A DNA stretch of 64,000 nucleotides from Candidatus Halobonum tyrrellensis G22 (GTDB lineage Archaea; Halobacteriota; Halobacteria; Halobacteriales; Haloferacaceae), in assembly GCF_000495475.1 (NCBI RefSeq), contig NZ_ASGZ01000070.1:62001-126000 (forward strand). Reading direction: 5' to 3'. The notes beneath the pieces are model-generated. The model searched no databases. It was not told the origin of the DNA and was given only the letters and a program-made list of their open reading frames with translations. Of the stretch, positions 1 through 64,000 are shown piece by piece (position 1 is the stretch's first letter; every line of letters begins with the position of its first letter). Both the position numbers and the translations under genes were made by a program.

Positions 1-350
1 GCGGTGAACTTGTTTGATATGTTATCAAGATTCTCAACTCCGCTGATCTCTGCTTTAAATGTTGCTCGAATATTATTCACCTGCTGTTCATGTTCTTCTT
101 GTTGTCGCTGCTGTTCCTCAATGCGGAGTTTTCGAGTTTCATAAACGTACCAACCGGTAAGACCGACCAGAAGGAGCGTCGCTCCGGCTGAGAGTAGTGA
201 AGTGTAATTGTCGGCGATGCTCGGATTACCATTGCTGAGTGCGTTTATAGTCTGTCCTGATCCATATAATACAATAGCGAACCCAGACAATAACGATATA
301 ATAGTGATTGCAATGGCGAGTTCTTCTTCCTTGCTTGTTATATTGCACAT
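1..350 (-). CDS. partial two-helix membrane protein with coiled coil (3' end outside window)
   Basis: Reading the minus strand from the ATG at 348-350 gives an open frame of about 116 codons that runs off the left edge. It begins MCNITSKEEELAIAITIIS. It has two hydrophobic segments (residues about 12-31 and 52-72), followed by a charged Gln/Glu/Arg-rich stretch typical of a coiled coil. I infer an inner-membrane anchor with a cytoplasmic coiled-coil tail; no family is recognised. Codon use is more AT-rich than the neighbouring array. The plus-strand frame over the same bases is its shadow. Confidence 0.6.
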   Translation of the reverse strand, partial: MCNITSKEEELAIAITIISLLSGFAIVLYGSGQTINALSNGNPSIADNYTSLLSAGATLLLVGLTGWYVYETRKLRIEEQQRQQEEHEQQVNNIRATFKAEISGVENLDNISNKFT

Positions 351-580
351 GGATTTTCCTTTAGTTGCGGGGATAGTCAGATCATTTCTCTACAGCTGGT
401 AGTCATCTGTGGCCCGAAGAAGTTTACTACGAACTCTTGAATTTACCCCCCAGCTATCATAGCATTTCAAAAGGAACGACGATAGGGTGTAGTAAGCGAA
501 AGGTGGAGACTGCGCCAACGTCTGGTGACTGATTGATGACGATATCTTGGTTAATATTCCATAGCAAGTCACATACGTTG

Positions 581-870
581 ATGTATGAGGACACGGAGGT
601 CGACTCGTACGTCGACCGACATCGGGTCGTCGACGACCACGTCATCAACGTCGTCATCCTCCGTGTCCCCGAATCAGAGAAGTACCCCGAGGGGTAGAAG
701 TACCGGATGCACTTCGGCACCCGCGACGGTGAGACGATCGTTCGGTACGACAACTCTCAAGGGGTCCACGAGCGGCACAGTATCGGCGATGCGGACCCGG
801 AACACATCGAGTTTCCTGGCCCGACAAACTACTCGCGCGCTTCGAACGCGACGTACGCGAGCATCTGTAG
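581..870 (+). pseudogene. decayed DUF6516-type toxin
   Basis: The frame from ATG 581 reads a short acidic protein of the DUF6516 toxin type, with the phrase YDNSQGVHERH and then IEFPGP. An in-frame TAG at 695-697 (codon 39) interrupts it. After the IEFPGP motif a one-base shift is needed to reach the expected ending LLARFERDVREHL and the stop at 868-870. Two separate lesions make a functional product unlikely. The gene lies 56 bp upstream of a winged-helix partner, the usual order in haloarchaeal DUF6516 toxin-antitoxin pairs. The family name is recalled from the motif pattern, not from a search. Confidence 0.65.
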
Positions 871-926
871 GCCGCGACGGCCATCCGGCAGCCCACACAG
901 GGGCAACCCATGCCCAGAGGACCACA

Positions 927-1340
927 ATGACCGATGATCCACCCACCACGCTCGTCGTCCGCCTCGAGGAGACTGACGAGTTCTTCGACCAACTCCACGC
1001 AGACGTCGAGGCGATGGAGCAGGGTGAACAGCCCGAACACCCGCACAGTCTCAGCGTTCCAGACTTGGAAGCACTGGAAGACATCTTCACTGAGCGAAAT
1101 CTGGAGTTAGTCCGGGCGATTCGGCATCACGAACCCGAAAGTATGCGTGCGGCCGCTCGACTCGTCGACCGAGACATCAAGAACGTGAGTACGGCACTCA
1201 ATCGACTCGCCGAACTCGGACTCGTCGAGATCGAACAAGATGGCCGCTCGAAGCGTCCCGTCGTGACCTACGACGACATCCGTATCGAGATCAATCTCGA
1301 CGAGTCTGGTGCCGACTCAGAGAGCGCGATCTCGGCCTAG
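927..1340 (+). CDS. winged-helix regulator, antitoxin partner of DUF6516 toxin
   Basis: This 137-aa acidic protein starts at ATG 927 (MTDDPPTTLVVRLEETDEF). The C-terminal half has a winged helix-turn-helix: a helical stretch around MRAAARLVDRDIKNVSTALN (about residues 72-91), then the wing-like LVEIEQDGRSKRPVVTYD. This matches the HVO_A0114-type putative DNA-binding proteins of haloarchaea that pair with DUF6516 toxins. It probably represses its own operon and once neutralised the upstream toxin, now broken. It appears intact, so this may be an orphan antitoxin. Confidence 0.75.
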   Translation: MTDDPPTTLVVRLEETDEFFDQLHADVEAMEQGEQPEHPHSLSVPDLEALEDIFTERNLELVRAIRHHEPESMRAAARLVDRDIKNVSTALNRLAELGLVEIEQDGRSKRPVVTYDDIRIEINLDESGADSESAISA

Positions 1341-1559
1341 TACAGTGTGGACTGCGGAAAAACCGATTCGACGCGACTGCGTCGAATGCCCTTCGTAGCT
1401 ATTCCTTGTGACTAGAACTACTTAAACGAAGGACCACTCGCAAACGACGAGCACGAAGGTATCAAGGTTTCAGTATAGTAATCTCAATATTAGCTCGTTC
1501 CACTCTTTATGCCTCAGATAGAGTTGCCGTCTTTGATATTTTTACTAACGGTATTGTTC

Positions 1560-1769
1560 CTAGGAATCGTTTCTGAGCCGTTTTTCTGTACGCTTGAATG
1601 CTAATCGAAGTTCTTCCTCGTCGTCAAAATCTTCGTCGCTCTGCTTGAGATCGAGTTTCAGGAACGCTGCGACGAAAACTCTCCTCCTTTCGAACCAACA
1701 AAAATAGACGGTTACAAGTTCGCCTGACAACAGTGAACGGGGGTAGTTCTCATCCTTCTCCTGGTGCAT
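1560..1769 (-). CDS. small acidic hypothetical protein
   Basis: A 69-aa frame from ATG 1767-1769 overlaps the last 20 bases of the giant helicase gene and ends at 1560. It begins MHQEKDENYPRS and contains an acidic patch (SDEDFDDEEELR) before a basic C-terminus. Its position at the end of the leftward operon and haloarchaeal-style acidity support it. The overlap is longer than the 4-base overlaps elsewhere in the array, so a chance frame remains possible. No family is recognised. Confidence 0.35.
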   Translation of the reverse strand: MHQEKDENYPRSLLSGELVTVYFCWFERRRVFVAAFLKLDLKQSDEDFDDEEELRLAFKRTEKRLRNDS

Positions 1770-4700
1770 CTCTGGATATACGACGAAGGCGAAGTCCGTT
1801 CTCGACGAGTTCAAGCACATTATTGCGCTCGAACGACTGAGGGCGGTTCCGATGGGTACACCCGTACTGATACAGACAGCGTGGACACCCATCCGAACAG
1901 TCACACCTAAACTGCGTCGAGATGAGGTCCATTGCGGACTGGAAGTTCTCGAACGCCCCATCCTCTTCTTCGATCAGAAGACGAGAGACGGCCGCACCTC
2001 CCTCGAGCGAGTCGAACACGTCGGCGTATTCCATCCCGACATACTCGTTGAGATCCCGGATCGTCACACCAGAGAGTTTCTGAAGCGCCAACCGAAGGCC
2101 GTGAACGAGCGTGTGATCCGCGTGATGTGTTTCCCCACTTAGGCTCACCCGGACACCCTCAGTCGAGTACGAGTATCCCAACCGGGCGTACGTGGCCTCC
2201 GAATCCCCGGTATCGACGACGTGATCGGGGTTGACTGAACAGCGACGAGTGTCATTGTCGTCTTCGTACACGACCCCGGTGCAGTCCGATTCTTCACAGA
2301 TCTCGAACGTTGTCGCTTCGTCGTCCACCGCGCCTGACTGGTACTTGGTACGATATGATTCGGTAAACTCGAGTATCTCGTACTCGCCGAACGCGAGCGT
2401 ACCGACGGGCGTTCCGTCGGCTGTCTGCAGTTCGAACTGCTGTTCGGAGTCGAAGTCGAGGATCTCCGTCTCTCGGTGTGCGTACGTGTTCTGAACGCGC
2501 TCCCCGGAACGCTCGTAGATCTGACGCGCCCGGTCGAGTTCGTTCGGAAGCTGTTCGGTGTCGAGCGTCGCCTCTACGGACTCGAGTGCATAGAGCCGTC
2601 GTTGCTGCCAAGCGGTCGCCCCGCACGAACAGTCGGTGTCGAGCGACTCGGCGATGGACCCGCACTCCTGACAGACGAAGTCCTCCGCGAGTCCACCGAT
2701 GTCCTCGACCGCGGTCTCCGCATACGTCTCGATGGTCTCCCGCAGGTCGGCCGACCCCTTGTCGTCGATGAACACCTGTGAGACGACGAACGGCCGACGC
2801 TCGTGCAGGTACGCCGCCCCCGGATGGAGTTCACCGATGGCAAGGCGACTCGACCGACCGCTTCGATCGTCGCCGATCGGTTCGGGTTCGCCCGTCTCGT
2901 CGACGACCTCGATCCCGACGGCGTCGGAGACAGTGCGGAGGCTGAACGCGTACTCCGCGAACGCATCCTTAAGGACCGTCAGATAGCTCTTTCCCGACAA
3001 CTGCTCCAGGTACTCCTCGAGAACACGTCTCCGATCCTCGAACTGCTGTTGTTGTCGCTCTAGCCGGGGTACCTCCTCGGCGGTGGCCGCTTCCAGCCGG
3101 GATTCGATCTCGTCTCGACGGGACGCATACTCTTGGATCCGCTCACGGAGTTCATCCGCGTAGGTTCGATACCCGTTAACGAAAACGCGTCTCGCCGCGT
3201 CGACAGCGTCGTCGACGAGATGACCGTGTTCGGTTAGTGCCCCGACCAGTGGTCGATCCGAGTCGCATTCGGGGCACCCCGTACCCGCCTTCGATTGTTC
3301 GAAGTGTCGGTGACACCCTCTACAGTAAGCGTACGACAGCATCGACTCGAGGTACTCACGGATCTCCCGTTCGTGGTCCGTGATCGTGATCCCGACAGGA
3401 CGGAGTCGCGACTTGTCCGTCCCGAGGTCGAGTTGCGAGACGTCACGCGACAGTACCTTCGTGAACTTCGCTACCTCGTCGTGCCGTTCCTCCGAGACGT
3501 CCGAGCGGCGTTGGACTGATTCTCCCCCCTTTACGCTGTTTCGGGTCGTCTCCCACGGAATGACGAACTCCGCTGCGAGGTAGTCGAGGACACTCCAGGC
3601 CAGAGAGATACGGAGAACACGCTCGTTGTGTTCGTTGAGCGGAACGGGCTGTTTGTCGGCGTCGATGAGCTCGACCGGTTCGTCGTAGTAGTAGTAGTCG
3701 ATCGGGTTGCGCTGGCTCACGCTGTGGACGAGTGCGGACCCGGAACGTCGACCTGCTCGCCCGATCCGCTGGAGGTACGCGTTCATGTTCGGCGGCGTAC
3801 CGTACAGGAGGAGCGTATCGAGCGACCCGATGTCGACCCCCATCTCCATCGTCGGCCCCGACGAGAGGAAATGCGGATACGTTCCCTCCCGGAACAGGTG
3901 TTCGATCTCGCGGCGCCGCATCTTCGGCGTCGCCCCGAAGTACAGTTCGCTCACCAGCAACGCGACACGCGACCGTGTCGCAGTGAACGCTCGCTCGGTG
4001 AAGCGCGGGTGGGTTCGTTCGGCCCGATCGAGCATACTGTCCTCCGCTCGAACGACACCGGTCGGTGATTGATACTCGTACTGCCGTTGGGAGTAGTATT
4101 GGTCACTGCTCGGGTCGTACTGGACGGACCCCCGGTCGGGGAGCGTCAGTTCGAGCACGGTCGGCTCGAACGCCACCCGATCGTCGTTCCGGAACTCCAA
4201 GACGTCTTCACTCACGAGCCGGTCGACGATCCGACGCCGTTCGTCGTCCTCCTCGCCCGCGATGTCCGCAAGCGCGGCGCTGTCTCCGGCATTGACCAAC
4301 GCGGCGATGACGGGTTCCTCCTCCGGTACGAGTTGGTCACGGACGGACGGCGAGAGCCGAACGTCGACGAGTCCCTCCGTCTCCAATGAGAGTCCCGTCG
4401 TCGGTCGCTCACCGACGTGACGGATCGCTCGTCGTCGAAGCTTGTCTTTGACGGCGGATTCGGGGTCCGATATGTACTCGGTGCCGAAGATGGTACTGAC
4501 GAGGTCGACTCCCTGTTCGTCCCGGACGTCGCCGTCGCCGAGTTCCCGCTCGAGTGCCGAGAGAAGTTCGTAGCTATGCTCGGCCACCGTCTCGAGATCG
4601 ATCCACGCCGAGCCGGACTCCTCCGACGGGAGTCCGGTCGCGATCGTTCCGGCTGTGAGAGTTGCCAAATCGCTCCCGTTGAGCTTCGCCGGCTGTTGTC

Positions 4701-7344
4701 CGGCGAGCGCGAGTTCCAACCCCGCGAGCACGAGTTGATCGAGCGCGGTGTCCACTTCCGGTTCCGTGAACGCCCGGTCGATCTCCTTCATGTCTCGATG
4801 TGAGTCGGAGAACGCGAGGAGCTTCGAGTCGCGGAGTCCCTCGTCGCTCGCGAGATCCCGAAGTAGGTACTGGGAGGGCGTCACCGCGGCGTTCGTCGGG
4901 CTCCGCATCAGCTCGGTGTACGGATCTCCCACCACTGTCGAGTGGAGGCTGTGCGTACACGGGATCGCCTGAGGGTGATCCAGTGGCGACCGGACGCGCC
5001 GTTCCCTGTCCCACGTCCGATATCGACGGTACGGTTCTTGCGTAGTTCGGTACGAGGGGTCGGAGCAATCGCAGTTGCCGCCATCGAGCTGCTCCGCGCC
5101 ACAGGTGGAACAAGTATGGACAGTCGACACCTCGTAGAGGCCGCGTTTCACGAACTCCGTCGATCCACAGGAGCACCTCTCGGGCGGCGATCGGTCGAAG
5201 TGCACCGACTCGCAGTCGGCGTCGGTACACACCCATGGAACGTACCGGGTGTTCGTCACCCTGTTCCCGCACGAACAGTCGGTCGGAACCTCAACGGTGG
5301 CATGGCTCTCACCGCACTCGCCGCATTCGATCGGACCATTAAGCGCCGCGGCTCGGAGATCCGCTCCGCCACAGGAGATACACGAATGCGTCGTCTCCCA
5401 CCTGTGCTCACAGGAAGGATTACGGCAGACGAACGTCCCCGTGTCGGTCGGAACGCCCTGTGTCCCGCACCGTTCGCAGCTATCGGTTATCGAGCGAGGC
5501 TCGACCTGCCCGCAGTCGGCGCAGTGAACGAACGGCGAGAACGTGACCCGGTGCATGAGGGGACCAGTAGTTTCGTCGGTTCCGCAGAACGGACAGGGCT
5601 GGAACTCCTCTCCCCCGATCAGTCCCTCCTCAGTGTGAACGTGGGGGGTGAGCCGGTCGCAGTTCGAACAGGCGTCCGCGATGAGGTGTTCCTCGCCACA
5701 GTTGTTACAGTAGGTGGCCCGTGTGACGAACTCACCACCACAGACGTCACAACCGTCCTGCGGAGACCGGTACACCGCCTCACAGGACACACATGCATAG
5801 AATCCATCGAGCGGCCACGAGAACAGATGGTGGCGGCTTTCGAGTAGCCCAGCGAACTGGCCCACCGTTCGGAAGTTCTCGACCACACGGCTAGCCTGTT
5901 CCTGCGTGAGATCGAACCGGTCGGCGGTGTCAGTAACGAATTCTTCCGGTGTTCGAGGTTCGGTCGACAGATCCGTATAGAGCGTCTGGAAAGTCTGGAT
6001 GACCGGGTCGTCGGTGCTGTCAGCAGTGTAGTGGTTGAACAACTCGTCCGCAACTTGGTCCTCCAATCGGTCGTTATCGAGGTGTCTCGCGTTCTCAATA
6101 CGAACGTCGACATCTCCGAACTGGCTGGGCGGTTCGCTATCGCCTCGACCGGCGTCGACGATCGTCTCGGGATCGACAATGTACGCGTACAGTGCTTCCG
6201 GAACCTGAACGTCGTAGCTCTCCAGCGATCGCGGATCCTCTCTGACCGGTGTAACTTCGCTCGCCCCGCTCACCTGCCTGAACAGTTCCTCGTCGTTAGC
6301 GACCGTCGCGCTGCTCCCGATCACTTGGAGCGGATCGCAGTCTCGACGCTCGCGGAGGCGGCGTAGTCGCTTGACGAGCGTCGCGGTGTAACTCCCCAAC
6401 AACCCGTCGTAGGTGTGGACCTCGTCGAAGACGAGGAACTCCGGCTCATAGATAAACGCCTCCCGTTCGGTCTCACCGTTGATGTTGAACAGTCGGAAGT
6501 TGACCGTATCGGGGTTCGTCAGGATGATGTCCGCGCCGTTCTCCATTAACTCCGACCGGGTCAGGTGGACGAAGTCTAACGGCACGTCGTTCGGTTGGTC
6601 GTCTTCACAGTGCGGTTTGTCGGGACGGAGTCTGAAGCCGTTCGAACTGGTCTCGACGAACACGCCCTGTCCGCACGACTGACACTTGTCGAGGTCGTCG
6701 TTCGCGCCCGGGCAGCCGAAGTGCTGGAAGGTTCGGTTGAGATAGCCCTGGGCGTTGGACTCGTACTTGTGGCGTGGGGTGTCTCCGTCGTATATCCCCA
6801 CGGTGACCCATTCTTTCTCCCGGAGGTTCCGGTTGACTCGGCAGAGTATCTGGACCAAGCGCTTGAACTGGTCCTGCGCCAGCGCCTTGGTGGGGTACAT
6901 CAACAGCGCCTTCGTCGATGTCCGCCCGGACTGGTCGGTCACGGTCTTCGACTTGACGATCTGGTCGAGGATCGGGATCAGCCATGCCTCGGTCTTTCCA
7001 CGGCCGGTCGCGGCACTGATCACAGTATCGTCGCCCGCGAGGATACGCTCGACGCTTCGCTCCTGGAAGTCGTAGAGACGACGGAAACCCTCCTGATGGA
7101 AGGCGCGTTTGATGTTCGGGTGAAGCGACTGTGCCCCCGCGAACGTCGACCAGTCCTGGTCGCTCCAGTTTGCGATGGGAAGCGCTTGGAGGTACGGGCC
7201 TCGCATCCCCGCTAGCGTTGTCTCGCCGGCCGAGTCCGGTTGTAGTCGACTCGCGACGCTCTTCGCAGGGAGGCCCCCTCGCCCCTCCAGATACGTCTGG
7301 TACGCTTCCCGCATCGTCTCCGCGTGGTGTGCCGGCTCGTTCAT
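1750..7344 (-). CDS. giant DEVH-box SF2 helicase with many zinc ribbons and DUF1998-type C-terminus
   Basis: This 1864-aa protein is an ATP-driven nucleic-acid helicase or translocase. Visible motifs are a Q-like segment before Walker A ATGRGKTE (residues 112-119), PTKALAQDQ (about 151-159), DEVH (307-310), SSAT (344-347), and the second RecA lobe with GVDIGSLDTLL and motif VI QRIGRAGRRSG near residue 1200. Between the lobes lies an unusual insertion with many CxxC pairs (about residues 515-790), predicted as a series of zinc ribbons. The last 170 residues carry a DUF1998/MrfA-like zinc module with CDCSDGCPRCLYQYGC. It is far longer than MrfA-family helicases. It is the last large gene of the leftward arm, 61 bp downstream of the coiled-coil gene. 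The role is inferred: DNA-processing motor of a DISARM/Dpd-like defence complex. Confidence 0.88.
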   Translation of the reverse strand: MNEPAHHAETMREAYQTYLEGRGGLPAKSVASRLQPDSAGETTLAGMRGPYLQALPIANWSDQDWSTFAGAQSLHPNIKRAFHQEGFRRLYDFQERSVERILAGDDTVISAATGRGKTEAWLIPILDQIVKSKTVTDQSGRTSTKALLMYPTKALAQDQFKRLVQILCRVNRNLREKEWVTVGIYDGDTPRHKYESNAQGYLNRTFQHFGCPGANDDLDKCQSCGQGVFVETSSNGFRLRPDKPHCEDDQPNDVPLDFVHLTRSELMENGADIILTNPDTVNFRLFNINGETEREAFIYEPEFLVFDEVHTYDGLLGSYTATLVKRLRRLRERRDCDPLQVIGSSATVANDEELFRQVSGASEVTPVREDPRSLESYDVQVPEALYAYIVDPETIVDAGRGDSEPPSQFGDVDVRIENARHLDNDRLEDQVADELFNHYTADSTDDPVIQTFQTLYTDLSTEPRTPEEFVTDTADRFDLTQEQASRVVENFRTVGQFAGLLESRHHLFSWPLDGFYACVSCEAVYRSPQDGCDVCGGEFVTRATYCNNCGEEHLIADACSNCDRLTPHVHTEEGLIGGEEFQPCPFCGTDETTGPLMHRVTFSPFVHCADCGQVEPRSITDSCERCGTQGVPTDTGTFVCRNPSCEHRWETTHSCISCGGADLRAAALNGPIECGECGESHATVEVPTDCSCGNRVTNTRYVPWVCTDADCESVHFDRSPPERCSCGSTEFVKRGLYEVSTVHTCSTCGAEQLDGGNCDCSDPSYRTTQEPYRRYRTWDRERRVRSPLDHPQAIPCTHSLHSTVVGDPYTELMRSPTNAAVTPSQYLLRDLASDEGLRDSKLLAFSDSHRDMKEIDRAFTEPEVDTALDQLVLAGLELALAGQQPAKLNGSDLATLTAGTIATGLPSEESGSAWIDLETVAEHSYELLSALERELGDGDVRDEQGVDLVSTIFGTEYISDPESAVKDKLRRRAIRHVGERPTTGLSLETEGLVDVRLSPSVRDQLVPEEEPVIAALVNAGDSAALADIAGEEDDERRRIVDRLVSEDVLEFRNDDRVAFEPTVLELTLPDRGSVQYDPSSDQYYSQRQYEYQSPTGVVRAEDSMLDRAERTHPRFTERAFTATRSRVALLVSELYFGATPKMRRREIEHLFREGTYPHFLSSGPTMEMGVDIGSLDTLLLYGTPPNMNAYLQRIGRAGRRSGSALVHSVSQRNPIDYYYYDEPVELIDADKQPVPLNEHNERVLRISLAWSVLDYLAAEFVIPWETTRNSVKGGESVQRRSDVSEERHDEVAKFTKVLSRDVSQLDLGTDKSRLRPVGITITDHEREIREYLESMLSYAYCRGCHRHFEQSKAGTGCPECDSDRPLVGALTEHGHLVDDAVDAARRVFVNGYRTYADELRERIQEYASRRDEIESRLEAATAEEVPRLERQQQQFEDRRRVLEEYLEQLSGKSYLTVLKDAFAEYAFSLRTVSDAVGIEVVDETGEPEPIGDDRSGRSSRLAIGELHPGAAYLHERRPFVVSQVFIDDKGSADLRETIETYAETAVEDIGGLAEDFVCQECGSIAESLDTDCSCGATAWQQRRLYALESVEATLDTEQLPNELDRARQIYERSGERVQNTYAHRETEILDFDSEQQFELQTADGTPVGTLAFGEYEILEFTESYRTKYQSGAVDDEATTFEICEESDCTGVVYEDDNDTRRCSVNPDHVVDTGDSEATYARLGYSYSTEGVRVSLSGETHHADHTLVHGLRLALQKLSGVTIRDLNEYVGMEYADVFDSLEGGAAVSRLLIEEEDGAFENFQSAMDLISTQFRCDCSDGCPRCLYQYGCTHRNRPQSFERNNVLELVENGLRLRRISRDAPGEG

Positions 7345-7405
7345 TGTTCGCGAGGGTGGGTCGGTTGTTGTCGTCGGTCGATTCGCGGACTCGGCCTCTC
7401 GGCGG

Positions 7406-8206
7406 TCAGATCTCGATCTTCACCGACTCGGCTAATTGTGGGATCGACTTGAGCTCCCGGAGTGTGCTTAGTTCGATGTCGGCGAGGGTCATATCCGTTC
7501 GCTGATTGAGGTTGAGGATCGTCTCCATCGTCTCGTCGCTGATTCCGTGCTCCTCTTGGAAGGACGTCGTGTCGTGGAGTTCCTCGCTTTCCTCCCACTT
7601 CTTCCGAGCGTTCTGCCACTTTTGGACGACCGACGAGGCGGAGTTCGACGGGTCGTCCATCTCGTTCGTGATGATCGTGCGAAGCCAACTGATGGTGTTC
7701 GAGAAGTCTCTCTCCTGGGAACCAAGGGCATACAGGAGATCCTGTGCGGAGTTGAGTTTTTCTTTCCACTCTTCACGTTTCGATCGGTATCGTTCCCTGG
7801 CATGGTCAGTCGCCTTGTCGACATCATCTTTGGCGTCCGAGATCTCGTCCCGATATCGGTCGTACTGAGGGCCGCCGCTCAGTTTCCCAGAGGAAGTCCT
7901 CTGCTGGTCGAGTCCGTCTTCGACAAGGACGCTGACGAGTTCGTCCGATGTCTTGGTGATTGAACTACGAGCGCGACTGATCGCCGCGTCTCCGGGAGGT
8001 TCGATGCCGAACCCGCTGTCGAGGATCTCGCGGTAGAACTGGAGTTTTCGGACCGAGTCCTCCAGAGCGTTGACGTCCCTCTCGAGGGTCGAGACGAGCA
8101 TTCCGGCTCGTTCGACCTTCTGGTCGATATTCTCGGCGTTCCGCTTCCGGGCAGTGGTCTCCTCGATCTTCTCGACGGCTGACTCGAGTGACGCTGACTC
8201 GCTCAT
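7406..8206 (-). CDS. coiled-coil protein of the leftward defence operon
   Basis: The protein has 266 aa and starts at ATG 8204-8206, one base after the ATPase stop codon, so translation is probably coupled. Long amphipathic helices run through residues 1-70 and 105-165 (for example LVSTLERDVNALEDSVRKL). The C-terminus is a compact segment with LNQRTDMTLADIELSTLREL. No catalytic motif is seen. It probably bridges the large ATPase upstream and the giant helicase downstream. Its position resembles that of small accessory proteins in Dpd clusters, but I do not assign a name. Confidence 0.8.
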   Translation of the reverse strand: MSESASLESAVEKIEETTARKRNAENIDQKVERAGMLVSTLERDVNALEDSVRKLQFYREILDSGFGIEPPGDAAISRARSSITKTSDELVSVLVEDGLDQQRTSSGKLSGGPQYDRYRDEISDAKDDVDKATDHARERYRSKREEWKEKLNSAQDLLYALGSQERDFSNTISWLRTIITNEMDDPSNSASSVVQKWQNARKKWEESEELHDTTSFQEEHGISDETMETILNLNQRTDMTLADIELSTLRELKSIPQLAESVKIEI

Positions 8207-8207
8207 G

Positions 8208-11200
8208 TTAGAACTCCTCCGTGGCTTTGATCGCGTTTTGACGTGCTCGCTCGTACTGCTGCAACTCCTGCAGTTGCTTGACTTGCTCCTCGACGTCGTC
8301 AGTGGCGTCGACTTCCTGATCGCTGAGGACCTCGATCATCTCGTCGAGGGCTTTGTAGACGTCCCACGCGTCGTGGGTTTCGAGACTCCTCTGAAAGTCG
8401 TGAAGCAAGGCGAGCCGCTCGAACGGTGTATCGCGGTCCGTCGATCGCAGGTCCGAAAGGACCGAGTTGAACTTGTTCAGGTGGAGGTCGTGTCCTTCCG
8501 TGGTGAGCGACGCCTTCGCGTCGTTCCAAGATCCATCCCTCGTCACGTCGAAGACTCCCAGCGCCTCGTCGAGTGTGTCGAACGCGTCCAGGAGGTCGGC
8601 CTTCGTGTGCTCCGGATCGAACCACTTCTCGACGGCGTCCAAGTGTTCCGCGAAGTGCTCCTCGAGGTCGTCCTCAGAGAGGAGCGATACTTGCACGGCG
8701 TAGTCGGACACTGCGTCGAGGAAGGTCGTGACGTTGGTGTTCGCGTTACCGCGATTCGTCCCGATCTCGTACCATTCGGGATAGTCCAACTTCTCCGTGT
8801 TAATCTGCTGGGCGAGGTCGAGGTACTTCGCCGGGTCGTCGGCGACCTCCCGTTCGACCGCACGTAGTCGGTCGTGGTCGACGAGGTTCTTCTTCAGGAG
8901 GAAGAACCCTTTGACGAGGTCGGTGATTTCGGTCCGACGCTTTTTGAGGGCTTTGAGTTGCTCGTCGAGCGGGCTGTTGTTCCCGAGCGCCGCCCGGATC
9001 GGGTCCTTGTAATCCCGGTCGTGCTTCGGCGTCGCCTCGTCGAAAACGAGTTCTCTCGTCACCTCGAGGTCTCCGAACTCTGCGTTCCGGAGGAGGAACT
9101 TGGAGAACACGATTACGTGTTCGATAGAGAGTTCCTCCGGCAGGCACGCCTCGACCCGCTCACGAATGTCGTGTCGTAACTGAACGACCGAATCCGTCGC
9201 CCAGGCGTGAAGCCGTTCGGCGTTCACGTCGTTCGGGAACCCCTCTCCATCGTGCATTCCGACCTGAAGGATGTCGAAGTAGAGATCGAGGTTCCCGTCG
9301 TTGAACTCCAACATGACAGAGAGGTCTTTGCGCTCATCAGGACCCTGAATCGAGACCGGGACCGAACTTCCGTGGGTGAAGTAGATTCCCCCGACACCCG
9401 TAGTCGATGCGTTCGGGTTGGCGACTCGAGTGCTGTCGTACCACTTCTCGAGTACCTCCTCGGCACCGGATCGGAGGACGTCCGAACTACTGTACTCCTG
9501 GCCGGTTTCGAACCAGTCGTTGAACTCCTTGAGGCGTGTGTTGACGTTCTCCTCGGGTGGCTCCGGCGGTGGGTCGACAACGATATCACTACCACTGTCG
9601 TCGCCCTTCGGTCCGTCCGAAACGCCATCACCGTTTCCAGCGGTGCCGGGTCTGTCGACTTCGATCTCGGGAGCGTCTTCCTCCTCTCGACGATCTCCAT
9701 CGTCATCGCCGATCACCGACGGACGTGTTCGCTCTCCGCCGGTGAGAGCGATCTGATTGTTCAGTTCGAGGACGACATACTCACTACCGGCCTCTTCGCT
9801 CTCGAACCGTTCAGCCTCGTCCGGGGGATCGATTTCGAAGTGGTCGAGTACGCCGATAGGAACAAGAATGGGATTGTTGCTCGCTGAAACGCCTGCATCC
9901 TTCTTGTACCCGTACCACGTCGCGACTTTTCTCAGATCCGCCGAGTACTTGCTCTGGTCGATCGGCGAGATGACGTCGTCGACGTTGGTGCTTCGGTCGA
10001 GTGTCTCGAACGGGGGTTCGTCCGAGAGGAGACACCGACGGACGACCTTCTGCAACAGCACCCTGGGTGTCCGCCGGGGACTCCCGTCGTCGATGAGGTT
10101 ATCATACGCGACACGGATCGCAGTCTCGTTGAACGGGTAGAGCCCGTCAAACACATCCTCAGTCGTCTCGTCGATCGTGCTGCCGGATTCCGCTTTGATC
10201 ACGTCGAGGTACTTCCGGACGAGTTCGATGGAGAGGGCGTCATCGAGGAAGAGCGACTCACCGTTCTCGGTGAGCGTCATGTACCCCTCCGCTCGGTCCT
10301 TCAGATACGTGAGCGCGTCCTGCGACTCACGGTCTCCGAGTGCGTCCTGGAGGTCGTCCTGCTCGAACCCGGTCGTGTATCCGAGGACGATATCGAACGA
10401 GGCGCTCTCGACCTGAATGATCTGGTCGAGTAGTTGCTCCTTGAGGACGGAGAAGGTGGTGACGTCTTCACAGATGATCACCGGCCGCTTGCCCATCTCG
10501 TCGATGTACTGCTCGGTGTACTGCAGCAGTTGGCCTTGGAAGTCGGTAACACCGATGACGTGCGAGAAGTGCCGATGGATCTCGTCCCGAAGGACTTGGC
10601 GCAGGACACGCTGGTTGGAGTGGAAGACGCTGTCGCTTCCCAACTTCAGTGCGAGGTCGCGATAGTCGTCCTTCGAGATGAGATCCGGATCGAAGTCGGT
10701 CTCGTCTTCCGCCTCGAGTCCGCGCTGATACTGCTCGATGTTTGACCGCAACATCTCCGTGAGGCCGCCCTCCTCGATGATCCGGTCGATGTCCGCGTCC
10801 TCCAGTTTCTGTCCGGGGTTCGCGGAAAGATTTGTAGTGATCGCGTCCGCAACCTTCGAGGGATCGAGGCCGCTCACCTGCGATATTTCCGGGTCGATAC
10901 CCAGCGGCTCGGCTAGCGTCTCGATAATCTGCTCGAGGCTTGTCTCGCTGGCCTTGATGTGAAGGGGGATGCGCTCCTCTACGTCGGTCGGCGAGCCCCC
11001 ACGGAGACCCTGGAGTTCATAGTCGAGCCATTGACAGAGCTGGCTCTTGCCGGACCCGGTTTCACCCTTCAGGATGTACGTACGGATGTCGTCATCGAGG
11101 TCTCCGCTCAGGATCGTATCACGGAGATCCGCTTGGGTGACGATGGTGTCCTGTTTGTCGGCGAGGAACTCGGCGTAAATCCGGTCGATATCGAGGTGCG

Positions 11201-11303
11201 TCTTGTAGAACTTCTCCGGATCAGACTTCTGTTGTGACGTTGCCGTCAGATACTCCCTGACGACGTTCTCGTTCCACGGACGGGCCTCCTTGGTCAGGCT
11301 CAT
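8208..11303 (-). CDS. large P-loop ATPase of the defence array
   Basis: The protein has 1031 aa. Walker A is GETGSGKS (residues 80-87) and a Walker B-like strand is PVIICEDV (274-281), followed by a sensor-like IVLGYTTGF. This is STAND/AAA-like order with an unusually long helical insertion between A and B. Residues about 500-580 form an acidic, low-complexity linker. The C-terminal 400 residues are helical and partly coiled-coil (TDDVEEQVKQLQELQQYERA). The start overlaps the upstream stop by 4 bases (11300-11303). It may recruit or switch the neighbouring helicase. Size, position and partners resemble the large ATPase of bacterial Dpd clusters; this is inference needing a profile search. Confidence 0.85.
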   Translation of the reverse strand: MSLTKEARPWNENVVREYLTATSQQKSDPEKFYKTHLDIDRIYAEFLADKQDTIVTQADLRDTILSGDLDDDIRTYILKGETGSGKSQLCQWLDYELQGLRGGSPTDVEERIPLHIKASETSLEQIIETLAEPLGIDPEISQVSGLDPSKVADAITTNLSANPGQKLEDADIDRIIEEGGLTEMLRSNIEQYQRGLEAEDETDFDPDLISKDDYRDLALKLGSDSVFHSNQRVLRQVLRDEIHRHFSHVIGVTDFQGQLLQYTEQYIDEMGKRPVIICEDVTTFSVLKEQLLDQIIQVESASFDIVLGYTTGFEQDDLQDALGDRESQDALTYLKDRAEGYMTLTENGESLFLDDALSIELVRKYLDVIKAESGSTIDETTEDVFDGLYPFNETAIRVAYDNLIDDGSPRRTPRVLLQKVVRRCLLSDEPPFETLDRSTNVDDVISPIDQSKYSADLRKVATWYGYKKDAGVSASNNPILVPIGVLDHFEIDPPDEAERFESEEAGSEYVVLELNNQIALTGGERTRPSVIGDDDGDRREEEDAPEIEVDRPGTAGNGDGVSDGPKGDDSGSDIVVDPPPEPPEENVNTRLKEFNDWFETGQEYSSSDVLRSGAEEVLEKWYDSTRVANPNASTTGVGGIYFTHGSSVPVSIQGPDERKDLSVMLEFNDGNLDLYFDILQVGMHDGEGFPNDVNAERLHAWATDSVVQLRHDIRERVEACLPEELSIEHVIVFSKFLLRNAEFGDLEVTRELVFDEATPKHDRDYKDPIRAALGNNSPLDEQLKALKKRRTEITDLVKGFFLLKKNLVDHDRLRAVEREVADDPAKYLDLAQQINTEKLDYPEWYEIGTNRGNANTNVTTFLDAVSDYAVQVSLLSEDDLEEHFAEHLDAVEKWFDPEHTKADLLDAFDTLDEALGVFDVTRDGSWNDAKASLTTEGHDLHLNKFNSVLSDLRSTDRDTPFERLALLHDFQRSLETHDAWDVYKALDEMIEVLSDQEVDATDDVEEQVKQLQELQQYERARQNAIKATEEF

Positions 11304-12163
11304 TGGGCCACCTCCACGCGATGTGCTGCGAGTGGGTACTCGTACGCCGGTCTGGTCGGTCGCTCCCCAAGTTCGAACGAACTCGTCGTCTTCGATTGCA
11401 GCGTCGGGATCGAGACGTGCTTGTGGGTGTCGCTCATTGATGTGAGTGTCAGCGAATCGTCATACTGCATCGTACTGAGTGTCTCAGCGAGTCCTCGGTG
11501 GACGATCGGTGTCGAGCCCCCCCGCTCGGCATAACATGAACAGAACCGGTTCTCGATCCAGTTCAGCGCGTCGCGGACACGATTCGACCCGTCTTCCGAC
11601 TCCATAAACGCCGAGAGGAGATCGTACACGAGACGCGGGGACGGACTTGTGAGGATCCCCTGATTGTCGTGGACGGAAACCAATCCGAATGGACCGACTA
11701 GGTTGTACCACGTTTGGACCTTCTCGGTGTTCCAATCGAACGAGTACTCCAACTCTCGTTTGGCCTCCTCGACGAGCAGTTCCTTGTCGTAGAACTGCGC
11801 GTCCTGTTTCGCGAGGAGTCGGTGCAGTTCCATGAAATGTTCCTGGTTCCCTGACTGCTGCTTGAGATGGTGAAGGACTCGAAGTTCAAAGGGGAGATCG
11901 GCGAACGGTTGTCCCTCGATCGGTTTCACTATCCGATCGTCGGATCGTTCGACGAAGTCGATCGCGTGGAGGAACTGAACGGTGTCGTCGATCGTCGATG
12001 TCGAGTTCCCGCCCGTCTCGGGACGGCCGAAGTCCGAATACAGTTGTTTCAGCGGGGTCACCTCGGTTATCTGCTCGAAGATCGCTTTGACGTCTGCTCC
12101 ACGGACCGACTGATAGCTAACTAAGTCCTTCTTCGACTTTCCTGTAGCGTGAGTGTAACTCAT
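11300..12163 (-). CDS. helical hypothetical protein of the defence array
   Basis: I choose ATG 12161-12163 (MSYTHATGKSKKDLVSY), which overlaps the preceding stop as ATGA, over a longer upstream frame; this gives 287 aa. The N-terminal 90 residues (PLKQLYSDFGRP, then TVQFLHAIDFVERSDDRIV) resemble a winged-helix fold. The middle is helical and the tail ends EYPLAAHRVEVAQ. No catalytic residues are obvious. Its order (second gene, directly before the large ATPase) suggests a loader or target-recognition adaptor. Confidence 0.78.
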   Translation of the reverse strand: MSYTHATGKSKKDLVSYQSVRGADVKAIFEQITEVTPLKQLYSDFGRPETGGNSTSTIDDTVQFLHAIDFVERSDDRIVKPIEGQPFADLPFELRVLHHLKQQSGNQEHFMELHRLLAKQDAQFYDKELLVEEAKRELEYSFDWNTEKVQTWYNLVGPFGLVSVHDNQGILTSPSPRLVYDLLSAFMESEDGSNRVRDALNWIENRFCSCYAERGGSTPIVHRGLAETLSTMQYDDSLTLTSMSDTHKHVSIPTLQSKTTSSFELGERPTRPAYEYPLAAHRVEVAQ

Positions 12164-13011
12164 CGGTTGGTATCGTTCTGATATTCGGCGAGCCGTTCTG
12201 CATCGAAGTCGCACCGGTGAAGCGTCGCGATCATCCGTCTCGCGATCTTGCCCGTATCGCCCTGCTCGATCCACGAGCGAAGCGCCTCCATGACGTGCTC
12301 TTCGTACTCGTCGAGGATATCCTGGAGGTCGTGTTCGAGGAAGTAGTACAGCGGATCCCAGACGGGACTTTCTGCCGGTGCCTCTTCGTACTCGAACAGT
12401 TCCGGCAGGGTCGATGCCGGCGCTCCGTGTTTCGAATGATACTCGGAGATTCGATGGAAGAACACGTTTTTCGTGTAGTCCAGCGGAAGCGTCGAGTCGA
12501 CGCGTTCGACGACGTAGTCCCGAACGAGGTCAAGATAGTCAAACGTCATGGCGTTGAACTGATCCGCCGCGGAGCGACCCTTGACCGGGGTTCGCGAGGG
12601 GATCTCTGGTGTGTCGGTATCGGTCACGAGGACGTACTGGCCGTCGCCGATCCGTTCGCTCGCAGTCCGAAGCAACTCCCACGTGGCGTCGGCCTGTGAG
12701 ATCCCTTCGTAGTCGAACTCCTGTTCGTGACGGGGGAGCAACTGCGGTGCAGTGACGATGTGGCCCAACGGGAACGAAACGTCCGCTGGAGACACTTCGT
12801 GTGGGTCCGTGTACCTGTGTTCGACGAGTTGGAACTCGCGAGCCCAGAGATCGTCGTATACGAACTCTTCGACCCCCAATTCGCAGAGAAGGGGGATGCT
12901 CCGGAGCTGTGCGCGTTCCTGCTGACCACGGTTCTCCAGGTGTTCGTCATGGATGACGACTGGGGACTCACTCGTTCCGAGAAACGCCGAGAGCCCGTTC
13001 TGTCCGGTCAT
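12160..13011 (-). CDS. first gene of the leftward defence operon, unknown function
   Basis: The protein has 283 aa and starts at ATG 13009-13011 (MTGQNGLSAFLGTSESPVV). It is acidic and mixed alpha/beta, with HIVTAPQLLPRHEQEF and a Tyr/His-rich middle (KNVFFHRISEYHSKHG). I looked for phospholipase-D HxK motifs, as expected for a DrmC/DpdK-like protein, and found none. It ends in an ATGA overlap with the next gene, so it belongs to the same transcript as the ATPase and giant helicase. Function unknown. Confidence 0.75.
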   Translation of the reverse strand: MTGQNGLSAFLGTSESPVVIHDEHLENRGQQERAQLRSIPLLCELGVEEFVYDDLWAREFQLVEHRYTDPHEVSPADVSFPLGHIVTAPQLLPRHEQEFDYEGISQADATWELLRTASERIGDGQYVLVTDTDTPEIPSRTPVKGRSAADQFNAMTFDYLDLVRDYVVERVDSTLPLDYTKNVFFHRISEYHSKHGAPASTLPELFEYEEAPAESPVWDPLYYFLEHDLQDILDEYEEHVMEALRSWIEQGDTGKIARRMIATLHRCDFDAERLAEYQNDTNR

Positions 13012-13478
13012 CTATGGGGTACCCGGACCGATTCACGCTTCAGACGTCTCTGAACATTGAGTCCGACCGACCCGTTCGGCTCTGGCGACCTCGAACCTCT
13101 CGCGGGCACAGTAGTTGTGGTGCCCAGACGTCGAATCCCATGGCCTGTGCCGCTACCTTTCTGTGAGTCGGTATCGGTTCTCACGTACCAACCCATTCGT
13201 CTGTTGTCATGCGTACGTGCCTTCATATCCGGTGACAACCGGTCTCGCGCCGGATTTCCGGAGATCGGCGCAGTGCGAATTTTGGTTCGCACCGGTCCTG
13301 TCTCTTCAAATACATTCTCCCCTAATAATGCTGTGGGTGAAATTACGTATCTCGATAACCACGCGGGTGTAAGCGAAATCGGCCATGGGGGCGGATTGAC
13401 CCGGTGGCTATCGCCGCCGAGTCGCGTTGGCCACTACCCACCCTTGCCGAGTCGGAGGGACCTGGCCAACGCCGATTG

Positions 13479-13512
13479 CTGGTTGTCACCAGTGGCGCAA
13501 ATGGCTGCGCCA
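13479..13512. repeat. tandem dyads, candidate operator
   Basis: Two back-to-back perfect inverted repeats occur here: 5-base arms with a 4-base loop, then 7-base arms with a 6-base loop. They lie about 80 bases upstream of the probable TATA element of the rightward arm. Either a repressor site or a structured leader is possible; nothing in the sequence decides. Confidence 0.35.
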
Positions 13513-13588
13513 GTTCAGCCCGACCAACATCACGTACAAAACGCTGGTGGTGGGTTCACTGACCGATATCTAGACGATCGACACAATA

Positions 13589-13596
13589 CTTTATTA
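13589..13596 (+). promoter_or_regulatory. probable TATA element for the rightward defence operon
   Basis: CTTTATTA lies in an otherwise GC-rich stretch, 41 bases before ATG 13637. With archaeal spacing of about 25 bases from TATA to transcription start, the leader would be short, about 15-20 bases. Confidence 0.45.
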
Positions 13597-13636
13597 CCCA
13601 TTACGTCATCGAGGTTGTCAGACAACTAGCCGTTTA

Positions 13637-14713
13637 ATGTCGAACCTCAGCTCACAATTCGAATCTTCGCTCGACAGGATCAGAGATGAACTGAAGCGTG
13701 CCCGCAACCGATACGATGAACTCAGCGCGCTAGAGCAACCTCCCGAGGTTTTCGTCCAGGCGATACACGAGCTTGAGGACCAACTCGAGTCCTTGGAGCG
13801 GGCGACGAGCGTCGACCGATCGCAACTTGAGGTCGCTAACGAGACACGAGACCGCGCAGAGTTGTTGAACGACGCACTCCTCGCCTCGCGGACTCGCCAG
13901 AAAACGCTCATTCGTCAGCAGTTACACCGGCTTGGATGGTGGATCTCAGTCGTCGATGATACTCCGACCGGAATGGTGCCTGAGGAGATAGCGGAGGAGA
14001 TCTCGACGATAGCGCGTCAGTATCAGATCCTCTCGACGCTCCTCGACGAGGAGAAATACGCCCAGATCATATCGAACTCACGGTTCACGCCGTCGGAGAT
14101 CGAACAATCACTCCGCGAGATAGACGCCAGGCTCCAAGAAGCGCTCCCCATGGCCGAATACGTCGACCGCTACGAGTCCGGAATGGATACCGCGCTGGAG
14201 CGGATCCATTCAGTTCTTCAAGAACTGTCGTCGGAGTCGGACCGAGTTACTACGTATCAGAATGCGCTTCGAACGGTCAAGGACCTACGTACACGCTCGG
14301 AAGAACTCCTCGAGGATGATGACGGTTCAGCTGCCGTCGCGACCATCCGCGAAGCGTTTGAGGGAGCGCTGATGATCGACACCGAGTTAACGCGGATCGA
14401 AGCCGACGCCGAACTCGCCCATGCGCTCGGAACGTTCCTCACGAGCCACGACTTCGAAGCTGAGGAGGAGATCGAGGAAGCGGTCGCGAACGGCGACACG
14501 GACGATCTTCTCGCACGCATCACCTCCGTCATCGGCGCCGAAGTCGATTCGACGATCTCGACCCGAGTACGGCGACTGCTCGAGGAGATGGACGGAAGTG
14601 TCGCATCGGCAGTCGAACGAAGCGATATGGATCAACAGGCGTTTCTCGAGGAGATATCGCGGTTGTACGCTGACGGCGTCATCGCGGATCTCACTGTGGA
14701 ATTCAAAACATGA
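13637..14713 (+). CDS. coiled-coil protein opening the rightward defence operon
   Basis: The protein has 358 aa and is almost entirely predicted helix. Residues 1-100 form a coiled coil (SSLDRIRDELKRARNRYDEL, then AIHELEDQLESLERAT). More helices follow around 165-235, and a C-terminal domain ends in VIADLTVEFKT. No enzymatic motif is present. It mirrors the 266-aa coiled-coil protein of the opposite arm, and its stop overlaps the helicase start as ATGA (14710). Probably a structural adaptor for the helicase that follows. Confidence 0.8.
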   Translation: MSNLSSQFESSLDRIRDELKRARNRYDELSALEQPPEVFVQAIHELEDQLESLERATSVDRSQLEVANETRDRAELLNDALLASRTRQKTLIRQQLHRLGWWISVVDDTPTGMVPEEIAEEISTIARQYQILSTLLDEEKYAQIISNSRFTPSEIEQSLREIDARLQEALPMAEYVDRYESGMDTALERIHSVLQELSSESDRVTTYQNALRTVKDLRTRSEELLEDDDGSAAVATIREAFEGALMIDTELTRIEADAELAHALGTFLTSHDFEAEEEIEEAVANGDTDDLLARITSVIGAEVDSTISTRVRRLLEEMDGSVASAVERSDMDQQAFLEEISRLYADGVIADLTVEFKT

Positions 14714-17451
14714 GCAACAGGGGAGCATCCCAAACAGTCGACAGGGCAGCGATCGAACAGACGTGGAGCGAGTTCACCGAGTCTACTGAGGTGTATCGAG
14801 ACGTCCGCGACGACATCGTCCGGATAGTGACTGAGGAGTGTCGCAGACAGATCAACGCCGGCACCTACGACTCGGCCGCGTCGCTGTCGGAAGTCTTCGA
14901 GGAGTTCAAGCAGGAACACCTCGCTGCCGACGCTGCGTTCAAACAGGAGGTACTGGAAAGCGGCGAAACCTACATGATCACACTCGAACTGGGGTCGGCG
15001 GGCGAAGAGCATCTCACCCATGTGATATTCGACCGTTTGGTGGAGGAACTTGTTGAGGACCGCGAACTCCTCTACGTCCACAACCGTCAGAAGGTCCGCA
15101 GCCACGTCGCCGAGATGGCGCGGTACTTCGCGCTCATCCGCCAGCGCATCAACGAGGACACCGATTACTCGTTCACGCCGAACCTCGTGAAGATGGTCAA
15201 ACTGGCGTCGTCTCCCCGCGAACAACCGATCATGGGGAAAGGCGAGTCCGAGGCGATGCGGTTTCAGGCTCCGCTCCGCGAGATCTCCGAGCGGGTCGAC
15301 GCTGACGGGTTCACACCCGCGTGGGAACTCCAAGCACTCGGAACCGGTGACTGGCGAACGCACGTCACGGACACGGTCGAAACCCTGAGCGAGTTCTTCA
15401 CCGACCGACTCCCCGAAGACTTCGACTCGCTCGCGGCGTTTCAGGGGCGAGCACTTCGGGATATCTACTTGGACGCGATCAGCGACTCCGGAAGCGACCC
15501 GGAACAGGCCCACGTCGTCACGGCCAGCACCGGCGGGGGGAAGACGGAGGCGTTCCTCTTCCCCGCGCTCGCGTATGCCCTCACGGCGAATCGAGCGGGG
15601 CTAGAGGGGAACAAGGGCGTACTCACGTACCCTCGGCGTGACCTGTGTGACAACCAGTTCGAGCGCGCGTTCGACTACATCACCGAACTCAACCGGCTCG
15701 GAAGCGGGATCGACGGGTCGTTCGAGTCCTCGGATCTGACGATCGGCATTCAGCACGGCGGACGCGACGACGTCACGCTTCCCTGCCCGTACTGTGACGG
15801 CGAACTGGCCGTCCCGGAAGGCTACGAGAACACACACTTCGTCTGCCAGCAGTCCGACCGCCACGAGATACGGTATGCGACTGTCGATCGGTCCGAACCA
15901 GCCGACATCATCGTGACGACGCAGAGTTCGCTCCATCGACGGCTGATGGATCACTACGGCGACGATGCCTTTTGGTCCGCACAGTCCCCGCCGAAGTTCC
16001 TCGTCCTCGACGAGGTCCACATCTACACGGACCAGGCCGGAATGAACGTCGCGAACGTCGTCCGCCGGTTCAAGCAGGCGCTTCAGCACAGAGGACAGAA
16101 GCAATCCCCGACGTTGGTCGCCTCGAGCGCGACGATCGAGAACGCGAAGTCGTTCACTAGCGGCATCTTCGACGTCGACCCTGAAGCTGTCAACCGAGTC
16201 AAGCCACGGAAAGGCGAGAAGACCACGCTCGGTCGAGAGCACTTCGTCTTCGTTAAGGCGACCGACCCGCGGGACGTTCAGATCCCGATCGGCGACTCCG
16301 TGTTCAAGCCACGCGAGGAGTGGACGGAGATGACCACCTCGACGGCAACGAACCTCTCCTGTATGATCCAGATCGCGTTTGCCTTCCAGCACACGATGCG
16401 GAAGGAACGCGCGGGAAGTCGCGAGGGACTCGACAACGACAAAGACCGGATCCTCGGGTTCGTCGACTCTATCGACTCGGTGAGTCGACTCGGCGGCTAC
16501 GTACAGAACGCCGAGGAACAGGGGCTGTTCAAGTACCGAATCCCCGACGCCCTCCTCAACACACGGGGGAACAATCCCGACTGTCCGTCGGATAGCTTCC
16601 AGCAGGGGACCGACGACGAGTACGAGGAGACGGCGGTATGCGAATCGGTCATTCCCGACCCGAACGTGAACCCGTGTCCGGTGTACGAGGACGGCGAGTG
16701 TTGGTGGACGATGCGGGACGAGCGTCTGGACCTTCAGTCGATGACAGTCGGAATCCACAAGAGCGGTCGTACACAGTACGCCGGGGAAGACCGTCCGCTC
16801 GGCGATGAGTGGGACCAACTTATCTCGACGAGCGCGCTTGAGGTCGGCTTCGACCACCCCAGCATCATCGGTACGTTCCAGTACCGAGCTCCACGTAACG
16901 TCCCCGGTTTCCTCCAGCGGAAGGGCCGCGGCGGACGCGACGCCGAGGACGAACCCGTCACGGTCGTCGTCCTCGGGTCGACACCGACCGACTCCTATTA
17001 CTTCCATCACTCCAATTACCTGAGTGACCCTCGAGACGAACACCTCGAGATCCCGCTCGACGAGGAGAACCGGTTCGTTCGGGCCGAACACATGACTGCA
17101 GCCGTGATCGACTATTTCAACGTTACTGATGGAACCAATGCGCGGAAACTGTTCAGTGGGTTCTCGACCAGCCAATACGGTCCCGGCCCCGATGTTGACT
17201 ACCTCCGTGACCAGTTCGAACGGCATCGCGATCCGATCCGACAGTGGTTGAACCGGGCGTTCGGCGCGGACAGCGAGGAGGTGCGACAGGTTCTCGACGA
17301 GTTCAACCGGTACAGCGATCTTCTTGATGCACCGATCGACAACGGGGAAGACCCGTATTGGAAGTTCTTCCGCCGGGCGATCAAGCAGAAACAGAACGGC
17401 ACCACACCTGAGATAGAATCGCTGCTTCAGCGGCTTCAGGAGGAACGATGA
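14710..17451 (+). CDS. DrmA-like DEVH SF2 helicase
   Basis: The protein has 913 aa. Walker A is TASTGGGKTE (271-280), motif Ia TYPRRDLCDNQ (about 306-316), DEVH 434-437, motif III SSATIEN, motif V TSALEVGFDHP and motif VI QRKGRGGRDAED. A small CPYC...C zinc element interrupts lobe 1 (about 359-379). The N-terminal 240 residues are helical and family-specific. The DUF1998 module that usually completes such helicases is absent here and is encoded by the next gene, as with DrmA and DrmB in DISARM. Starts and stops overlap by 4 bases with both neighbours. Expected role: ATP-driven engagement of foreign DNA within the complex. Confidence 0.88.
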   Translation: MSNRGASQTVDRAAIEQTWSEFTESTEVYRDVRDDIVRIVTEECRRQINAGTYDSAASLSEVFEEFKQEHLAADAAFKQEVLESGETYMITLELGSAGEEHLTHVIFDRLVEELVEDRELLYVHNRQKVRSHVAEMARYFALIRQRINEDTDYSFTPNLVKMVKLASSPREQPIMGKGESEAMRFQAPLREISERVDADGFTPAWELQALGTGDWRTHVTDTVETLSEFFTDRLPEDFDSLAAFQGRALRDIYLDAISDSGSDPEQAHVVTASTGGGKTEAFLFPALAYALTANRAGLEGNKGVLTYPRRDLCDNQFERAFDYITELNRLGSGIDGSFESSDLTIGIQHGGRDDVTLPCPYCDGELAVPEGYENTHFVCQQSDRHEIRYATVDRSEPADIIVTTQSSLHRRLMDHYGDDAFWSAQSPPKFLVLDEVHIYTDQAGMNVANVVRRFKQALQHRGQKQSPTLVASSATIENAKSFTSGIFDVDPEAVNRVKPRKGEKTTLGREHFVFVKATDPRDVQIPIGDSVFKPREEWTEMTTSTATNLSCMIQIAFAFQHTMRKERAGSREGLDNDKDRILGFVDSIDSVSRLGGYVQNAEEQGLFKYRIPDALLNTRGNNPDCPSDSFQQGTDDEYEETAVCESVIPDPNVNPCPVYEDGECWWTMRDERLDLQSMTVGIHKSGRTQYAGEDRPLGDEWDQLISTSALEVGFDHPSIIGTFQYRAPRNVPGFLQRKGRGGRDAEDEPVTVVVLGSTPTDSYYFHHSNYLSDPRDEHLEIPLDEENRFVRAEHMTAAVIDYFNVTDGTNARKLFSGFSTSQYGPGPDVDYLRDQFERHRDPIRQWLNRAFGADSEEVRQVLDEFNRYSDLLDAPIDNGEDPYWKFFRRAIKQKQNGTTPEIESLLQRLQEER

Positions 17452-19538
17452 CTGACGACGCACGACGATCCGTGGAGGACTCGTCGGATCGAGAACTGAC
17501 TCTCGACGAACGGGTCGGCCGCCTCCAAGGTATCAAACAACACTTGCAGGTATTGGATCGAACCGGATTCGACTTCCTGTCGCTTCCGAACATATACGGG
17601 CTCGACCCGGCTGTCCGGAGCCCGTTCGCCATCCCGGAGACGTTCATATCTGAGGAGGTCGGCGGGTCTATCACGATACTCGACTCCGAGGAGGGCGAGA
17701 GCCTTGCACAGGAGAACATCAACCAAATGCTCCAGAACTTCCTCCCGGGCGGATACAAGCGGCGCTGGGGGAGTTTCTATCTCTGGCGTGGAGCGTGGCA
17801 CCACGACACCGAGTTCGGCCATGCGGACGTCGGCCCGATGTTCGAATGGTCGGACTCGACACCGCTGACCGAGATCCTCGGCCCCGTCGAAGACGTCGCG
17901 TATACCGAACTGGAGTTCGACCCCGACGACGTTACCGTCTACACGCCTCGGGCGATGAACGTCGAGCGACTTTCCAATGACGATCCGGACTACGTCTGGG
18001 TAGTGGACAAGGGGATCGTATGGACCGGATCGCCGCCGGGAACCACCCGCGCGCTCTCGTCGGACCCGACGACGAACTACCTCTGGTTCAAACATGCCGT
18101 CGACGATTTCGAGGAGTCGACAACCCCGGTCACGGACAGCAAACTCGTCTCGGGGTATCGGTTCTACGACGACCATCGCTTCATGCGGTGCTACTACGCG
18201 TCGCTGCTCACGCTCTATCCGCGGAAATCTACGCGCGTTGAGTCGGGGATCATGCGATACCAGGAGGAAGGAGACGGGCGGACCGCCTTCATCGGAAGCA
18301 AGGAACGGAGCCAACTGCTCACGTTCGAATTGGAACGTCCGACGCTCCGGGATGCGATCGAGGACGTCCTCGAGTCGGACCAGCATCTCCGACGGGATCT
18401 CCAGTTCGCGTTCCTTCACGCGCTCGTCTGGGAGGAGTTGTTCTTCCAAGAGGAAGCACTCGATCACACCTATCAGGTCCGGCCGCTCGTGGAACACCTC
18501 CTCGGCGTGGACTTCTGGCAGCGAGTCGACCAGGGTAACGACGACGGAGTGTTCCCGCTCTCGGGGTCGAAACTTGTCCGTGCGGTCGAACGGCTCCTCC
18601 CATCGGAAACCAGTACGCGACTTCGCCTCCTCGGCCACGACTCTGCGGAGAACTCTGCGATCTTGGAGATCTTGAATTCGCATACGGAGGAAGTCGCTCG
18701 AATCCTCGCGCTGTGCCGGAACGATGACCTCCTCCTCGATTTCGCCGAGGACGCGGTCGTCCATTCCGCAGAACACGCGCTGTCGGGATGGGCAAACAAA
18801 CTCACCGGCTCCGGGACAGCGTTCGAACTTTGGTACGATGTCAACTTCCAAGCGAACGAGGCCGACTCCGCCCGGATCGCTGTGTACGATCCCATCCAAG
18901 GGGGAGCCGGCATCGCGAAGGAGGTGTCGCGTCGGCTTGACGAGCGCACGGAGATCGGTGTCGACTCCGGCCTCGCCGAACAGGGACGCTGCCACTCCGC
19001 GATGGCGGACAGAGCGACGATTGACCTCCTCGGACAGTACCCCGACGGCTCGCTCTACGACGTTCACCGGAACAACCGACCACAGTTTCGCGAACTCGTC
19101 GAGGGGACGATCAACGGTCTGGTCTCGGATCCGGACGCCTACTCCGTCGAGGACCTCCATTCGCACGTCGATCAGCGCGTACAGTTGCTGTTCGAGACAC
19201 GCGAACTGGCCCGGTTCTACTCGTACATCGCGGCGGAGTACTCGGCGGTCGAATCGGAACTCGGGCGGACTCCTCGCCCGCCCGACCTCGCGCTTCACCT
19301 CGACAGGCACGTGTTCAGAGATCCGTCTATACGTGCGACGTATGAACGGTTCGCGAGCGATAGCGGACGGCGGGACATCGCGGAACTCGGCGAGCGGCTG
19401 GAGGAACTGACGGTGCAGTGCGTTACAGCCTGTCCTGACTGCCTGAAGACCGACGGCGATGTATGCGTCCGAGGGGCGAGCCAACAGGAGGCGACGCTCA
19501 ATCGCCGGCTGCTGACGGAGGTGTTCTCGGGCCGATGA
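17448..19538 (+). CDS. DrmB-like DUF1998 protein
   Basis: The protein has 696 aa. The second half has DUF1998 hallmarks: VVHSAEHALSGWANKLTGSG, then the IAVYDPIQGGAGIAKE loop (YD..GGAG signature), and a terminal zinc cluster CVTACPDCLKTDGDVC near residues 663-678. It carries no helicase motifs, so it should act with the 913-aa helicase immediately upstream, its stop and start overlapping as ATGA. In DISARM the equivalent pair shields or scans DNA. Family assignment is from motif recognition; the specific function is inferred. Confidence 0.82.
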   Translation: MTDDARRSVEDSSDRELTLDERVGRLQGIKQHLQVLDRTGFDFLSLPNIYGLDPAVRSPFAIPETFISEEVGGSITILDSEEGESLAQENINQMLQNFLPGGYKRRWGSFYLWRGAWHHDTEFGHADVGPMFEWSDSTPLTEILGPVEDVAYTELEFDPDDVTVYTPRAMNVERLSNDDPDYVWVVDKGIVWTGSPPGTTRALSSDPTTNYLWFKHAVDDFEESTTPVTDSKLVSGYRFYDDHRFMRCYYASLLTLYPRKSTRVESGIMRYQEEGDGRTAFIGSKERSQLLTFELERPTLRDAIEDVLESDQHLRRDLQFAFLHALVWEELFFQEEALDHTYQVRPLVEHLLGVDFWQRVDQGNDDGVFPLSGSKLVRAVERLLPSETSTRLRLLGHDSAENSAILEILNSHTEEVARILALCRNDDLLLDFAEDAVVHSAEHALSGWANKLTGSGTAFELWYDVNFQANEADSARIAVYDPIQGGAGIAKEVSRRLDERTEIGVDSGLAEQGRCHSAMADRATIDLLGQYPDGSLYDVHRNNRPQFRELVEGTINGLVSDPDAYSVEDLHSHVDQRVQLLFETRELARFYSYIAAEYSAVESELGRTPRPPDLALHLDRHVFRDPSIRATYERFASDSGRRDIAELGERLEELTVQCVTACPDCLKTDGDVCVRGASQQEATLNRRLLTEVFSGR

Positions 19539-22500
19539 TTCATGATATCGCGGACGTCCTCGATCGACCGGAAGCCGAGTTGGGTGGAGAGCTAACCGTT
19601 CGGTGCCGGATCCAGAGCAACCGTATCCCCGGCACGGAGGGGAACGGAATGAAGAGCCTCTACATGGTAGACGACCCCAGGCAGTCGACCGATTCGTCGG
19701 TCGCCCTCTCGTTTTGGAGTTCGTCCCCGACCGTTGAACCGCTCAAGAGCCTGATCGACAAGACCGACGACCCGGTTCTCGACTCCCTCGGCCTCCCGAT
19801 GGAACTTGAAGACGGGACCGGGAAACCGCTTCAGAGGGGAGAGGAAGTCCTCGTCCGGGCCGTTCCGAACCGGTCCGCGGCGAGCGAGGCGGATCTCTAT
19901 CTCAACGTCACCTCCGTGGCGATCCGGGACCCGTCGCAACTCGTCAGCAAGTCCCGACTTCGGACGCAGGATAACTGTCAGCGGGAGAACTACCTCCGCT
20001 ACGTGAAGAACGTCTACTCCGGAGACCGGTATTCGGATCCGCCCCACCATCAGCAGTCCATCCTCCGTGGCGACGCGATCCATCGGATCGCCGAACGCGC
20101 TGTCGAGAACCAACTCGACCGGTTCGAGTCGGATACATGGACGAAGGACAGAATCGAACAGTTCTGCACGCAGGTGCTCGAGGAGGAGTTCGGCTTCCGG
20201 CAGGCCCTGCTCGTGCTCTCCGGCGCGGGACTCTCCGTCAGAGAACACATCGTTGAGACGCTGACGACGCTGTTCACCGATACGGAGTTCCAGTCGCTGG
20301 TGACCGACGCCGACGAACTCGCGACCGAGGAGTTCCTGAACGAGGCGTACGGGTATGCCGGCCGCGTCGACCTCCTCGTCGACGGAACGCCGTACGACAT
20401 CAAATCGACTCGTGACCCGGACGACCAGGCGGTGTGGAAGCATTCGCATCAGGTTCGATTGTACACATTCGCGCTGATCCTCGAGTCGCTGGAGGAGGGG
20501 GAATCGTTGACGGACGCGATCGACGACGCACCTCCGGGCATGCTCATCTACCCGAACACGTCCGACGGTACTGTTCGATTCGAACCCGTCGACCTTGAGC
20601 CGGAGCACGTCGGAGAGTTCTTGGAACTGCGGAACAAGGCCGTCTCCGGAAGCGCTCTTTCCGCGCCGTCGTCGCCATACAACCGCGACTGTGAGGACTG
20701 CCAGTTCGCCGTCGACGAGTGGATCTCCGGCCCCGACGACGCACTCGCGCCGGCGTGCACCTTCCACTGCCAGAACGAACGCCGGTGGCCGTGTTACGAA
20801 CTCGACGGCGGGGAAGTCACGACGGAGTGCTCCCGGTTCGATGACTGCGAACAGCGTCTTCAGTATCGCGACTCCGAGCAGACCGCCTACTACAATCGAC
20901 AGCGAAAGGCGTTCCGAACGGAGAGACGCGCGCGCCGGACGGCGACTCAGGTCCTCGAGCAGTTCGACCGTGAACTCCTCCACGATGCGGGGTTCTTGGT
21001 GCCGTCGATGAACTGTATCGGGGCCACCGCAGCGGGGACTGTATTCCGCTTCGAAAGCGATGTTGTGATCGTTCCAGCCTTCGAACCCGGCGAATCGGTC
21101 ACACTACAGTCGGACGACGGAACCCTGTCCGCGACAGCTACGTACTACGGAGAGGCGGATGGGGCGTTCTTGTTCAAACCGGACTCGTCCGCGCTCACCT
21201 TAGCGGACGTCTTGGGATCCGATGCGTCGTTCGAGGCGCTCTATCGGTTCGCCCCCGAGTCTGTCGATCGGAAGTTCCTCCCGTATCTCGACTTCGCGGA
21301 ACGGCGAGGGATCGAGCCTGGGTTCGCCGACGGTGAGTTCGGGGAAGATGCGGAGACGGACAGGGCGGACGTGTCGGACATCGCCGACTACCTCGACAAG
21401 GAGGCGGTGTTCGTCGATCTCCCGATCCATCGGAACCGCGCTGAGAAATTAGCCGAGTTGGTAGGATCCCTCGTTACGGCGACGTACCCGGCTCCCGACT
21501 CGACTGATGTCGATATACCAGATCCCGCCTCGCGTGTGTTAGTCCTCGGATCGACTCCCAAACTCGTGGAGACGGCGGTCGCTGCCCAACCGACCGGCCC
21601 ACATTACCGGCTCGACGGAACCGGCGGCGGCGACTCCGTGATCGATTCGGACGACAGCTACCACGAGATCCAAACGAAGATCGGCGAGGCCCGGTCGCTC
21701 GTCTCCTCGACGCATGTCGCGATGAGCGACGCTGGACCTGACGGGATCTCGGAGTTCTTCCATAGACTTGCGGAAGGCGACTACAAGGACGCGGACGACC
21801 CGAGTCGACGCGACCACTCGGGGCAATTCTTCGACGCCGTCGTTATCCTCGGCGGGGAACAGATCACCGAACCCGAGTTCCACTTTCTTAGTGACCTCGC
21901 CGACCGCGTAGTTGTCGTCGGTGATACGCGACGCGGCGGGCCGACGATGGTGAGCTCGGAGGCAGCCGACGCGGGACTGGATCGGTCGTACTTCACGCAG
22001 GCGTTCGACCAGTATCAGTCGTTCCCGAGCGAGGAGGCGGTAAGTCTTCAGCTCTCCGGCGAAGCTCCGCCGGCGATCCAGTCGCTCTATCCCGACGGGC
22101 CGTGGGAGGCGATCGACGGTGACGTGACGTTCCTCTCGATCGACGGGGACGAGGAAACGGCGCTTGATGCGGTTGAGTTGACCACGACAGTTCAGGCCGA
22201 ACACGCCGCACGCCGACTGGTCTTCGACGTTACTGATACGCCCGTGAGTCCAATCGAGGCACAGGAACTATTCCAACAGCGGCTCTCCCTTGACGCGACG
22301 AAACTGACTGAGGGATCGGTTGTCCTCATCGACGATATGAGCCTGTACCTCGTCGAGAAGGACGACATCGAGGGTGAGCGAACGAACGACCACGAGGTCG
22401 TGGTCCGAGCGGATGCGGCTGAACTCCCGCAGTTCAACAGGGCACTACTGACCAACTCTATTGCCGAGCAGATCGTCGCACAGGTCGCAGAATCGGGCGA

Positions 22501-22810
22501 TATCGACGTCGTCGTGACGCCGTTCGAAGCACACGCGACGGCGATCAAACGAGAACTCGCGGAGGCCGGTGTCGATGTGCCCGTTCGCCGGCCGGAAGCC
22601 CTCCCCGGAACGTGCACCGGAACCGCGCTCGTGAGTTTCGCCGTGTCGAACGAGTCGAACATCGTTCGCTCCCCGCTCGACTCGCCTACGGTCCTCTACG
22701 AACTCCTATCCGCCGGATGGGACGTCGTCCTCGTCGGAAACAAGTCGACGCTCTCGACGAAGGACTACTTCGCCGAACTCCTCAACACGGCGACGTCGTA
22801 CGAAAGCTGA
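19535..22810 (+). CDS. Cas4-like PD-(D/E)XK nuclease fused to a degenerate SF1 helicase
   Basis: I choose ATG 19535 (ATGA overlap with the preceding stop) over a longer upstream frame, giving 1091 aa. Residues 20-130 look like an OB-type domain. The nuclease shows a Cys in RTQDNCQRENYLRY (C148), H183 (GDAIHR), D279 (GRVDLL), D288 and K290 (YDIK), and QVRLY (306-310). Further cysteines around DCEDCQF and ACTFHC suggest a Cas4-type Fe-S or zinc cluster. The C-terminal half follows SF1 order (VVILGGEQ for motif II, VVVVGDTRRGG for motif III, VVVTPFEAHA, then VLVGNKSTL), but no Walker A is visible and motif II lacks the DE pair. It is probably a nuclease effector with an inactivated helicase scaffold. 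Confidence 0.8.
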   Translation: MIHDIADVLDRPEAELGGELTVRCRIQSNRIPGTEGNGMKSLYMVDDPRQSTDSSVALSFWSSSPTVEPLKSLIDKTDDPVLDSLGLPMELEDGTGKPLQRGEEVLVRAVPNRSAASEADLYLNVTSVAIRDPSQLVSKSRLRTQDNCQRENYLRYVKNVYSGDRYSDPPHHQQSILRGDAIHRIAERAVENQLDRFESDTWTKDRIEQFCTQVLEEEFGFRQALLVLSGAGLSVREHIVETLTTLFTDTEFQSLVTDADELATEEFLNEAYGYAGRVDLLVDGTPYDIKSTRDPDDQAVWKHSHQVRLYTFALILESLEEGESLTDAIDDAPPGMLIYPNTSDGTVRFEPVDLEPEHVGEFLELRNKAVSGSALSAPSSPYNRDCEDCQFAVDEWISGPDDALAPACTFHCQNERRWPCYELDGGEVTTECSRFDDCEQRLQYRDSEQTAYYNRQRKAFRTERRARRTATQVLEQFDRELLHDAGFLVPSMNCIGATAAGTVFRFESDVVIVPAFEPGESVTLQSDDGTLSATATYYGEADGAFLFKPDSSALTLADVLGSDASFEALYRFAPESVDRKFLPYLDFAERRGIEPGFADGEFGEDAETDRADVSDIADYLDKEAVFVDLPIHRNRAEKLAELVGSLVTATYPAPDSTDVDIPDPASRVLVLGSTPKLVETAVAAQPTGPHYRLDGTGGGDSVIDSDDSYHEIQTKIGEARSLVSSTHVAMSDAGPDGISEFFHRLAEGDYKDADDPSRRDHSGQFFDAVVILGGEQITEPEFHFLSDLADRVVVVGDTRRGGPTMVSSEAADAGLDRSYFTQAFDQYQSFPSEEAVSLQLSGEAPPAIQSLYPDGPWEAIDGDVTFLSIDGDEETALDAVELTTTVQAEHAARRLVFDVTDTPVSPIEAQELFQQRLSLDATKLTEGSVVLIDDMSLYLVEKDDIEGERTNDHEVVVRADAAELPQFNRALLTNSIAEQIVAQVAESGDIDVVVTPFEAHATAIKRELAEAGVDVPVRRPEALPGTCTGTALVSFAVSNESNIVRSPLDSPTVLYELLSAGWDVVLVGNKSTLSTKDYFAELLNTATSYES

Positions 22811-22935
22811 CCTAGTAATAGGAGAAGTTGCCTCCTCCCTTGGTTTATGTCTCGGTTCGTCGAGTACGACTTAGATTCGTGATTCGAGTCGAGAGCGATT
22901 CTTTGTGTGAATCTCTGTACCCTCGACCACCAGGG

Positions 22936-22946
22936 GTGTTGGTTAA
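22936..22946 (+). repeat. GTGTTGGTTAA half-site
   Basis: The 11-base sequence equals the right arm of the inverted repeats found at 40754-40797 and 63934-63977. No left arm is present here. It lies 126 bases after the defence array and just before the stem-loop leader of the next gene. Confidence 0.5.
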
Positions 22947-22955
22947 GGAGAGTCG

Positions 22956-22983
22956 TTTATCGGCACCTGACGGGGCGAGGCGC
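22956..22983 (+). promoter_or_regulatory. stem-loop leader element (TTTATC type)
   Basis: TTTATC at 22956-22961 is followed by a stem GCACCT/AGGCGC (one mismatch) around the loop GACGGGGCG. A second hairpin follows (GAGGC...GCCTC, 22977-23000). Both lie between the half-site repeat and the DUF6884 gene. It resembles the other leader stem-loops of this window in its TTTATC flank and G-rich loop. Confidence 0.45.
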
Positions 22984-23009
22984 GCGTTCGAACGTGCCTC
23001 GTGACCACT

Positions 23010-23453
23010 ATGAGAACGATTGCACTCGTCGGTTGCGGCAGTCAGAAACGTGACCTCGAAGACGAACAGGTAGTCCGAATCGACCAGCTCTACACCTCTA
23101 CGTACTTCCAACTCAAGCGCGAGTACGCGCAAGCCTGCTGTGACGACTACTACATCCTCTCGGCGAAGTTCGGTCTCGTCCCGCCTGCGGCACTCGTGGC
23201 TGAGTCGTACGACCTAACCGTCCACGATCTCGATGACGACGCACTCGCCGCGTGGGTCGCCCGCATCGACAACCGACTGACGAGCATCAGCGCCGACGCG
23301 ACGCTCGTGGTACTCGCTGGGCAGGCGTACATCGACCCGCTTCGCGACACGCTTAATGACGCCCCGCCGGACGTCTTCTACCCATTCGCAGATACCGAGG
23401 GTATCGGCGAGCAGATGGGCTGGCTCAGTCGAGAGATCGAGACGGCGGAGTAG
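23010..23453 (+). CDS. stand-alone DUF6884 protein
   Basis: The protein has 147 aa from ATG 23010; an in-frame GTG lies 9 bases upstream. It shows the DUF6884 signature: IALVGCGSQK at residues 3-12, DQLYTSTYFQLKREYA in the middle, and YYILSAKFGLV followed by VVLAGQAY. The fold is thought to be a small Rossmann-like alpha/beta domain. The same domain is fused to the C-terminus of the DpdA-type transglycosylase at 51927-55403. That makes a link to base modification or its recognition plausible, but no catalytic activity can be read from the sequence. It is preceded by a stem-loop leader. Confidence 0.75.
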   Translation: MRTIALVGCGSQKRDLEDEQVVRIDQLYTSTYFQLKREYAQACCDDYYILSAKFGLVPPAALVAESYDLTVHDLDDDALAAWVARIDNRLTSISADATLVVLAGQAYIDPLRDTLNDAPPDVFYPFADTEGIGEQMGWLSREIETAE

Positions 23454-23455
23454 CC

Positions 23456-24169
23456 GTGGTCGCAAAACCACCGCTCCCCGACGAGAGTGGTCTCCCATCG
23501 GCGCTCAATGGCTGGGTCCACGACCCTAACTCGAATCGGAACGGCCACGTCTGGACCGGCCGGGATGCCGCTCGCTCAGTCGCCGTCTTCTCGCACTTCG
23601 GCACGATGGTCAACGTCGCGGTGTTCGACGACCGCGTCGACGGCTTCGCCAACCGGATCGAACCCGTCCGACGCGAGATCCGCGAGGAGGAGTCACAATC
23701 TGAGGCAGTCGCGTGGGGCGTCGAACGCGCTGTCGCGTGGATGGAGCGGCACGCACCAACCGAGTGGGACCACCCGGCCGTCGAAGCGGCCATCTTCGAC
23801 CCGCCGGCGGGATTCGTTCTCGATCGCTACTACCTCGAGGAGCGCGAGCAGATCGTCTACTACCGGCAGGACAACGCCGAGCGTGCGGTCGGGATGGCTG
23901 GCGGTCGCGTGCTCGATTCGGAGGCAACTCTGGGGACGCGAGCGTATCTCGTCGTGAAAGCGTGGCGTGGGAGCGGCAACGCGACGGTCGCACTTGCCCC
24001 GTGGCTCCGAGCGCACGACGGGGAGATGGAGGAGGTGGTCGACCCGCCCACCGAGTGCGGGCTCGCGATCGCGGTGAAACTCGCTCGGGAATATGTCCGG
24101 ACAGAGACCGGCCGAACGCGAGACGCGCCGGTGACCGGGCAGGCTGACCTCGGCGTGTGGTCACCGTAA
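23456..24169 (+). CDS. conserved haloarchaeal hypothetical protein
   Basis: The protein has 237 aa and starts at GTG 23456, three bases after the DUF6884 stop, so the two are probably co-transcribed. The sequence is well-behaved alpha/beta (VFSHFGTMVNVAVFDDRVDG, then VVKAWRGSGNATVALAPWLR). No motif or membrane segment is recognised. Codon bias and acidity match bona fide haloarchaeal genes. Confidence 0.7.
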   Translation: MVAKPPLPDESGLPSALNGWVHDPNSNRNGHVWTGRDAARSVAVFSHFGTMVNVAVFDDRVDGFANRIEPVRREIREEESQSEAVAWGVERAVAWMERHAPTEWDHPAVEAAIFDPPAGFVLDRYYLEEREQIVYYRQDNAERAVGMAGGRVLDSEATLGTRAYLVVKAWRGSGNATVALAPWLRAHDGEMEEVVDPPTECGLAIAVKLAREYVRTETGRTRDAPVTGQADLGVWSP

Positions 24170-24191
24170 TAGCGGAGATATCGTACAATAT

Positions 24192-24641
24192 ATGAGCCGA
24201 TCGCAACTATCCACAACTGATATGGTAAAATGGGATCTTATTCGTGGCCTCATCCCGGATGTTTGGAGTACAAAGAATAAGAGAAATAATGTTAAGTCCC
24301 AACATGTTAACATCCGCAGGAGACTTAAATCTGAAGAACCAGTACAAATAAATTTTAACGAAGAATATGAAGCTAGCCTGGGGATAGCTACAGAGAGTCA
24401 CTATAAGATAAAATCATTAGTTAGAAACTATGGGCACCAAAGAGGGCATGAATATGTGATTCGAGATCATAGCGACAGAGAGGAAATAATAGAGGAGATA
24501 GGAAACTTAATATGGAAAATAAGGATAGCTAATAGTATATCTATCTTGATGTGGCTATTTCTCGCAACTTTTATTGTGTTGGTATTCGGTATAGCTACTT
24601 CTATATCATCAAGTATTATACTTGAATTATTGGGTGCTTGA
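24192..24641 (+). CDS. AT-rich membrane-anchored hypothetical protein
   Basis: The protein has 149 aa from ATG 24192. The soluble N-terminal part (about 110 residues, basic) precedes a C-terminal hydrophobic hairpin (ISILMWLFLATFIVLVFGIA, then a short Ser/Ile/Leu stretch), giving one or two membrane helices. The gene is conspicuously AT-rich, as is the convergent pair that follows, which suggests recent acquisition. Its stop overlaps the 3' end of the opposite-strand AlbA_2 gene by 15 bases. Confidence 0.65.
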   Translation: MSRSQLSTTDMVKWDLIRGLIPDVWSTKNKRNNVKSQHVNIRRRLKSEEPVQINFNEEYEASLGIATESHYKIKSLVRNYGHQRGHEYVIRDHSDREEIIEEIGNLIWKIRIANSISILMWLFLATFIVLVFGIATSISSSIILELLGA

Positions 24642-25124
24642 TTCTAATATGGCCTTTAGGGTAGAAGGAGACATCGGATAAGAGTGCTTTGATTTTCTAT
24701 AGAAAAATTGGCCTTGAACCGCAAAAGGCAACTCCGCATCTGTTTCCGTGTACTTTTTTATGCGACTAACTAGAATAAATTTATTATCGATCTCAACTGC
24801 ATATAGATCATATGATAAGTCTGGTTCTATTTGATCTTCAAATATCTCTGCTATCTCGTCAATACCTTCTTCGGTATCTGTTATTCCCTTTACTTCTCCT
24901 GATTTTCCTACTCCAAATAAAATTACTCCACCGCTTCTGTTACCAATTCCACATGCTTCCCTTGCCAAATCTGCTTCGCTAGGGATAGATGATTCACTAT
25001 ACGTATCGATCTTGCTAGGTGTAGATAGGAAAAACTCTATTGTTGGAGAAATACCGTTGTAAAATATTTCTCTAATATCGGCTTCTTCTAGTCTTTCATC
25101 AATCGAGTCATCGGACCAACTCAT
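24627..25124 (-). CDS. AlbA_2 / Schlafen-type protein
   Basis: The protein has 165 aa. It has the AlbA_2 core: an ESS/EADLAREACGIGNRSGG helix, then VILFGVGKSGEVKGI, and a later FYRKSKHSYPMSP strand. AlbA_2 domains bind nucleic acid and, in Schlafen proteins, cut tRNA; the acidic residues needed for cleavage are not clearly present here. It is the second gene of a two-gene AT-rich operon, its start overlapping the upstream stop by 4 bases. A defence role is plausible but inferred. Confidence 0.72.
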   Translation of the reverse strand: MSWSDDSIDERLEEADIREIFYNGISPTIEFFLSTPSKIDTYSESSIPSEADLAREACGIGNRSGGVILFGVGKSGEVKGITDTEEGIDEIAEIFEDQIEPDLSYDLYAVEIDNKFILVSRIKKYTETDAELPFAVQGQFFYRKSKHSYPMSPSTLKAILESSTQ

Positions 25125-26092
25125 TTTTCTCTCCTCTTTTCCTTATATTTTCTAGTTATGGAATCTAACGAAAAGCCCAATGAGAGCCCTCGTGCCTCAA
25201 GACCAGCTAATATACTCTCAAAGAAGCTATCTGGAGGATATTTATCTCTTGGATCCATATCCATCCACTTCTTGCTTATATACAGTATTTCGCTTACAAA
25301 CAAAACAGAAATAACCATTCTTTTCAGGTCGCTAGAGTGTTGTATATCCGCACGAGATTTCACATGTATCCTCCCGTTATCTGAAATATCAGATGCAATG
25401 TGATATATGTCCTCATATATGAAGTAGCCTCCAAGCGTATCTAGGTTTTTTCCTTGAAGAATAGCAGTCGCAACTGGAGCTGATCTCATAATTTCGGTTG
25501 AGCCAGAGATTCGTCTCGTTGAGTCGCCTATATCTCTATTACCAGTTAGCTTGGCATCTGTAAACCGCTCAACTCTAAGTTTATCAGAGAAGGCCTTCCC
25601 GTTATTATGTAAGTAAATCATCCAGACTAGAAAATCAGAGCTAAAGTCTATCTCGTCGAATATAAAATTATCACTTGCCACTCCCTTTATATTTTCTCGG
25701 GCGCTTTGCGTAATTCTCTCAGATCCCCTAAAAATCAAAAACTCCGAATTCACTAGGAAAATATCGGCAGTGTTAACATTTTTCATGAACACTTCCTCTA
25801 TCTCCCCTTGATTATTCACCAGTTCCTCCCTAGTGTAGTCCTCTCTTTTATATTGAAGGTAGGTTATATCCCTGGTATCTGAGCTAAGGTTTGTGATGAG
25901 ATCTTGGTCGTACCTGTCTAAATCTACAATATCGAACCCTTCACCAGGATTATCTGGTGTTCCTCCTTGATAACTAGATAGATTCGACAGTAAATCCTTA
26001 TTGGTTGCTTCCCCATTTTCTGACCTCAAATGATATAGTTGGTTAAATACGAGTCGACCCTCATAATTAAATTCTTCCGCTGACTCGCCCAT
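25121..26092 (-). CDS. AT-rich hypothetical partner of the AlbA_2 protein
   Basis: The protein has 323 aa and starts at ATG 26090-26092 (MGESAEEFNYEGRLVFNQL). It is soluble and mixed alpha/beta, with SRADIQHSSDLKRMVISVLF and a basic end KYKEKRREK. No family is recognised. It is translationally coupled to the AlbA_2 gene and shares its AT-rich codon use, unlike flanking haloarchaeal genes. Upstream, 26100-26180 is a strongly AT-rich block that likely carries its promoter. It is probably the sensor or regulator half of a small two-gene cassette. Confidence 0.65.
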   Translation of the reverse strand: MGESAEEFNYEGRLVFNQLYHLRSENGEATNKDLLSNLSSYQGGTPDNPGEGFDIVDLDRYDQDLITNLSSDTRDITYLQYKREDYTREELVNNQGEIEEVFMKNVNTADIFLVNSEFLIFRGSERITQSARENIKGVASDNFIFDEIDFSSDFLVWMIYLHNNGKAFSDKLRVERFTDAKLTGNRDIGDSTRRISGSTEIMRSAPVATAILQGKNLDTLGGYFIYEDIYHIASDISDNGRIHVKSRADIQHSSDLKRMVISVLFVSEILYISKKWMDMDPRDKYPPDSFFESILAGLEARGLSLGFSLDSITRKYKEKRREK

Positions 26093-26629
26093 TACCTTCC
26101 CTAGTCAGCTATGACACTAATATCCAACGTATATTATATCATATACTAATACATTAGATTATATTTATTTCGAATCTATTTATAAGTACGAACCGGCACG
26201 CCCCGCGCGGTGCGTTCCGCCCTCCGCTTGCTCACGGTTCCCTTCGGTCACCGTTCGCGTCGAGACGCTCCTTCCAGTCGCGTCTCGCTTCACTCGCGAC
26301 TGACCATTCCGGGCTGCCTGCCGGCGAAGCGGGCGGGCTGCCGGGCTCAAGTGAATCTGGCTTCGACGCCAGCGGGTAACCGCCGGGGGCTGCGCGCCGT
26401 CGGTGCTCACCCCCGACGCTTACTCCGCTGGACGTTCGCTCCGGGCGGGTCACCGCGCGTGGCTGGTTGTCTGTCTGCCATCGGCGCGCTCTCGCTCGCG
26501 CCCCAAGGGGCGCTCGCGAAGGCGCAAGCGAGAGCGCGCGAAGGAGTAGTCGGTCTGTAGAGATAGCCACGGCTGGAGAGTTGTGGTGTCGGAAGAAGAC
26601 GCCGAGTGAGCGCCTTCAGGCACTTCGCA
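26093..26629. other. non-coding region with AT-rich block and GC-rich inverted repeats
   Basis: No credible gene is seen; plus- and minus-strand frames over 26180-26570 have repetitive Arg/Ala/Pro composition typical of GC-rich noise. The left 80 bases are AT-rich. The rest contains several GC-rich palindromic stretches, of which 26485-26538 is the most extensive. A weaker stem-loop with a CGAGTGA loop (26595-26617) lies just before the RPA-like gene. It could be a long leader, a regulatory region or a replication-associated site. Confidence 0.5.
26485..26538. repeat. long GC-rich nested inverted repeat
   Basis: Outer perfect 12-base arms CGCGCTCTCGCT (26485-26496) and AGCGAGAGCGCG (26527-26538) enclose an inner palindrome CGCGCCCC-AA-GGGGCG. 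The whole can fold as an extended hairpin or cruciform about 90 bases upstream of the RPA-like gene. Confidence 0.6.
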
Positions 26630-27529
26630 ATGTCGAGTAACAACCAAGGCAGTAAGGAAGTTTCGGTGGATGAGCAGGCATACGAGAACAACGACGAGGC
26701 GGCAGTCGACGAGGACGGGTTTGAGGTCGTTGACGAGCGAGCAGAGTTCCGGCCGACGGTAGAGATGGAAGTGCAGGCGAAAGTGGACGCCAACCACCCG
26801 GACGCGCGGGTCGACGATGGGCCCGAGCACATGGTCGGCAAGACCCTCGCACAGGAAGAGCGCATCCAAGCGCGAAACGACGAGTTGGAGCACATCAGTA
26901 CCCAAGCGGAGTTGACGACCCAAGAGGGTCGGCCGGGGCGGACACGAGACGTGGTGACCGAGCAGAGCAGGACACAACAGGAGGAGTTCCAGGAGCGGCG
27001 TGCAGCCGTGGACCACTGGGCCGACCCTGAGCGGGACGACCCCCGTGAGATGCTCACCCAAGAGCAGTTGGGCGAGGTCAACAGCGAGGCGATACGGATG
27101 GACACGAAGCTCGAACAGTGGTCGCGGGCGGCGATCAGTCGGCGATTGGCACGGGCGGTCGTAGATGGAACAAGCGTGATGAGTGCGGTCCTGCGCGTGT
27201 TCGAGCAGTTGCAGACGGCGCCCGGACGGGTCGTGCCGATCGGGGAGTTGGAAGGATTGAGTCGACAGACGGTGAGCATCGAAGGGACTGTGACGAAGCT
27301 GTGGACTCCCCGATCGCCAGCCATCAGTCAAGTCGGGCTCATCGAGGACGAAAGCGGAAAAACGAAATTCACGAGCTGGACTGCCTCAAACCAACCTCTA
27401 GTCGAAGAAGGAGAGCGTGTGCGAATGCACGGGGTGGCGCGGAACTGGTATCAGGGGCGTCTCTCGGTGGCGCTCCGCGGCTGGAGCACCGTGCATTTCC
27501 CCGAGCGCGGGTGCTGGTGGGACGAATAG
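26630..27529 (+). CDS. RPA-like OB-fold single-stranded DNA-binding protein
   Basis: The protein has 299 aa from ATG 26630 (MSSNNQGSKEVSVDEQAY). The N-terminal 190 residues are very acidic and helical. The C-terminal 100 residues form an OB-fold: TVSIEGTVTKLWTPRS, then VGLIEDESGKTKFTSWTAS, VRMHGVARNWYQGRLSVAL. These proteins bind single-stranded DNA and are often carried on haloarchaeal plasmids, where they may support replication or repair. A long GC-rich palindromic region precedes it. Confidence 0.78.
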   Translation: MSSNNQGSKEVSVDEQAYENNDEAAVDEDGFEVVDERAEFRPTVEMEVQAKVDANHPDARVDDGPEHMVGKTLAQEERIQARNDELEHISTQAELTTQEGRPGRTRDVVTEQSRTQQEEFQERRAAVDHWADPERDDPREMLTQEQLGEVNSEAIRMDTKLEQWSRAAISRRLARAVVDGTSVMSAVLRVFEQLQTAPGRVVPIGELEGLSRQTVSIEGTVTKLWTPRSPAISQVGLIEDESGKTKFTSWTASNQPLVEEGERVRMHGVARNWYQGRLSVALRGWSTVHFPERGCWWDE

Positions 27530-27635
27530 CCTGAGCGGCGGCCTCCTTTTTTGCTAGTACGTAGCGGTCACCGCCACCTCCCACCACCTCCACGGTCCGG
27601 GCGGCTCACAGAGCCGCCGGGCTTTCGCCTTCTGC

Positions 27636-27664
27636 TGTTTGTCAGCCCCTGAAGGGTGAGGGGC
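27636..27664 (+). promoter_or_regulatory. stem-loop leader element (TTTGTC type)
   Basis: TTTGTC at 27638-27643 is followed by the perfect stem GCCCCT/AGGGGC around the loop GAAGGGTG, 38 bases before the TFB start codon. The layout is the same as at 30684, 36118 and 40881, with different stem bases. Confidence 0.6.
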
Positions 27665-27701
27665 GCGAGACAGCGTCTTCCTCGAAACTCCGGTGAAATC
27701 G

Positions 27702-28622
27702 ATGGCGACGACAGAGAGAGACATCTACACGACGACGGTCGACGAAGACGTACAGCCCACCACCAACCAGTGTCCCGAGTGCGATGGCCGGGTCACCACC
27801 AACGCGGCCGAAAGTGTCTGTGACGACTGCGGGCTCGTACTCGACGACCAGCGGATCGACCACGGCCCCGAGTGGCACTCGTTCGACGCGGAGAAACGCG
27901 AGCGCACAGGCGCACCGCTCACGGCGGCGCGGCACGACCGCGGGCTCTCGACGGAAATTGGCCACAGTGTCGACGCGAACGGCAACACGCTCTCGGGACG
28001 GAAGCGCCGCCAACTCTCCCGGCTCCGCCGGGAGCACAAGCGTAGCCAGCGACAATCGACGGCCGAACAGAACCTCGCACACGGACTCGGGGAGGTCCGT
28101 CGAATCGTGAGTGCACTCGGTCTGCCCGAGTCGCTCCGTGATCAGGCCTGCCAGCTGTTCCGGAGCGCCCAGTCAGAGGATCTGCTCGTCGGCCGGTCGA
28201 TCGAGGCGATGGCGGCCGCGAGCGTCTACGGCGCCTGTCGCTGTAACGGCATCTCACGCACGCTCGATGGCGTGAGTGAGCCGGCACGGGTCGAGCAGGC
28301 GAGCGTGACGAACGCCTACAAGACGCTGAATCGAGACCTCGGCCTGCCGGCGCAGCCCGTCGTACCGAGCGATCATATCGTCCGGATTGCGTCGGCGGTC
28401 GAGGCGTGTGATCAGATCCGTCAGCGGGCACGGAAGCTGGCGGAGCAGGCGGAGGCCGAGCAGCGGACGGCAGGTGTGAACCCGTCGGGCTTCGCAGCGG
28501 CGTGTCTCTACGTCGCCGGCCGAGAGCGTGGTCGCCGGGTCACACAGGTGGCGATCGCGGAGGTGGCGAGCGTGACGCCGGCGACGATTCGGAAACACAG
28601 CGAGACGCTGACTGAGCTGTAG
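27702..28622 (+). CDS. tfb: transcription initiation factor IIB
   Basis: The protein has 306 aa. I choose ATG 27702 over an in-frame GTG 9 bases upstream. The N-terminal zinc ribbon is CPECDGRV...CDDCG (about residues 19-40). The B-finger/linker contains SFDAEKRERTGAPLTAARHD. Two cyclin-like repeats follow (RIVSALGLPESLRDQACQL and CLYVAGRERGRRVTQVAIA). TFB joins TBP at the BRE/TATA element and recruits RNA polymerase. Haloarchaea carry several TFBs, and those on plasmids or islands can direct particular promoters. Confidence 0.93.
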   Translation: MATTERDIYTTTVDEDVQPTTNQCPECDGRVTTNAAESVCDDCGLVLDDQRIDHGPEWHSFDAEKRERTGAPLTAARHDRGLSTEIGHSVDANGNTLSGRKRRQLSRLRREHKRSQRQSTAEQNLAHGLGEVRRIVSALGLPESLRDQACQLFRSAQSEDLLVGRSIEAMAAASVYGACRCNGISRTLDGVSEPARVEQASVTNAYKTLNRDLGLPAQPVVPSDHIVRIASAVEACDQIRQRARKLAEQAEAEQRTAGVNPSGFAAACLYVAGRERGRRVTQVAIAEVASVTPATIRKHSETLTEL

Positions 28623-28623
28623 A

Positions 28624-28890
28624 TTATCGCCAACGACAGACATCCATAATTGATTTAGTGCCATCAGAGAGCGCGTTAAAGATCACGTCTCGAATTGCCT
28701 CCGCTTCCTTCTCTTTGTCTTCGTGTATGATCTCCTCCACGAAGATCGCAGTCCAGCTGTGGGGCTCAGATGGTGGGTCTATCCAGTTTATGTCGTAGAA
28801 GTCCTCTAATTGGTATCCCATCCGGTTCGCCGCTTCAACACGATCATCGCGAGATAGGTCGCTTTTGACGATGTTTGCAGGATCCTCCAT
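28624..28890 (-). CDS. small acidic hypothetical protein
   Basis: The protein has 88 aa, convergent with tfb and one base from its stop. It starts MEDPANIVKSDLSRDDRV, with an amphipathic C-terminal helix (KEKEAEAIRDVIFNALSDG). No motif or membrane segment. Composition fits a real haloarchaeal gene. Confidence 0.6.
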   Translation of the reverse strand: MEDPANIVKSDLSRDDRVEAANRMGYQLEDFYDINWIDPPSEPHSWTAIFVEEIIHEDKEKEAEAIRDVIFNALSDGTKSIMDVCRWR

Positions 28891-28915
28891 AAGTCAATAT
28901 CTCTGACGGGTCCCG

Positions 28916-29029
28916 TTACATGAGCTTTACGCCCAGTATGACCGCAACGGCAATCGCGCTCACGACGAGTGCGTCTCGAACCGGTTCGTAAGTGTCTTCT
29001 CCGAACTCATGGCCACGATGTAAGCGCAT
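28916..29029 (-). CDS. 37-aa single-span membrane miniprotein
   Basis: The ATG at 29027-29029 opens a 37-residue frame: a polar N-terminus (MRLHRGHEFGEDTYEPVRD) and then one hydrophobic helix (ALVVSAIAVAVILGVKLM). The segment is long enough to span the membrane once. The arrangement resembles small membrane proteins common in haloarchaeal accessory DNA. The size leaves real doubt. Confidence 0.4.
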   Translation of the reverse strand: MRLHRGHEFGEDTYEPVRDALVVSAIAVAVILGVKLM

Positions 29030-29124
29030 GGCGGCGCCCCATTCTGATGGGCACGGAGCAGCGTAGCCGACACCACCGGCAGAAGTTTATCCCGGATGAC
29101 GGGCCAAACTGACGATAGACCCCC

Positions 29125-29997
29125 ATGCCCGGACGCGACTTCGACGACCACGCCGAACTCCGCCCGCTCGGTGAGGCGACCCACGTCCCCGATCACGAAC
29201 TCGATACCGGCTGTAAGGACCGGCGCTGTGACCCGCGGCGCTCCCGCCCGTCTGCCGATTCCGGGTCCTCGCGCAACTGCCGTGCCTGTGGTGCGTCGAT
29301 CCCCGCTGGCCGGACGAAGTGTCGGTTCTGTCTGACGAATCACGTCGAACCGCTTGATACCGACGACCCAACCGGCGAGACGGAGTTGCTCCACGTCGTC
29401 CACTTGGCCGTCCCGGCGGCCTCTCACTACGCCGCGGTCGCGAAGGGCACCACCGCCGCGTCGGTCGTCCCGCGCAACGACGCGACGATCACCGGCTGTG
29501 ATCTCGTCGCTGATCTTGACGACGACCCGGCACAGCAATTGGTGAAACAGTGGGGTGCGCTCCCCGCGGCGGCAGAGGTAACCACCGAGCGCAGTCAGCA
29601 ACTGCTTGCGACCGTTCGGGAGCGAACGCCGGGGATGGACGCCGGCCAGCCACACGGCGACTGTGGAGACCATACGACGTTCCTCTACGACGAGATGGGA
29701 CAGGCGGTCGAGAACGACGAGCGGCTCACGGCGCTCCTTGAGGACGCCCGTGACGACCTGTGGCTCGTGCCCGCGCTCGCGCTTCAGCGCGCTGAGAGTG
29801 GCGACGAGGACGATGAGAGTCAGCGTCATCACGGTCCGAAGCGAGCGAGTCTCACCTGCCACGAGTGTGACCGCGAGAGGGCACACCAGTTCCAGTCGGT
29901 CGAGGAGATTCCCGATGAGACGTGGTCGGGCCAGCCCATCTGGGAGTGTCGGGTCTGCGGAGCGAATCGATACGGTCCCGATCCAGAATCGACGTGA
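29125..29997 (+). CDS. zinc-ribbon protein
   Basis: The protein has 290 aa and starts at ATG 29125. Two cysteine clusters are visible: CRACGASIPAGRTKCRFC (about residues 52-69) and, near the C-terminus, CHECD...CRVCG. Both are treble-clef or rubredoxin-like knuckles. The middle is acidic and helical. It probably binds nucleic acid or protein on the accessory element. A weak TTTATC stem-loop (CCCG/CGGG, 29086-29103) precedes it. Confidence 0.7.
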   Translation: MPGRDFDDHAELRPLGEATHVPDHELDTGCKDRRCDPRRSRPSADSGSSRNCRACGASIPAGRTKCRFCLTNHVEPLDTDDPTGETELLHVVHLAVPAASHYAAVAKGTTAASVVPRNDATITGCDLVADLDDDPAQQLVKQWGALPAAAEVTTERSQQLLATVRERTPGMDAGQPHGDCGDHTTFLYDEMGQAVENDERLTALLEDARDDLWLVPALALQRAESGDEDDESQRHHGPKRASLTCHECDRERAHQFQSVEEIPDETWSGQPIWECRVCGANRYGPDPEST

Positions 29998-30216
29998 GTA
30001 CCGTTCACTCGCTGTCCAAGAGCAGTACTACTGTAGCTCTGATAGTCGTTGATCAACAAAACAAGTGGTGATATCTGAGTGTGTAGAAGCTAGATATGAA
30101 CCGATTGGTAGGTATAATCGGATCAGGCGATCCGAAGTAGATGTGAAATCAATCTAACCAACTATCTCTCTATACAAGAATATTCAAGGTACTACCACCG
30201 AAAGACGCAGTTGACA

Positions 30217-30627
30217 ATGGGATTCGAGAAAGTCCAGAAGACGGGTCAAGGTGGCAGTACAAACGAACCGCTCATCAGCCTCCGAAAGAGCGGTGGCATC
30301 GGGATCAACTCGGCAGCCACTAAAGAGTACCTCCCCGACGCCGAGTTCGTCCATCTCTACTACGACGACGAGAACAGCAAAATCGGCATCAAGCCCGTCG
30401 ACGAAGAGGACAACAACACGTACAAGGTGAACATGACCGAGTCGAGCGCTGGGATCACCCCCAGCTCGTTCATGAAGCGGCACGACCTCGTGCCGGACGT
30501 GACGACGCGATACGAGGTCGAGTGGGACGACGACGAAGACATGCTCGTCGCCGACCTCACCGCCGAAGCCGGAACGTACGGCTCGGCTGACGACGAGGAC
30601 GACGACCCCGACGCTAACGAAGAATAG
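30217..30627 (+). CDS. acidic conserved haloarchaeal plasmid-type protein
   Basis: The protein has 136 aa from ATG 30217; a TTG lies 6 bases upstream. It begins MGFEKVQKTGQGG and shows a short beta-rich domain (ISLRKSGGIGINSAATKEYL, then EFVHLYYDDENSKIGIKPV) reminiscent of AbrB/swapped-hairpin folds. An extremely acidic tail follows (DDEDDDPDANEE). A small DNA-binding role is possible but unproved. The 220 bases upstream are AT-rich and hold a TATACA-like element near 30172. Confidence 0.6.
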   Translation: MGFEKVQKTGQGGSTNEPLISLRKSGGIGINSAATKEYLPDAEFVHLYYDDENSKIGIKPVDEEDNNTYKVNMTESSAGITPSSFMKRHDLVPDVTTRYEVEWDDDEDMLVADLTAEAGTYGSADDEDDDPDANEE

Positions 30628-30681
30628 TCGTCGCTGCTCCCACTTCATCCCAGCTGTAGAGAGCATCTGATGCCGCCGCCC

Positions 30682-30710
30682 TGTTTATCGTCCCCTGAGG
30701 GGTGAGGGGA
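30682..30710 (+). promoter_or_regulatory. stem-loop leader element (TTTATC type)
   Basis: TTTATC (30684-30689) is followed by the perfect stem TCCCCT/AGGGGA with loop GAGGGGTG, 26 bases before the next start codon. It is a member of the leader family described in the findings. Confidence 0.65.
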
Positions 30711-30736
30711 CTACTGAGGTCCTCTCTACAGTACCA

Positions 30737-31117
30737 ATGGCGACACTCCACGCAGCGACCGCTTCACGCGGCGCACACGTCACCGACGCACAGGCTGTTC
30801 GACAACTCTGCGACGCTCACTGCTTTGGAATGCTCGAGTGGGAAGTCACCGAGACAGGCGAGTTCTCAGTCTGGGGCTACGATGCCTTCGACGTCTACGA
30901 GGCTGACGACGAGGGCCTCCCCGACTACGAGGTAGGCATCCGGACGCGGTCGTTCCTGCGTCAACTCTCCCAGTACATCGCTCCGGACGCGAAACTCGAC
31001 ATCCAGACGGCCGGCTACACCAAGTGTCGGTTCCCCGTCCACGCACAGCGGTACGTGGTTCGTGAAAATGAGGTCCTTCACGCCGATCTCGGGAGTCTCG
31101 ACCCAATCGACGAGTAG
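30737..31117 (+). CDS. acidic haloarchaeal hypothetical protein
   Basis: The protein has 126 aa from ATG 30737. It is alpha/beta with AFDVYEADDEGLPDYEVGIRT and a single CRFPVHAQRY strand. No recognised domain. A stem-loop leader lies directly upstream and another directly downstream, before the next gene. Confidence 0.65.
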   Translation: MATLHAATASRGAHVTDAQAVRQLCDAHCFGMLEWEVTETGEFSVWGYDAFDVYEADDEGLPDYEVGIRTRSFLRQLSQYIAPDAKLDIQTAGYTKCRFPVHAQRYVVRENEVLHADLGSLDPIDE

Positions 31118-31143
31118 AACTCACGAGTCGTACAGCAGAGCGG

Positions 31144-31174
31144 TTTATCGAGCGCCGGCAGTGAGTGCCGGCGC
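31144..31174 (+). promoter_or_regulatory. stem-loop leader element with 9-base stem
   Basis: TTTATC (31144-31149) precedes the perfect 9-base stem GCGCCGGCA/TGCCGGCGC around the loop GTGAG. The next gene begins 54 bases downstream, the longest spacing in the family. Confidence 0.6.
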
Positions 31175-31228
31175 AGTGGGTGGGGCGACGAAGTACCCGC
31201 TCGCGTGCGTCGGCGGAGTGAACTACCG

Positions 31229-31720
31229 ATGCACATGATAGTGTACGCGCTCGTCGACGCACCGAGTCGAGACAGCGCCCTCTCGGCAGGCCGTATCACC
31301 TTCGACCGACTCGTCGGCGCCGACCCCAACGTCGCCGCTGTCTTCGACTACTACGCCACCTTCGACGAGGAAGACACCACCGTCGCCGGGCAAGCCCGCT
31401 GGGGCGACCTCCCAGTCGTCGCTCGCGTCGACTCCGACGATGGTGAACGGCTCCTTGACCGAGCGTGGGAGGCGACCGAAGCCGAGTTCGAGCGCAACCT
31501 GAATCGCGTGAAGGAGGCGCTGGAGGAGCAGAGTGACGAGGCGATCATGCGTGACGAGGACCTCGCGCGGCACGCCTTCCACCAAGTCGGCGCGTACGAC
31601 GGTCCCTCGATTCCGCTGTACGACGAGTACGCGCGCGGCATCCGCCATCGGGAGCGCCTCGATCGAATTCTCGACGAGTACGAAGACTGCTGGATCGTCC
31701 CCGCCGACGTGCACTACTGA
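31229..31720 (+). CDS. haloarchaeal hypothetical protein
   Basis: The protein has 163 aa; starts at ATG 31229 or 31235 are both possible (MHMIVYALVDAPSRDSAL). It is alpha/beta with a helical, Glu-rich middle (RAWEATEAEFERNLNRVKEA). No motif is recognised. It is the last of three consecutive small genes, two of them with stem-loop leaders. Confidence 0.65.
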   Translation: MHMIVYALVDAPSRDSALSAGRITFDRLVGADPNVAAVFDYYATFDEEDTTVAGQARWGDLPVVARVDSDDGERLLDRAWEATEAEFERNLNRVKEALEEQSDEAIMRDEDLARHAFHQVGAYDGPSIPLYDEYARGIRHRERLDRILDEYEDCWIVPADVHY

Positions 31721-31816
31721 CTCATCAATGCCCCCGATCACCAATCTATCCAGTCCATTCCCCTAAGTCCGAAAAGAATTGAGAATTCTGGTAGGTAACT
31801 TGGCCATGTGTATCCG

Positions 31817-33175
31817 CTACCTTATCACGTCAGGTTCAACTAGATGGTCAATTTGTTCGTAGTCCTCAAAGAGTGGTCTGTGTGCTTCACTGTGGGTTGG
31901 GTCGTCTGTCTCCTCGAATTGCTCAGGGGAAGGGGATTGCCGCATTGCTGCCAGTTGGTCACGGAGCTTCCCACTCGTTGCTCGCACAAGTTCTCTGTCT
32001 GGCCACGAATGTATCGGTGGAGCACCGAGATCCTCTGCTTTCTGTTGAACCCAATTTAGCTGCTTGAGCGCGTACTTTACCCACTCTTCTACATCTTTCA
32101 GTTTCCGGAATTCATCAGCCTGCTCTTCTAACCCCGCCTCCTCCAGAGCAGTAATCATCAGCCCGAAATTCTCTCCTCGTGGATTGATTGGCTCATGGAA
32201 TACCACCTGTGCACGCAGAGCCATGAATCGCGTAAGCAGTCGGTGGAGCCCATGTTCGTCCATTGTAGGGTACGTTGGCGACATCGACACATAGACCGGC
32301 ACACCTTCTAATTGTAGCATATCAAGTGCTTCCCACCGAGTAAGAGGAGGTGGAGCTCCTGGTTCAAGTGCTCCCACCAATTCCTCATTGAACGAGGGAA
32401 TCGAAGATCCAACCGTGATCAAATCTCCTGCATCCTTGAATAAGTCAACATCCTTGACAACAATTGAACTACGAGTGAGAACTCTAACTGGTATATCACG
32501 GAAAAGTAGCTCGTGAATCACACCACGAGTGATTTGCCCTGCTCGGCGGTCTTGGTATGGGTCGGTACCGCTGGACAGCATAACAACGCCTTGACCGCGT
32601 TCCGTGTCTCGAAGGTCTTCCCGGGTTGTCTGCTGTAGTTCTTCGTGGAGTCGCTCTGGGAGATCGTCGCGGTAGAGGAGGTAGCTTCCCCACTCTTCCT
32701 GCAGTTCATCGACATCTGCTTGTTCACTCAGCATCTCAGCACGCCCTTCATAGCCTGGAGTCGTTGGCACGTAGCAGAATTTACAACCGTGTCTACAACC
32801 GGTAGCGACGTTGACTACGTAGTCACAAAGGCTCTTTTCATACAAGTGAGACTCACTAATGGTCGCCTGAGTCGGATCAGTATTGACCCGAATACCCGCT
32901 TCCTTTTCTGCATCGGATGTGACTGCGCATTCCCAGCAGAGGAGATTTCCACGGGGATCTGCGGCGAATCGACCTCGGATCTCTGTTGAACAATTCGCGC
33001 ATGGAATACCTAAGTTAGAGAGATTTATTCGTTCTTTGTTCCGTTGCTCAGCATTCCGGAGTTGATCGAGAGTCGGATAGTCCGAGAATTCCTCCAAGAC
33101 AGTACCGGTTTCGTCCTCAAGGAAGTATGCGCGCTTGAACTCGTCTTCCGCCTCCCATTGGGATTCCAAGCGCAT
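31817..33175 (-). CDS. radical-SAM protein (TcmP partner), copy 1
   Basis: The protein has 452 aa. A zinc ribbon CANC...CWEC lies at residues 59-83. The radical-SAM cluster motif C127-x3-C131-x2-C134 sits in ATGCRHGCKFCYVP, with an extra cysteine at C117. The family is the three-Cys-motif group (Gp37/Gp68-like, related to SplB-type enzymes) that pairs with TcmP. Radical-SAM chemistry on a nucleic-acid or protein substrate is expected; the substrate is unknown. It is the last gene of a leftward three-gene operon, 62 bp after a close paralogue, and looks like a tandem duplication that has diverged. Confidence 0.85.
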   Translation of the reverse strand: MRLESQWEAEDEFKRAYFLEDETGTVLEEFSDYPTLDQLRNAEQRNKERINLSNLGIPCANCSTEIRGRFAADPRGNLLCWECAVTSDAEKEAGIRVNTDPTQATISESHLYEKSLCDYVVNVATGCRHGCKFCYVPTTPGYEGRAEMLSEQADVDELQEEWGSYLLYRDDLPERLHEELQQTTREDLRDTERGQGVVMLSSGTDPYQDRRAGQITRGVIHELLFRDIPVRVLTRSSIVVKDVDLFKDAGDLITVGSSIPSFNEELVGALEPGAPPPLTRWEALDMLQLEGVPVYVSMSPTYPTMDEHGLHRLLTRFMALRAQVVFHEPINPRGENFGLMITALEEAGLEEQADEFRKLKDVEEWVKYALKQLNWVQQKAEDLGAPPIHSWPDRELVRATSGKLRDQLAAMRQSPSPEQFEETDDPTHSEAHRPLFEDYEQIDHLVEPDVIR

Positions 33176-33237
33176 CTCTACGCAGACCTACGATCTCCAA
33201 CCCCAAAATTCTGAGTAAAGCGTACTGAAAGTGGAAT

Positions 33238-34539
33238 CTACGAAGGAAGTGACGGTGTAGCGATGCGTTCGGGAGAGACTGCATCTCTTTGCCGGAGGAG
33301 TTCTTGTGCCTTCTTCTCCCCTACCGACTTGATCACTTGCTTGTCAGGCCACACATGAACGTCAACACCGTGCTTTTCGCCTAACTCCTCTGCCCACTCC
33401 ATCTGTTTGAGAGAATACTCAACCCAATATTCCCGGTCGTTACTGATTCGTTCCAACTCCTTTGCGAGCGTTGTTTCTCCGGCTTCACGAGCTGCGTCAA
33501 TCGTCATCTGAAAATTCCCACCCCGGGGATTAATTGGTTCGTGGAAGACGACTTCGGCTTTCAAGTCAGCGAACTGGCCTAGTAGCTGATCGAAGTCGTC
33601 ACGTGTTTGTGTTGGATACGTCGGTGACATCGACACATATACTGGAATTCCCGCCTCACTCAGCGTCCGAAGGGCTCGAAGTCGTGCTTGTGGTGAGGGC
33701 GCGCCTGGTTCAATTGCGCGGACCTGTCCCTCATCAAGGCAAGGGATCGATGAACCAACACGGATTAGTTTCCCGACTTGATTCTGGCTCTGTTCAACGG
33801 CCCATTCGAAAACATCGAGATCTCGAACAACAGCAGGACTCCGAGTAAGAATGCGAACAGGGAAACCATGGTCAATGAGTTCAACAACGCATCCACGAGT
33901 AATCTGCGCCGTCCGACGATCCTGATAGCAGTCAGTCCCACTTGACAGCATTACAACGCCTCTACCGCGAGCCGTCTGTTTCCATTTTTGTTTCCGATCC
34001 AGCTTCCGCCCCAAGCGTTCAGGGAGATCGTCGCGGTAGAGAAGGTAGCTTCCCCACTCCTGCTGACCATCATCAACCGCTGCTTGTTCTGCCAGCATTT
34101 CCTGTCTCGCAGTAACGTTAGGTGTGCTCGGGACATAACAGAACTTACAGCCATGTGAGCAGCCGGTTGCGACGTTAATGACGTAATCACACAGGCTCTT
34201 GTGGTACAACCCGGATTCACCGAGTACGACCTTGGCAGGGTCAGTGTTGTGCCGAATATTGTTCTGTTCCGCCTCTGTTGCTTGCATAGCACACTCCCAG
34301 CAGAGCAGTTGACCCTCCATTGTCGCGCTAAATCGTTCTTCTAACGGTGAGTCACACTGAGAACAGTCTAGACCTGCTTCAAAGATGTCGAGACGGTCTT
34401 CAGGTGTGCCTGTAGTTCGACTGGCTTTGCGCAACTGATTCAGAGAGGTGTTTGAAAGTTCAGAAATCCTCTGTCCATCATGTTTAACAACAAATCTATT
34501 CTCGCTGTTTTGGACGGAAAATGAGGTACGTTCAGTCAT
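33238..34539 (-). CDS. radical-SAM protein (TcmP partner), copy 2
   Basis: The protein has 433 aa using ATG 34537-34539; a TTG 9 bases upstream is the alternative. It has the same plan as its neighbour: zinc ribbon CSQC...CWEC, then C127-x3-C131-x2-C134 within ATGCSHGCKFCYVP and an upstream Cys in KSLCDYV. Conserved blocks shared with copy 1 include EEWGSYLLYRDDLPERL-like and VVFHEPINPRG sequences. The start overlaps the tcmP stop by 8 bases, so the two are translationally coupled. Two non-identical radical-SAM subunits beside one TcmP is unusual. Confidence 0.85.
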   Translation of the reverse strand: MTERTSFSVQNSENRFVVKHDGQRISELSNTSLNQLRKASRTTGTPEDRLDIFEAGLDCSQCDSPLEERFSATMEGQLLCWECAMQATEAEQNNIRHNTDPAKVVLGESGLYHKSLCDYVINVATGCSHGCKFCYVPSTPNVTARQEMLAEQAAVDDGQQEWGSYLLYRDDLPERLGRKLDRKQKWKQTARGRGVVMLSSGTDCYQDRRTAQITRGCVVELIDHGFPVRILTRSPAVVRDLDVFEWAVEQSQNQVGKLIRVGSSIPCLDEGQVRAIEPGAPSPQARLRALRTLSEAGIPVYVSMSPTYPTQTRDDFDQLLGQFADLKAEVVFHEPINPRGGNFQMTIDAAREAGETTLAKELERISNDREYWVEYSLKQMEWAEELGEKHGVDVHVWPDKQVIKSVGEKKAQELLRQRDAVSPERIATPSLPS

Positions 34540-35542
34540 GGAATTCAACCAACTTTGACTGGGGATCGTCTTCGTCTTGTTTGGGAAGGAACGATTCCAT
34601 GGTCATCTGGTCGCCACGCAGGATCTGGAGCATATCCTCGACGTCCGCGCCATCGACAGCTTCAACGAACCTGTTAATATACTCAATAGCGTTGATGTAG
34701 TCACTCCCACCGCGCGTTTTTCTAGTCGCGTAGATCATGTCATACTGGTAGTTTTTCGTCCCACTATCTATGTTTGTGACGACTTGTTCTGTCTTCCCTA
34801 AACCACTCAATCGCGTCGTGTAGGCCTCCAGCAACTCCTCTTTCCCGTTTGCTGACCTCCACCGGTCTCCCCCGTAGTAGTCCACCATCGCGTTCTCGCT
34901 CCCTTTGTGACCAGACGCACGGAGGACGTTTGAGGTCGGGAAGTTAATTAGGTAGTCACCGGTGGTACTGTCTTCGAGGTCTTCAAGCCCGCCCCAGTTG
35001 AGATTTAACCCCTGGTTGTCGATGAACGTGAGATGGTTGAAATTGGCTTTCCCGTCTCGCTTGGCGACCCTCCACATGTTACGGGTGACTTGCTGTAGTT
35101 TCTTGTTAGCGTCGCCAACGTAGACTTCATAGCCGCATTCAGGAGGGGTAATCTGTAGGTCAGAACCATTGAACGCTACGTCTAAACGCTTCTCCAGGGC
35201 AGCCGCGTTCTCTTTATCCTGCTCAATGAAGTACATCTTGGTGAACGGCTCAGCGGCGTTTTTCGCAGCGAGGAGGGGAGACCCGAGGAAACTCTCATCT
35301 GCGTCACCATAGACAGAGACTCCTGAACCAGCGAGCGCGTCAATGTAGAACCAGTCGTTGAAGTACTCAGAGATCACCGTGGTGTACATGTTCACGGTGG
35401 CTACATGGACAATTAGTTTGAGCGCGGACCACGTTCCGAATTCGTTGTAGACATCTGGTTCCACGGACCGGATGTCTTCGGCGTGTCTAGTGAGTGTAGG
35501 AACGCGCTCTTTAACGCGTTCTCTCGGCGAAAGCCCGGCCAT
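34532..35542 (-). CDS. tcmP: three-Cys-motif partner protein TcmP
   Basis: The start is set at ATG 35540-35542 (MAGLSPRERVKERVPTL), 336 aa. An upstream extension is open but rich in unlikely sequence and lies beyond the promoter. The core resembles the TcmP family: a Rossmann-like DWFYIDALAGSGVS strand-loop, then a GSPLLAA block, FIEQDKENAAALEKRL and HLTFIDNQGLNL. The fold suggests a methyltransferase-like nucleotide-binding protein. TcmP genes are known to neighbour three-Cys radical-SAM genes, exactly as here, but the reaction is not established. It is the first gene of the operon. Confidence 0.82.
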   Translation of the reverse strand: MAGLSPRERVKERVPTLTRHAEDIRSVEPDVYNEFGTWSALKLIVHVATVNMYTTVISEYFNDWFYIDALAGSGVSVYGDADESFLGSPLLAAKNAAEPFTKMYFIEQDKENAAALEKRLDVAFNGSDLQITPPECGYEVYVGDANKKLQQVTRNMWRVAKRDGKANFNHLTFIDNQGLNLNWGGLEDLEDSTTGDYLINFPTSNVLRASGHKGSENAMVDYYGGDRWRSANGKEELLEAYTTRLSGLGKTEQVVTNIDSGTKNYQYDMIYATRKTRGGSDYINAIEYINRFVEAVDGADVEDMLQILRGDQMTMESFLPKQDEDDPQSKLVEFHD

Positions 35543-35562
35543 GACTGGTGTTAACAACCTAC

Positions 35563-35575
35563 TTTTAAAAATAAC
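35563..35575 (-). promoter_or_regulatory. TATA element of the tcmP operon
   Basis: On the minus strand the sequence TTATTTTTAAAAGT lies 21-33 bases upstream of the tcmP start codon in otherwise mixed DNA. That is the right distance for a leaderless or near-leaderless archaeal transcript. Confidence 0.55.
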
Positions 35576-35676
35576 TTTGCCTCGGACATATAAAGACATC
35601 CAGCCTTCGTAAAATAGAGAGTAACCAATCGAGGGGCTCCGTTTAGAGAACATCGTATTCGGGGTCCATGGCTGTC

Positions 35677-35934
35677 TCACCGCCGACAGCGACTCCTCGG
35701 CCAACTGGCGCCTTGGAAGTGAGCCCACACGATCTCGCCAGTCGAGCGGACGTACCGCAGGTGTTGACGCTTGTTGCTCCCCATCGAGTGATAGAAGACG
35801 ACGCTGAACGTTCCGTCATCCCACAGCCGGACTTTCCCGGCCCGTGGTGAGGGGAGTTCCATCCGTGCGAGGACACGTATTTGGTCGACGAGCGGTGCAA
35901 GCGGTTCCATCGGCGGTATCTCTGTTGTGTCCAT
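35677..35934 (-). CDS. small hypothetical protein with stem-loop leader
   Basis: The protein has 85 aa from ATG 35932-35934 (MDTTEIPPMEPLAPLVDQI). A compact beta-rich middle reads KVRLWDDGTFSVVFYHSMG. The terminal WPRSRCRR is unlike the rest and may reflect 3' erosion. A perfect 7-base stem-loop lies 15 bases upstream on the same strand. Confidence 0.55.
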   Translation of the reverse strand: MDTTEIPPMEPLAPLVDQIRVLARMELPSPRAGKVRLWDDGTFSVVFYHSMGSNKRQHLRYVRSTGEIVWAHFQGASWPRSRCRR

Positions 35935-35948
35935 GGTGTCGTCCCGTC

Positions 35949-35967
35949 CGCCCGCAGTCAGCGGGCG
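35949..35967 (-). promoter_or_regulatory. stem-loop leader element on the minus strand
   Basis: A perfect stem CGCCCGC/GCGGGCG surrounds the loop TGACT (minus-strand reading), 15 bases before the ATG at 35934. It lacks a clear TTTATC flank but has the same position as the others. Confidence 0.5.
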
Positions 35968-36117
35968 AACGGCGACACGTCGGTCGAGAGCGTGAGCACT
36001 ACCAGCGTCAGCACCCGTGACTGCGAGAAGCCGGAACGACTCTCGAATCATCGTGAGCATTCAAGGGTTTACCGGAGGTACGCAACACCCTCACACACCA
36101 TACGTCTCGGCGTAGAG

Positions 36118-36144
36118 TCTATCACCCCCTGAGGGGTGCGGGGG
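36118..36144 (+). promoter_or_regulatory. stem-loop leader element (TCTATC type)
   Basis: TCTATC is followed by the stem CCCCC/GGGGG around TGAGGGGTGC, 23 bases before the ATG at 36168. The loop core GAGGGGTG is identical to that at 30697, while the stems differ. Confidence 0.6.
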
Positions 36145-36167
36145 CACTCACTCCCGCGGATGACGTG

Positions 36168-36839
36168 ATGAAACGGAACGACGCCGACACGTCCGAGACG
36201 AATCACTCCTCGAACGATCCACAGCCCGACGTCGAGTATGTCGGCTTCCGCGTCGACGGTGAGGCAGTCGTGTTGAACCTCACCGACCGTCGCCAACTCT
36301 CGCCCGACCGGAGTCTCGACCTCGCCAGCCACAGTCCGACTGGCTTCGAATGGGGATTTCGTGGGAACGGCCCAGCGCAACTCGCGCTTGCACTCCTGCT
36401 TGACTACACCGACGACGAGACACTCGCGTTGGCGCACTACACCGCGTTCAAAGACAACGTGGTGAGCGAACTCTCCTGTGACGGCCCGGCCGACTGTTGG
36501 CATCTCACCGGCGCCGAGATCGACGCCGCGCTCGCGGAGGAAACTGAGGAGGCAGTGATTGCCCCCGACGGTGGGCAGACGGAACCAGCACTCCCGTCGA
36601 ACTGGCAGACGGTCGAACGGCACGATCGGACGGTCTACCAGCGCCGCGACGTCGACCACTACATCGTCACCAGCGACGGCACCGACAGGCGTCACCTCCT
36701 CCTGTGTAGTCAAGGTGACCGCGCGTATCCCGCACCGCTGGCCGTAGAGACGCTTCCAGCCGAGGCGAACCCCAACCCGGCCATCGTCGCTCTCACCGCC
36801 GCGAGCAACGATTGTATCGCCCCCGAGGAGGAAGCATGA
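36168..36839 (+). CDS. DUF6166-type protein
   Basis: The protein has 223 aa from ATG 36168, with a GTG 3 bases upstream. The central block FEWGFRGNGPAQLALALLL, then DYTDDETLALAHYTAFKDNVV, and the W-LTGAEID helix match the DUF6166 pattern seen in many accessory regions. A second, C-terminal domain (DRTVYQRRDVDHYIVTSDG) is beta-rich. Function unknown. It is the first gene of a three-gene operon joined by ATGA overlaps and preceded by a stem-loop leader. Confidence 0.72.
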   Translation: MKRNDADTSETNHSSNDPQPDVEYVGFRVDGEAVVLNLTDRRQLSPDRSLDLASHSPTGFEWGFRGNGPAQLALALLLDYTDDETLALAHYTAFKDNVVSELSCDGPADCWHLTGAEIDAALAEETEEAVIAPDGGQTEPALPSNWQTVERHDRTVYQRRDVDHYIVTSDGTDRRHLLLCSQGDRAYPAPLAVETLPAEANPNPAIVALTAASNDCIAPEEEA

Positions 36840-36979
36840 TCGACGCGGTCCGGCTCTCGCGAGCGACATACCAACTCGCCGAGCGTGGTATTGAGGCACT
36901 CGAACGGATCGCTCACGAACTCGAACGCTATAACGACCTGCAAGCGGAGGCGCACGAACGCAACACGGAGGACCGATGA
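36836..36979 (+). CDS. 47-aa helical miniprotein
   Basis: Start ATG 36836 overlaps the DUF6166 stop and the stop at 36977-36979 overlaps the next start, an ATGA chain that strongly supports translation. The sequence is one long amphipathic helix (TYQLAERGIEALERIAHEL). No family is recognised; it may be a small structural partner of the flanking proteins. Confidence 0.65.
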   Translation: MIDAVRLSRATYQLAERGIEALERIAHELERYNDLQAEAHERNTEDR

Positions 36980-37242
36980 CTGCCGCCGACGAGTATGTAG
37001 ACGAGATTCACCTTGAACCGATCGAGAACACCGACCGCGTGAAGGCGACCATCAATGGCGTCGAGGTCGCTGCCGAGCAGGTCCGCGTCACCGGACCCGA
37101 GGTGGTCTTCATCGCAGACGATGCAAGCGTAGCGCGTGTCGAGACAACTCGCCCGCCGGGAACGCTCCCGAACATCGTCTGTCGGGCGCTCGTCCACGGT
37201 GAGACGGCGACCGGGACAGCCGATCCCGAAGCGAATCGGTGA
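36976..37242 (+). CDS. small haloarchaeal hypothetical protein
   Basis: The protein has 88 aa, the third gene of the ATGA-linked operon. It is beta-rich and acidic (DEYVDEIHLEPIENTDRVKA, then VRVTGPEVVFIADD). No motif is visible. Codon use is typical of the host. Confidence 0.65.
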   Translation: MTAADEYVDEIHLEPIENTDRVKATINGVEVAAEQVRVTGPEVVFIADDASVARVETTRPPGTLPNIVCRALVHGETATGTADPEANR

Positions 37243-37534
37243 CACTCGCTGGCGGCGGCGCGACGTACCTTGCTAGTGTGGAGGTTACTGGATCTCTCGG
37301 TCGGTAGTAACCACCGCGAGCGCGACGACCACCAGCCCCACGCGATGCGCGACCGGTCGAACTCCGTGTTGACTGAGATGCTCATCGGACTGACGAGAGC
37401 GCGAAGCCCTCAAATTCCCCGGCCGAACACCTCGGTCGACCGTCACCGATCGCATCCTGCGTCGAAGTGTGCGAAACCGCCCTTCAACCGAATAGTACAA
37501 GGGATTCGATCGGGAATTATTGCACATCCTCAGA

Positions 37535-39214
37535 ATGTCAATCTATCGACCTCTCGCCCGGCTGGGCGTCGTCCTCCTCCTGCTGTGTAGCGCCGCGGTC
37601 GGAGCCGGCGTCGCACACCTGGACGCTGGGCCGACCGAACCCACGGCGGCAGACGGAGCCGAGGCGTCGTCGGTCGGGGCGGACGCCCCCGCGCCGAGAC
37701 AGGTCAACGCAGGTGTCAACGGGACTGCGACGTACCTGCTGACGCCCGAGGAGCCGGGATCGATAACGGTCGAACTCGACTACACGGTCGGCGAGTCGGT
37801 CAAGCAAGTAGTCGTCGACGCCCCCGCCGGGGTCACGAACGCGACGATGTCTGGGTTCGAGCGGTCGGACGACGGTCAGTTCCGGTGGGACGGCGAGACG
37901 TCCCGGCCGACACTGACGCTGACACTCCCGATCGACGGGACGAGCCACTTCCTGCGGTACGCCCCGGCCGACGACGAGCCGTGGGCGCTAGTGCCGACGG
38001 ACACCGTCCGGACGGCGTACTACGACGGCGATACCGACTCGTGGCACGGCGGGATGAACGGGAGCGAGCCAGTCCTCCGACACCGGCCCGCGGGGGCGGG
38101 CGTCGCCACGGACGACCTGGTCTACCTCGGCGAGTCGTCGGTCGTCGCCGAGTCGGACGACCCCGCGTTCCGCGTGGTCGAGAGCGCACCCGTCTCGGGG
38201 ACGAACGGGACCGCGGCCCTGGCGACGCTGACCGAGTTGTCCACCAACCTCAACGTCTCCGCGCCGACCGAACGGACGACGATGCTCGTCGTCCCGTCAC
38301 TCGACGTCTACGGGTTCGCCTTCCTGAACGAGGGGAAGAACCGGTCGCTTGTGGTCGGCCCACGGTACGACCAGCGGACGCTTTCACACGAGTTCGTCCA
38401 CACCCGCCAGGCGTTCCAGGTGACCGACCGGATGCAGTGGTTCGTCGAGGCCAGCGCCAGCTACTACGGCGACCTGCTGCTGTACCGGTCGGGTGGGATG
38501 CGCTACGGCGACTTCCGCTCGGCCGTCACCTTCTCGCGGACCGAGAACGCCGTGTTGACGAACGGGTCGGACCCCGCGCGGGAAGCGTTCTACCTGAAGG
38601 GCGCGCGCGTGTTAGCCGCCCTCGACGCGGAGATACGAACCGAGACGAACGGGAGTCGGACCCTGATGGACGTGTTCGGGCGGGTGAACGACCACGAGGG
38701 ACGGGTGAGCTACGACGACTTCCGGGCCATCGTGACCGAGGTAGGCGGAGAAAGTCTGGGCGAGTGGGTCGACACCTACGTCGCCACGGAGGCGGTCCCC
38801 GACGTGCCGGACCGACTACTGCTGTTCCTCCCGCCGGACGACCCCGACCCCGACGGTGACAGCCTCGCGTCGACACGGGAAATCGAGTTGGGGACCAGTC
38901 CGACCCGGGCGGACACCGATTCCGACGGGCTCTCCGACGGCGAGGAAGTCGACGCCGGAACCGACCCGACCGACCCCGACACGGACGCCGACGGCTACTC
39001 GGACGGGAACGACCCCGCGCCGACCGACCCGGACGAGCCGGGGGCGTCGACGTCGGCCGACGCGAACGTGTCGACGGGGGCGAACACGTCGACCGGCGCG
39101 GACGCGACTTCAGAGTCGACGGAGACGATCGCTCCGGGGTTCGGGCCGACAGCGTGTGTGGCCGCGCTGGCCGGACTCCTGGCGCTCGCGGGACGTACGG
39201 CGTCGCGCGACTGA
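37535..39214 (+). CDS. secreted gluzincin-like metalloprotease with Ca-binding repeats and PGF-CTERM anchor
   Basis: The protein has 559 aa from ATG 37535. It has a signal peptide ([20 protein letters not shown]). A zinc-peptidase signature HEFVH with a downstream [11 protein letters not shown] Glu is typical of M1/M61-type gluzincins. Acidic thrombospondin type-3 repeats follow ([16 protein letters not shown], then [13 protein letters not shown]), then a Thr/Ser-rich linker and a C-terminal [18 protein letters not shown] tail that fits the PGF-CTERM signal for archaeosortase A. I infer surface attachment and extracellular peptide processing. It is a single gene with no operon partners. Confidence 0.82.
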
Positions 39215-39373
39215 GGGTGGTATGACACGGGACGGCAATCAGGGAGCTGATACTGATACAGTTTGCTTACGTCGGCGTGCCGTGTTTCAGCGGTTGATGG
39301 TGACTGTCACCCACTATTACGAGTCGAGTCAAGTTCCCACAAAAGTTTTCGTATCTGACTTTTTTGCTGTGAC

Positions 39374-39982
39374 ATGGACCGATCTGCCCTCCGCTCAGTC
39401 GGCTCCGGCGTAGGCGCAGCAGTAGTGGCCTACGCACTGACGGGGCTTGTTGCGCTTTCGCTCCTTCCACGACTAATCACACAAGCCACTCCTACCGGAG
39501 AAGAAAGTGGGCTGTTTCAGGCGTACGAGGCGGCTGGACAACCACTCTGGCGTGCAGCTGGATGGATATTGTTCAATGAGAACTTCATTCCCATTAGCGT
39601 CAGCTCTGAGGGTGAAACTACGTATGGGATACTTGTTCCAACACTCGCAGGTGCCGAGTGGCTATTCGTCATTCCAGCGCTCGCGTGCTTACTTGGAGGG
39701 CTCGTTGCTGTTCGACTTACAACCACCTCCAGCACTATTCCGGTCGCAGTCGGAGCGTATCTCACGGTCGGATATACACTCATCACTCTCGTTGCTGCGC
39801 TTCTGTTCACGATGACCGCTGCCGGGTACACTGTTCAACCGAACCTCCTGAGCGGAAGCACTCTTATCTGGCCGTTGGTCATTGTGGGTTACCCGCTCAT
39901 CTTTGGATCACTCGGTGCAGTGATCGCCACAAGCCCCCTTGTCAGAGAAGTAGCGTCCTCACGACCTGAGAGCGAGAGGTAG
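39374..39982 (+). CDS. polytopic membrane protein
   Basis: The protein has 202 aa from ATG 39374. It has four or five hydrophobic segments (about residues 12-34, 95-115, 122-145 and 165-190), separated by a polar loop (PTGEESGLFQAYEAAGQPL) that is probably extracellular. It resembles small haloarchaeal membrane proteins of unknown function. A TATA-like stretch (CTTTTTTGCT) lies about 15 bases before the start. Confidence 0.72.
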   Translation: MDRSALRSVGSGVGAAVVAYALTGLVALSLLPRLITQATPTGEESGLFQAYEAAGQPLWRAAGWILFNENFIPISVSSEGETTYGILVPTLAGAEWLFVIPALACLLGGLVAVRLTTTSSTIPVAVGAYLTVGYTLITLVAALLFTMTAAGYTVQPNLLSGSTLIWPLVIVGYPLIFGSLGAVIATSPLVREVASSRPESER

Positions 39983-40271
39983 GAGACGTACCAGTAACGA
40001 GACTTCTAGGTTACCTGATATCGTCCGCGCGGACTTCGAAGGGTTGACGATCCAAGTCCTCCGGGACAAAGGCTGGCACTGCAACGGACAGACAGAACCG
40101 GGGCAGGCGGGTAACCACCCCGACAAGATGATTCGTGACCACCAAGGCGACGGTTCCTCTGTGAAGTGCCCCACACAGGGGAGCGTGAACGGGCGACCTC
40201 CGAGCGGTGGTCGGCGTGAGTCGAGAGGCGCACCCGGGGAGTTCACCGGCGACAAAGGCGGTCCCTCGGAG
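39983..40271 (+). other. gap with a short coding remnant
   Basis: No intact gene. From about 40017 the frame reads DIVRADFEGLTIQVLRDKGW, a protein-like phrase without a start, followed by low-quality sequence. It looks like the tail of a lost gene upstream of the next small frame. Confidence 0.35.
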
Positions 40272-40520
40272 ATGTCGACCCCGTCGCTCGTTGAGCGCCT
40301 CCTTGCACCGAGCAGTCCGACGCTCGGCCTCCGGCTCATCCCCGGTGAGGGTGACTCGTTCTACCGGCAGAACCGGGGGACGGAGCGGTATCTGTTTCGT
40401 GACGAGCATGGCCGCTGGGTCATCCTCCAGCCATCCGCAGACCGATCCGACGAGGTCGTGCGCTGAGTGTACCTCCCCGACGGCAAGCCACAGACGATCG
40501 CCCGCACTGGTATCCGATAG
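40272..40520 (+). pseudogene. small gene interrupted by an in-frame TGA
   Basis: From ATG 40272 the frame gives 64 residues (MSTPSLVERLLAPSSPTL...) to a TGA at 40464-40466. The same frame continues VYLPDGKPQTIARTGIR to a TAG at 40518-40520. In the duplicate near 63.6 kb the corresponding codon is TGG (HWVYLPDAKPQ), so the ancestral protein was about 82 aa. The 64-aa product may still be made. Confidence 0.55.
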
Positions 40521-40526
40521 TGGACG

Positions 40527-40757
40527 GTGATCGGGTACGACTACGTCCAGCGAGTGGACGCGCCTGACCCCGCGCAGACAACGGTGACGGCGAAGTTCGT
40601 CGCTGACCGCTTCCCCGGATCGACCGTCGAGTATGGCTCCTGTGGCGGGTCGTTCGAGACGACGAACGAGCACGCGATCCACTGTTGGGCCGCCCACCCA
40701 TGGGTGCCGAACCCAGCGCAGATCCGTCGCCGGAGCGAACTCAATCAAGAGTCTTAA
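40527..40757 (+). CDS. small zinc-finger-like protein, copy 1
   Basis: The frame starts at GTG 40527 (76 aa), but the duplicate at 63.7 kb agrees only from an internal GTG at 40584, giving 57 aa, which may be the true start. The core is GSCGGSFETTNEHAIHCW followed by AAHPWVPNPAQIRRR. In this copy the first metal-binding Cys of the CxxC pair is Tyr (EYGSC), whereas copy 2 has CGSC. This copy may therefore have lost zinc binding. Its stop codon is the first TAA of the downstream inverted repeat. Confidence 0.5.
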   Translation: MIGYDYVQRVDAPDPAQTTVTAKFVADRFPGSTVEYGSCGGSFETTNEHAIHCWAAHPWVPNPAQIRRRSELNQES

Positions 40758-40797
40758 CCAACAAACACCGGGATGATCCCTCGCCGGTGTTGGTTAA
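40754..40797. repeat. TTAACCAAC inverted repeat, copy A
   Basis: Left arm TTAACCAACAAACACCGG (40754-40771) pairs with right arm CCGGTGTTGGTTAA (40784-40797), apart from an AACA bulge. Copy C at 63934 keeps the pairing with compensating bases (CTGG/CCAG). Confidence 0.65.
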
Positions 40798-40878
40798 CGG
40801 GCGCTCTCCATCGGCCCGTCGGGAGGGCGGCGGACTCGTGAAATGTGGAGTGTCACAGCGCGGGCTCGCTCCAAGAGC

Positions 40879-40909
40879 TGTTTATCTGCCCTCTGACGAG
40901 TGCGAGGGC
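40879..40909 (+). promoter_or_regulatory. stem-loop leader element (TTTATC type)
   Basis: TTTATC (40881-40886), then the perfect stem GCCCTC/GAGGGC around TGACGAGTGC, 25 bases upstream of the next ATG. Confidence 0.6.
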
Positions 40910-40934
40910 GATTCGCGTTGTCCTCGTACCTGAT

Positions 40935-41210
40935 ATGACCGACCAAGACGAAGTGACTGACCAGTCGGATCGAGCAGGGAACACCAACCAAGAGCGAACC
41001 GAGTACGTTGAACGGACCGACGTCGGCGTCTCACTCACAGTCAAACTCAAGCGCGGGACCGGCACTCGGGATCAAGACGAGGTGATCGCGAAGGCGAAAG
41101 GGTCGACGCTCGAAGACGCTCGTGAAGACATGGACGAACTTCGGGGGTACATCCGCGACCTCGCGGCGGATGTCCGGCAGATCCAGCCCGACCCAGAGTC
41201 AGACGAGTAG
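40935..41210 (+). CDS. small acidic haloarchaeal protein
   Basis: The protein has 91 aa from ATG 40935. Polar N-terminus (MTDQDEVTDQSDRAGNTNQ), a beta hairpin VGVSLTVKLKRGTGTRDQDEV, then a helix (LEDAREDMDELRGYIRDLA). It resembles small haloarchaeal accessory proteins of unknown function. It is the first of three consecutive short genes each with its own stem-loop leader. Confidence 0.65.
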   Translation: MTDQDEVTDQSDRAGNTNQERTEYVERTDVGVSLTVKLKRGTGTRDQDEVIAKAKGSTLEDAREDMDELRGYIRDLAADVRQIQPDPESDE

Positions 41211-41222
41211 GCTCCGGTGCTG

Positions 41223-41253
41223 TTTGTCGTCGCCTCATGCGAGCGGAGGCGAC
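41223..41253 (+). promoter_or_regulatory. stem-loop leader masking a GGAGG ribosome-binding site
   Basis: TTTGTC (41223-41228), then the perfect 8-base stem GTCGCCTC/GAGGCGAC around ATGCGAGCG. The right arm contains GGAGG ending 9 bases before ATG 41259, so the fold would hide the Shine-Dalgarno sequence. Confidence 0.6.
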
Positions 41254-41258
41254 AGTCT

Positions 41259-41477
41259 ATGAGCGATTCAGACCAGTCGACCGAGTCGAATAGCCTCACA
41301 CCCGAACAGCGGCTCGAACCCTCGAACGTCGACCTTCTCAACGCGGGTATCGAGACGATCCACGACATGGAAACTCTTCGTGCGTGCGTCGGCTACGAGA
41401 ACGCCAATCAACAGCGTGTGCGTATCCTCGAACGCCTTGCCCGTCGGGGGCAAGAGATCCGCTCACCCGATGAGTGA
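41259..41477 (+). CDS. small acidic hypothetical protein
   Basis: The protein has 72 aa from ATG 41259 (MSDSDQSTESNSLTPEQRL). A helical C-terminus reads ETLRACVGYENANQQRVRIL. A truncated, frameshifted copy of its 3' half exists at 48178-48270. A GGAGG ribosome-binding site lies within the upstream hairpin. Confidence 0.62.
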   Translation: MSDSDQSTESNSLTPEQRLEPSNVDLLNAGIETIHDMETLRACVGYENANQQRVRILERLARRGQEIRSPDE

Positions 41478-41490
41478 GCCGCCTGGGCTG

Positions 41491-41520
41491 TTTGTCGAGC
41501 CTCGATGGGTGGAGGCTCGA
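41491..41520 (+). promoter_or_regulatory. stem-loop leader masking a GGAGG ribosome-binding site
   Basis: TTTGTC overlaps the perfect 9-base stem TCGAGCCTC/GAGGCTCGA around GATGGGTG. The GGAGG of the right arm ends 9 bases before ATG 41525. The identical element stands before the intact homologue at 48321. Confidence 0.62.
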
Positions 41521-41524
41521 ATCC

Positions 41525-41817
41525 ATGAGTGAACACCCAGAGGTCGAAATTCACCAGCAGATAGCGTTCGGCGACGGCGGTTAACTCAAAGTCACCGAAT
41601 CCAGCGTCGAAACCTCCCTCGAAGACTTCGGCTCCGACGTCGATCATCGTGAACGTAACTCTCAGATCGACCGGCCCGAGGCAGCTGAGTTCGGTGTCGA
41701 CGACCGTCCCCAGATAACGCGGTCGTCGGAGAGTGACCAGTCGAACCTGTTCGCAGAGACGGCAGTAACCAGCAGACGCTCACCGGCGGTGCCATTACGA
41801 TTCAATCCGACATCTAG
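41525..41817 (+). pseudogene. broken copy of the 99-aa acidic protein
   Basis: It matches the intact gene at 48321-48620 closely (MSEHPEVEIHQQ, then VTESSVETSLEDFG and FGVDDRP). A TAA at 41582-41584 replaces a Gln codon (codon 20), and a later small deletion shifts the frame before the QQTLTG segment. Its leader hairpin is intact. Confidence 0.75.
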
Positions 41818-41844
41818 TTATGACCCTAGTTATTACCAGAACAG

Positions 41845-42288
41845 ATGGGGGAGCCTATAGATGGTGAGGTACGACATATTCGGATTACGTCTACGTATAA
41901 GGACTTGCCAGCTGGGAAGGACAGCGAATACAGTTTCTTTGTATATGGAGAGGTAGAACTGGGTGAGCAGTATAAATCTCGTGTCATGGGTGAGAAGGAG
42001 GGAAAGTATGTTGCAGTCACTATTGGAGCCGAACTTGTCTTACGAGTTGATGAGATGGGTGATGGTGGAGGGATAGCAGAGTTACCATCTGGCCCAGTAT
42101 ATCTTCCAGGATTAGAAACAGTAGGGAAATGGTGGCGTTGCAAGGTCTCTAAAGTACAGGAAGATCGGCTTGTTGCGAGGGCAACACAGGTAGTTCCTCG
42201 TAGAAGTCGGATTAAGAAAGGATCAGTATCTGATGAACGAGATCAGTCCTTGAACGATTTGCTCAATCCAAAGTATACTGATTCCTAA
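41845..42288 (+). CDS. hypothetical protein of the nuclease-helicase cassette
   Basis: The protein has 147 aa from ATG 41845. It is beta-rich and looks like a small barrel (EYSFFVYGEVELGEQYKSRV, then KYVAVTIGAELVLRVDEMG), with a basic tail (VVPRRSRIKKG). No family is recognised. It is less GC-rich than the surroundings and lies at the left end of the 41.8-48.2-kb cassette flanked by duplicated DNA. Confidence 0.6.
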   Translation: MGEPIDGEVRHIRITSTYKDLPAGKDSEYSFFVYGEVELGEQYKSRVMGEKEGKYVAVTIGAELVLRVDEMGDGGGIAELPSGPVYLPGLETVGKWWRCKVSKVQEDRLVARATQVVPRRSRIKKGSVSDERDQSLNDLLNPKYTDS

Positions 42289-42406
42289 TTCGATTTTATT
42301 ATTTTCTAGGATACAATTACTGTATAGAGGATCAAAATCCAAATCGTCCATAATATAAAGTATCCAAATATTCATAACTTCTTGGTTGGGTGGTATCACC
42401 GAGGAT

Positions 42407-42997
42407 ATGGACGACTCTATCACACCCTCGGATGAATCTGGTACGCCTTCCCTTGATGAGATGATGCAGCACCTTGAAGAAGCGAAAGCACGTGAGCGAT
42501 CCAGTTCGTCTCAGAGTCGATCGCAGTGGACTGGACTCCAGCGTAAAATGCGGAAGCATCGCAACGTCGCAATCCTCGCCAAAAACTACGCTGAACGGCT
42601 TGATGAACTCGTCAAGTACGACGCTACCACCCACCGGTCAGGTAGTAGCTTAAAATCTGCAGCAGCGGCTGTCGATGCTCATGGTCAACTCCCAATCTAC
42701 TACCGAACTGGTGATACAGTGACTCATGTTGGCATCATCACGAAACTCCTTCTTGACCCGGACCCCGATTCCCGGGAGGCCAAGGAATTCCAGAAATACA
42801 TCAGCCAAGAGGATACATACAGTGATTACGATGGAAACGACGAGCTCGATACGACGACGTATATTGTAGAACAGGGGAAAGAGCTTGATGAACCGTTTCC
42901 GATGACTGAATTGCGGAAGGTTGGAAACAACGAACCGATTGACCCAGGGTTCTGGCGATCTCCAGCGTATGTGTTTCAACGGGAAACAGACTTCTAA
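42407..42997 (+). CDS. hypothetical protein of the nuclease-helicase cassette
   Basis: ATG 42407 gives 196 aa; a TTG 21 bases upstream is the alternative. The N-terminal helix is charged (LDEMMQHLEEAKARERSSSS), followed by an alpha/beta domain with LPIYYRTGDTVTHVGIITKL and FWRSPAYVFQRETDF. The latter loosely recalls EVE/PUA-like folds that read modified bases, but this is speculation. It is convergent with the nuclease-helicase gene. Confidence 0.6.
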   Translation: MDDSITPSDESGTPSLDEMMQHLEEAKARERSSSSQSRSQWTGLQRKMRKHRNVAILAKNYAERLDELVKYDATTHRSGSSLKSAAAAVDAHGQLPIYYRTGDTVTHVGIITKLLLDPDPDSREAKEFQKYISQEDTYSDYDGNDELDTTTYIVEQGKELDEPFPMTELRKVGNNEPIDPGFWRSPAYVFQRETDF

Positions 42998-43084
42998 ACG
43001 GGGAGAGACACACCAGCCACCTGCCGATTAGACAAACAGATCTTCCCCGAATACTTTGAGTATACCTAGGGTGTGGATAGACTG

Positions 43085-46000
43085 CTAAGGTTGTCCTGCA
43101 GAGAGTGTGTATATTGACAGCGACGTCGTTTTGCTTCCCGCTGGGAGGACTGCAGTATCAAGACAGAACTCTTGGAGTGGCCCCCGCCAGTGAAGCGTTT
43201 TAGTGTCATCATCAGTAATTCCGAGTGCGTTGTATAGTCGCTTCCAGATCAGCGTCTGATCGAATTCGTCAGCATCTGCTGGTGTTACCCGGAATACCGA
43301 TTCGCTAGCGATGATCACGAGTTTCTTCTTCATCCGCGACATGGCGACATTGAGTCGGTTCGGATTCAGGAGAAACTCAGACTCCCCACGGACGTAGTCA
43401 GGGTCACTTGCAGTCGCGGAGACAAACATTACGTCGCGTTCACCGCCTTGAAAACGCTCCACAGTATCAGCAGTTACCCTATCACCAATCGATTCACGGA
43501 GCCGTCCTTTCTGTGCGTTGTGCGGCGTAACTACTCCAATGTCTCCCGCCGTCTCATTGAGTGCTTCTAGCATTGCCTGAATCAGTGCCACCTCAGTCCG
43601 ATTTGCATCCTGGCTCTCGGCTTCATCGTGGATGATAAGCGTGACAGGGCACTCAGGCGCCATCGCTGCGTCAACACCATCGGTAACAGGATCAGTAGAC
43701 GCGAGGATATCCTCCTGTTCGGACCGCAGTCGGATGCCGTCATCAGTATACACGAGGTCAGTGAGAAGATCTGCGACTAGTTTGTGTAGCCGATACGTCT
43801 TATCCAGCCGAGTGATTGGGATAGCATCGTCCACGTTCGGTGAAGCCGGAATGGCGTATTCGACTTCGTCAAGGTCACCTCGGAGGAAACGCACGAAGTC
43901 CAGTACAGACATAAATGGGGCATTCTCTTGGATCGTACGGCGATCTTCTCCATCCCAGTTGTGTTGCTGAACAGGTTCCATCTGCCTGTGATCTCCAATT
44001 AACAGCGTCTGAGCTCCGTCGCGGAGATACGCGCTCGCGAGGAGTGTCTGTGGAAGATTGAGCATGCTCGCTTCATCGATGGCTAGTAGATCGATAAACG
44101 ATTCACCGGCTTCCATCAGATCCTCAGCACTGTCAGCGCCAAACACCGGGCCAGCAGTCTTATCGACGACTCCCCGAAGTGATGTAGTCGTCGTGAAGAG
44201 CACTACGTGCTTGCGATCACCACTCGCACTTTCGGAGACGTGAGGAGTCAGCAGCTCAGAGACGCGGTCGAGATCATCGTCGTCGTAATAACTCCGGTAT
44301 TCTACGTTGGGAAGTGCGAGTTCGTCTCGGTCTCCAGAGAGCACACGCACGAACGCTGTTTCATCGAGATCTCCCGTCGCATCGTGGAATGCCGTCCATC
44401 GATTCGCGACGTCTTCGAGTGCTTCGTCAACCGCCGTGTGTGACGGCGCGGTTACGACTGTGACAAGCCGTCGGTCATCTTGTTCGGCGGCCCAGAGACG
44501 AGCAAGTACAGCGGGTGCAAGCGTGTAGCTTGTCTTTCCCGTTCCGGGTGGTCCCTGGAGGACCGATACCGTATGGTCTATCTCACGGACGAATTGCTTC
44601 TGCCGGCCGAGTGGGGCTTGACCTGTCGCATCCTCGTAACGATCGAGAAACGCGTCTATCGTATCGGGTGCATAGAGTTGCTGTTCAAATTGCTCTGACC
44701 GTTTATCGGTAAATGCAGCATCCAATTGCTGATAAAGGGCGTTTGAATCAGTGTGTTCTAAGGCTGCATACGCACGCTGGCTCGGGTAGCTGTCGGCGTA
44801 CGGATCAAGGATGAAGAGATCACCCTCTTCAATGAGTGTGTCGTACTCACCGGCATCGGCTGGGTTTATCTCCGCATCGCAGTGCCATTCTATGAAGCGT
44901 TCATGACCGTATCCACCAATTTTCGAGGCAGTAATGACGATTTGATGGTGTTCCCGATCGAACGTCTGTACGGTGGCCTTCGCCGAATGCTCGATGTGTT
45001 CTGGTGAGGACACATCTACGTGTTCGAGCCCACCGTTTGCACTGCGTTGGAGCTTCGTCATTACACGCCAACTCCCGGATCCGCTTCCCTCATTGCCTTT
45101 GATCCGGCAGCTATCGAGTACGTGGTCAGGATCCTCGAAGAGATCACCGTACATCAGTTGACCCTCAACTTGGTAATCCCACTGACCGATGTCGCTAACG
45201 TTCGTCACCCGGAATATCGTTGAGTCGCCTGATTGCACCCGCTGACGTGGCGGGTCTAAGTAGTGGTCAAGACATTCTTGCCGATGGGTAGCATATTCGA
45301 GGTCAAGGTACTCCTGACAAGCCTCGCCCAAATTCGTGTCCGGTAATCCGAACGCCGGGAGATTCGGGATCGAAATCGGCCGCTTGCTCATTTGGAAGTT
45401 TTTGTAGCCGATACCCCGCTCAGTATGCTCTAACGCCTCACACAGTTTCAACGCAAGTGCCGTTACATCCGCTTGCTGGATTCGTTCACTTCTTGGTCCA
45501 TCCCGGAACCGATACGTCGAGAGAGTATTCGCATCCTGCTCGGATGCATCTTCTAAGAGCTCGTCGAGTTTGCCTTGCGCCCCCCAGATATACTCTAATG
45601 GGATCTGGTTCCCGTATCGGTTGTGAAGCGGATACCAGCCGTCTGGACTCTCGCCTTCGCCGCCAAGTAGGAGACGAATCGAATCATCCTCGGAGACATA
45701 TGGCCGCCATCGTTCGAATAGTCCGGTTCGGAATACCGTTCGAAGATCAAGTTGTCCATCACCTCGCTCAACGACCCAGTCGTCATTGGTCCAGTTCCAT
45801 TTGTCGTGCTTCTCATCACCAGCGTATGCGCTGAGTTGTTCGACGGTTTGGACTAGACCTGTCCCAGGATACCGAAGCGCCAGTCGTTTGGTGATGTCGT
45901 CGTGGACGATCGAGACCATCCGTTGATCGATCCCCTCCCGCAATCCGAGTAGATCGCGGACGGCCGGAGATCCAAACGTACTAGGTTGTCGTTGAACCGA

Positions 46001-47533
46001 CTCCATAAGCGCATCTCGCTCATGTTGAGAGTAGAAGTAGAGGTGCACTCGTGCCTCATCATCGTATCCTGCTTCGTGGGCCGCAGTATGGAGGGATTCG
46101 AATAGCGTCTCGAAGAACCGCTCTAATAACTCGCTTTCCTCCTCTCGACTCGCTGTCTGGCCAGTTTCTAGACGCTGTGACAGCTCAACTACCTCGCGCG
46201 GTTCGATCTTGTTTCCATTGATACGACCGGCCAGCAATGCCAATCTGTCCCGCACATGGTCCTCCTGCACGTAGAGGTAAACCCGGAGAAGCGACCCCCG
46301 TTCGTAGGGCACGTCCAACGCAGGATGCGGATCGTCGTCCGGCAATGAACCATTTCCACTCCCCTTCAGGAACTGCACATCATCGAATCGGTCGTACGCC
46401 GGATCGAGTGCCTCCTGCAACATCTGAGCTCGTTGCACGATATCCTCTAGTCGATCACCAAGCGTTCCCTCCGTCTCAAGTGCTCGAACGAGCCGTTCGT
46501 TCTCAACGCGTAGCCCATCGTAATCGATAGGACGTGTATCTGGGTCAGCCTCGTACAGTTCGCTGAGTTCGTGAATGCGGTCGATCCCTTGGGCGTTGAG
46601 CCGTTGCTGATCGCCCTGTGTCAGGTTCAGTAGTGCGGGATCTCCCGACTCAATTGCCTTCGTGAAACAGACACCATTGTATGGACAGCCGTCGCACTTC
46701 CGTTCTAGTCGATAGCCGACCTCCTCAAAGGATTGCTGAGCGAGGTCATGAAGTTCACCTTCCCGTTTGAGTAAACGCTTGACCTCCGCAGTTCGTGACT
46801 CCCGGTCAATGTAATCGACTTCGTCGAGCGCCGTCGTTTGAAGATCTGCTTCTCGATTAATAACCGCTGCTTGGGGTTCGTGCTCAAATCCGAGGTCGGT
46901 GACAACCTCATCGATGAGGAGGCTGTATATTGTCGCCTGTATCTGATGGGCTGTTTTGTCTTTCCAAGCAGTCTTCACTTCTAGAACACGCGACCGGACT
47001 CCTCCGTCGATCGGTTCTAGAGTAATGAGATCAGCTATGCCGGTTATATCCCAAACACCGATCTGCCCCGTGATTGGCAATTGGAAGAGGGCTATCAGGT
47101 CATCATCGGGTCCGAGCGCTGCTGCTTCCTCAACAAGCCGCTCAAACTGAGTCCGCACCGACTGCTTCCATCGGTCACCTGGTGTTTCACTTTCGCCTCC
47201 GTCAGGGAGTGTAACTGTCGGCGGCCATGTTTCGTCGAATGTAACCGGATCGCTGTCTTTGTCCTTATCGCCGGCGACTGTTGAAGCACGACTGGCAAGG
47301 ACTTCTAACTGGGTATCCTCAAATGAGAGGCCGATCTCGGCGAAGAGTCCACTATGAGTATTTCGGTCGTGCCAATTCCGTTTGTCCACAATCGCCTGGT
47401 CGAAATATTTCAGTCGGAAAAAGCGCGAACAACCAGAGTAGTTGATGTACTGGCCGATACCGCTCGGAGTGAGCGAGACGGATGGCCGTGTCCCCTCTGT
47501 CACCATTTTGTTCACTTTCAGGTCAAATGACAT
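43085..47533 (-). CDS. Cas4-like nuclease fused to an intact SF1 helicase
   Basis: The protein has 1482 aa from ATG 47531-47533. The N-terminal nuclease has a Cas4-type cysteine set (NYSGCSRFF near residue 35, CDGCPYNGVC near 283) and a PD-(D/E)XK core with GIADLITL and VLEVKTAWKD (about 165-195). The C-terminal helicase has QGPPGTGKTS (about 990-1000), IDEASML (about 1149), LIGDHRQMEP (about 1176), VVTPHNAQKG, RFQGGERDVMFVSAT and NRLNVAMSRMKK (about 1390). The order is that of Dna2/Upf1-like nuclease-helicases. It probably unwinds and cuts invading or damaged DNA. Divergent from the 177-aa gene at 47634. Confidence 0.88.
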   Translation of the reverse strand: MSFDLKVNKMVTEGTRPSVSLTPSGIGQYINYSGCSRFFRLKYFDQAIVDKRNWHDRNTHSGLFAEIGLSFEDTQLEVLASRASTVAGDKDKDSDPVTFDETWPPTVTLPDGGESETPGDRWKQSVRTQFERLVEEAAALGPDDDLIALFQLPITGQIGVWDITGIADLITLEPIDGGVRSRVLEVKTAWKDKTAHQIQATIYSLLIDEVVTDLGFEHEPQAAVINREADLQTTALDEVDYIDRESRTAEVKRLLKREGELHDLAQQSFEEVGYRLERKCDGCPYNGVCFTKAIESGDPALLNLTQGDQQRLNAQGIDRIHELSELYEADPDTRPIDYDGLRVENERLVRALETEGTLGDRLEDIVQRAQMLQEALDPAYDRFDDVQFLKGSGNGSLPDDDPHPALDVPYERGSLLRVYLYVQEDHVRDRLALLAGRINGNKIEPREVVELSQRLETGQTASREEESELLERFFETLFESLHTAAHEAGYDDEARVHLYFYSQHERDALMESVQRQPSTFGSPAVRDLLGLREGIDQRMVSIVHDDITKRLALRYPGTGLVQTVEQLSAYAGDEKHDKWNWTNDDWVVERGDGQLDLRTVFRTGLFERWRPYVSEDDSIRLLLGGEGESPDGWYPLHNRYGNQIPLEYIWGAQGKLDELLEDASEQDANTLSTYRFRDGPRSERIQQADVTALALKLCEALEHTERGIGYKNFQMSKRPISIPNLPAFGLPDTNLGEACQEYLDLEYATHRQECLDHYLDPPRQRVQSGDSTIFRVTNVSDIGQWDYQVEGQLMYGDLFEDPDHVLDSCRIKGNEGSGSGSWRVMTKLQRSANGGLEHVDVSSPEHIEHSAKATVQTFDREHHQIVITASKIGGYGHERFIEWHCDAEINPADAGEYDTLIEEGDLFILDPYADSYPSQRAYAALEHTDSNALYQQLDAAFTDKRSEQFEQQLYAPDTIDAFLDRYEDATGQAPLGRQKQFVREIDHTVSVLQGPPGTGKTSYTLAPAVLARLWAAEQDDRRLVTVVTAPSHTAVDEALEDVANRWTAFHDATGDLDETAFVRVLSGDRDELALPNVEYRSYYDDDDLDRVSELLTPHVSESASGDRKHVVLFTTTTSLRGVVDKTAGPVFGADSAEDLMEAGESFIDLLAIDEASMLNLPQTLLASAYLRDGAQTLLIGDHRQMEPVQQHNWDGEDRRTIQENAPFMSVLDFVRFLRGDLDEVEYAIPASPNVDDAIPITRLDKTYRLHKLVADLLTDLVYTDDGIRLRSEQEDILASTDPVTDGVDAAMAPECPVTLIIHDEAESQDANRTEVALIQAMLEALNETAGDIGVVTPHNAQKGRLRESIGDRVTADTVERFQGGERDVMFVSATASDPDYVRGESEFLLNPNRLNVAMSRMKKKLVIIASESVFRVTPADADEFDQTLIWKRLYNALGITDDDTKTLHWRGPLQEFCLDTAVLPAGSKTTSLSIYTLSAGQP

Positions 47534-47633
47534 AAGCGCTTGCCTGATCGACCCCGTTCGTATACCCTGTAGTTAGATCGGTCGGCGATGTCGATCGGAG
47601 GGGAGCCCTCTTCTGGATTGGTGGAAGCCGATA

Positions 47634-48167
47634 GTGGCACCATCACACAGGTGGCTATACTATCATCCCCTGAGTAATCGTCCCGAAAGTTACCTCCTAG
47701 ATATATTTATATACCAGAATGGAGAATACAATCCTATGGTAGGAAACACATCATATTGTCTCCGACAGCAAAATTCGAAAGAGGCTGCCTATGAGGGCCT
47801 GTGTGAGGTAATTTCAGCGCTCCCGGTTTCGTCCGAATGGTCAATTAACGTAGAGTGGGAGTCGGAAACCCATGTACATGAGACAACTAAGTACGTAGTG
47901 ACAGATAAGATCACTCGATACGGTGAAGATGCACTCAAGATTCAGGGACGAGGCGGTAAGCAGACCGGAGGGAAGTACGAGATAATCCCAAAGCCAAATA
48001 ACTCGCCGTGGATTATCTATTATCTTCCAGACAATACGATTGGTTGGGAAGAAGAACTAAAGAGCTTAGTTGTTCACCTCCCAGCTGGCAAGTTCATTGA
48101 GGAAGATAGTGGTCAACCTCTTCTCCTCGAAAATATAGAATACCTAAAAGAGTATTTGGGGTTCTAG
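47634..48167 (+). CDS. hypothetical protein of the nuclease-helicase cassette
   Basis: The protein has 177 aa from GTG 47634 (HRWLYYHPLSNRPESYLLDI). It is aromatic-rich and alpha/beta with no recognised motif. It is more AT-rich than host genes. It lies between the nuclease-helicase promoter and the right-hand duplicated segment, so it probably travelled with the cassette. Confidence 0.6.
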   Translation: MAPSHRWLYYHPLSNRPESYLLDIFIYQNGEYNPMVGNTSYCLRQQNSKEAAYEGLCEVISALPVSSEWSINVEWESETHVHETTKYVVTDKITRYGEDALKIQGRGGKQTGGKYEIIPKPNNSPWIIYYLPDNTIGWEEELKSLVVHLPAGKFIEEDSGQPLLLENIEYLKEYLGF

Positions 48168-48177
48168 ACTACTGCAC

Positions 48178-48270
48178 GCGTGCGTCGGCTACGAAAATGT
48201 TAGTCAACGGTGAAGGGATATCCTCAAACGGTTGCCCGTCGGGGACGAGAGATCCGCTCACAGGACGGGG
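48178..48270 (+). pseudogene. 3' fragment of the 72-aa gene at 41259
   Basis: The sequence repeats the ACVGYEN...RQ..VRIL...RRG coding stretch of 41259-41477 with substitutions and frame disruption, and without the 5' half. It continues directly into the duplicated stem-loop and the intact 99-aa gene, marking the right border of the duplicated segment. Confidence 0.6.
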
Positions 48271-48286
48271 GGGCCGCCGTGGGCTG

Positions 48287-48316
48287 TTTGTCGAGCCTCG
48301 ATGGGTGGAGGCTCGA
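48287..48316 (+). promoter_or_regulatory. stem-loop leader masking a GGAGG ribosome-binding site
   Basis: This is the same TTTGTC plus 9-base stem TCGAGCCTC/GAGGCTCGA with loop GATGGGTG as at 41491, and it precedes ATG 48321 with the same spacing. Confidence 0.62.
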
Positions 48317-48320
48317 ATCC

Positions 48321-48620
48321 ATGAGCGAACACCCAGAGATCGAGGTTCACCAGCAGACAGCGTTCGGCGACGATGGCCAGCTCGAAGTCACCGAATCTAG
48401 TGTCGAAACCTCCTTGGAGGATTTCGGTGCTGACGTTGACCATCGGGAGCGCGACTCTCGGATTGACCGACCTTCAGCGAGTGAGTTCGGCGTCGACGAT
48501 AGACCACAGGTAAAGCAGTCCTCGGAAAGCAACCAATCCGCTCTGTTTGTTGAGACGGATGATGATCAGCAGACCCTTACCGGTGATGACGCCGCACTAG
48601 GCTGGCTAGTCGATGAGTGA
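48321..48620 (+). CDS. acidic 99-aa hypothetical protein (intact copy)
   Basis: ATG 48321 opens MSEHPEIEVHQQTAFGDDG, a protein rich in Glu/Asp/Ser (ESSVETSLEDFGADVDHRE). It has no predicted rigid fold and could be an adaptor. A broken duplicate is at 41525-41817. Function unknown. Confidence 0.65.
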   Translation: MSEHPEIEVHQQTAFGDDGQLEVTESSVETSLEDFGADVDHRERDSRIDRPSASEFGVDDRPQVKQSSESNQSALFVETDDDQQTLTGDDAALGWLVDE

Positions 48621-48657
48621 CCGAGTAGGTACGAATCTTTATTAAGACTATCAAGAC

Positions 48658-49002
48658 ATGGTTTCTACAGAGCAAATGCCCGAGAGTCAGACAGAGCACA
48701 TCGATTACTATCCATCCGGATGGAACGAGGAGATACACGATCAGTACTACGTCGAATGGGTCTACGACGATGATCCAACGATTCTCGTCCGGTTGGACGG
48801 TACCATGGGAGAAGGCGACTATTCAGTCGTTCCCATAACCGGCGTGAACTCTGACGGCGAAGAGTTCGTAACCAGCCCCATCTCACAGCTTTCAGAGGAG
48901 GAGGCATTTGCGGTCGCAGAGACTCTCATCTACGCGATGAATGGGACTGCTGGTCGGGTGAAAGGCGAAGCAGAATTCACGGGTGATCAAGACGGATCGT
49001 AA
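48658..49002 (+). CDS. acidic hypothetical protein
   Basis: The protein has 114 aa from ATG 48658. Beta-rich core (YYVEWVYDDDPTILVRLDG) and a C-terminal helix (EEEAFAVAETLIYAMNGTA). Preceded by a TATA-like TTTATTAAGA (48639-48648) at a plausible promoter distance, suggesting a leaderless transcript. No recognised family. The 271 bases that follow hold no gene I can support. Confidence 0.6.
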   Translation: MVSTEQMPESQTEHIDYYPSGWNEEIHDQYYVEWVYDDDPTILVRLDGTMGEGDYSVVPITGVNSDGEEFVTSPISQLSEEEAFAVAETLIYAMNGTAGRVKGEAEFTGDQDGS

Positions 49003-49273
49003 GACTCCTTCAGACACTCAGTGGAGCGAAATCCCTATAGAATCAACCCTAGCGAATTGAGGTCGGGCACGGCAAACAGAGCGGTATTTCTCTCCACGGT
49101 GACCTCGGTTTATCGACGTTTCTATGAGGTTTCAACCAATGTACTGAGGCTACTTAGCGAGCAGTTTAAGATCCTCAGGACGTACGTTGGCAGGATCGGC
49201 CCCACCATCGCATTCGATCAATCGACTGTTAAGCGCAACTTGCCCCGCTTCGGAAACTCACCGAGACAGGAGA

Positions 49274-49963
49274 TTAGGTATAATCCGGCCGTTCGGCGTA
49301 CTCGATAGGATCTGTCTCATCGAGACTCTGGAACGCCTTTAGACGGAAAGCGCACGCATCACAGGTTCCACAAGCGGGTTCACTTTCTCGATAGCAACTC
49401 CACGTATGTTCGTAGGGAACATTCAGCTCAAGACCACGCTCGGCGATATCCGTCTTTGACCACTCGACAAACGGTGCTTCAATCGAAATCTCCGTCTCGT
49501 CCTTCGTGCCGACGTCAACGACCGTCTGAAACGCCTCGAAGAAGGCGGGTCGACAATCAGGATATCCAGAGAAGTCCTCTGAGTGAGCGCCGATGAACAC
49601 AGCACCACAGTCGTTTGCTTCGGCGTATGAGGTAGCCATTGAGAGGAGGTTCGAGTTCCGGAAGGGGACATACGAACTCGGGACTTCATCACTATCCAAG
49701 TCTGCATCCGCTACCTCCATCTCATCATCCGTGAGGCTTGATGAGCCGATCTGCGAGAGATGGTCAGTAGTGAGATGGAGGAAATCGGCGGCATCAAAGT
49801 AGTCAGCCTGCCGCTGTGCACAGTCGTATTCCTTCGATTCCGTACGCTGGCCATACGAGGTGTGGAGCAGATAGAGCTCGTACCCCGAATCCTCGGCAAC
49901 TGCTGCTGCCGTCGCACTGTCCATCCCACCGGATGCGAGGACGACTGCACGTTGATCAGTCAT
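49274..49963 (-). CDS. queC: 7-cyano-7-deazaguanine (preQ0) synthase QueC
   Basis: The protein has 229 aa. It catalyses the ATP-dependent conversion of 7-carboxy-7-deazaguanine to preQ0. The N-type ATP pyrophosphatase loop is SGGMDS at residues 11-16, followed by LLHTSYGQRTESKE. The C-terminal zinc site is CYRESEPACGTCDAC (about 197-211). The start overlaps the folE stop by 4 bases. It is the last gene of a leftward queD-queE-folE-queC operon, placed directly against DNA-transglycosylase genes and so probably dedicated to DNA rather than tRNA modification. Confidence 0.93.
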   Translation of the reverse strand: MTDQRAVVLASGGMDSATAAAVAEDSGYELYLLHTSYGQRTESKEYDCAQRQADYFDAADFLHLTTDHLSQIGSSSLTDDEMEVADADLDSDEVPSSYVPFRNSNLLSMATSYAEANDCGAVFIGAHSEDFSGYPDCRPAFFEAFQTVVDVGTKDETEISIEAPFVEWSKTDIAERGLELNVPYEHTWSCYRESEPACGTCDACAFRLKAFQSLDETDPIEYAERPDYT

Positions 49964-50574
49964 AGCCTCCCCTCCGTTCGGGTGACAGCGGCTCGGAATT
50001 GCTCTCGTTCTGGCTCGGTCAACTCCCCAATGGTAGCTCTAGTAGTGGTCGTGCTTTCCGTTTCGATGCCGCGCATCGCTTCACAGAGGTGCGTTGCGTT
50101 CATTTCGACGAGTACTGCCGGTGCATCGAGTTCGTCAGCCAAACCCGATGCGATATCGTTTGTAAGCCGTTCTTGCATCGTCAGAGACCGGGACTGCCAG
50201 CGAACGTACCGCGTGAGCTTAGAGAGTCCAACGACAGACTCGTCAGGTCGATATGCAAGATTGACGGTCCCGAAGAATGGTAGCAGATGGTGCTCACAAA
50301 GCGAATACACCGGAATATCCGTCTTCACCACAAGCCCATCCGAGTCAGCATCGAACGTCCGTATAGTCGGCTTCGCCGGCTCGCGATCACCTTCAGTCAG
50401 TGTCGCGAACGTTTCAGGAACCCGCCGTTGCCACGTATCAATGAGTTCGTCACGGTCTGGATCTTCGCCTACTGCCTCAAGTAGGAGTCGAGCACCCTGC
50501 TGTGCTTGTTCCCAATCGATCTTCTCTTCGGCTGTGTCCGTCCGTTTCGAAAACTGAGAGTGATTACTTGTCAT
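49960..50574 (-). CDS. folE: GTP cyclohydrolase I (FolE-type)
   Basis: I take ATG 50572-50574, two bases upstream of the queE stop, over an upstream in-frame start: 204 aa. It makes dihydroneopterin triphosphate from GTP, the first step to preQ0. Visible signature: SLCEHHLLPFFGTVNLAY (zinc Cys and His pair) and THLCEAMRGI with the second cysteine. It belongs to the GCYH-IA family; many archaea use the unrelated GCYH-IB enzyme, so a FolE of this type is consistent with an acquired operon. Confidence 0.92.
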   Translation of the reverse strand: MTSNHSQFSKRTDTAEEKIDWEQAQQGARLLLEAVGEDPDRDELIDTWQRRVPETFATLTEGDREPAKPTIRTFDADSDGLVVKTDIPVYSLCEHHLLPFFGTVNLAYRPDESVVGLSKLTRYVRWQSRSLTMQERLTNDIASGLADELDAPAVLVEMNATHLCEAMRGIETESTTTTRATIGELTEPEREQFRAAVTRTEGRL

Positions 50575-50575
50575 G

Positions 50576-51343
50576 TTATGTACCGGGTGCGTCGTTCCAG
50601 AGATCAACGTGTAGCCGGGGGGTGTATCGATAGCCGTGCTCCATCGCTAACTCAGCGACAGCATTACGTCGTTCATCAAGTTCGTCTCGCGTAGTACCCT
50701 CCGGCATCAATAACACATCCGAGTCCGTGATGTTCGTCTCGGTTGCCTGTCGGACTCGGTCAAGGATCTGTTCTATCTCGACGAGATCATCCGGCCCGGT
50801 AACCACGAATTTGAGCTGAGACTCGTATCTATCGACCAAGCCGGACAAGGCATCCATATCGATACGGCTCTCTTCGTGTCGATCTTCCCACTCTCCCTCA
50901 CCCTTCGGATCCCTCTCCGGCGTCGGTGTACTAGAGGAGAGTTTCGGGCTGATACTCGCGAGATCGATCGGAGCACCGGGCTGGATTGTGCCATTCGTCT
51001 CGACTGTCGTGTGATACCCCAATTCGTTCAACCGCTCTAATAGCGTAGCTGACTCAGTATGGATGAGTGGCTCCCCACCCGTGAGTACGACGTGGTCGGC
51101 CTTCTCGTGCACTTGAATCTCCTCGACAATCTCGTCGAGTGTCATCTGAGCATGCGTGGGCTCCCAAGAGGTATGGTACGAATCACAGAACCAGCACCGG
51201 AGATTGCACCCACTGGTGCGAACGAAGACACTTGGCACGCCAGCTAGCTTCCCTTCCCCCTGCAACGAGTAGAACAACTCGTTGATCGGTAGCGTCTCTC
51301 CCTCAGTCGCCCCGTCAGAGTCGGTACGGCTATTGACTGGCAT
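50576..51343 (-). CDS. queE: 7-carboxy-7-deazaguanine synthase QueE
   Basis: ATG 51341-51343 (MPVNSRTDSDGATEG) starts one base beyond the queD stop; 255 aa. A radical-SAM enzyme that turns 6-carboxytetrahydropterin into 7-carboxy-7-deazaguanine. Motifs: FYSLQGEG near the N-terminus, then SGCNLRCWFCDSYHTSW with CX3CX2C, and LTGGEPLIH (GGEP, SAM binding). A central insertion (PTPERDPKGEGEWEDRHEES) is longer than in compact bacterial QueE. Third step of the pathway. Confidence 0.93.
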   Translation of the reverse strand: MPVNSRTDSDGATEGETLPINELFYSLQGEGKLAGVPSVFVRTSGCNLRCWFCDSYHTSWEPTHAQMTLDEIVEEIQVHEKADHVVLTGGEPLIHTESATLLERLNELGYHTTVETNGTIQPGAPIDLASISPKLSSSTPTPERDPKGEGEWEDRHEESRIDMDALSGLVDRYESQLKFVVTGPDDLVEIEQILDRVRQATETNITDSDVLLMPEGTTRDELDERRNAVAELAMEHGYRYTPRLHVDLWNDAPGT

Positions 51344-51344
51344 C

Positions 51345-51800
51345 TCAGTACGTTGCCCCAGCACAGAGCTCGGAAGTCTCGCTTACTTGAACTGAGACCT
51401 GAGAGACAGAGTCCGGTAGTTCCTCCAAAAATCGTTCCTCCAAGAGAACGCCCATCACTTCAGCCGTTGGAGGGTGGTCAAGAATAACAAGCGCGTCCGC
51501 GTCTCCCGATTGCTCAAACGCATCGATGAGCGGATCGCCTTTTTCGAGCAAGAATCGGTGGTCCCATTCAGATATGACTGAGGTAATATCTCCCTTGTCC
51601 ACGATCCACCCTTCCTCGGTGAGCGTACCCGTCACCTTCACCGTAATCTCGTAGTTGTGTCCGTGTGGCCTGCTACACTTGCCATCATGGTGGAGGATCC
51701 GATGACCAGAACTGATGCGAATAGGTCGGTCTTTCCCCACCTCCAAAGTTCGCTCTCCAGAGTCGTGGAGAGCGCTCGTGGGCTGTTGTCCAAGAGGCAC
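51345..51800 (-). CDS. queD: 6-carboxytetrahydropterin synthase QueD
   Basis: The protein has 151 aa, apparently from GTG 51798-51800. Motifs: SSGHRILHHDGKCSRPHGHNY, combining the catalytic Cys with the HxH zinc ligands, and the later LDHPPTAEVMG with the third His/Glu region. It converts dihydroneopterin triphosphate to 6-carboxytetrahydropterin. First gene of the operon and divergent from the DpdA-type gene. A TATA-like AATATTTT (minus strand, 51826-51834) lies about 30 bases upstream of the start. Confidence 0.93.
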   Translation of the reverse strand: MPLGQQPTSALHDSGERTLEVGKDRPIRISSGHRILHHDGKCSRPHGHNYEITVKVTGTLTEEGWIVDKGDITSVISEWDHRFLLEKGDPLIDAFEQSGDADALVILDHPPTAEVMGVLLEERFLEELPDSVSQVSVQVSETSELCAGATY

Positions 51801-51839
51801 GCCGCTGGGTTCTTCAGGTACTCACAAAATATTATCGAT

Positions 51840-51926
51840 AGAGTATCCCGGTATTCGTAGGGTGGTATCGAGGTGAGAAAGAGAGATTGATATACCCCAC
51901 CTCAATAAAACAATCAGGGATACTCT
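51840..51926. promoter_or_regulatory. divergent queD/dpdA promoter with 10-base inverted repeat
   Basis: AGAGTATCCC (51840-51849) and GGGATACTCT (51917-51926) are perfect reverse complements, one facing each divergent gene; the right one abuts the GTG start of the transglycosylase gene. TATA-like elements lie at 51826-51834 (leftward) and around CAATAAAAC near 51903-51911 (rightward). This arrangement would allow one regulator to control precursor synthesis and base insertion together. Confidence 0.5.
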
Positions 51927-54900
51927 GTGAGGTTCTACGTTCCGGAATGGGATGACGCAGTTGACGCCCATTACGACTTCGAGCATGACGAACTCTCTAC
52001 CCTTAGTCGTAAGAAACGCGAATTAGATTACGTCTGGGATATCTTCGATCGCGAGACGACCCCCATCGATGGTGTCCTCATTTCACGTGAGAAGGTAGAG
52101 GAGACACGCCGAAAACGGGAGCGTCTGTTAGAGCATGGGGTCTACGATGACCCAGTTTTGTCGATTCCCGAATGGCTTCCTACTATCAGTGACTGTGGCG
52201 CGTGGGGCTACAAGTCGCTCCCGTTTCCGCCGTATGGCAACGCCGAGATGCTCGACTTCTACGAGCAACTTGACGTCTCCGTGGGGGTCACGATCGACCA
52301 TCTTGTCTTAGGCTCGGGGAAGGACAAAGGTCGGCTGTACCTCGACAAGCGAGCCTTCCACAACGACTTCCAGCGCTCTGACATTCCCGACAAGATCACC
52401 GAATCAGTGGAGGTGATGGACGACGAGTGGAAAGACCGATGGCCTGCTTACACTGCTGAGCACGAGCCTTCCCTCTGGACGGTTGTCGGCAAGGCGATCG
52501 ACCTTCAGGTAGACGACGAACTCCGCACGGTCAGGCCGAACACGACGACGAAAATTGAGCTCCAGGAGGAGCGACCTGTCGAGCTAAGAATAGACTATGA
52601 GCGACAGGTTCAATTCCGAATTCATACTGGTGACCAAGTCCATGTAGACAGGGAATCAGCCGAGTCGATCGATATCTCCCCTGGTTCGGTTACAACGGTA
52701 ACACTCGACCCTGACGAGGTCATCGAATTCGTTTCGGATACAGATGCATCGGTTCGGCTTGAGCCGGAGTCCGATTCCTGCATCACCCTCTCTCCGGGAT
52801 ACGAGGTTGGGATAGAGGTTGGAGGTAAGAAAACAGCGGAGTTGGAGGTCGGTACGGACTCTCCAGCGACGCTTGCTCTCACTGCAGACACGCCTGTTCA
52901 GCTCCAGTCCCCCAAGAGTCAGACGACAACGCTTGATCCTGGTGTGACAACAGAGGTGTCTCTCGAAGGGGATTCCATAGTAACGTTTCACGCAGAGGGT
53001 GATGCAGAGATTACAATTGGAACGGACTCACGCGTGGACCTCCAAACCAACGCTGAGCCATACGTCCAATCCCTCCAGGCCGATGATTTCGAGGGAAATG
53101 TAGATCAGATCCTTGAGCGTCTTACTGACGACCCACGGGCGGTCTACCGTCAAGACGACAAGCAATTCCGCTATGATTTGACGCTTCGGAACGCGAAGGA
53201 GATGTACGCCCTGTACGAAGACAGCGACTATCCATTCCGACTCATGGTGGCTGTTCAGGGGTGGACAGCCGAATCATACGTCAATGCGACTGAGCGCGTT
53301 CTGCAACTTGGCTATGACTACGTTGGCATTGGAGGAGTTGCCGGCAGTCCGATCCATGAGGTACGGAAGATCGTCAAGGAGATCGGAAAGACGATAGGGA
53401 GGTTCGAGCGACGCCATGGGACTCGCGTTGATCCACACGTATTCGGGTTCGCGAAATCAGATGCGTTTGAAACAATCGGACGGTCAGGCGTAGCGAGTTT
53501 CGATAGTGCGAGCATGCTGCGTTCGGCATGGACTGGTGACGGCAATTATCGACTGAGTGCGGATGAGCGGTATGACGCGATCCGGGTCCGCTATCCGAAA
53601 ACCGGTGCAGATCTTTCTGATGCCGTAGAGACGGCCCTTCGAGGTCGAGAACTTCTCGAAGCGCTTCGGGCGTACGACGCACGCGAATCGATTCCAGCTG
53701 CCCTCCGAGAGTGGGAAGCGACTGCAAACAAGATCCTCCCCGCAACAGTAGAGTATCTCCAAGAGCACCGGCACGATGAGAAGTTCAACGAGAGTACGCT
53801 GCGTGACGTCGAAGACGCGTTTCGAGAGGACTTCGAATACGCACGAAAGCTGCGGGCCTATTTCAGCAAAGAGCTTCGAGGCGAACTCGTCAGGAACCTC
53901 AGAGAGGACAGTACTGCCGAGCCTCTTCCGTTCGACCACTACACAGATCTCCTTGGAACCGCCGCCGAAGAATTCACACGGTTCCCCCAGATGGAAGCGA
54001 TTCTAGAATGCGAAGCGAAGAAAAAGAACGGAATGGACCGCTATCAGCAGTTTTGGTTCATGCTCCAGGATTATGCGATCTGGAGCGGCGACGAAGACCT
54101 CCTTGACGCGTATCAGAAGACGGTCAAAATACGACCCTGGGAACGATGCGAGTGTCCAATCTGTGATACGCATGGAGTGGAGGTGTGCATCTTCCGGGGG
54201 AATGACCGAAACCGTCGGCGTGGATTCCACAATACGCGTAAGTTCTACGACGAATTCGATGAGGCCCTCCCGAAGACACTAGTGGCTATGCGCGGATCGG
54301 TCTCGTTCAAGGACTACGATTCTGTAGAAGCATATCTCAAACACGAAGCCCCTGAGTTCTGGAATGCGGTTCACGACCTCCCAGTTACCGAGGTAGGAGT
54401 TTTTGATGCGAACGGAGTTTACGAGTGGGCATCAGATACACCGGAATCGATCTCCTTTGCTCCGGGAGAGATGGCGGAGACCCTCAGCCAGTATCTCTCT
54501 CGCTATCAGCAGTTCTATCTATACGACCCAGCAGACGGCGTTGATGATCAGGTTATCAATGAACTCAGCAGGTGTGAGACAACTACGTTCACACAGCCTG
54601 AGGAGCTCCGCACTTCAGCTCTGCAAGGGTTTGGCGAGAATTATTCCATCGGGGCGGATTTCCTTCCTCACTCACCAACCTTCGAAACGGAGGACGGACT
54701 CGATATACTCATCATCGACCAATGCTCCGGCTCAAAATACACTCCTGAGGGGACTACCGTCTTCGAAGAAGACGAACTGAACGCGTACACCAAGGAAGAA
54801 CTGCTTGACCAAGATAACGCGAGGGGAGTCGAAGCGGCAGATCTCTATACAGGCCGTCAACAAGAGGCGATTTCCCAAGCGGTACGAACGCTTCGAGCAG

Positions 54901-55403
54901 ATGGCCACTCTGTGGAGCGTCATTTCATCAGCGCAGGGTTTGGTTTGGTTGGCGAGTCGGAGAAGATCCCTCCATACGAGATGACATTTAGCGGGATGCG
55001 GATGAACAAGGTCCGTCAACGGTCCAGTCGCCTCAATATCAAACCGGATCTCGAGAGGTTGTTACGAAAGTCGAACCCCGATATTGTCTTTTTCGCACTT
55101 GGAAAGAAGTACTACGCGAGTATTGACATCGACGAGCTCGTACAGGAACTAAAGCCAAACCAGATAGGGGTTGTCTTTAATCGAGAACTGGCCGACGATC
55201 AGTTCGAGAATATTGTCTCCGTGCCCGCTCGGCTTGAGGATGCTAAGCGTCACGGAACGATCGTTATCGGGCTGAAGGGGCTCTATTTAGAGAACTTCGC
55301 CAAATATCTCTCTGAAGTAGAAGCGGTAGATACAGAATTGATCGACAAGTTGTGTCGGCACATCGAGGAGGAGCCGATGCAAGCGGGGATCGGGAACTTC
55401 TAG
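51927..55403 (+). CDS. dpdA: long DpdA-type transglycosylase with beta-rich insertion and C-terminal DUF6884
   Basis: The protein has 1158 aa from GTG 51927. TIM-barrel features of the TGT/DpdA superfamily: ISDCGAWGYKSLPF with D89, VGVTIDHLVLG, GIGGVAGSP, HVFGFAKSDAF and SFDSASMLRSAW with candidate nucleophile D526. The zinc site CECPIC...GFHNT has C741, C743, C746 and H768. The enzyme should exchange guanine for a 7-deazaguanine in DNA. Residues about 185-385 are a beta-rich, acidic insertion of repeating short strands (TTTLDPGVTTEVSLEGD). Residues about 935-1140 form a DUF6884 domain (IIDQCSGSKYTPEG, then FISAGFGLV and FFALGKKYY). Substrate assignment is inferred from context. Confidence 0.85.
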   Translation: MRFYVPEWDDAVDAHYDFEHDELSTLSRKKRELDYVWDIFDRETTPIDGVLISREKVEETRRKRERLLEHGVYDDPVLSIPEWLPTISDCGAWGYKSLPFPPYGNAEMLDFYEQLDVSVGVTIDHLVLGSGKDKGRLYLDKRAFHNDFQRSDIPDKITESVEVMDDEWKDRWPAYTAEHEPSLWTVVGKAIDLQVDDELRTVRPNTTTKIELQEERPVELRIDYERQVQFRIHTGDQVHVDRESAESIDISPGSVTTVTLDPDEVIEFVSDTDASVRLEPESDSCITLSPGYEVGIEVGGKKTAELEVGTDSPATLALTADTPVQLQSPKSQTTTLDPGVTTEVSLEGDSIVTFHAEGDAEITIGTDSRVDLQTNAEPYVQSLQADDFEGNVDQILERLTDDPRAVYRQDDKQFRYDLTLRNAKEMYALYEDSDYPFRLMVAVQGWTAESYVNATERVLQLGYDYVGIGGVAGSPIHEVRKIVKEIGKTIGRFERRHGTRVDPHVFGFAKSDAFETIGRSGVASFDSASMLRSAWTGDGNYRLSADERYDAIRVRYPKTGADLSDAVETALRGRELLEALRAYDARESIPAALREWEATANKILPATVEYLQEHRHDEKFNESTLRDVEDAFREDFEYARKLRAYFSKELRGELVRNLREDSTAEPLPFDHYTDLLGTAAEEFTRFPQMEAILECEAKKKNGMDRYQQFWFMLQDYAIWSGDEDLLDAYQKTVKIRPWERCECPICDTHGVEVCIFRGNDRNRRRGFHNTRKFYDEFDEALPKTLVAMRGSVSFKDYDSVEAYLKHEAPEFWNAVHDLPVTEVGVFDANGVYEWASDTPESISFAPGEMAETLSQYLSRYQQFYLYDPADGVDDQVINELSRCETTTFTQPEELRTSALQGFGENYSIGADFLPHSPTFETEDGLDILIIDQCSGSKYTPEGTTVFEEDELNAYTKEELLDQDNARGVEAADLYTGRQQEAISQAVRTLRADGHSVERHFISAGFGLVGESEKIPPYEMTFSGMRMNKVRQRSSRLNIKPDLERLLRKSNPDIVFFALGKKYYASIDIDELVQELKPNQIGVVFNRELADDQFENIVSVPARLEDAKRHGTIVIGLKGLYLENFAKYLSEVEAVDTELIDKLCRHIEEEPMQAGIGNF

Positions 55404-55685
55404 TTAGGAATCCTGGGAGAGAAGTTGTTCTAGCAGCCCAATTATACGGAGACACTCTCTTCCTCGCTTAGTGATCTCATAGCGGACATCTCGCGAATGA
55501 TGCTCATACCGGTCGACAAGACTGTGTTCACGAAGAAGGTCAAGAGAGTCTGCGACTGTATCGCTTGAAGAGTCAACTCGTTGTTCGATCGCTGAGTAGT
55601 TCAACTCTCCAGCCGTCTCTAATAGTTCGAGTATCTCGAGGGTGCGCCTTCGTCCGACGAGTTCGCGCACGGCCTCGGAAACCAT
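55404..55685 (-). CDS. winged-helix transcriptional regulator
   Basis: The protein has 93 aa from ATG 55683-55685. wHTH core: LVGRRRTLEILELLETAG, then AIEQRVDSSSDTVADSLDLL (recognition helix) and a wing YEHHSRDVRYEITKRG. This is the HxlR/PadR/ArsR-like haloarchaeal type. Its stop abuts the transglycosylase stop. It is the obvious candidate to bind the queD/dpdA inverted repeat, though that is inference from proximity. Confidence 0.8.
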   Translation of the reverse strand: MVSEAVRELVGRRRTLEILELLETAGELNYSAIEQRVDSSSDTVADSLDLLREHSLVDRYEHHSRDVRYEITKRGRECLRIIGLLEQLLSQDS

Positions 55686-55796
55686 TACTCCGTTCCTCTA
55701 ACTCTTCAATTATAGGGGCTCTGGTTTTGATGTGACCAGTTAGCTTTGCTGAAGCGAAGCTTTAGATGCGAGCCCAGCTAACCGGAGCACGTCGGG

Positions 55797-56831
55797 ATGT
55801 TGTTCAGACAACGATCGCTCGAAACGCCACACGGGACCCTACAAACCCCCGTCCTATTCCCGGTAAGCAATATCGGGACGCGTTCGAGTGACAATACACC
55901 GGAGTATACCGAGAGTATTCCAGACCTGTCTACAGCGATGGTCAACGGACGGGCCATCAGAAGACGGGACCCACAATGGCAACGATTGCTTGAGGGGGCA
56001 TCGCTCCGAGAAGAGATGGATGTGTCACCCGAAACAATCATATTCGCCGATAGCGGGGGTTTCGGGTTTCAGCAGAATACGGTTGACACTACCCCAGAGG
56101 AAACTCTTGAGACCCAACGGCAAATCGACGCCGACATCTTTGGGACAGTCGATATCCCTCTCTCTCGCGACAATAGACAGGCGGAAAATCAGCGTCGGAT
56201 CGGTAAGAGTATCGAGTACGCTTTAGAGGCAAGTGATCGCCACGATGGCGATGAGGCCCTCATCGCAAGTGTACACGGATACGATCCCGAGACGGTTCGG
56301 AACACCATCCGGCATCTCGAACGGAAAGGGGACTTCGACGGATACGCTGTTGGGAGTCTCGTTCCAATCCGGACTGCATATGAAAAAGTAACAAAGATAA
56401 TACTTGCTGCCCGTAGAGCGACGGACAAACACCTCCACGTCTATGGATTGGGAGGACTGAACTATCAGCCACTCCTTCTGTATTTAGGTGTTGATAGTTT
56501 CGACTCGTCGTCATTTATCAAAAGTGCGGGGAAACGAAATTACCTGATTCCCGGATTCGGTGGTGAACCCCTCAAGAATATCGACGAGCTCTCACATCTC
56601 CCCTGTGCATGTCCTGTTTGCAGTAGGCGGTCGTTCGAAGCGATACGGAATGACCGTGACCTCTTAACTCGGCATAACATGTGGGCGCTTGCGCTCGAAT
56701 TGCGGCGCTTTCGCTACATGGCTGCCGCCGACGTAGAGTTGGAGGCGTACCTCGACCTGCGATTCCAGGCAAACCGTGAAACCAAGCGAGCGTATCGACT
56801 TGCGAAACAGCAAGTCCGGAGGCTCGCATGA
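55797..56831 (+). CDS. short TGT-family transglycosylase
   Basis: The protein has 344 aa from ATG 55797. TGT motifs: FADSGGFGFQ with D85 (base-binding Asp), ASVHGYD, AVGSLVPIRTAYEKV, HVYGLGGLNYQP, GVDSFDSSSF with D236 as candidate nucleophile. The zinc site is CACPVC (C270, C272, C275) with H293 in HNMW. It is shorter than archaeal tRNA ArcTGT and lacks the C-terminal PUA domains used for tRNA, which favours a DNA substrate. It lies 110 bp after the regulator and overlaps the next gene by 4 bases. A second transglycosylase beside the long one suggests a division of labour. Confidence 0.85.
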   Translation: MLFRQRSLETPHGTLQTPVLFPVSNIGTRSSDNTPEYTESIPDLSTAMVNGRAIRRRDPQWQRLLEGASLREEMDVSPETIIFADSGGFGFQQNTVDTTPEETLETQRQIDADIFGTVDIPLSRDNRQAENQRRIGKSIEYALEASDRHDGDEALIASVHGYDPETVRNTIRHLERKGDFDGYAVGSLVPIRTAYEKVTKIILAARRATDKHLHVYGLGGLNYQPLLLYLGVDSFDSSSFIKSAGKRNYLIPGFGGEPLKNIDELSHLPCACPVCSRRSFEAIRNDRDLLTRHNMWALALELRRFRYMAAADVELEAYLDLRFQANRETKRAYRLAKQQVRRLA

Positions 56832-57706
56832 GCGACGATAGGGCCACAGTTCGGCCGATTACTCTCGCGCGATTGGTTGAAACAGCGTATGTTTGTCAGT
56901 CAGAGGCCTATTCGACCACTGATATTGAGGAACGATTGGATGTGAGTCACCGTAGAGCTCGTTCAGTCCTCCTTGAAGCACTTCGAATTGGTCTCCTGGA
57001 CGGATCAGACGATGCATACACCACTACAGGTACAGGGAGTTCGTTCGTTGACGCAACGACTGCCCAGAACTGGTCACAGGTCAACTCTATCCTTGAATCC
57101 GGGAGTCCTCATTACGCGATGTTCTTGGACGTTGTGAGAGAGATAGGACCTGCACGTCTTGAAACAGTTCTTGACGCATTAGAGAGGAACGCAGAACCCT
57201 CATCCTATACGTACAACCAAGCGAGTGTCGAAGTACTCGGTGATTGGGCTGAGCGGTTGGAGACAGTCCAACGCAATGCGTTCACCGGCGAATACTACTA
57301 TCCGACTGAGAATAAGCAGTTAGCGGACTTCGCCGAAATACTCCTCGGCACACTCGACGACTTGGAGGAGACCACTGGCGCTGGAATGCGTCAACGCTAT
57401 CTGTCGATCCCCGAGGTGAGGGAGACGTTCTGTGCCCACCAGCAGATTTCTCGAGAAACGTTCGACCGAGCACTAGAAACACTCGCTCAACAGAACGTAG
57501 GAAGACTCGAACTCTCCGGTGCACCAATGGATACGAGCGCAAAAGAGGCGAGCTACGGGATCAAGGAGATCGCCCTTGCTGACGGTGATGAACTCGTCTC
57601 CACCTCACAGTCGACAGACAAGGTAATGCAAGGAGTCGAACAGTACGGTAAACAGTACTACTACCTCACCATCCACGACCGCAACCTGACCTACGACCAT
57701 GAGTAA
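56828..57706 (+). CDS. HTH-containing partner of the AAA+ ATPase
   Basis: The protein has 292 aa, its start overlapping the TGT stop as ATGA. N-terminal winged helix (TTDIEERLDVSHRRARSVLL), a central helical domain, and a second HTH-like segment (CAHQQISRETFDRALETLA). The tail YYYLTIHDRNLTYDHE overlaps the ATPase start by 8 bases. It may recognise DNA and load the ATPase; similar small HTH-ATPase pairs occur in multi-gene defence loci. Exact family not recognised. Confidence 0.72.
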   Translation: MSDDRATVRPITLARLVETAYVCQSEAYSTTDIEERLDVSHRRARSVLLEALRIGLLDGSDDAYTTTGTGSSFVDATTAQNWSQVNSILESGSPHYAMFLDVVREIGPARLETVLDALERNAEPSSYTYNQASVEVLGDWAERLETVQRNAFTGEYYYPTENKQLADFAEILLGTLDDLEETTGAGMRQRYLSIPEVRETFCAHQQISRETFDRALETLAQQNVGRLELSGAPMDTSAKEASYGIKEIALADGDELVSTSQSTDKVMQGVEQYGKQYYYLTIHDRNLTYDHE

Positions 57707-58865
57707 CAACTTCACCATCAGCGACGAGCAGCGCGATTACGAGGAGTTTGGCCTCTCAGAGAATCCGTTCCCGTACAGTCCCGTTCCAAACGACGCCCCA
57801 CGCGTGTACTGCGGGCAGGAACAAGTCACAAACCGCATCAGCGATACAGTCTCATCAGTCCTCAGTACTGGGAAATCGAAGCATCTCGTCGTTACAGGGA
57901 AGTATGGCAACGGAAAGTCTCACACTCTCAAATACACACGGTCACTCGTTCGAGACCGAGACGATGTGCTCGTTGGGTATGTGGCTCAGCCTGGTAACGG
58001 TTTCATCGATATGTATCACGAGTTCATTTACGACGTCGGATTCGACCGATTCCAGACTCTGAGCTACGAGTTCCTCGCCGAAATCACTCGGTCTGAACTG
58101 GAGAAGAATCCGATGAGTGCGAGCTCAATGGAGTCTCTCATTGACGAAGGAGAGGTACTCTTGTCTGATCTGGTTCCTGCTGCGATCCAACGGCTGAGCG
58201 ACGTGACGAAGTTCGCGGACTTCGCGCGAGCGATCGTTCATCTCGTTTACGAAGATACCAAACTCTACGCGTGGCAGTGGCTCACCGCGGAGGGCCTTCG
58301 CTACGAGCAGCGAAAGGAAATGGAGATCCACAGCGCAATTGACGATGACACCAGCGCCGTTCGGGCATTCACGGCACTAAAAAATATGCTTCTGGAGTTG
58401 GGGTATACTGGCGTGTTTATGTTCGTCGACGAGTTCGAGCGGATCGCTCAGCTATCACCCAAAGACGAACAAGCGACCCTCAACAGCGTCCGCCACCTAA
58501 TGGACCAGAATAGTCGCGGCCTATGTATCCTATTCGCGTGTGCACCGGAGGTATGGCAGGGAATCATGAGCGAATATCATGCGTTCTCCGAGCGGATCGG
58601 ACAGGAAGTCGCTCTCCAACCCCTTACAGAGGAGAAGATACAGCGACTTGTCGAGGATTACCTCGAACTCGCGAGAGAGAGCGGGAACGCAGATGGGATC
58701 GATCCGTTCACAGAATCTGGTTTGCAGACAGTTCTCCAGCGGTCGCAGGGAAACATCAGACAGATCCTGAGCATCTGTAGCCGCGTGCTGGATGAAGCAG
58801 CTGACAATCAGCGGGAGAAGCCGATCGGAGAGGAAAAAGTAATAGAAACGATCGAGAGCATGTGA
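57699..58865 (+). CDS. AAA+ ATPase (Orc1/Cdc6- or BrxD-like)
   Basis: The protein has 388 aa from ATG 57699. It begins with an FGLSENPFPYSPVPNDA recruiting segment. Walker A is GKYGNGKSHT (about residues 66-75). Walker B is FMFVDEFERI (about 246-255), with sensor-like LCILFACAPEVW. A C-terminal helical lid with QGNIRQILSICSRVL is like Orc1/Cdc6 and BREX-type ATPases. It is the last gene of the transglycosylase operon. I infer a DNA-remodelling or complex-loading motor coupled to base exchange; a replication role is less likely because no origin repeats flank it. Confidence 0.82.
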   Translation: MSNNFTISDEQRDYEEFGLSENPFPYSPVPNDAPRVYCGQEQVTNRISDTVSSVLSTGKSKHLVVTGKYGNGKSHTLKYTRSLVRDRDDVLVGYVAQPGNGFIDMYHEFIYDVGFDRFQTLSYEFLAEITRSELEKNPMSASSMESLIDEGEVLLSDLVPAAIQRLSDVTKFADFARAIVHLVYEDTKLYAWQWLTAEGLRYEQRKEMEIHSAIDDDTSAVRAFTALKNMLLELGYTGVFMFVDEFERIAQLSPKDEQATLNSVRHLMDQNSRGLCILFACAPEVWQGIMSEYHAFSERIGQEVALQPLTEEKIQRLVEDYLELARESGNADGIDPFTESGLQTVLQRSQGNIRQILSICSRVLDEAADNQREKPIGEEKVIETIESM

Positions 58866-58870
58866 CCTAA

Positions 58871-60592
58871 CTAAGAGAAATCCCAAATATCTACCGCTAT
58901 ATCAGCTAATTCTTCTGATCGAGTCTCAATAGTATCTGTATTCCACTTGGTATAGTTCGATCGAACATTAGCAGTCATTTGGAAATCGGATAGTTTGTAC
59001 TGATCACGTTTCTGCTGGAATGGGTTTGCACTTGCCTTTTCGTTTAGGCTTTCTTCTAGTAAAGTGAGATTGCCAATTCTATTTCGGTATTGGTTTTCAT
59101 ATTCAGCCTTGCTAATATTCAGAACAGATTTCCAGGTCTCATATTTGTCAGCAGAAAGAGCAGACTGGGGGGCAATATGCTCTATATCGACTGACGCTCG
59201 ATCATACGTCTTCCCACCACCTGTTGAATAATGTTCTCTTTCAATAGTATCCAATATATATCTAGTCATCGAATTCTGCTTGAAAGCTGAACTTGAGAAC
59301 TTAGCTCTAAATTCATCATCCGTAGGAGCCTCGTCTTTAAGCCGGTCTCTGATCTTCTCAACAGGTTCCGCCTCTTCGAATGCTGTTGAGCATAGATCAG
59401 AAAAGATCCGGTCGAGAGAAGCACCAGTAGTGAGGTCGCCAACTCGCCACCGGGTCATAAAGGATTCTAAGAGCTTTAAAACATCTAATAGTTCTGTAGA
59501 GTCATCGAACTCTTCAATGGAGCGGAGAATAAGAGTCCGGGAATGAGAGGACTGAATGTCATTTAAGTTTCGAATACGAGAATTGACCTTCTTTGATTGT
59601 TTTCCGCCGTAAATGTCAATTGAGCTATTTATTATCCCCATATATACGTCAGATACATCCACCATTTCATCTATATATTCGTAAATCTCTATACCTTCTT
59701 TCTCTAGATCAGATCTTATTATGCTACTGAAAGTGTCGTATAGTTTTCTTGAAGAAACATTACTGGGGACATCTGGCTTTGCTCTAGACATTATAAAATG
59801 ACGGAAAAACCTATTTGGATGGTTAAGCTCGTGGACTACATTTTCTAACAGATATTCCCATTGTTCTCGGATGTTTATATACTCTGAGCTGGTGCTTCCT
59901 CCATATTTCTCGGTTGCTGTCTGAAGGAGAGCATTTTTCATAAGATCGACTGCTGACAACTCCATTCCGCGGTTGTTTAGTGTCTCAAAAAGGCGGAACG
60001 CAGAACCTGCGTCATTGCATTGTACGACTACAATCGTCATTTGGTTTGAAAGCTTTCTTCTAAGCTCGTCTAACTCTTTAGTCCCACAATCAGATAACTT
60101 ATCTTCGAAAAATTCTAATCCCGCAAGCAATCTTGAATCGTTATCAATTGCATTCTCTCGCCCTTCAAGGATATTCTCATAGTCCTGTCCATCATACTGA
60201 CTAAGGGATAATTTAGAATGCTTTTCATTTCTATCATCTCTCTCATAGAGATACTCTGTATCAATCAGTTCTCCAATACCGTTTGCATCTCCAGTTTCCT
60301 TATATCTTGATCGCATAGCGCATAGAAGGAGTGAGATAGTCGTAAGTCGCTGTTGACCATCCACGACTTCAAGTTTATTTAATCTACTAAATCCGGTTTC
60401 ATTCTTTATCAGCACAATCGATCCGAGGAAATGAGTATCATTTTCGCCAATAGAATTAAGATCTGTCCAGAAGTCTATCCACTGTTCCTTTTTCCAAGAA
60501 TAGGGCCGCTGGTAATCTGGGACAGTATATGTGCTCTTATCTGAAAAAGCATTTTGAACCGTACTTTCTGACGCGTCTATTTCCATACTCAT
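58871..60592 (-). CDS. GmrSD-like DUF262/DUF1524 protein
   Basis: ATG 60590-60592 gives 573 aa (a GTG lies 18 bases upstream). The DUF262 domain shows VPDYQRPYSWKKEQW and VVDGQQRLTTISLL, the NTP-hydrolysing ParB/Srx-like core. The C-terminal DUF1524 nuclease has DIEHIAPQSAL (HNH-type His) and GNLTLLEESLN. This two-in-one plan is that of type IV restriction enzymes acting on modified DNA. The gene is far more AT-rich than the modification operon and faces it tail to tail 5 bases apart, so it was probably acquired separately. Target modification unknown. Confidence 0.87.
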   Translation of the reverse strand: MSMEIDASESTVQNAFSDKSTYTVPDYQRPYSWKKEQWIDFWTDLNSIGENDTHFLGSIVLIKNETGFSRLNKLEVVDGQQRLTTISLLLCAMRSRYKETGDANGIGELIDTEYLYERDDRNEKHSKLSLSQYDGQDYENILEGRENAIDNDSRLLAGLEFFEDKLSDCGTKELDELRRKLSNQMTIVVVQCNDAGSAFRLFETLNNRGMELSAVDLMKNALLQTATEKYGGSTSSEYINIREQWEYLLENVVHELNHPNRFFRHFIMSRAKPDVPSNVSSRKLYDTFSSIIRSDLEKEGIEIYEYIDEMVDVSDVYMGIINSSIDIYGGKQSKKVNSRIRNLNDIQSSHSRTLILRSIEEFDDSTELLDVLKLLESFMTRWRVGDLTTGASLDRIFSDLCSTAFEEAEPVEKIRDRLKDEAPTDDEFRAKFSSSAFKQNSMTRYILDTIEREHYSTGGGKTYDRASVDIEHIAPQSALSADKYETWKSVLNISKAEYENQYRNRIGNLTLLEESLNEKASANPFQQKRDQYKLSDFQMTANVRSNYTKWNTDTIETRSEELADIAVDIWDFS

Positions 60593-61008
60593 GATGAGTT
60601 TGTTTGGCACCTCCCCGATAATATATCGTTCGATTTACAGACGTAACCCTCTCGCTATCGTCGTACTCAAAGTCCGGTGCAGTGCAGTAGAGACCCGAAA
60701 CGAAACTAAATCATTAGCAGATATATCATTCTGAAAGTGGATGCACACGATCTAGAAGAGTCAATAAAAATAGATTAAGACGCGAGTCGTGCCGCTCGTC
60801 AACGGCGCCGACCCGTGGAAGGGACGGTGGATCGAATCCTGTACGGCGAACTCGCCGAGGCGTTCGGCGTTCCACCGGAGCGACTCACGGAGGCTGATCC
60901 CGAGGAGTAGCGCTGCGTGGCGCGGTCATCCCGGGTCACGCCGGCCGGCCCGTTCAAGTCAGGCGCGAGACCTCTCCCCCATACGGCGCGGGGGCAGGAA
61001 AGCAACCC
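60593..61008 (+). other. gap with a gene remnant and a C5/G5 hairpin
   Basis: The first 180 bases are AT-rich and probably hold the promoter of the GmrSD-like gene. From about 60816 one frame reads TVDRILYGELAEAFGVPPERL to a stop at 60907-60909, the tail of a lost gene. CCCCC-ATACGGCGC-GGGGG (60976-60994) precedes ATG 61009 by 14 bases and resembles the leader stem-loops, without TTTATC. Confidence 0.4.
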
Positions 61009-61536
61009 ATGACTCAAGACACAACTGAAGCGGACGGCGCCGAGGAGATTGCCGAGCTGTTCGTCGACGTCCGCGAGGGCGACCGGTTAACGTTCGAGTA
61101 CGAGACGCCCGACGGCGAGGAGCGGACGGTTCGCGCCGAGGCGGCTACGGGCGCGAGAGCGACGGAACTCACCCGTGACGAACCCGCTGCGGGGAACATC
61201 GCGTTCTGGTACCGAGACCTCGACCGCGGCGCCGTCCCGTACGCGGTAGTTCGGTACCAGCCGTCCGGACAGAGCGCGCCGGTGGTCCGTCTCCACGGCT
61301 ACACGCCGGAGGCAGGGTCGTCGGCTGGGATAGAGTTTCTCGGTGAGGTGAAATATGCGATGAGAATCGACGCCGACGCGCCGGAGGAGGACGATCGAGA
61401 AGGAAACTTCACATTCTCCGAGGAGAGCCAATTGTGGCTCCATCGGTTGCATCAGGAGTTGTCGCCAGAAGAAATAGAAGAGATAAAAGAGCGACAGCGG
61501 GAAGAGGCGGCCGAAAAGGAGAACGACGATGCATGA
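61009..61536 (+). CDS. acidic haloarchaeal hypothetical protein
   Basis: The protein has 175 aa from ATG 61009. It is acidic, with a beta-rich middle (REGDRLTFEYETPDGEERTV, then AFWYRDLDRGAVPYAVVRY) and a charged coiled tail (SPEEIEEIKERQREEAAEKE). No motif is recognised. Codon use and GC content match the host. Confidence 0.65.
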   Translation: MTQDTTEADGAEEIAELFVDVREGDRLTFEYETPDGEERTVRAEAATGARATELTRDEPAAGNIAFWYRDLDRGAVPYAVVRYQPSGQSAPVVRLHGYTPEAGSSAGIEFLGEVKYAMRIDADAPEEDDREGNFTFSEESQLWLHRLHQELSPEEIEEIKERQREEAAEKENDDA

Positions 61537-61551
61537 GGGCCGACGTAGGAG

Positions 61552-61881
61552 GTGTCCGACTCGAGCCCAAAGCCGGACAGATCTGACCCCTCCAACCCAC
61601 CGACATCCCACCATTGGGGTGAAATCTCGTCCGATTCTGGCCGGGAAGCCGGCAAGTCGGACACGACAACTGGAGAAGGTCGAATAGTAGTATCTCAGCC
61701 CCATCGAGTCGGTGACATCCTCTTGAGCACCGCCGTTATCCTCCTGGCGTTGGGAGTAACCGGTGCGTTCGGTGCCGAGCATCCAACTCTGGTAGCAGCA
61801 CTCATCATCGGCATCGCAAGTACGGTCGCTTATCTAATCGACAAGATAGCCGAGAGCGTCGAAAGCGAAGAGGGATCCTAA
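61552..61881 (+). CDS. two-helix membrane protein
   Basis: The protein has 109 aa from GTG 61552. A polar, Ser/Pro-rich N-terminal 50 residues precede two membrane segments (ILLSTAVILLALGVTGAFGA and LVAALIIGIASTVAYLI) and an acidic tail. Its TAA overlaps the ATG of the integrase remnant by one base. Unknown role. Confidence 0.62.
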   Translation: MSDSSPKPDRSDPSNPPTSHHWGEISSDSGREAGKSDTTTGEGRIVVSQPHRVGDILLSTAVILLALGVTGAFGAEHPTLVAALIIGIASTVAYLIDKIAESVESEEGS

Positions 61882-62439
61882 TGTACCGAACTCCGCACGA
61901 CGAGCACGACGGGATGAAGGTGTGGCTCGCCGCCGACGAGGCCGACGACTACCTCGCGCTCGTCGAGGACACCACCCACCGGATCGCACTCTCGCTCGGC
62001 CTCCGGTGCGGGCTCCGGAGCGCCGAGATCGTCCAGACGACGCCCGGCGACCTCGCGGACGGTCCCGCCGGGACGATGCTCCGCGTCCCCGACGGGAAGG
62101 GCGGGAAGTACCGCGAGACCCCCGTCCCGCCGGAGTTGAAGACCACTATCCAGACCGTCGACAACGTCCGGGCAGAGCCGTCCAGCTCCCCGCTCGTCGA
62201 CGCGAGTACGCGGACGCTTCGTCGGTGGGTTCGGAAGTCGCCGCTCAAGCGGCCGAAGAGTAGGGCGACGACAGCTGGCGGGACCTCTCGACGCACAACT
62301 TCCGGCGGACATGGGCGACGTTGCTCGCCGGAGCCGAGGAGGTTGACCCGCTGCTCGTCTGTCAGTGGGGCGGGTGGGAGGACTGGAAACGCTCTTCGAG
62401 CACTACCGTGGCGCCTACTCTCTGGCGGAGGTACAATGA
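61881..62439 (+). pseudogene. frameshifted tyrosine recombinase/integrase
   Basis: From ATG 61881 the frame reads the N-side of a tyrosine recombinase catalytic domain: LGLRCGLRSAEIVQ with the catalytic Arg, then DGKGGKYRETPVP with the Lys. Near 62265 the frame must shift to reach LSTHNFRRTWATLL (HxxR) and WGGWEDW, and shift again for LFEHYRGAYSLAEVQ with the likely nucleophile Tyr, ending at TGA 62437-62439. At least two lesions make it inactive. It marks past integration of this segment. Confidence 0.75.
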
Positions 62440-62517
62440 GAGGCGCGTGATAGCGTCGAATGGTTGTGACCCCTTGGCAAAGCGGTTAAGCATCTGACGC
62501 TCTTGTTATAGACACTC

Positions 62518-62766
62518 ATGCTGTCCGACGAGGAGTTTGAGCACATTTGCTGGCTCATCTGGATAGGCGAACAGGAACAGCTCGACATAGCCGAGGAATA
62601 TCGGGGAGAGAACGAAGCTAAGAGTATGTACCACGGCGGGGGCTACGATTCTTACAAAAGCCTCCGGAAAATACTCGCTGAGTACGACGTCAACGTTGAG
62701 GAACGTGCTCGCGCCTACGCCGACCGAATGGGAATTGAGGAGGTGTCTAGCCGGGTTAGCCTCTGA
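62518..62766 (+). CDS. small hypothetical protein
   Basis: The protein has 82 aa from ATG 62518 (MLSDEEFEHICWLIWIGEQ). Helical and acidic, with KSLRKILAEYDVNVEERARA near the C-terminus. It sits between two integrase remnants. No recognised family. Confidence 0.5.
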   Translation: MLSDEEFEHICWLIWIGEQEQLDIAEEYRGENEAKSMYHGGGYDSYKSLRKILAEYDVNVEERARAYADRMGIEEVSSRVSL

Positions 62767-62830
62767 GCGACACACAGTGGCTCCCAACCCGTCTCCCGGG
62801 AGTTCTCGGCCCGTAGCCCAAGCTCAAGGG

Positions 62831-62944
62831 GAAGCGCCTGAGTGGGGTGGCTGGGAGGACCTGGAGACGTTCCTCGAACACTACCGCGGTGAATACTCGC
62901 CGGAGGTCCAGCGCCGGGCACGCGCCAGCGTCGAGCAGTTCTAA
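62831..62944 (+). pseudogene. C-terminal fragment of a second integrase
   Basis: The frame reads WGGWEDLETFLEHYRGEYS and ends ARASVEQF at TAA 62942-62944. It parallels the end of the frameshifted recombinase 400 bases upstream, including the HYRG.YS nucleophile region, and has no upstream catalytic part. It is a remnant of another integration. Confidence 0.6.
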
Positions 62945-62958
62945 CTACGCCCTCGGCG

Positions 62959-63002
62959 TTAACCAACGCCTCTCCCGTCTTCCCGGCCCGTTCGTTGGTT
63001 AA
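62959..63002. repeat. TTAACCAAC inverted repeat, copy B
   Basis: Perfect 10-base arms TTAACCAACG (62959-62968) and CGTTGGTTAA (62993-63002) separated by 24 bases, 14 bases after the integrase fragment. Same core as copies A and C with a different next base pair. Confidence 0.6.
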
Positions 63003-63165
63003 TATACCGCGAGCGGCCGCAAGAGACGTCGTGTCTTGAGAATATAGCCGTTCTGTTCATGGGTAAAATGCTAAGTGTCGGGAGCGACTATTCTGAGGTG
63101 GACCAGAAGACTACCCATCGATTACCTGAGGACATGGGAATGGTCCAACAAAGAAAGGCGGAACG

Positions 63166-63207
63166 GGCGGACGCGAGAGTCCCTTTCCAAAGTTACTCGC
63201 GTCCGCC
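63166..63207. terminator. 12-base inverted repeat at the 3' end of a minus-strand gene
   Basis: GGCGGACGCGAG (63166-63177) and CTCGCGTCCGCC (63196-63207) are perfect complements with an 18-base spacer. The right arm overlaps the last codons of the membrane miniprotein gene, so a terminator-type hairpin is one reading. A 56-codon plus-strand frame (63059-63229) runs across it and is not supported. Confidence 0.35.
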
Positions 63208-63336
63208 GGTGGTCGTTTTGTGGAGGTAGACACCGACGCCGAGCCACAGCAGGCCCAGGAGCGGATCGGCCCGCACACAGAGCCATGCCCCGGCTAAGAC
63301 GGCGGTGGCCTCCACGGTCAGGCTCGCTACCTGCAT
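63193..63336 (-). CDS. 47-aa membrane miniprotein
   Basis: ATG 63334-63336 gives MQVASLTVEATAVLAGAWL with two short hydrophobic stretches (about 3-19 and 28-41) and a polar end HKTTTGGRE. An upstream extension is open but not membrane-like. Comparable tiny membrane proteins are frequent in haloarchaeal accessory DNA. Confidence 0.5.
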   Translation of the reverse strand: MQVASLTVEATAVLAGAWLCVRADPLLGLLWLGVGVYLHKTTTGGRE

Positions 63337-63706
63337 AGTGTCGAGGGTGGACCCCCGACGAAAGGAACGGGGGCCGCGCTCACACATAAGTGCAGTTGTG
63401 CTCAAATCAACTATCTCCTCAACCCGGTATACAGCTTCTAAGGCCGCTGAATACCGTTTTTCCGGTATACTGGTGTCAAATTCTCTCCTCTCGTGCCCCC
63501 GCGTCTCCGGGGAGAGGGCGTCTGCGTGCTCTTTCCGCAGGGCCGGAAGGTGCGACGCACGTCCTCTATCTCAGAGCTAAGAGGTACCTCGTGGCGTCCA
63601 TAGTCGAGGCGGCGCACGCGGAGAGTTCGACGAGTTTGTTCACTGGGTGTACCTCCCCGACGCCAAGCCACAGATGGTCGCCTAGACAGCCCTCCAACAA
63701 CGGCCG
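63337..63706 (+). other. degenerate second copy of the 40.3-kb region
   Basis: No intact gene. Around 63626-63685 the frame reads EFDEFVHWVYLPDAKPQMVA and stops at TAG 63683-63685. This matches the downstream half of the interrupted gene at 40272-40520 and shows TGG where copy 1 has TGA. Confidence 0.5.
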
Positions 63707-63937
63707 GTGAATCGGGTACGACTACACCCAGCGAGTGCATGTACTGCTCCCACACAGACGACGGTGACGGCGAAGTTCGTCGCTGACCGTTTTCCCGAGG
63801 TGACCGTCAAGTGTGGTTCCTGTGACGGGTCGTTCGAGACGACGAACGAGCACGCGATTCACTGCTGGAACGCTCACCCGTGGGTTCCGAACCCAGCGCA
63901 GATCCGTCGCCGGAGCGAACTCAACCAAGAGTCTTAA
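63707..63937 (+). CDS. small zinc-finger-like protein, copy 2
   Basis: The frame opens at GTG 63707, but homology with copy 1 begins at the internal GTG 63764 (57 aa), where I would place the start. Potential metal ligands: CGSCDGSFETTNEHAIHC plus the His of WNAH, a CxxC/H/C/H cluster. Unlike copy 1 it keeps both cysteines of the CxxC pair. Ends HPWVPNPAQIRRRSELNQES; the stop codon overlaps the inverted repeat. Confidence 0.5.
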   Translation: MNRVRLHPASACTAPTQTTVTAKFVADRFPEVTVKCGSCDGSFETTNEHAIHCWNAHPWVPNPAQIRRRSELNQES

Positions 63938-63977
63938 CCAACAAACACTGGGACAACCCCTCGCCAGTGTTGGTTAA
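63934..63977. repeat. TTAACCAAC inverted repeat, copy C
   Basis: Left arm TTAACCAACAAACACTGG (63934-63951) and right arm CCAGTGTTGGTTAA (63964-63977), with the same AACA bulge as copy A. The T/A pair replacing the C/G pair of copy A is a compensatory change. Confidence 0.65.
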
Positions 63978-64000
63978 CGAGCACTGTCCAGCGGCCCGCT

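Follow-up and report, generated by a model that had tools for sequence, protein, structure and literature searches.

A tcmP–radical SAM module of haloarchaea pairs two constant radical SAM types with an exchangeable TcmP

Introduction

Many genomes have an annotated three-Cys-motif partner protein, TcmP, to which no function is assigned, and in the open literature we found nothing on its function beyond gene lists. The partner of bacterial TcmPs is DUF5131 (Gp37-Gp68), and this pair is already included among the candidate defence systems of PADLOC, as PDC-M30/M41. As in the module described here, PDC-M30/M41 combine a member of the TcmP superfamily with a Cys-motif enzyme on mobile elements, and TcmP is there also far more variable (15–38%) than DUF5131 (49–72%). 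With respect to radical SAM proteins (rSAMs), the radical SAM mobile pair consists of two linked rSAMs, and we know of no TcmP partner for spore photoproduct lyase (SPL).

Results

The locus lies in a window of 64,000 nucleotides from Candidatus Halobonum tyrrellensis G22, the whole stretch of DNA analysed, and comprises three intact genes on the minus strand, whose coordinates in the first-pass annotation proved correct. Specifically, tcmP (34532..35542) encodes the three-Cys-motif partner protein of 336 aa, the exchangeable subunit with a predicted RlmJ-like methyltransferase fold. It is followed by the ribbon-bearing, B-type rSAM-B (33238..34539; 433 aa; PF04055 E=1.4e-13), which appears to be an SPL-like radical SAM enzyme, and by the second radical SAM enzyme, rSAM-A (31817..33175; 452 aa; PF04055 E=2.8e-12). 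tcmP starts at an ATG at 35542, and for rSAM-B an ATG at 34539 is the best reading of the start. The stop of the former and the start of the latter overlap (ATGACTGA), the arrangement that an operon would lead one to expect. A TATA-like box (TCTTTATATG; 35587..35596, minus strand) upstream of tcmP is the putative promoter; its TTTATA stands 52 nt 5′ of the ATG and is one of just 11 in the whole window on both strands, in line with the earlier proposal that tcmP has its own TATA box.

Compared with PDC-M30/M41, the A component of this locus fits but the B component is missing. The window TcmP passes TIGR04474 (89.6 bits versus a cut-off of 53) and matches PDC-M41A in PADLOC (E=1.9e-16). The rSAMs gave no match at E≤1 to PDC-M30B/M41B or PF07505 (DUF5131), whereas true DUF5131 proteins match at approximately 1e-100. 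Profile comparison of DUF5131 with the window-type rSAM returned an hhalign probability of 14% (E 0.002), which suggests very distant relatives at most. In place of DUF5131 the module has a larger SPL-like rSAM, to which haloarchaea add a second.

Both window rSAMs belong to PF04055 with an intact CX3CX2C (47.6 and 51.8 bits versus a cut-off of 29.5), and they share 49% identity. Each carries a zinc ribbon, CX2C-X17-CX2C, at residues 59–83 (34291..34365 in rSAM-B and 32927..33001 in rSAM-A, minus strand), as well as an extra Cys ahead of the cluster motif, so that C-X9-CX3CX2C spans residues 117–134 (34138..34191 and 32774..32827, respectively, minus strand); both features had been correctly recognized at first pass. 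The extra Cys is kept in 33 of 36 rSAM relatives and is Ser in the other three, and judged by this conservation it is more than chance. Of the three rSAM lineages in haloarchaea, only two have the zinc ribbon, which is missing from the cyanobacterial rSAMs. Relatives of these rSAMs are also found in viruses such as ATV.

The best sequence-family matches of both rSAMs are PA0069, Rv2578c and TIGR04470 (radical SAM mobile pair protein B), yet the scores of 103, 86, and 42.9 and 59.3 bits, respectively, fall well below the curated cut-offs of 360 and 430 for the first two and the 410 bits of the last. Solved relatives were similarly weak by sequence, with SPL matched at E=0.003 by rSAM and the RlmJ structure 2oo3 at E=0.16 by TcmP, and it was the fold search that decided both likenesses. 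Searched against the PDB, the predicted model of rSAM-B (pLDDT 92.3) matched MgmA best and SPL second, with MiaB, SkfB and SuiB also matched, and the predicted fold looks SPL-like. A radical SAM barrel and the context of the cluster motif are common to SPL and the window rSAMs, although SPL has Ala at the position of the extra Cys and the rSAMs, despite the fold match, score only 16–16.7 bits on PF20903 against a gathering score of 27, which places them outside that family.

For TcmP, the predicted model (pLDDT 86.6) recovered the RlmJ family as 14 of the top 15 PDB matches (ranks 1–9 and 11–15; E down to 3e-8), followed by Trm1, and the fold is accordingly predicted to be that of an RlmJ/Trm1-like RNA methyltransferase. 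The positions of motif I, GSP, E/D and the catalytic Asp are alike in RlmJ/Trm1 and TcmP. Motif I (DALAGSG; 35321..35341, minus strand) is SAM-binding-like, with D68, G72 and G74 invariant in 38/38 sequences, and is the only part over which the TcmP profile aligned to Escherichia coli RlmJ. The GSP motif (35273..35284, minus strand) aligns to the GSP of RlmJ, in which S100 touches SAM (PMC3814359). In the motif IV region (FIDNQG; 35009..35026, minus strand), D175 aligns to the catalytic D164. RlmJ, a solitary housekeeping enzyme, has DPPY at this site, whereas TcmP keeps the Asp position within a motif that is mostly D-[PNQE]-x-G across the family and DNQG in the window's clade. All 38 TcmP sequences (38/38) also have K42, frequently followed by a K-H setting like that of RlmJ, although in the joint alignment it stands five columns away from the catalytic Lys18. 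Nonetheless, because the TM-scores of the model to RlmJ are moderate (0.42–0.57) and motif IV is degenerate, TcmP may not methylate.

The trio is a recurrent module rather than a one-off. Related loci were searched with the rSAM alignment; the diverse TcmP alignment is short of conserved stretches. In a survey of 292 haloarchaeal genomes, TcmP was present in 21 (7% of Halobacteria), and an rSAM of the window family adjoined it in all 21, with two rSAMs in 19; a CX3CX2C neighbour of TcmP was thus seen in the window and in 20 further genomes. The expectation that TcmP travels with three-Cys-motif rSAMs therefore holds across these Halobacteria, but its usual partner elsewhere is DUF5131/Gp37-Gp68. 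In cyanobacteria, TcmP occurs with one rSAM of the window family at approximately 31 loci, on the same strand in 14 of the 31. The modules are seen on plasmids and plasmid-sized contigs, and in haloarchaea several also occur on contigs the size of a chromosome. Neither profile nor motif placed a TcmP near the lone rSAMs of two genomes (G173 and G164), and a single TcmP-motif match near the former resembles chance. In phages, TcmP was found in just two Synechococcus phages (26%).

Every two-rSAM locus contains one A type and one B type, and loci with a single rSAM carry B only, a constant partnering of rSAM-A with a B-type rSAM that the first-pass annotation overlooked. In the tree, the rSAM-A clade has support of 100/100 and rSAM-B is placed apart from it. 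Since each window rSAM sits in its own clade common to other loci, the two are not the product of a recent tandem duplication, and the initial description of them as tandem paralogues does not extend to a duplication specific to this locus.

Also overlooked was TcmP as the exchanged part, and its replacement independently of the rSAMs is a new result. Across loci, rSAM-A and rSAM-B identities are correlated (Mantel rho 0.76, p 0.0005), and TcmP identities are uncorrelated with those of either rSAM-B (rho −0.05) or rSAM-A (rho −0.09). Among 63 locus pairs with rSAM-B at least 80% and rSAM-A at least 75% identical, TcmP identity is below 40% in 55, and rSAMs of ~90% identity coexist with TcmPs of ~25%. 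The Haloarcula-type loci L065, L067, L077 and L080 are among those whose rSAMs are ~90% identical. Moreover, a 2.5-kb block of DNA homology covering rSAM-B and rSAM-A stops at the gene ends. Rapid divergence of TcmP could contribute to its low identity, but replacement is favoured because TcmP loci switch between subfamilies of different length and between orientations.

The window trio does lie between defence modules, as first described, and defence models are more common near TcmP modules: 150 neighbouring genes matched 195 PADLOC models and 150 replicon-matched control genes matched 61 (many of them TnpB-like Cas12f models), counts that refer to matched models and not to independent genes or loci. 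A confinement of TcmP pairs to core metabolic loci, the contrary outcome envisaged earlier, is not what we found; several module loci have no recognisable defence neighbour. In the window, the neighbouring defence loci hold TGT/DpdA-like and YprA-like helicase genes, similar to genes of the BRIGADE/Dpd 7-deazaguanine DNA modification systems as presented in the part of the account cited here (PMC12458937), and that part does not name TcmP or window-type rSAMs as BRIGADE components. Neither TcmP nor the window rSAMs matched the Dpd models in PADLOC. Elsewhere, hna, a gene for phage defence in S. meliloti, appears in one list with a tcmP (SMa2243, SMa2245), and in P. aeruginosa 68.8% of 32 PDC-M30 carriers are phage-resistant (PMC10855318), an uncontrolled correlation to which we give no weight.

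Discussion

Overall, the locus resembles a candidate anti-virus system, of which it would be a variant not yet characterised that may modify DNA or RNA, and the module probably plays a role in virus–host conflict. Our interpretation starts from direct observations, namely linkage, A+B pairing, TcmP replacement, SAM-site-like residues with the Asp, and a defence-rich setting, and from folds that are predictions. The reading that we favour, with a confidence just short of even, is a mobile module for nucleic-acid modification in which a constant pair of SPL-like rSAMs, B and A, works with an interchangeable RlmJ/Trm1-like TcmP. In this mechanism, TcmP would recognise a particular DNA or structured-RNA target, flip the target base and probably methylate or prime it; the rSAMs would then attack the presented base by radical chemistry to yield an unusual modification. 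A swap of TcmP would give the module a new target when it is in conflict with viruses or other mobile elements. Counting against this reading, the three genes include neither a nuclease nor an evident effector. The nucleic-acid-modifying chemistry suggested at first pass agrees with both predicted folds. A broader version, in which a fixed radical SAM engine takes structurally different methyltransferase-like targeting subunits for retargetable hypermodification across archaea, cyanobacteria, and many bacteria and plasmids (there with DUF5131 as the engine), is advanced as a tentative and rather doubtful extension.

The same parts could instead serve the carrier. If the module modified the DNA of its mobile element against host restriction, TcmP swaps would change the recognised sequence, and the plasmid locations, the 51 plasmid records with TcmP matches (bacteria and archaea), of which 34 are of mobilizable or conjugative plasmids, the viral rSAM relatives and the lack of a nuclease among the three genes would all fit. 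We nonetheless consider counter-defence unlikely, given the chromosome-sized contigs of several haloarchaeal copies (L066–L069, L076 and L081) and the host defence systems among the module neighbours. Modification or repair of tRNA or rRNA, for example to withstand anticodon nucleases or toxins that act on the ribosome, would suit the rRNA and tRNA methyltransferases RlmJ and Trm1 as nearest TcmP folds and the match of rSAM to MiaB; however, patchy occurrence rules out a core role, and repeated swapping of an RNA methyltransferase fits poorly with one conserved RNA target, which makes RNA maintenance quite improbable.

We give little credence to two further alternatives. TcmP might set a harmful mark that a lyase-like rSAM erases, stabilising mobile DNA, with toxicity freed when infection disturbs the rSAM. 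SPL does reverse a DNA lesion, the module has a variable and a constant part and a mobile distribution, and at L081 tcmP is interrupted while the rSAMs are still open, but toxins and antidotes normally co-vary, as TcmP and the rSAMs do not, and an eraser has no need of two active-looking rSAMs. Alternatively, the rSAMs could modify TcmP or another protein, with TcmP then working alone, a comparably remote prospect. Here the best fold match of rSAM-B is a protein glutamine methylase (MgmA), and the maturases SkfB and SuiB match too; the TcmP subfamilies, however, share no short peptide outside the SAM-site motifs, and hence no common modification site is apparent.

Returning to a retargeted modification module, the predicted RlmJ-like fold, the DUF5131 or rSAM partner and the exchange of TcmP lead to the testable idea of a targeting subunit joined to a radical SAM engine, which, if true, would represent a route of defence or counter-defence via radical chemistry on nucleic acid. 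Near-identical rSAMs paired with different TcmPs provide a natural experiment for target finding, as in the Pseudanabaena loci L139 and L140, where the rSAMs are 94% and the TcmPs 26% identical.

Organization and recurrence of the module

On the minus strand of the window, which is part of a haloarchaeal genome, tcmP (35542, an ATG, to 34532; 336 aa), rSAM-B (34539-33238; 433 aa) and rSAM-A (33175-31817; 452 aa) lie intact and in that order, with the tcmP stop overlapping the rSAM-B start (ATGACTGA) and a gap of 62 bases between B and A. The GC content of this three-gene block is 51.5%, versus 56.9% for the window. The first-pass annotation had described a tcmP gene with its own TATA box followed by two radical-SAM (rSAM) genes, each with a zinc ribbon and an extra Cys, and this description holds. 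Specifically, TcmP, the three-Cys-motif partner protein, scores past TIGR04474. Each rSAM is a PF04055 match and has a CX2C-X17-CX2C ribbon as well as C-X9-CX3CX2C; the extra Cys of the latter is conserved in 33 of 36 relatives. A TTTATA box is found 52 nt upstream of tcmP; the whole window holds 11 such boxes, both strands counted.

The trio is a recurrent module. TIGR04474 is present in 21 of 292 Halobacteria genomes, all 21 of which encode full-length relatives of the window rSAMs (two in 19, one in 2), and in the haloarchaeal loci inspected the TcmP and rSAM genes stand side by side. Only two additional Halobacteria genomes contain a full-length rSAM without TcmP, and six contain rSAM fragments only. 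The loci differ in the order and strand of their genes (A- B+ T- in nine, A- B+ T+ in six, the window's T+ B+ A+ in three, and others besides). Genera that carry the module, or the version with one rSAM, include Haladaptatus, Halorubrum, Halobaculum, Haloarcula, Natrialba and Halopiger. About 30 cyanobacteria also encode an rSAM with an adjoining TcmP.

A fixed rSAM pair with an exchanged TcmP

In a maximum-likelihood tree of 50 rSAMs, A split from the remainder with support of 100/100. A second tree, with relatives from Verrucomicrobia, viruses and cyanobacteria as its root, divided the haloarchaeal rSAMs into one clade of short B sequences lacking the ribbon and one of ribbon-bearing sequences (83/90), which includes the window's B and every A sequence. 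Each two-rSAM locus contains exactly one A and one B-type gene, and single-rSAM loci contain only a short B. Taken together, the trees and this pairing rule indicate that the window's two rSAM genes are old paralogues kept together, and that haloarchaea probably acquired the ribbon a single time. Bicaudaviruses (Acidianus two-tailed virus, NC_007409) carry a lone rSAM that shares ~30% identity with short B; no TcmP was seen in the examined stretch of that genome.

Among the 21 loci that have the complete trio, A identity and B identity rise and fall together from pair to pair (Mantel rho 0.76, p 0.0005), but TcmP identity correlates with neither (rho -0.05 and -0.09). In 55 of 63 locus pairs with B at least 80% and A at least 75% identical, the TcmPs are <40% identical. 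Within one genus, B+A DNA is 84-89% identical across 2.5 kb, with the match ending at both genes' ends; the flanks of these blocks are unrelated, and their TcmPs come from different deep clades and lie in either orientation. Two Pseudanabaena loci likewise have rSAMs 94% and TcmPs 26% identical (TcmP open frames of 420 and 282 aa). TcmP is thus swapped independently of the rSAMs. At one locus (L081; G059:C2) tcmP is split into two pieces ~0.9 kb apart and both rSAM reading frames are uninterrupted; the rSAM pair may thus persist where TcmP is lost.

With respect to known systems, TcmP neighbours DUF5131/Gp37-Gp68 in all seven bacterial plasmids checked, and one Rhodococcus plasmid carries two TcmP genes next to one DUF5131. 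In bacterial pairs DUF5131 is 49-72% identical and TcmP 15-38%, yet the two correlate (rho 0.55). Among PADLOC's candidate systems, PDC-M30 and PDC-M41 are TcmP–DUF5131 pairs; they share the TcmP half with the window module, which lacks the DUF5131 half. In family terms, the window module joins TcmP to a partner other than the canonical one, and the kind to which it belongs is itself only predicted. Neither the A+B pairing rule nor independent TcmP swapping was found in the largely open-access journal literature searched.

Defence surroundings and predicted activity

The module had been placed between defence modules, and defence-like genes indeed lie on both sides of it: YprA/DpdJ/DruE-like (DEAD/YprA-type) helicases (1750-7344, 14710-17451), a PD-(D/E)XK protein (19463-22810), a Schlafen AlbA_2 gene (24627-25124), a Mokosh-like helicase-nuclease (43085-47533), DpdA/TGT-like genes (51927-55403, with a DpdC-like stretch, and 55797-56831), a BrxC/D-like ATPase (57699-58865) and a GmrSD-type restriction enzyme (58871-60610). 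A TFIIB-like protein with a zinc ribbon (27693-28622) is, from its translation, apparently also encoded inside the island. The flanking helicase, PD-(D/E)XK and DpdA/TGT-like genes resemble BRIGADE, which has been reported solely in halophilic archaea (PMC12458937), or a Dpd-type 7-deazaguanine system. The neighbourhood statistics proposed as a check gave 195 PADLOC models matched by 150 module-neighbour genes and 61 by 150 same-replicon genes (19 loci; E<=1e-10), with BrxA/B/C, Cas3d/Cas1d, type IIG and GmrSD-like genes among the neighbour matches; as these counts are non-independent, they show enrichment and do not give its size. In Sinorhizobium meliloti, tcmP (SMa2243) is listed alongside the phage-defence gene hna (SMa2245) (PMC12445080).

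The window TcmP model (pLDDT 86.6) matches RlmJ-family rRNA methyltransferases in its top nine PDB hits, then the tRNA methyltransferase Trm1 amid further RlmJ, then other RNA/small-molecule methyltransferases. Invariant across 38 sequences are K42, D68, G72, G74, G87, S88, L116 and D175. In an alignment with E. coli RlmJ the GSP motifs line up, an acidic TcmP residue takes the position of RlmJ E118, and D175 falls on RlmJ D164. The RlmJ residues S100, E118 and D164 are SAM contacts, and activity depends on K18 as well as D164 (PMC3814359). The RlmJ DPPY, however, is lost, being DPFG in most of the TcmP family and DNQG in the window's clade. The rSAM-B model (pLDDT 92.3) has MgmA and spore photoproduct lyase (SPL) as best folds, and SPL is also the top PDB sequence match of the rSAM (E=0.003).

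The best-supported reading is that the rSAM enzymes would serve as a constant engine, with which TcmP would pair as an exchangeable methyltransferase-like subunit. Several features favour DNA or RNA as the probable substrate: TcmP is predicted to fold as a methyltransferase and retains the catalytic Asp, the rSAM is related to an enzyme that reverses lesions, and the genes sit among defence genes. We place nucleic-acid modification with a role in conflict at somewhat below even confidence. Counter-defence and RNA maintenance are possible alternatives; TcmP and rSAM could also form a marker–eraser pair, or the rSAMs could mature a protein.

Truncated rSAM-A copies and CRISPR-like arrays

Some 20 truncated rSAM-A copies, nearly all retaining the 3' end, occur in mostly Haloarcula-like genomes (loci L080, L082-L094); most are still open, and several are broken near codon 291-293. 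Some follow one another on one strand, downstream of an intact A (L080), and others stand alone, with four inside 11 kb in L082. Comparable fragments of B or TcmP were not seen. The rSAM-A fragments are possibly displaced ends from repeated module replacement. CRISPR-like arrays with a nearly identical repeat (GTTNCAGACGGACCCTTGNGCGGTTGAAG) lie near modules in L080 (~16900-17100, reverse complement) and L065 (1247-2850), and one of them abuts an rSAM-A fragment.
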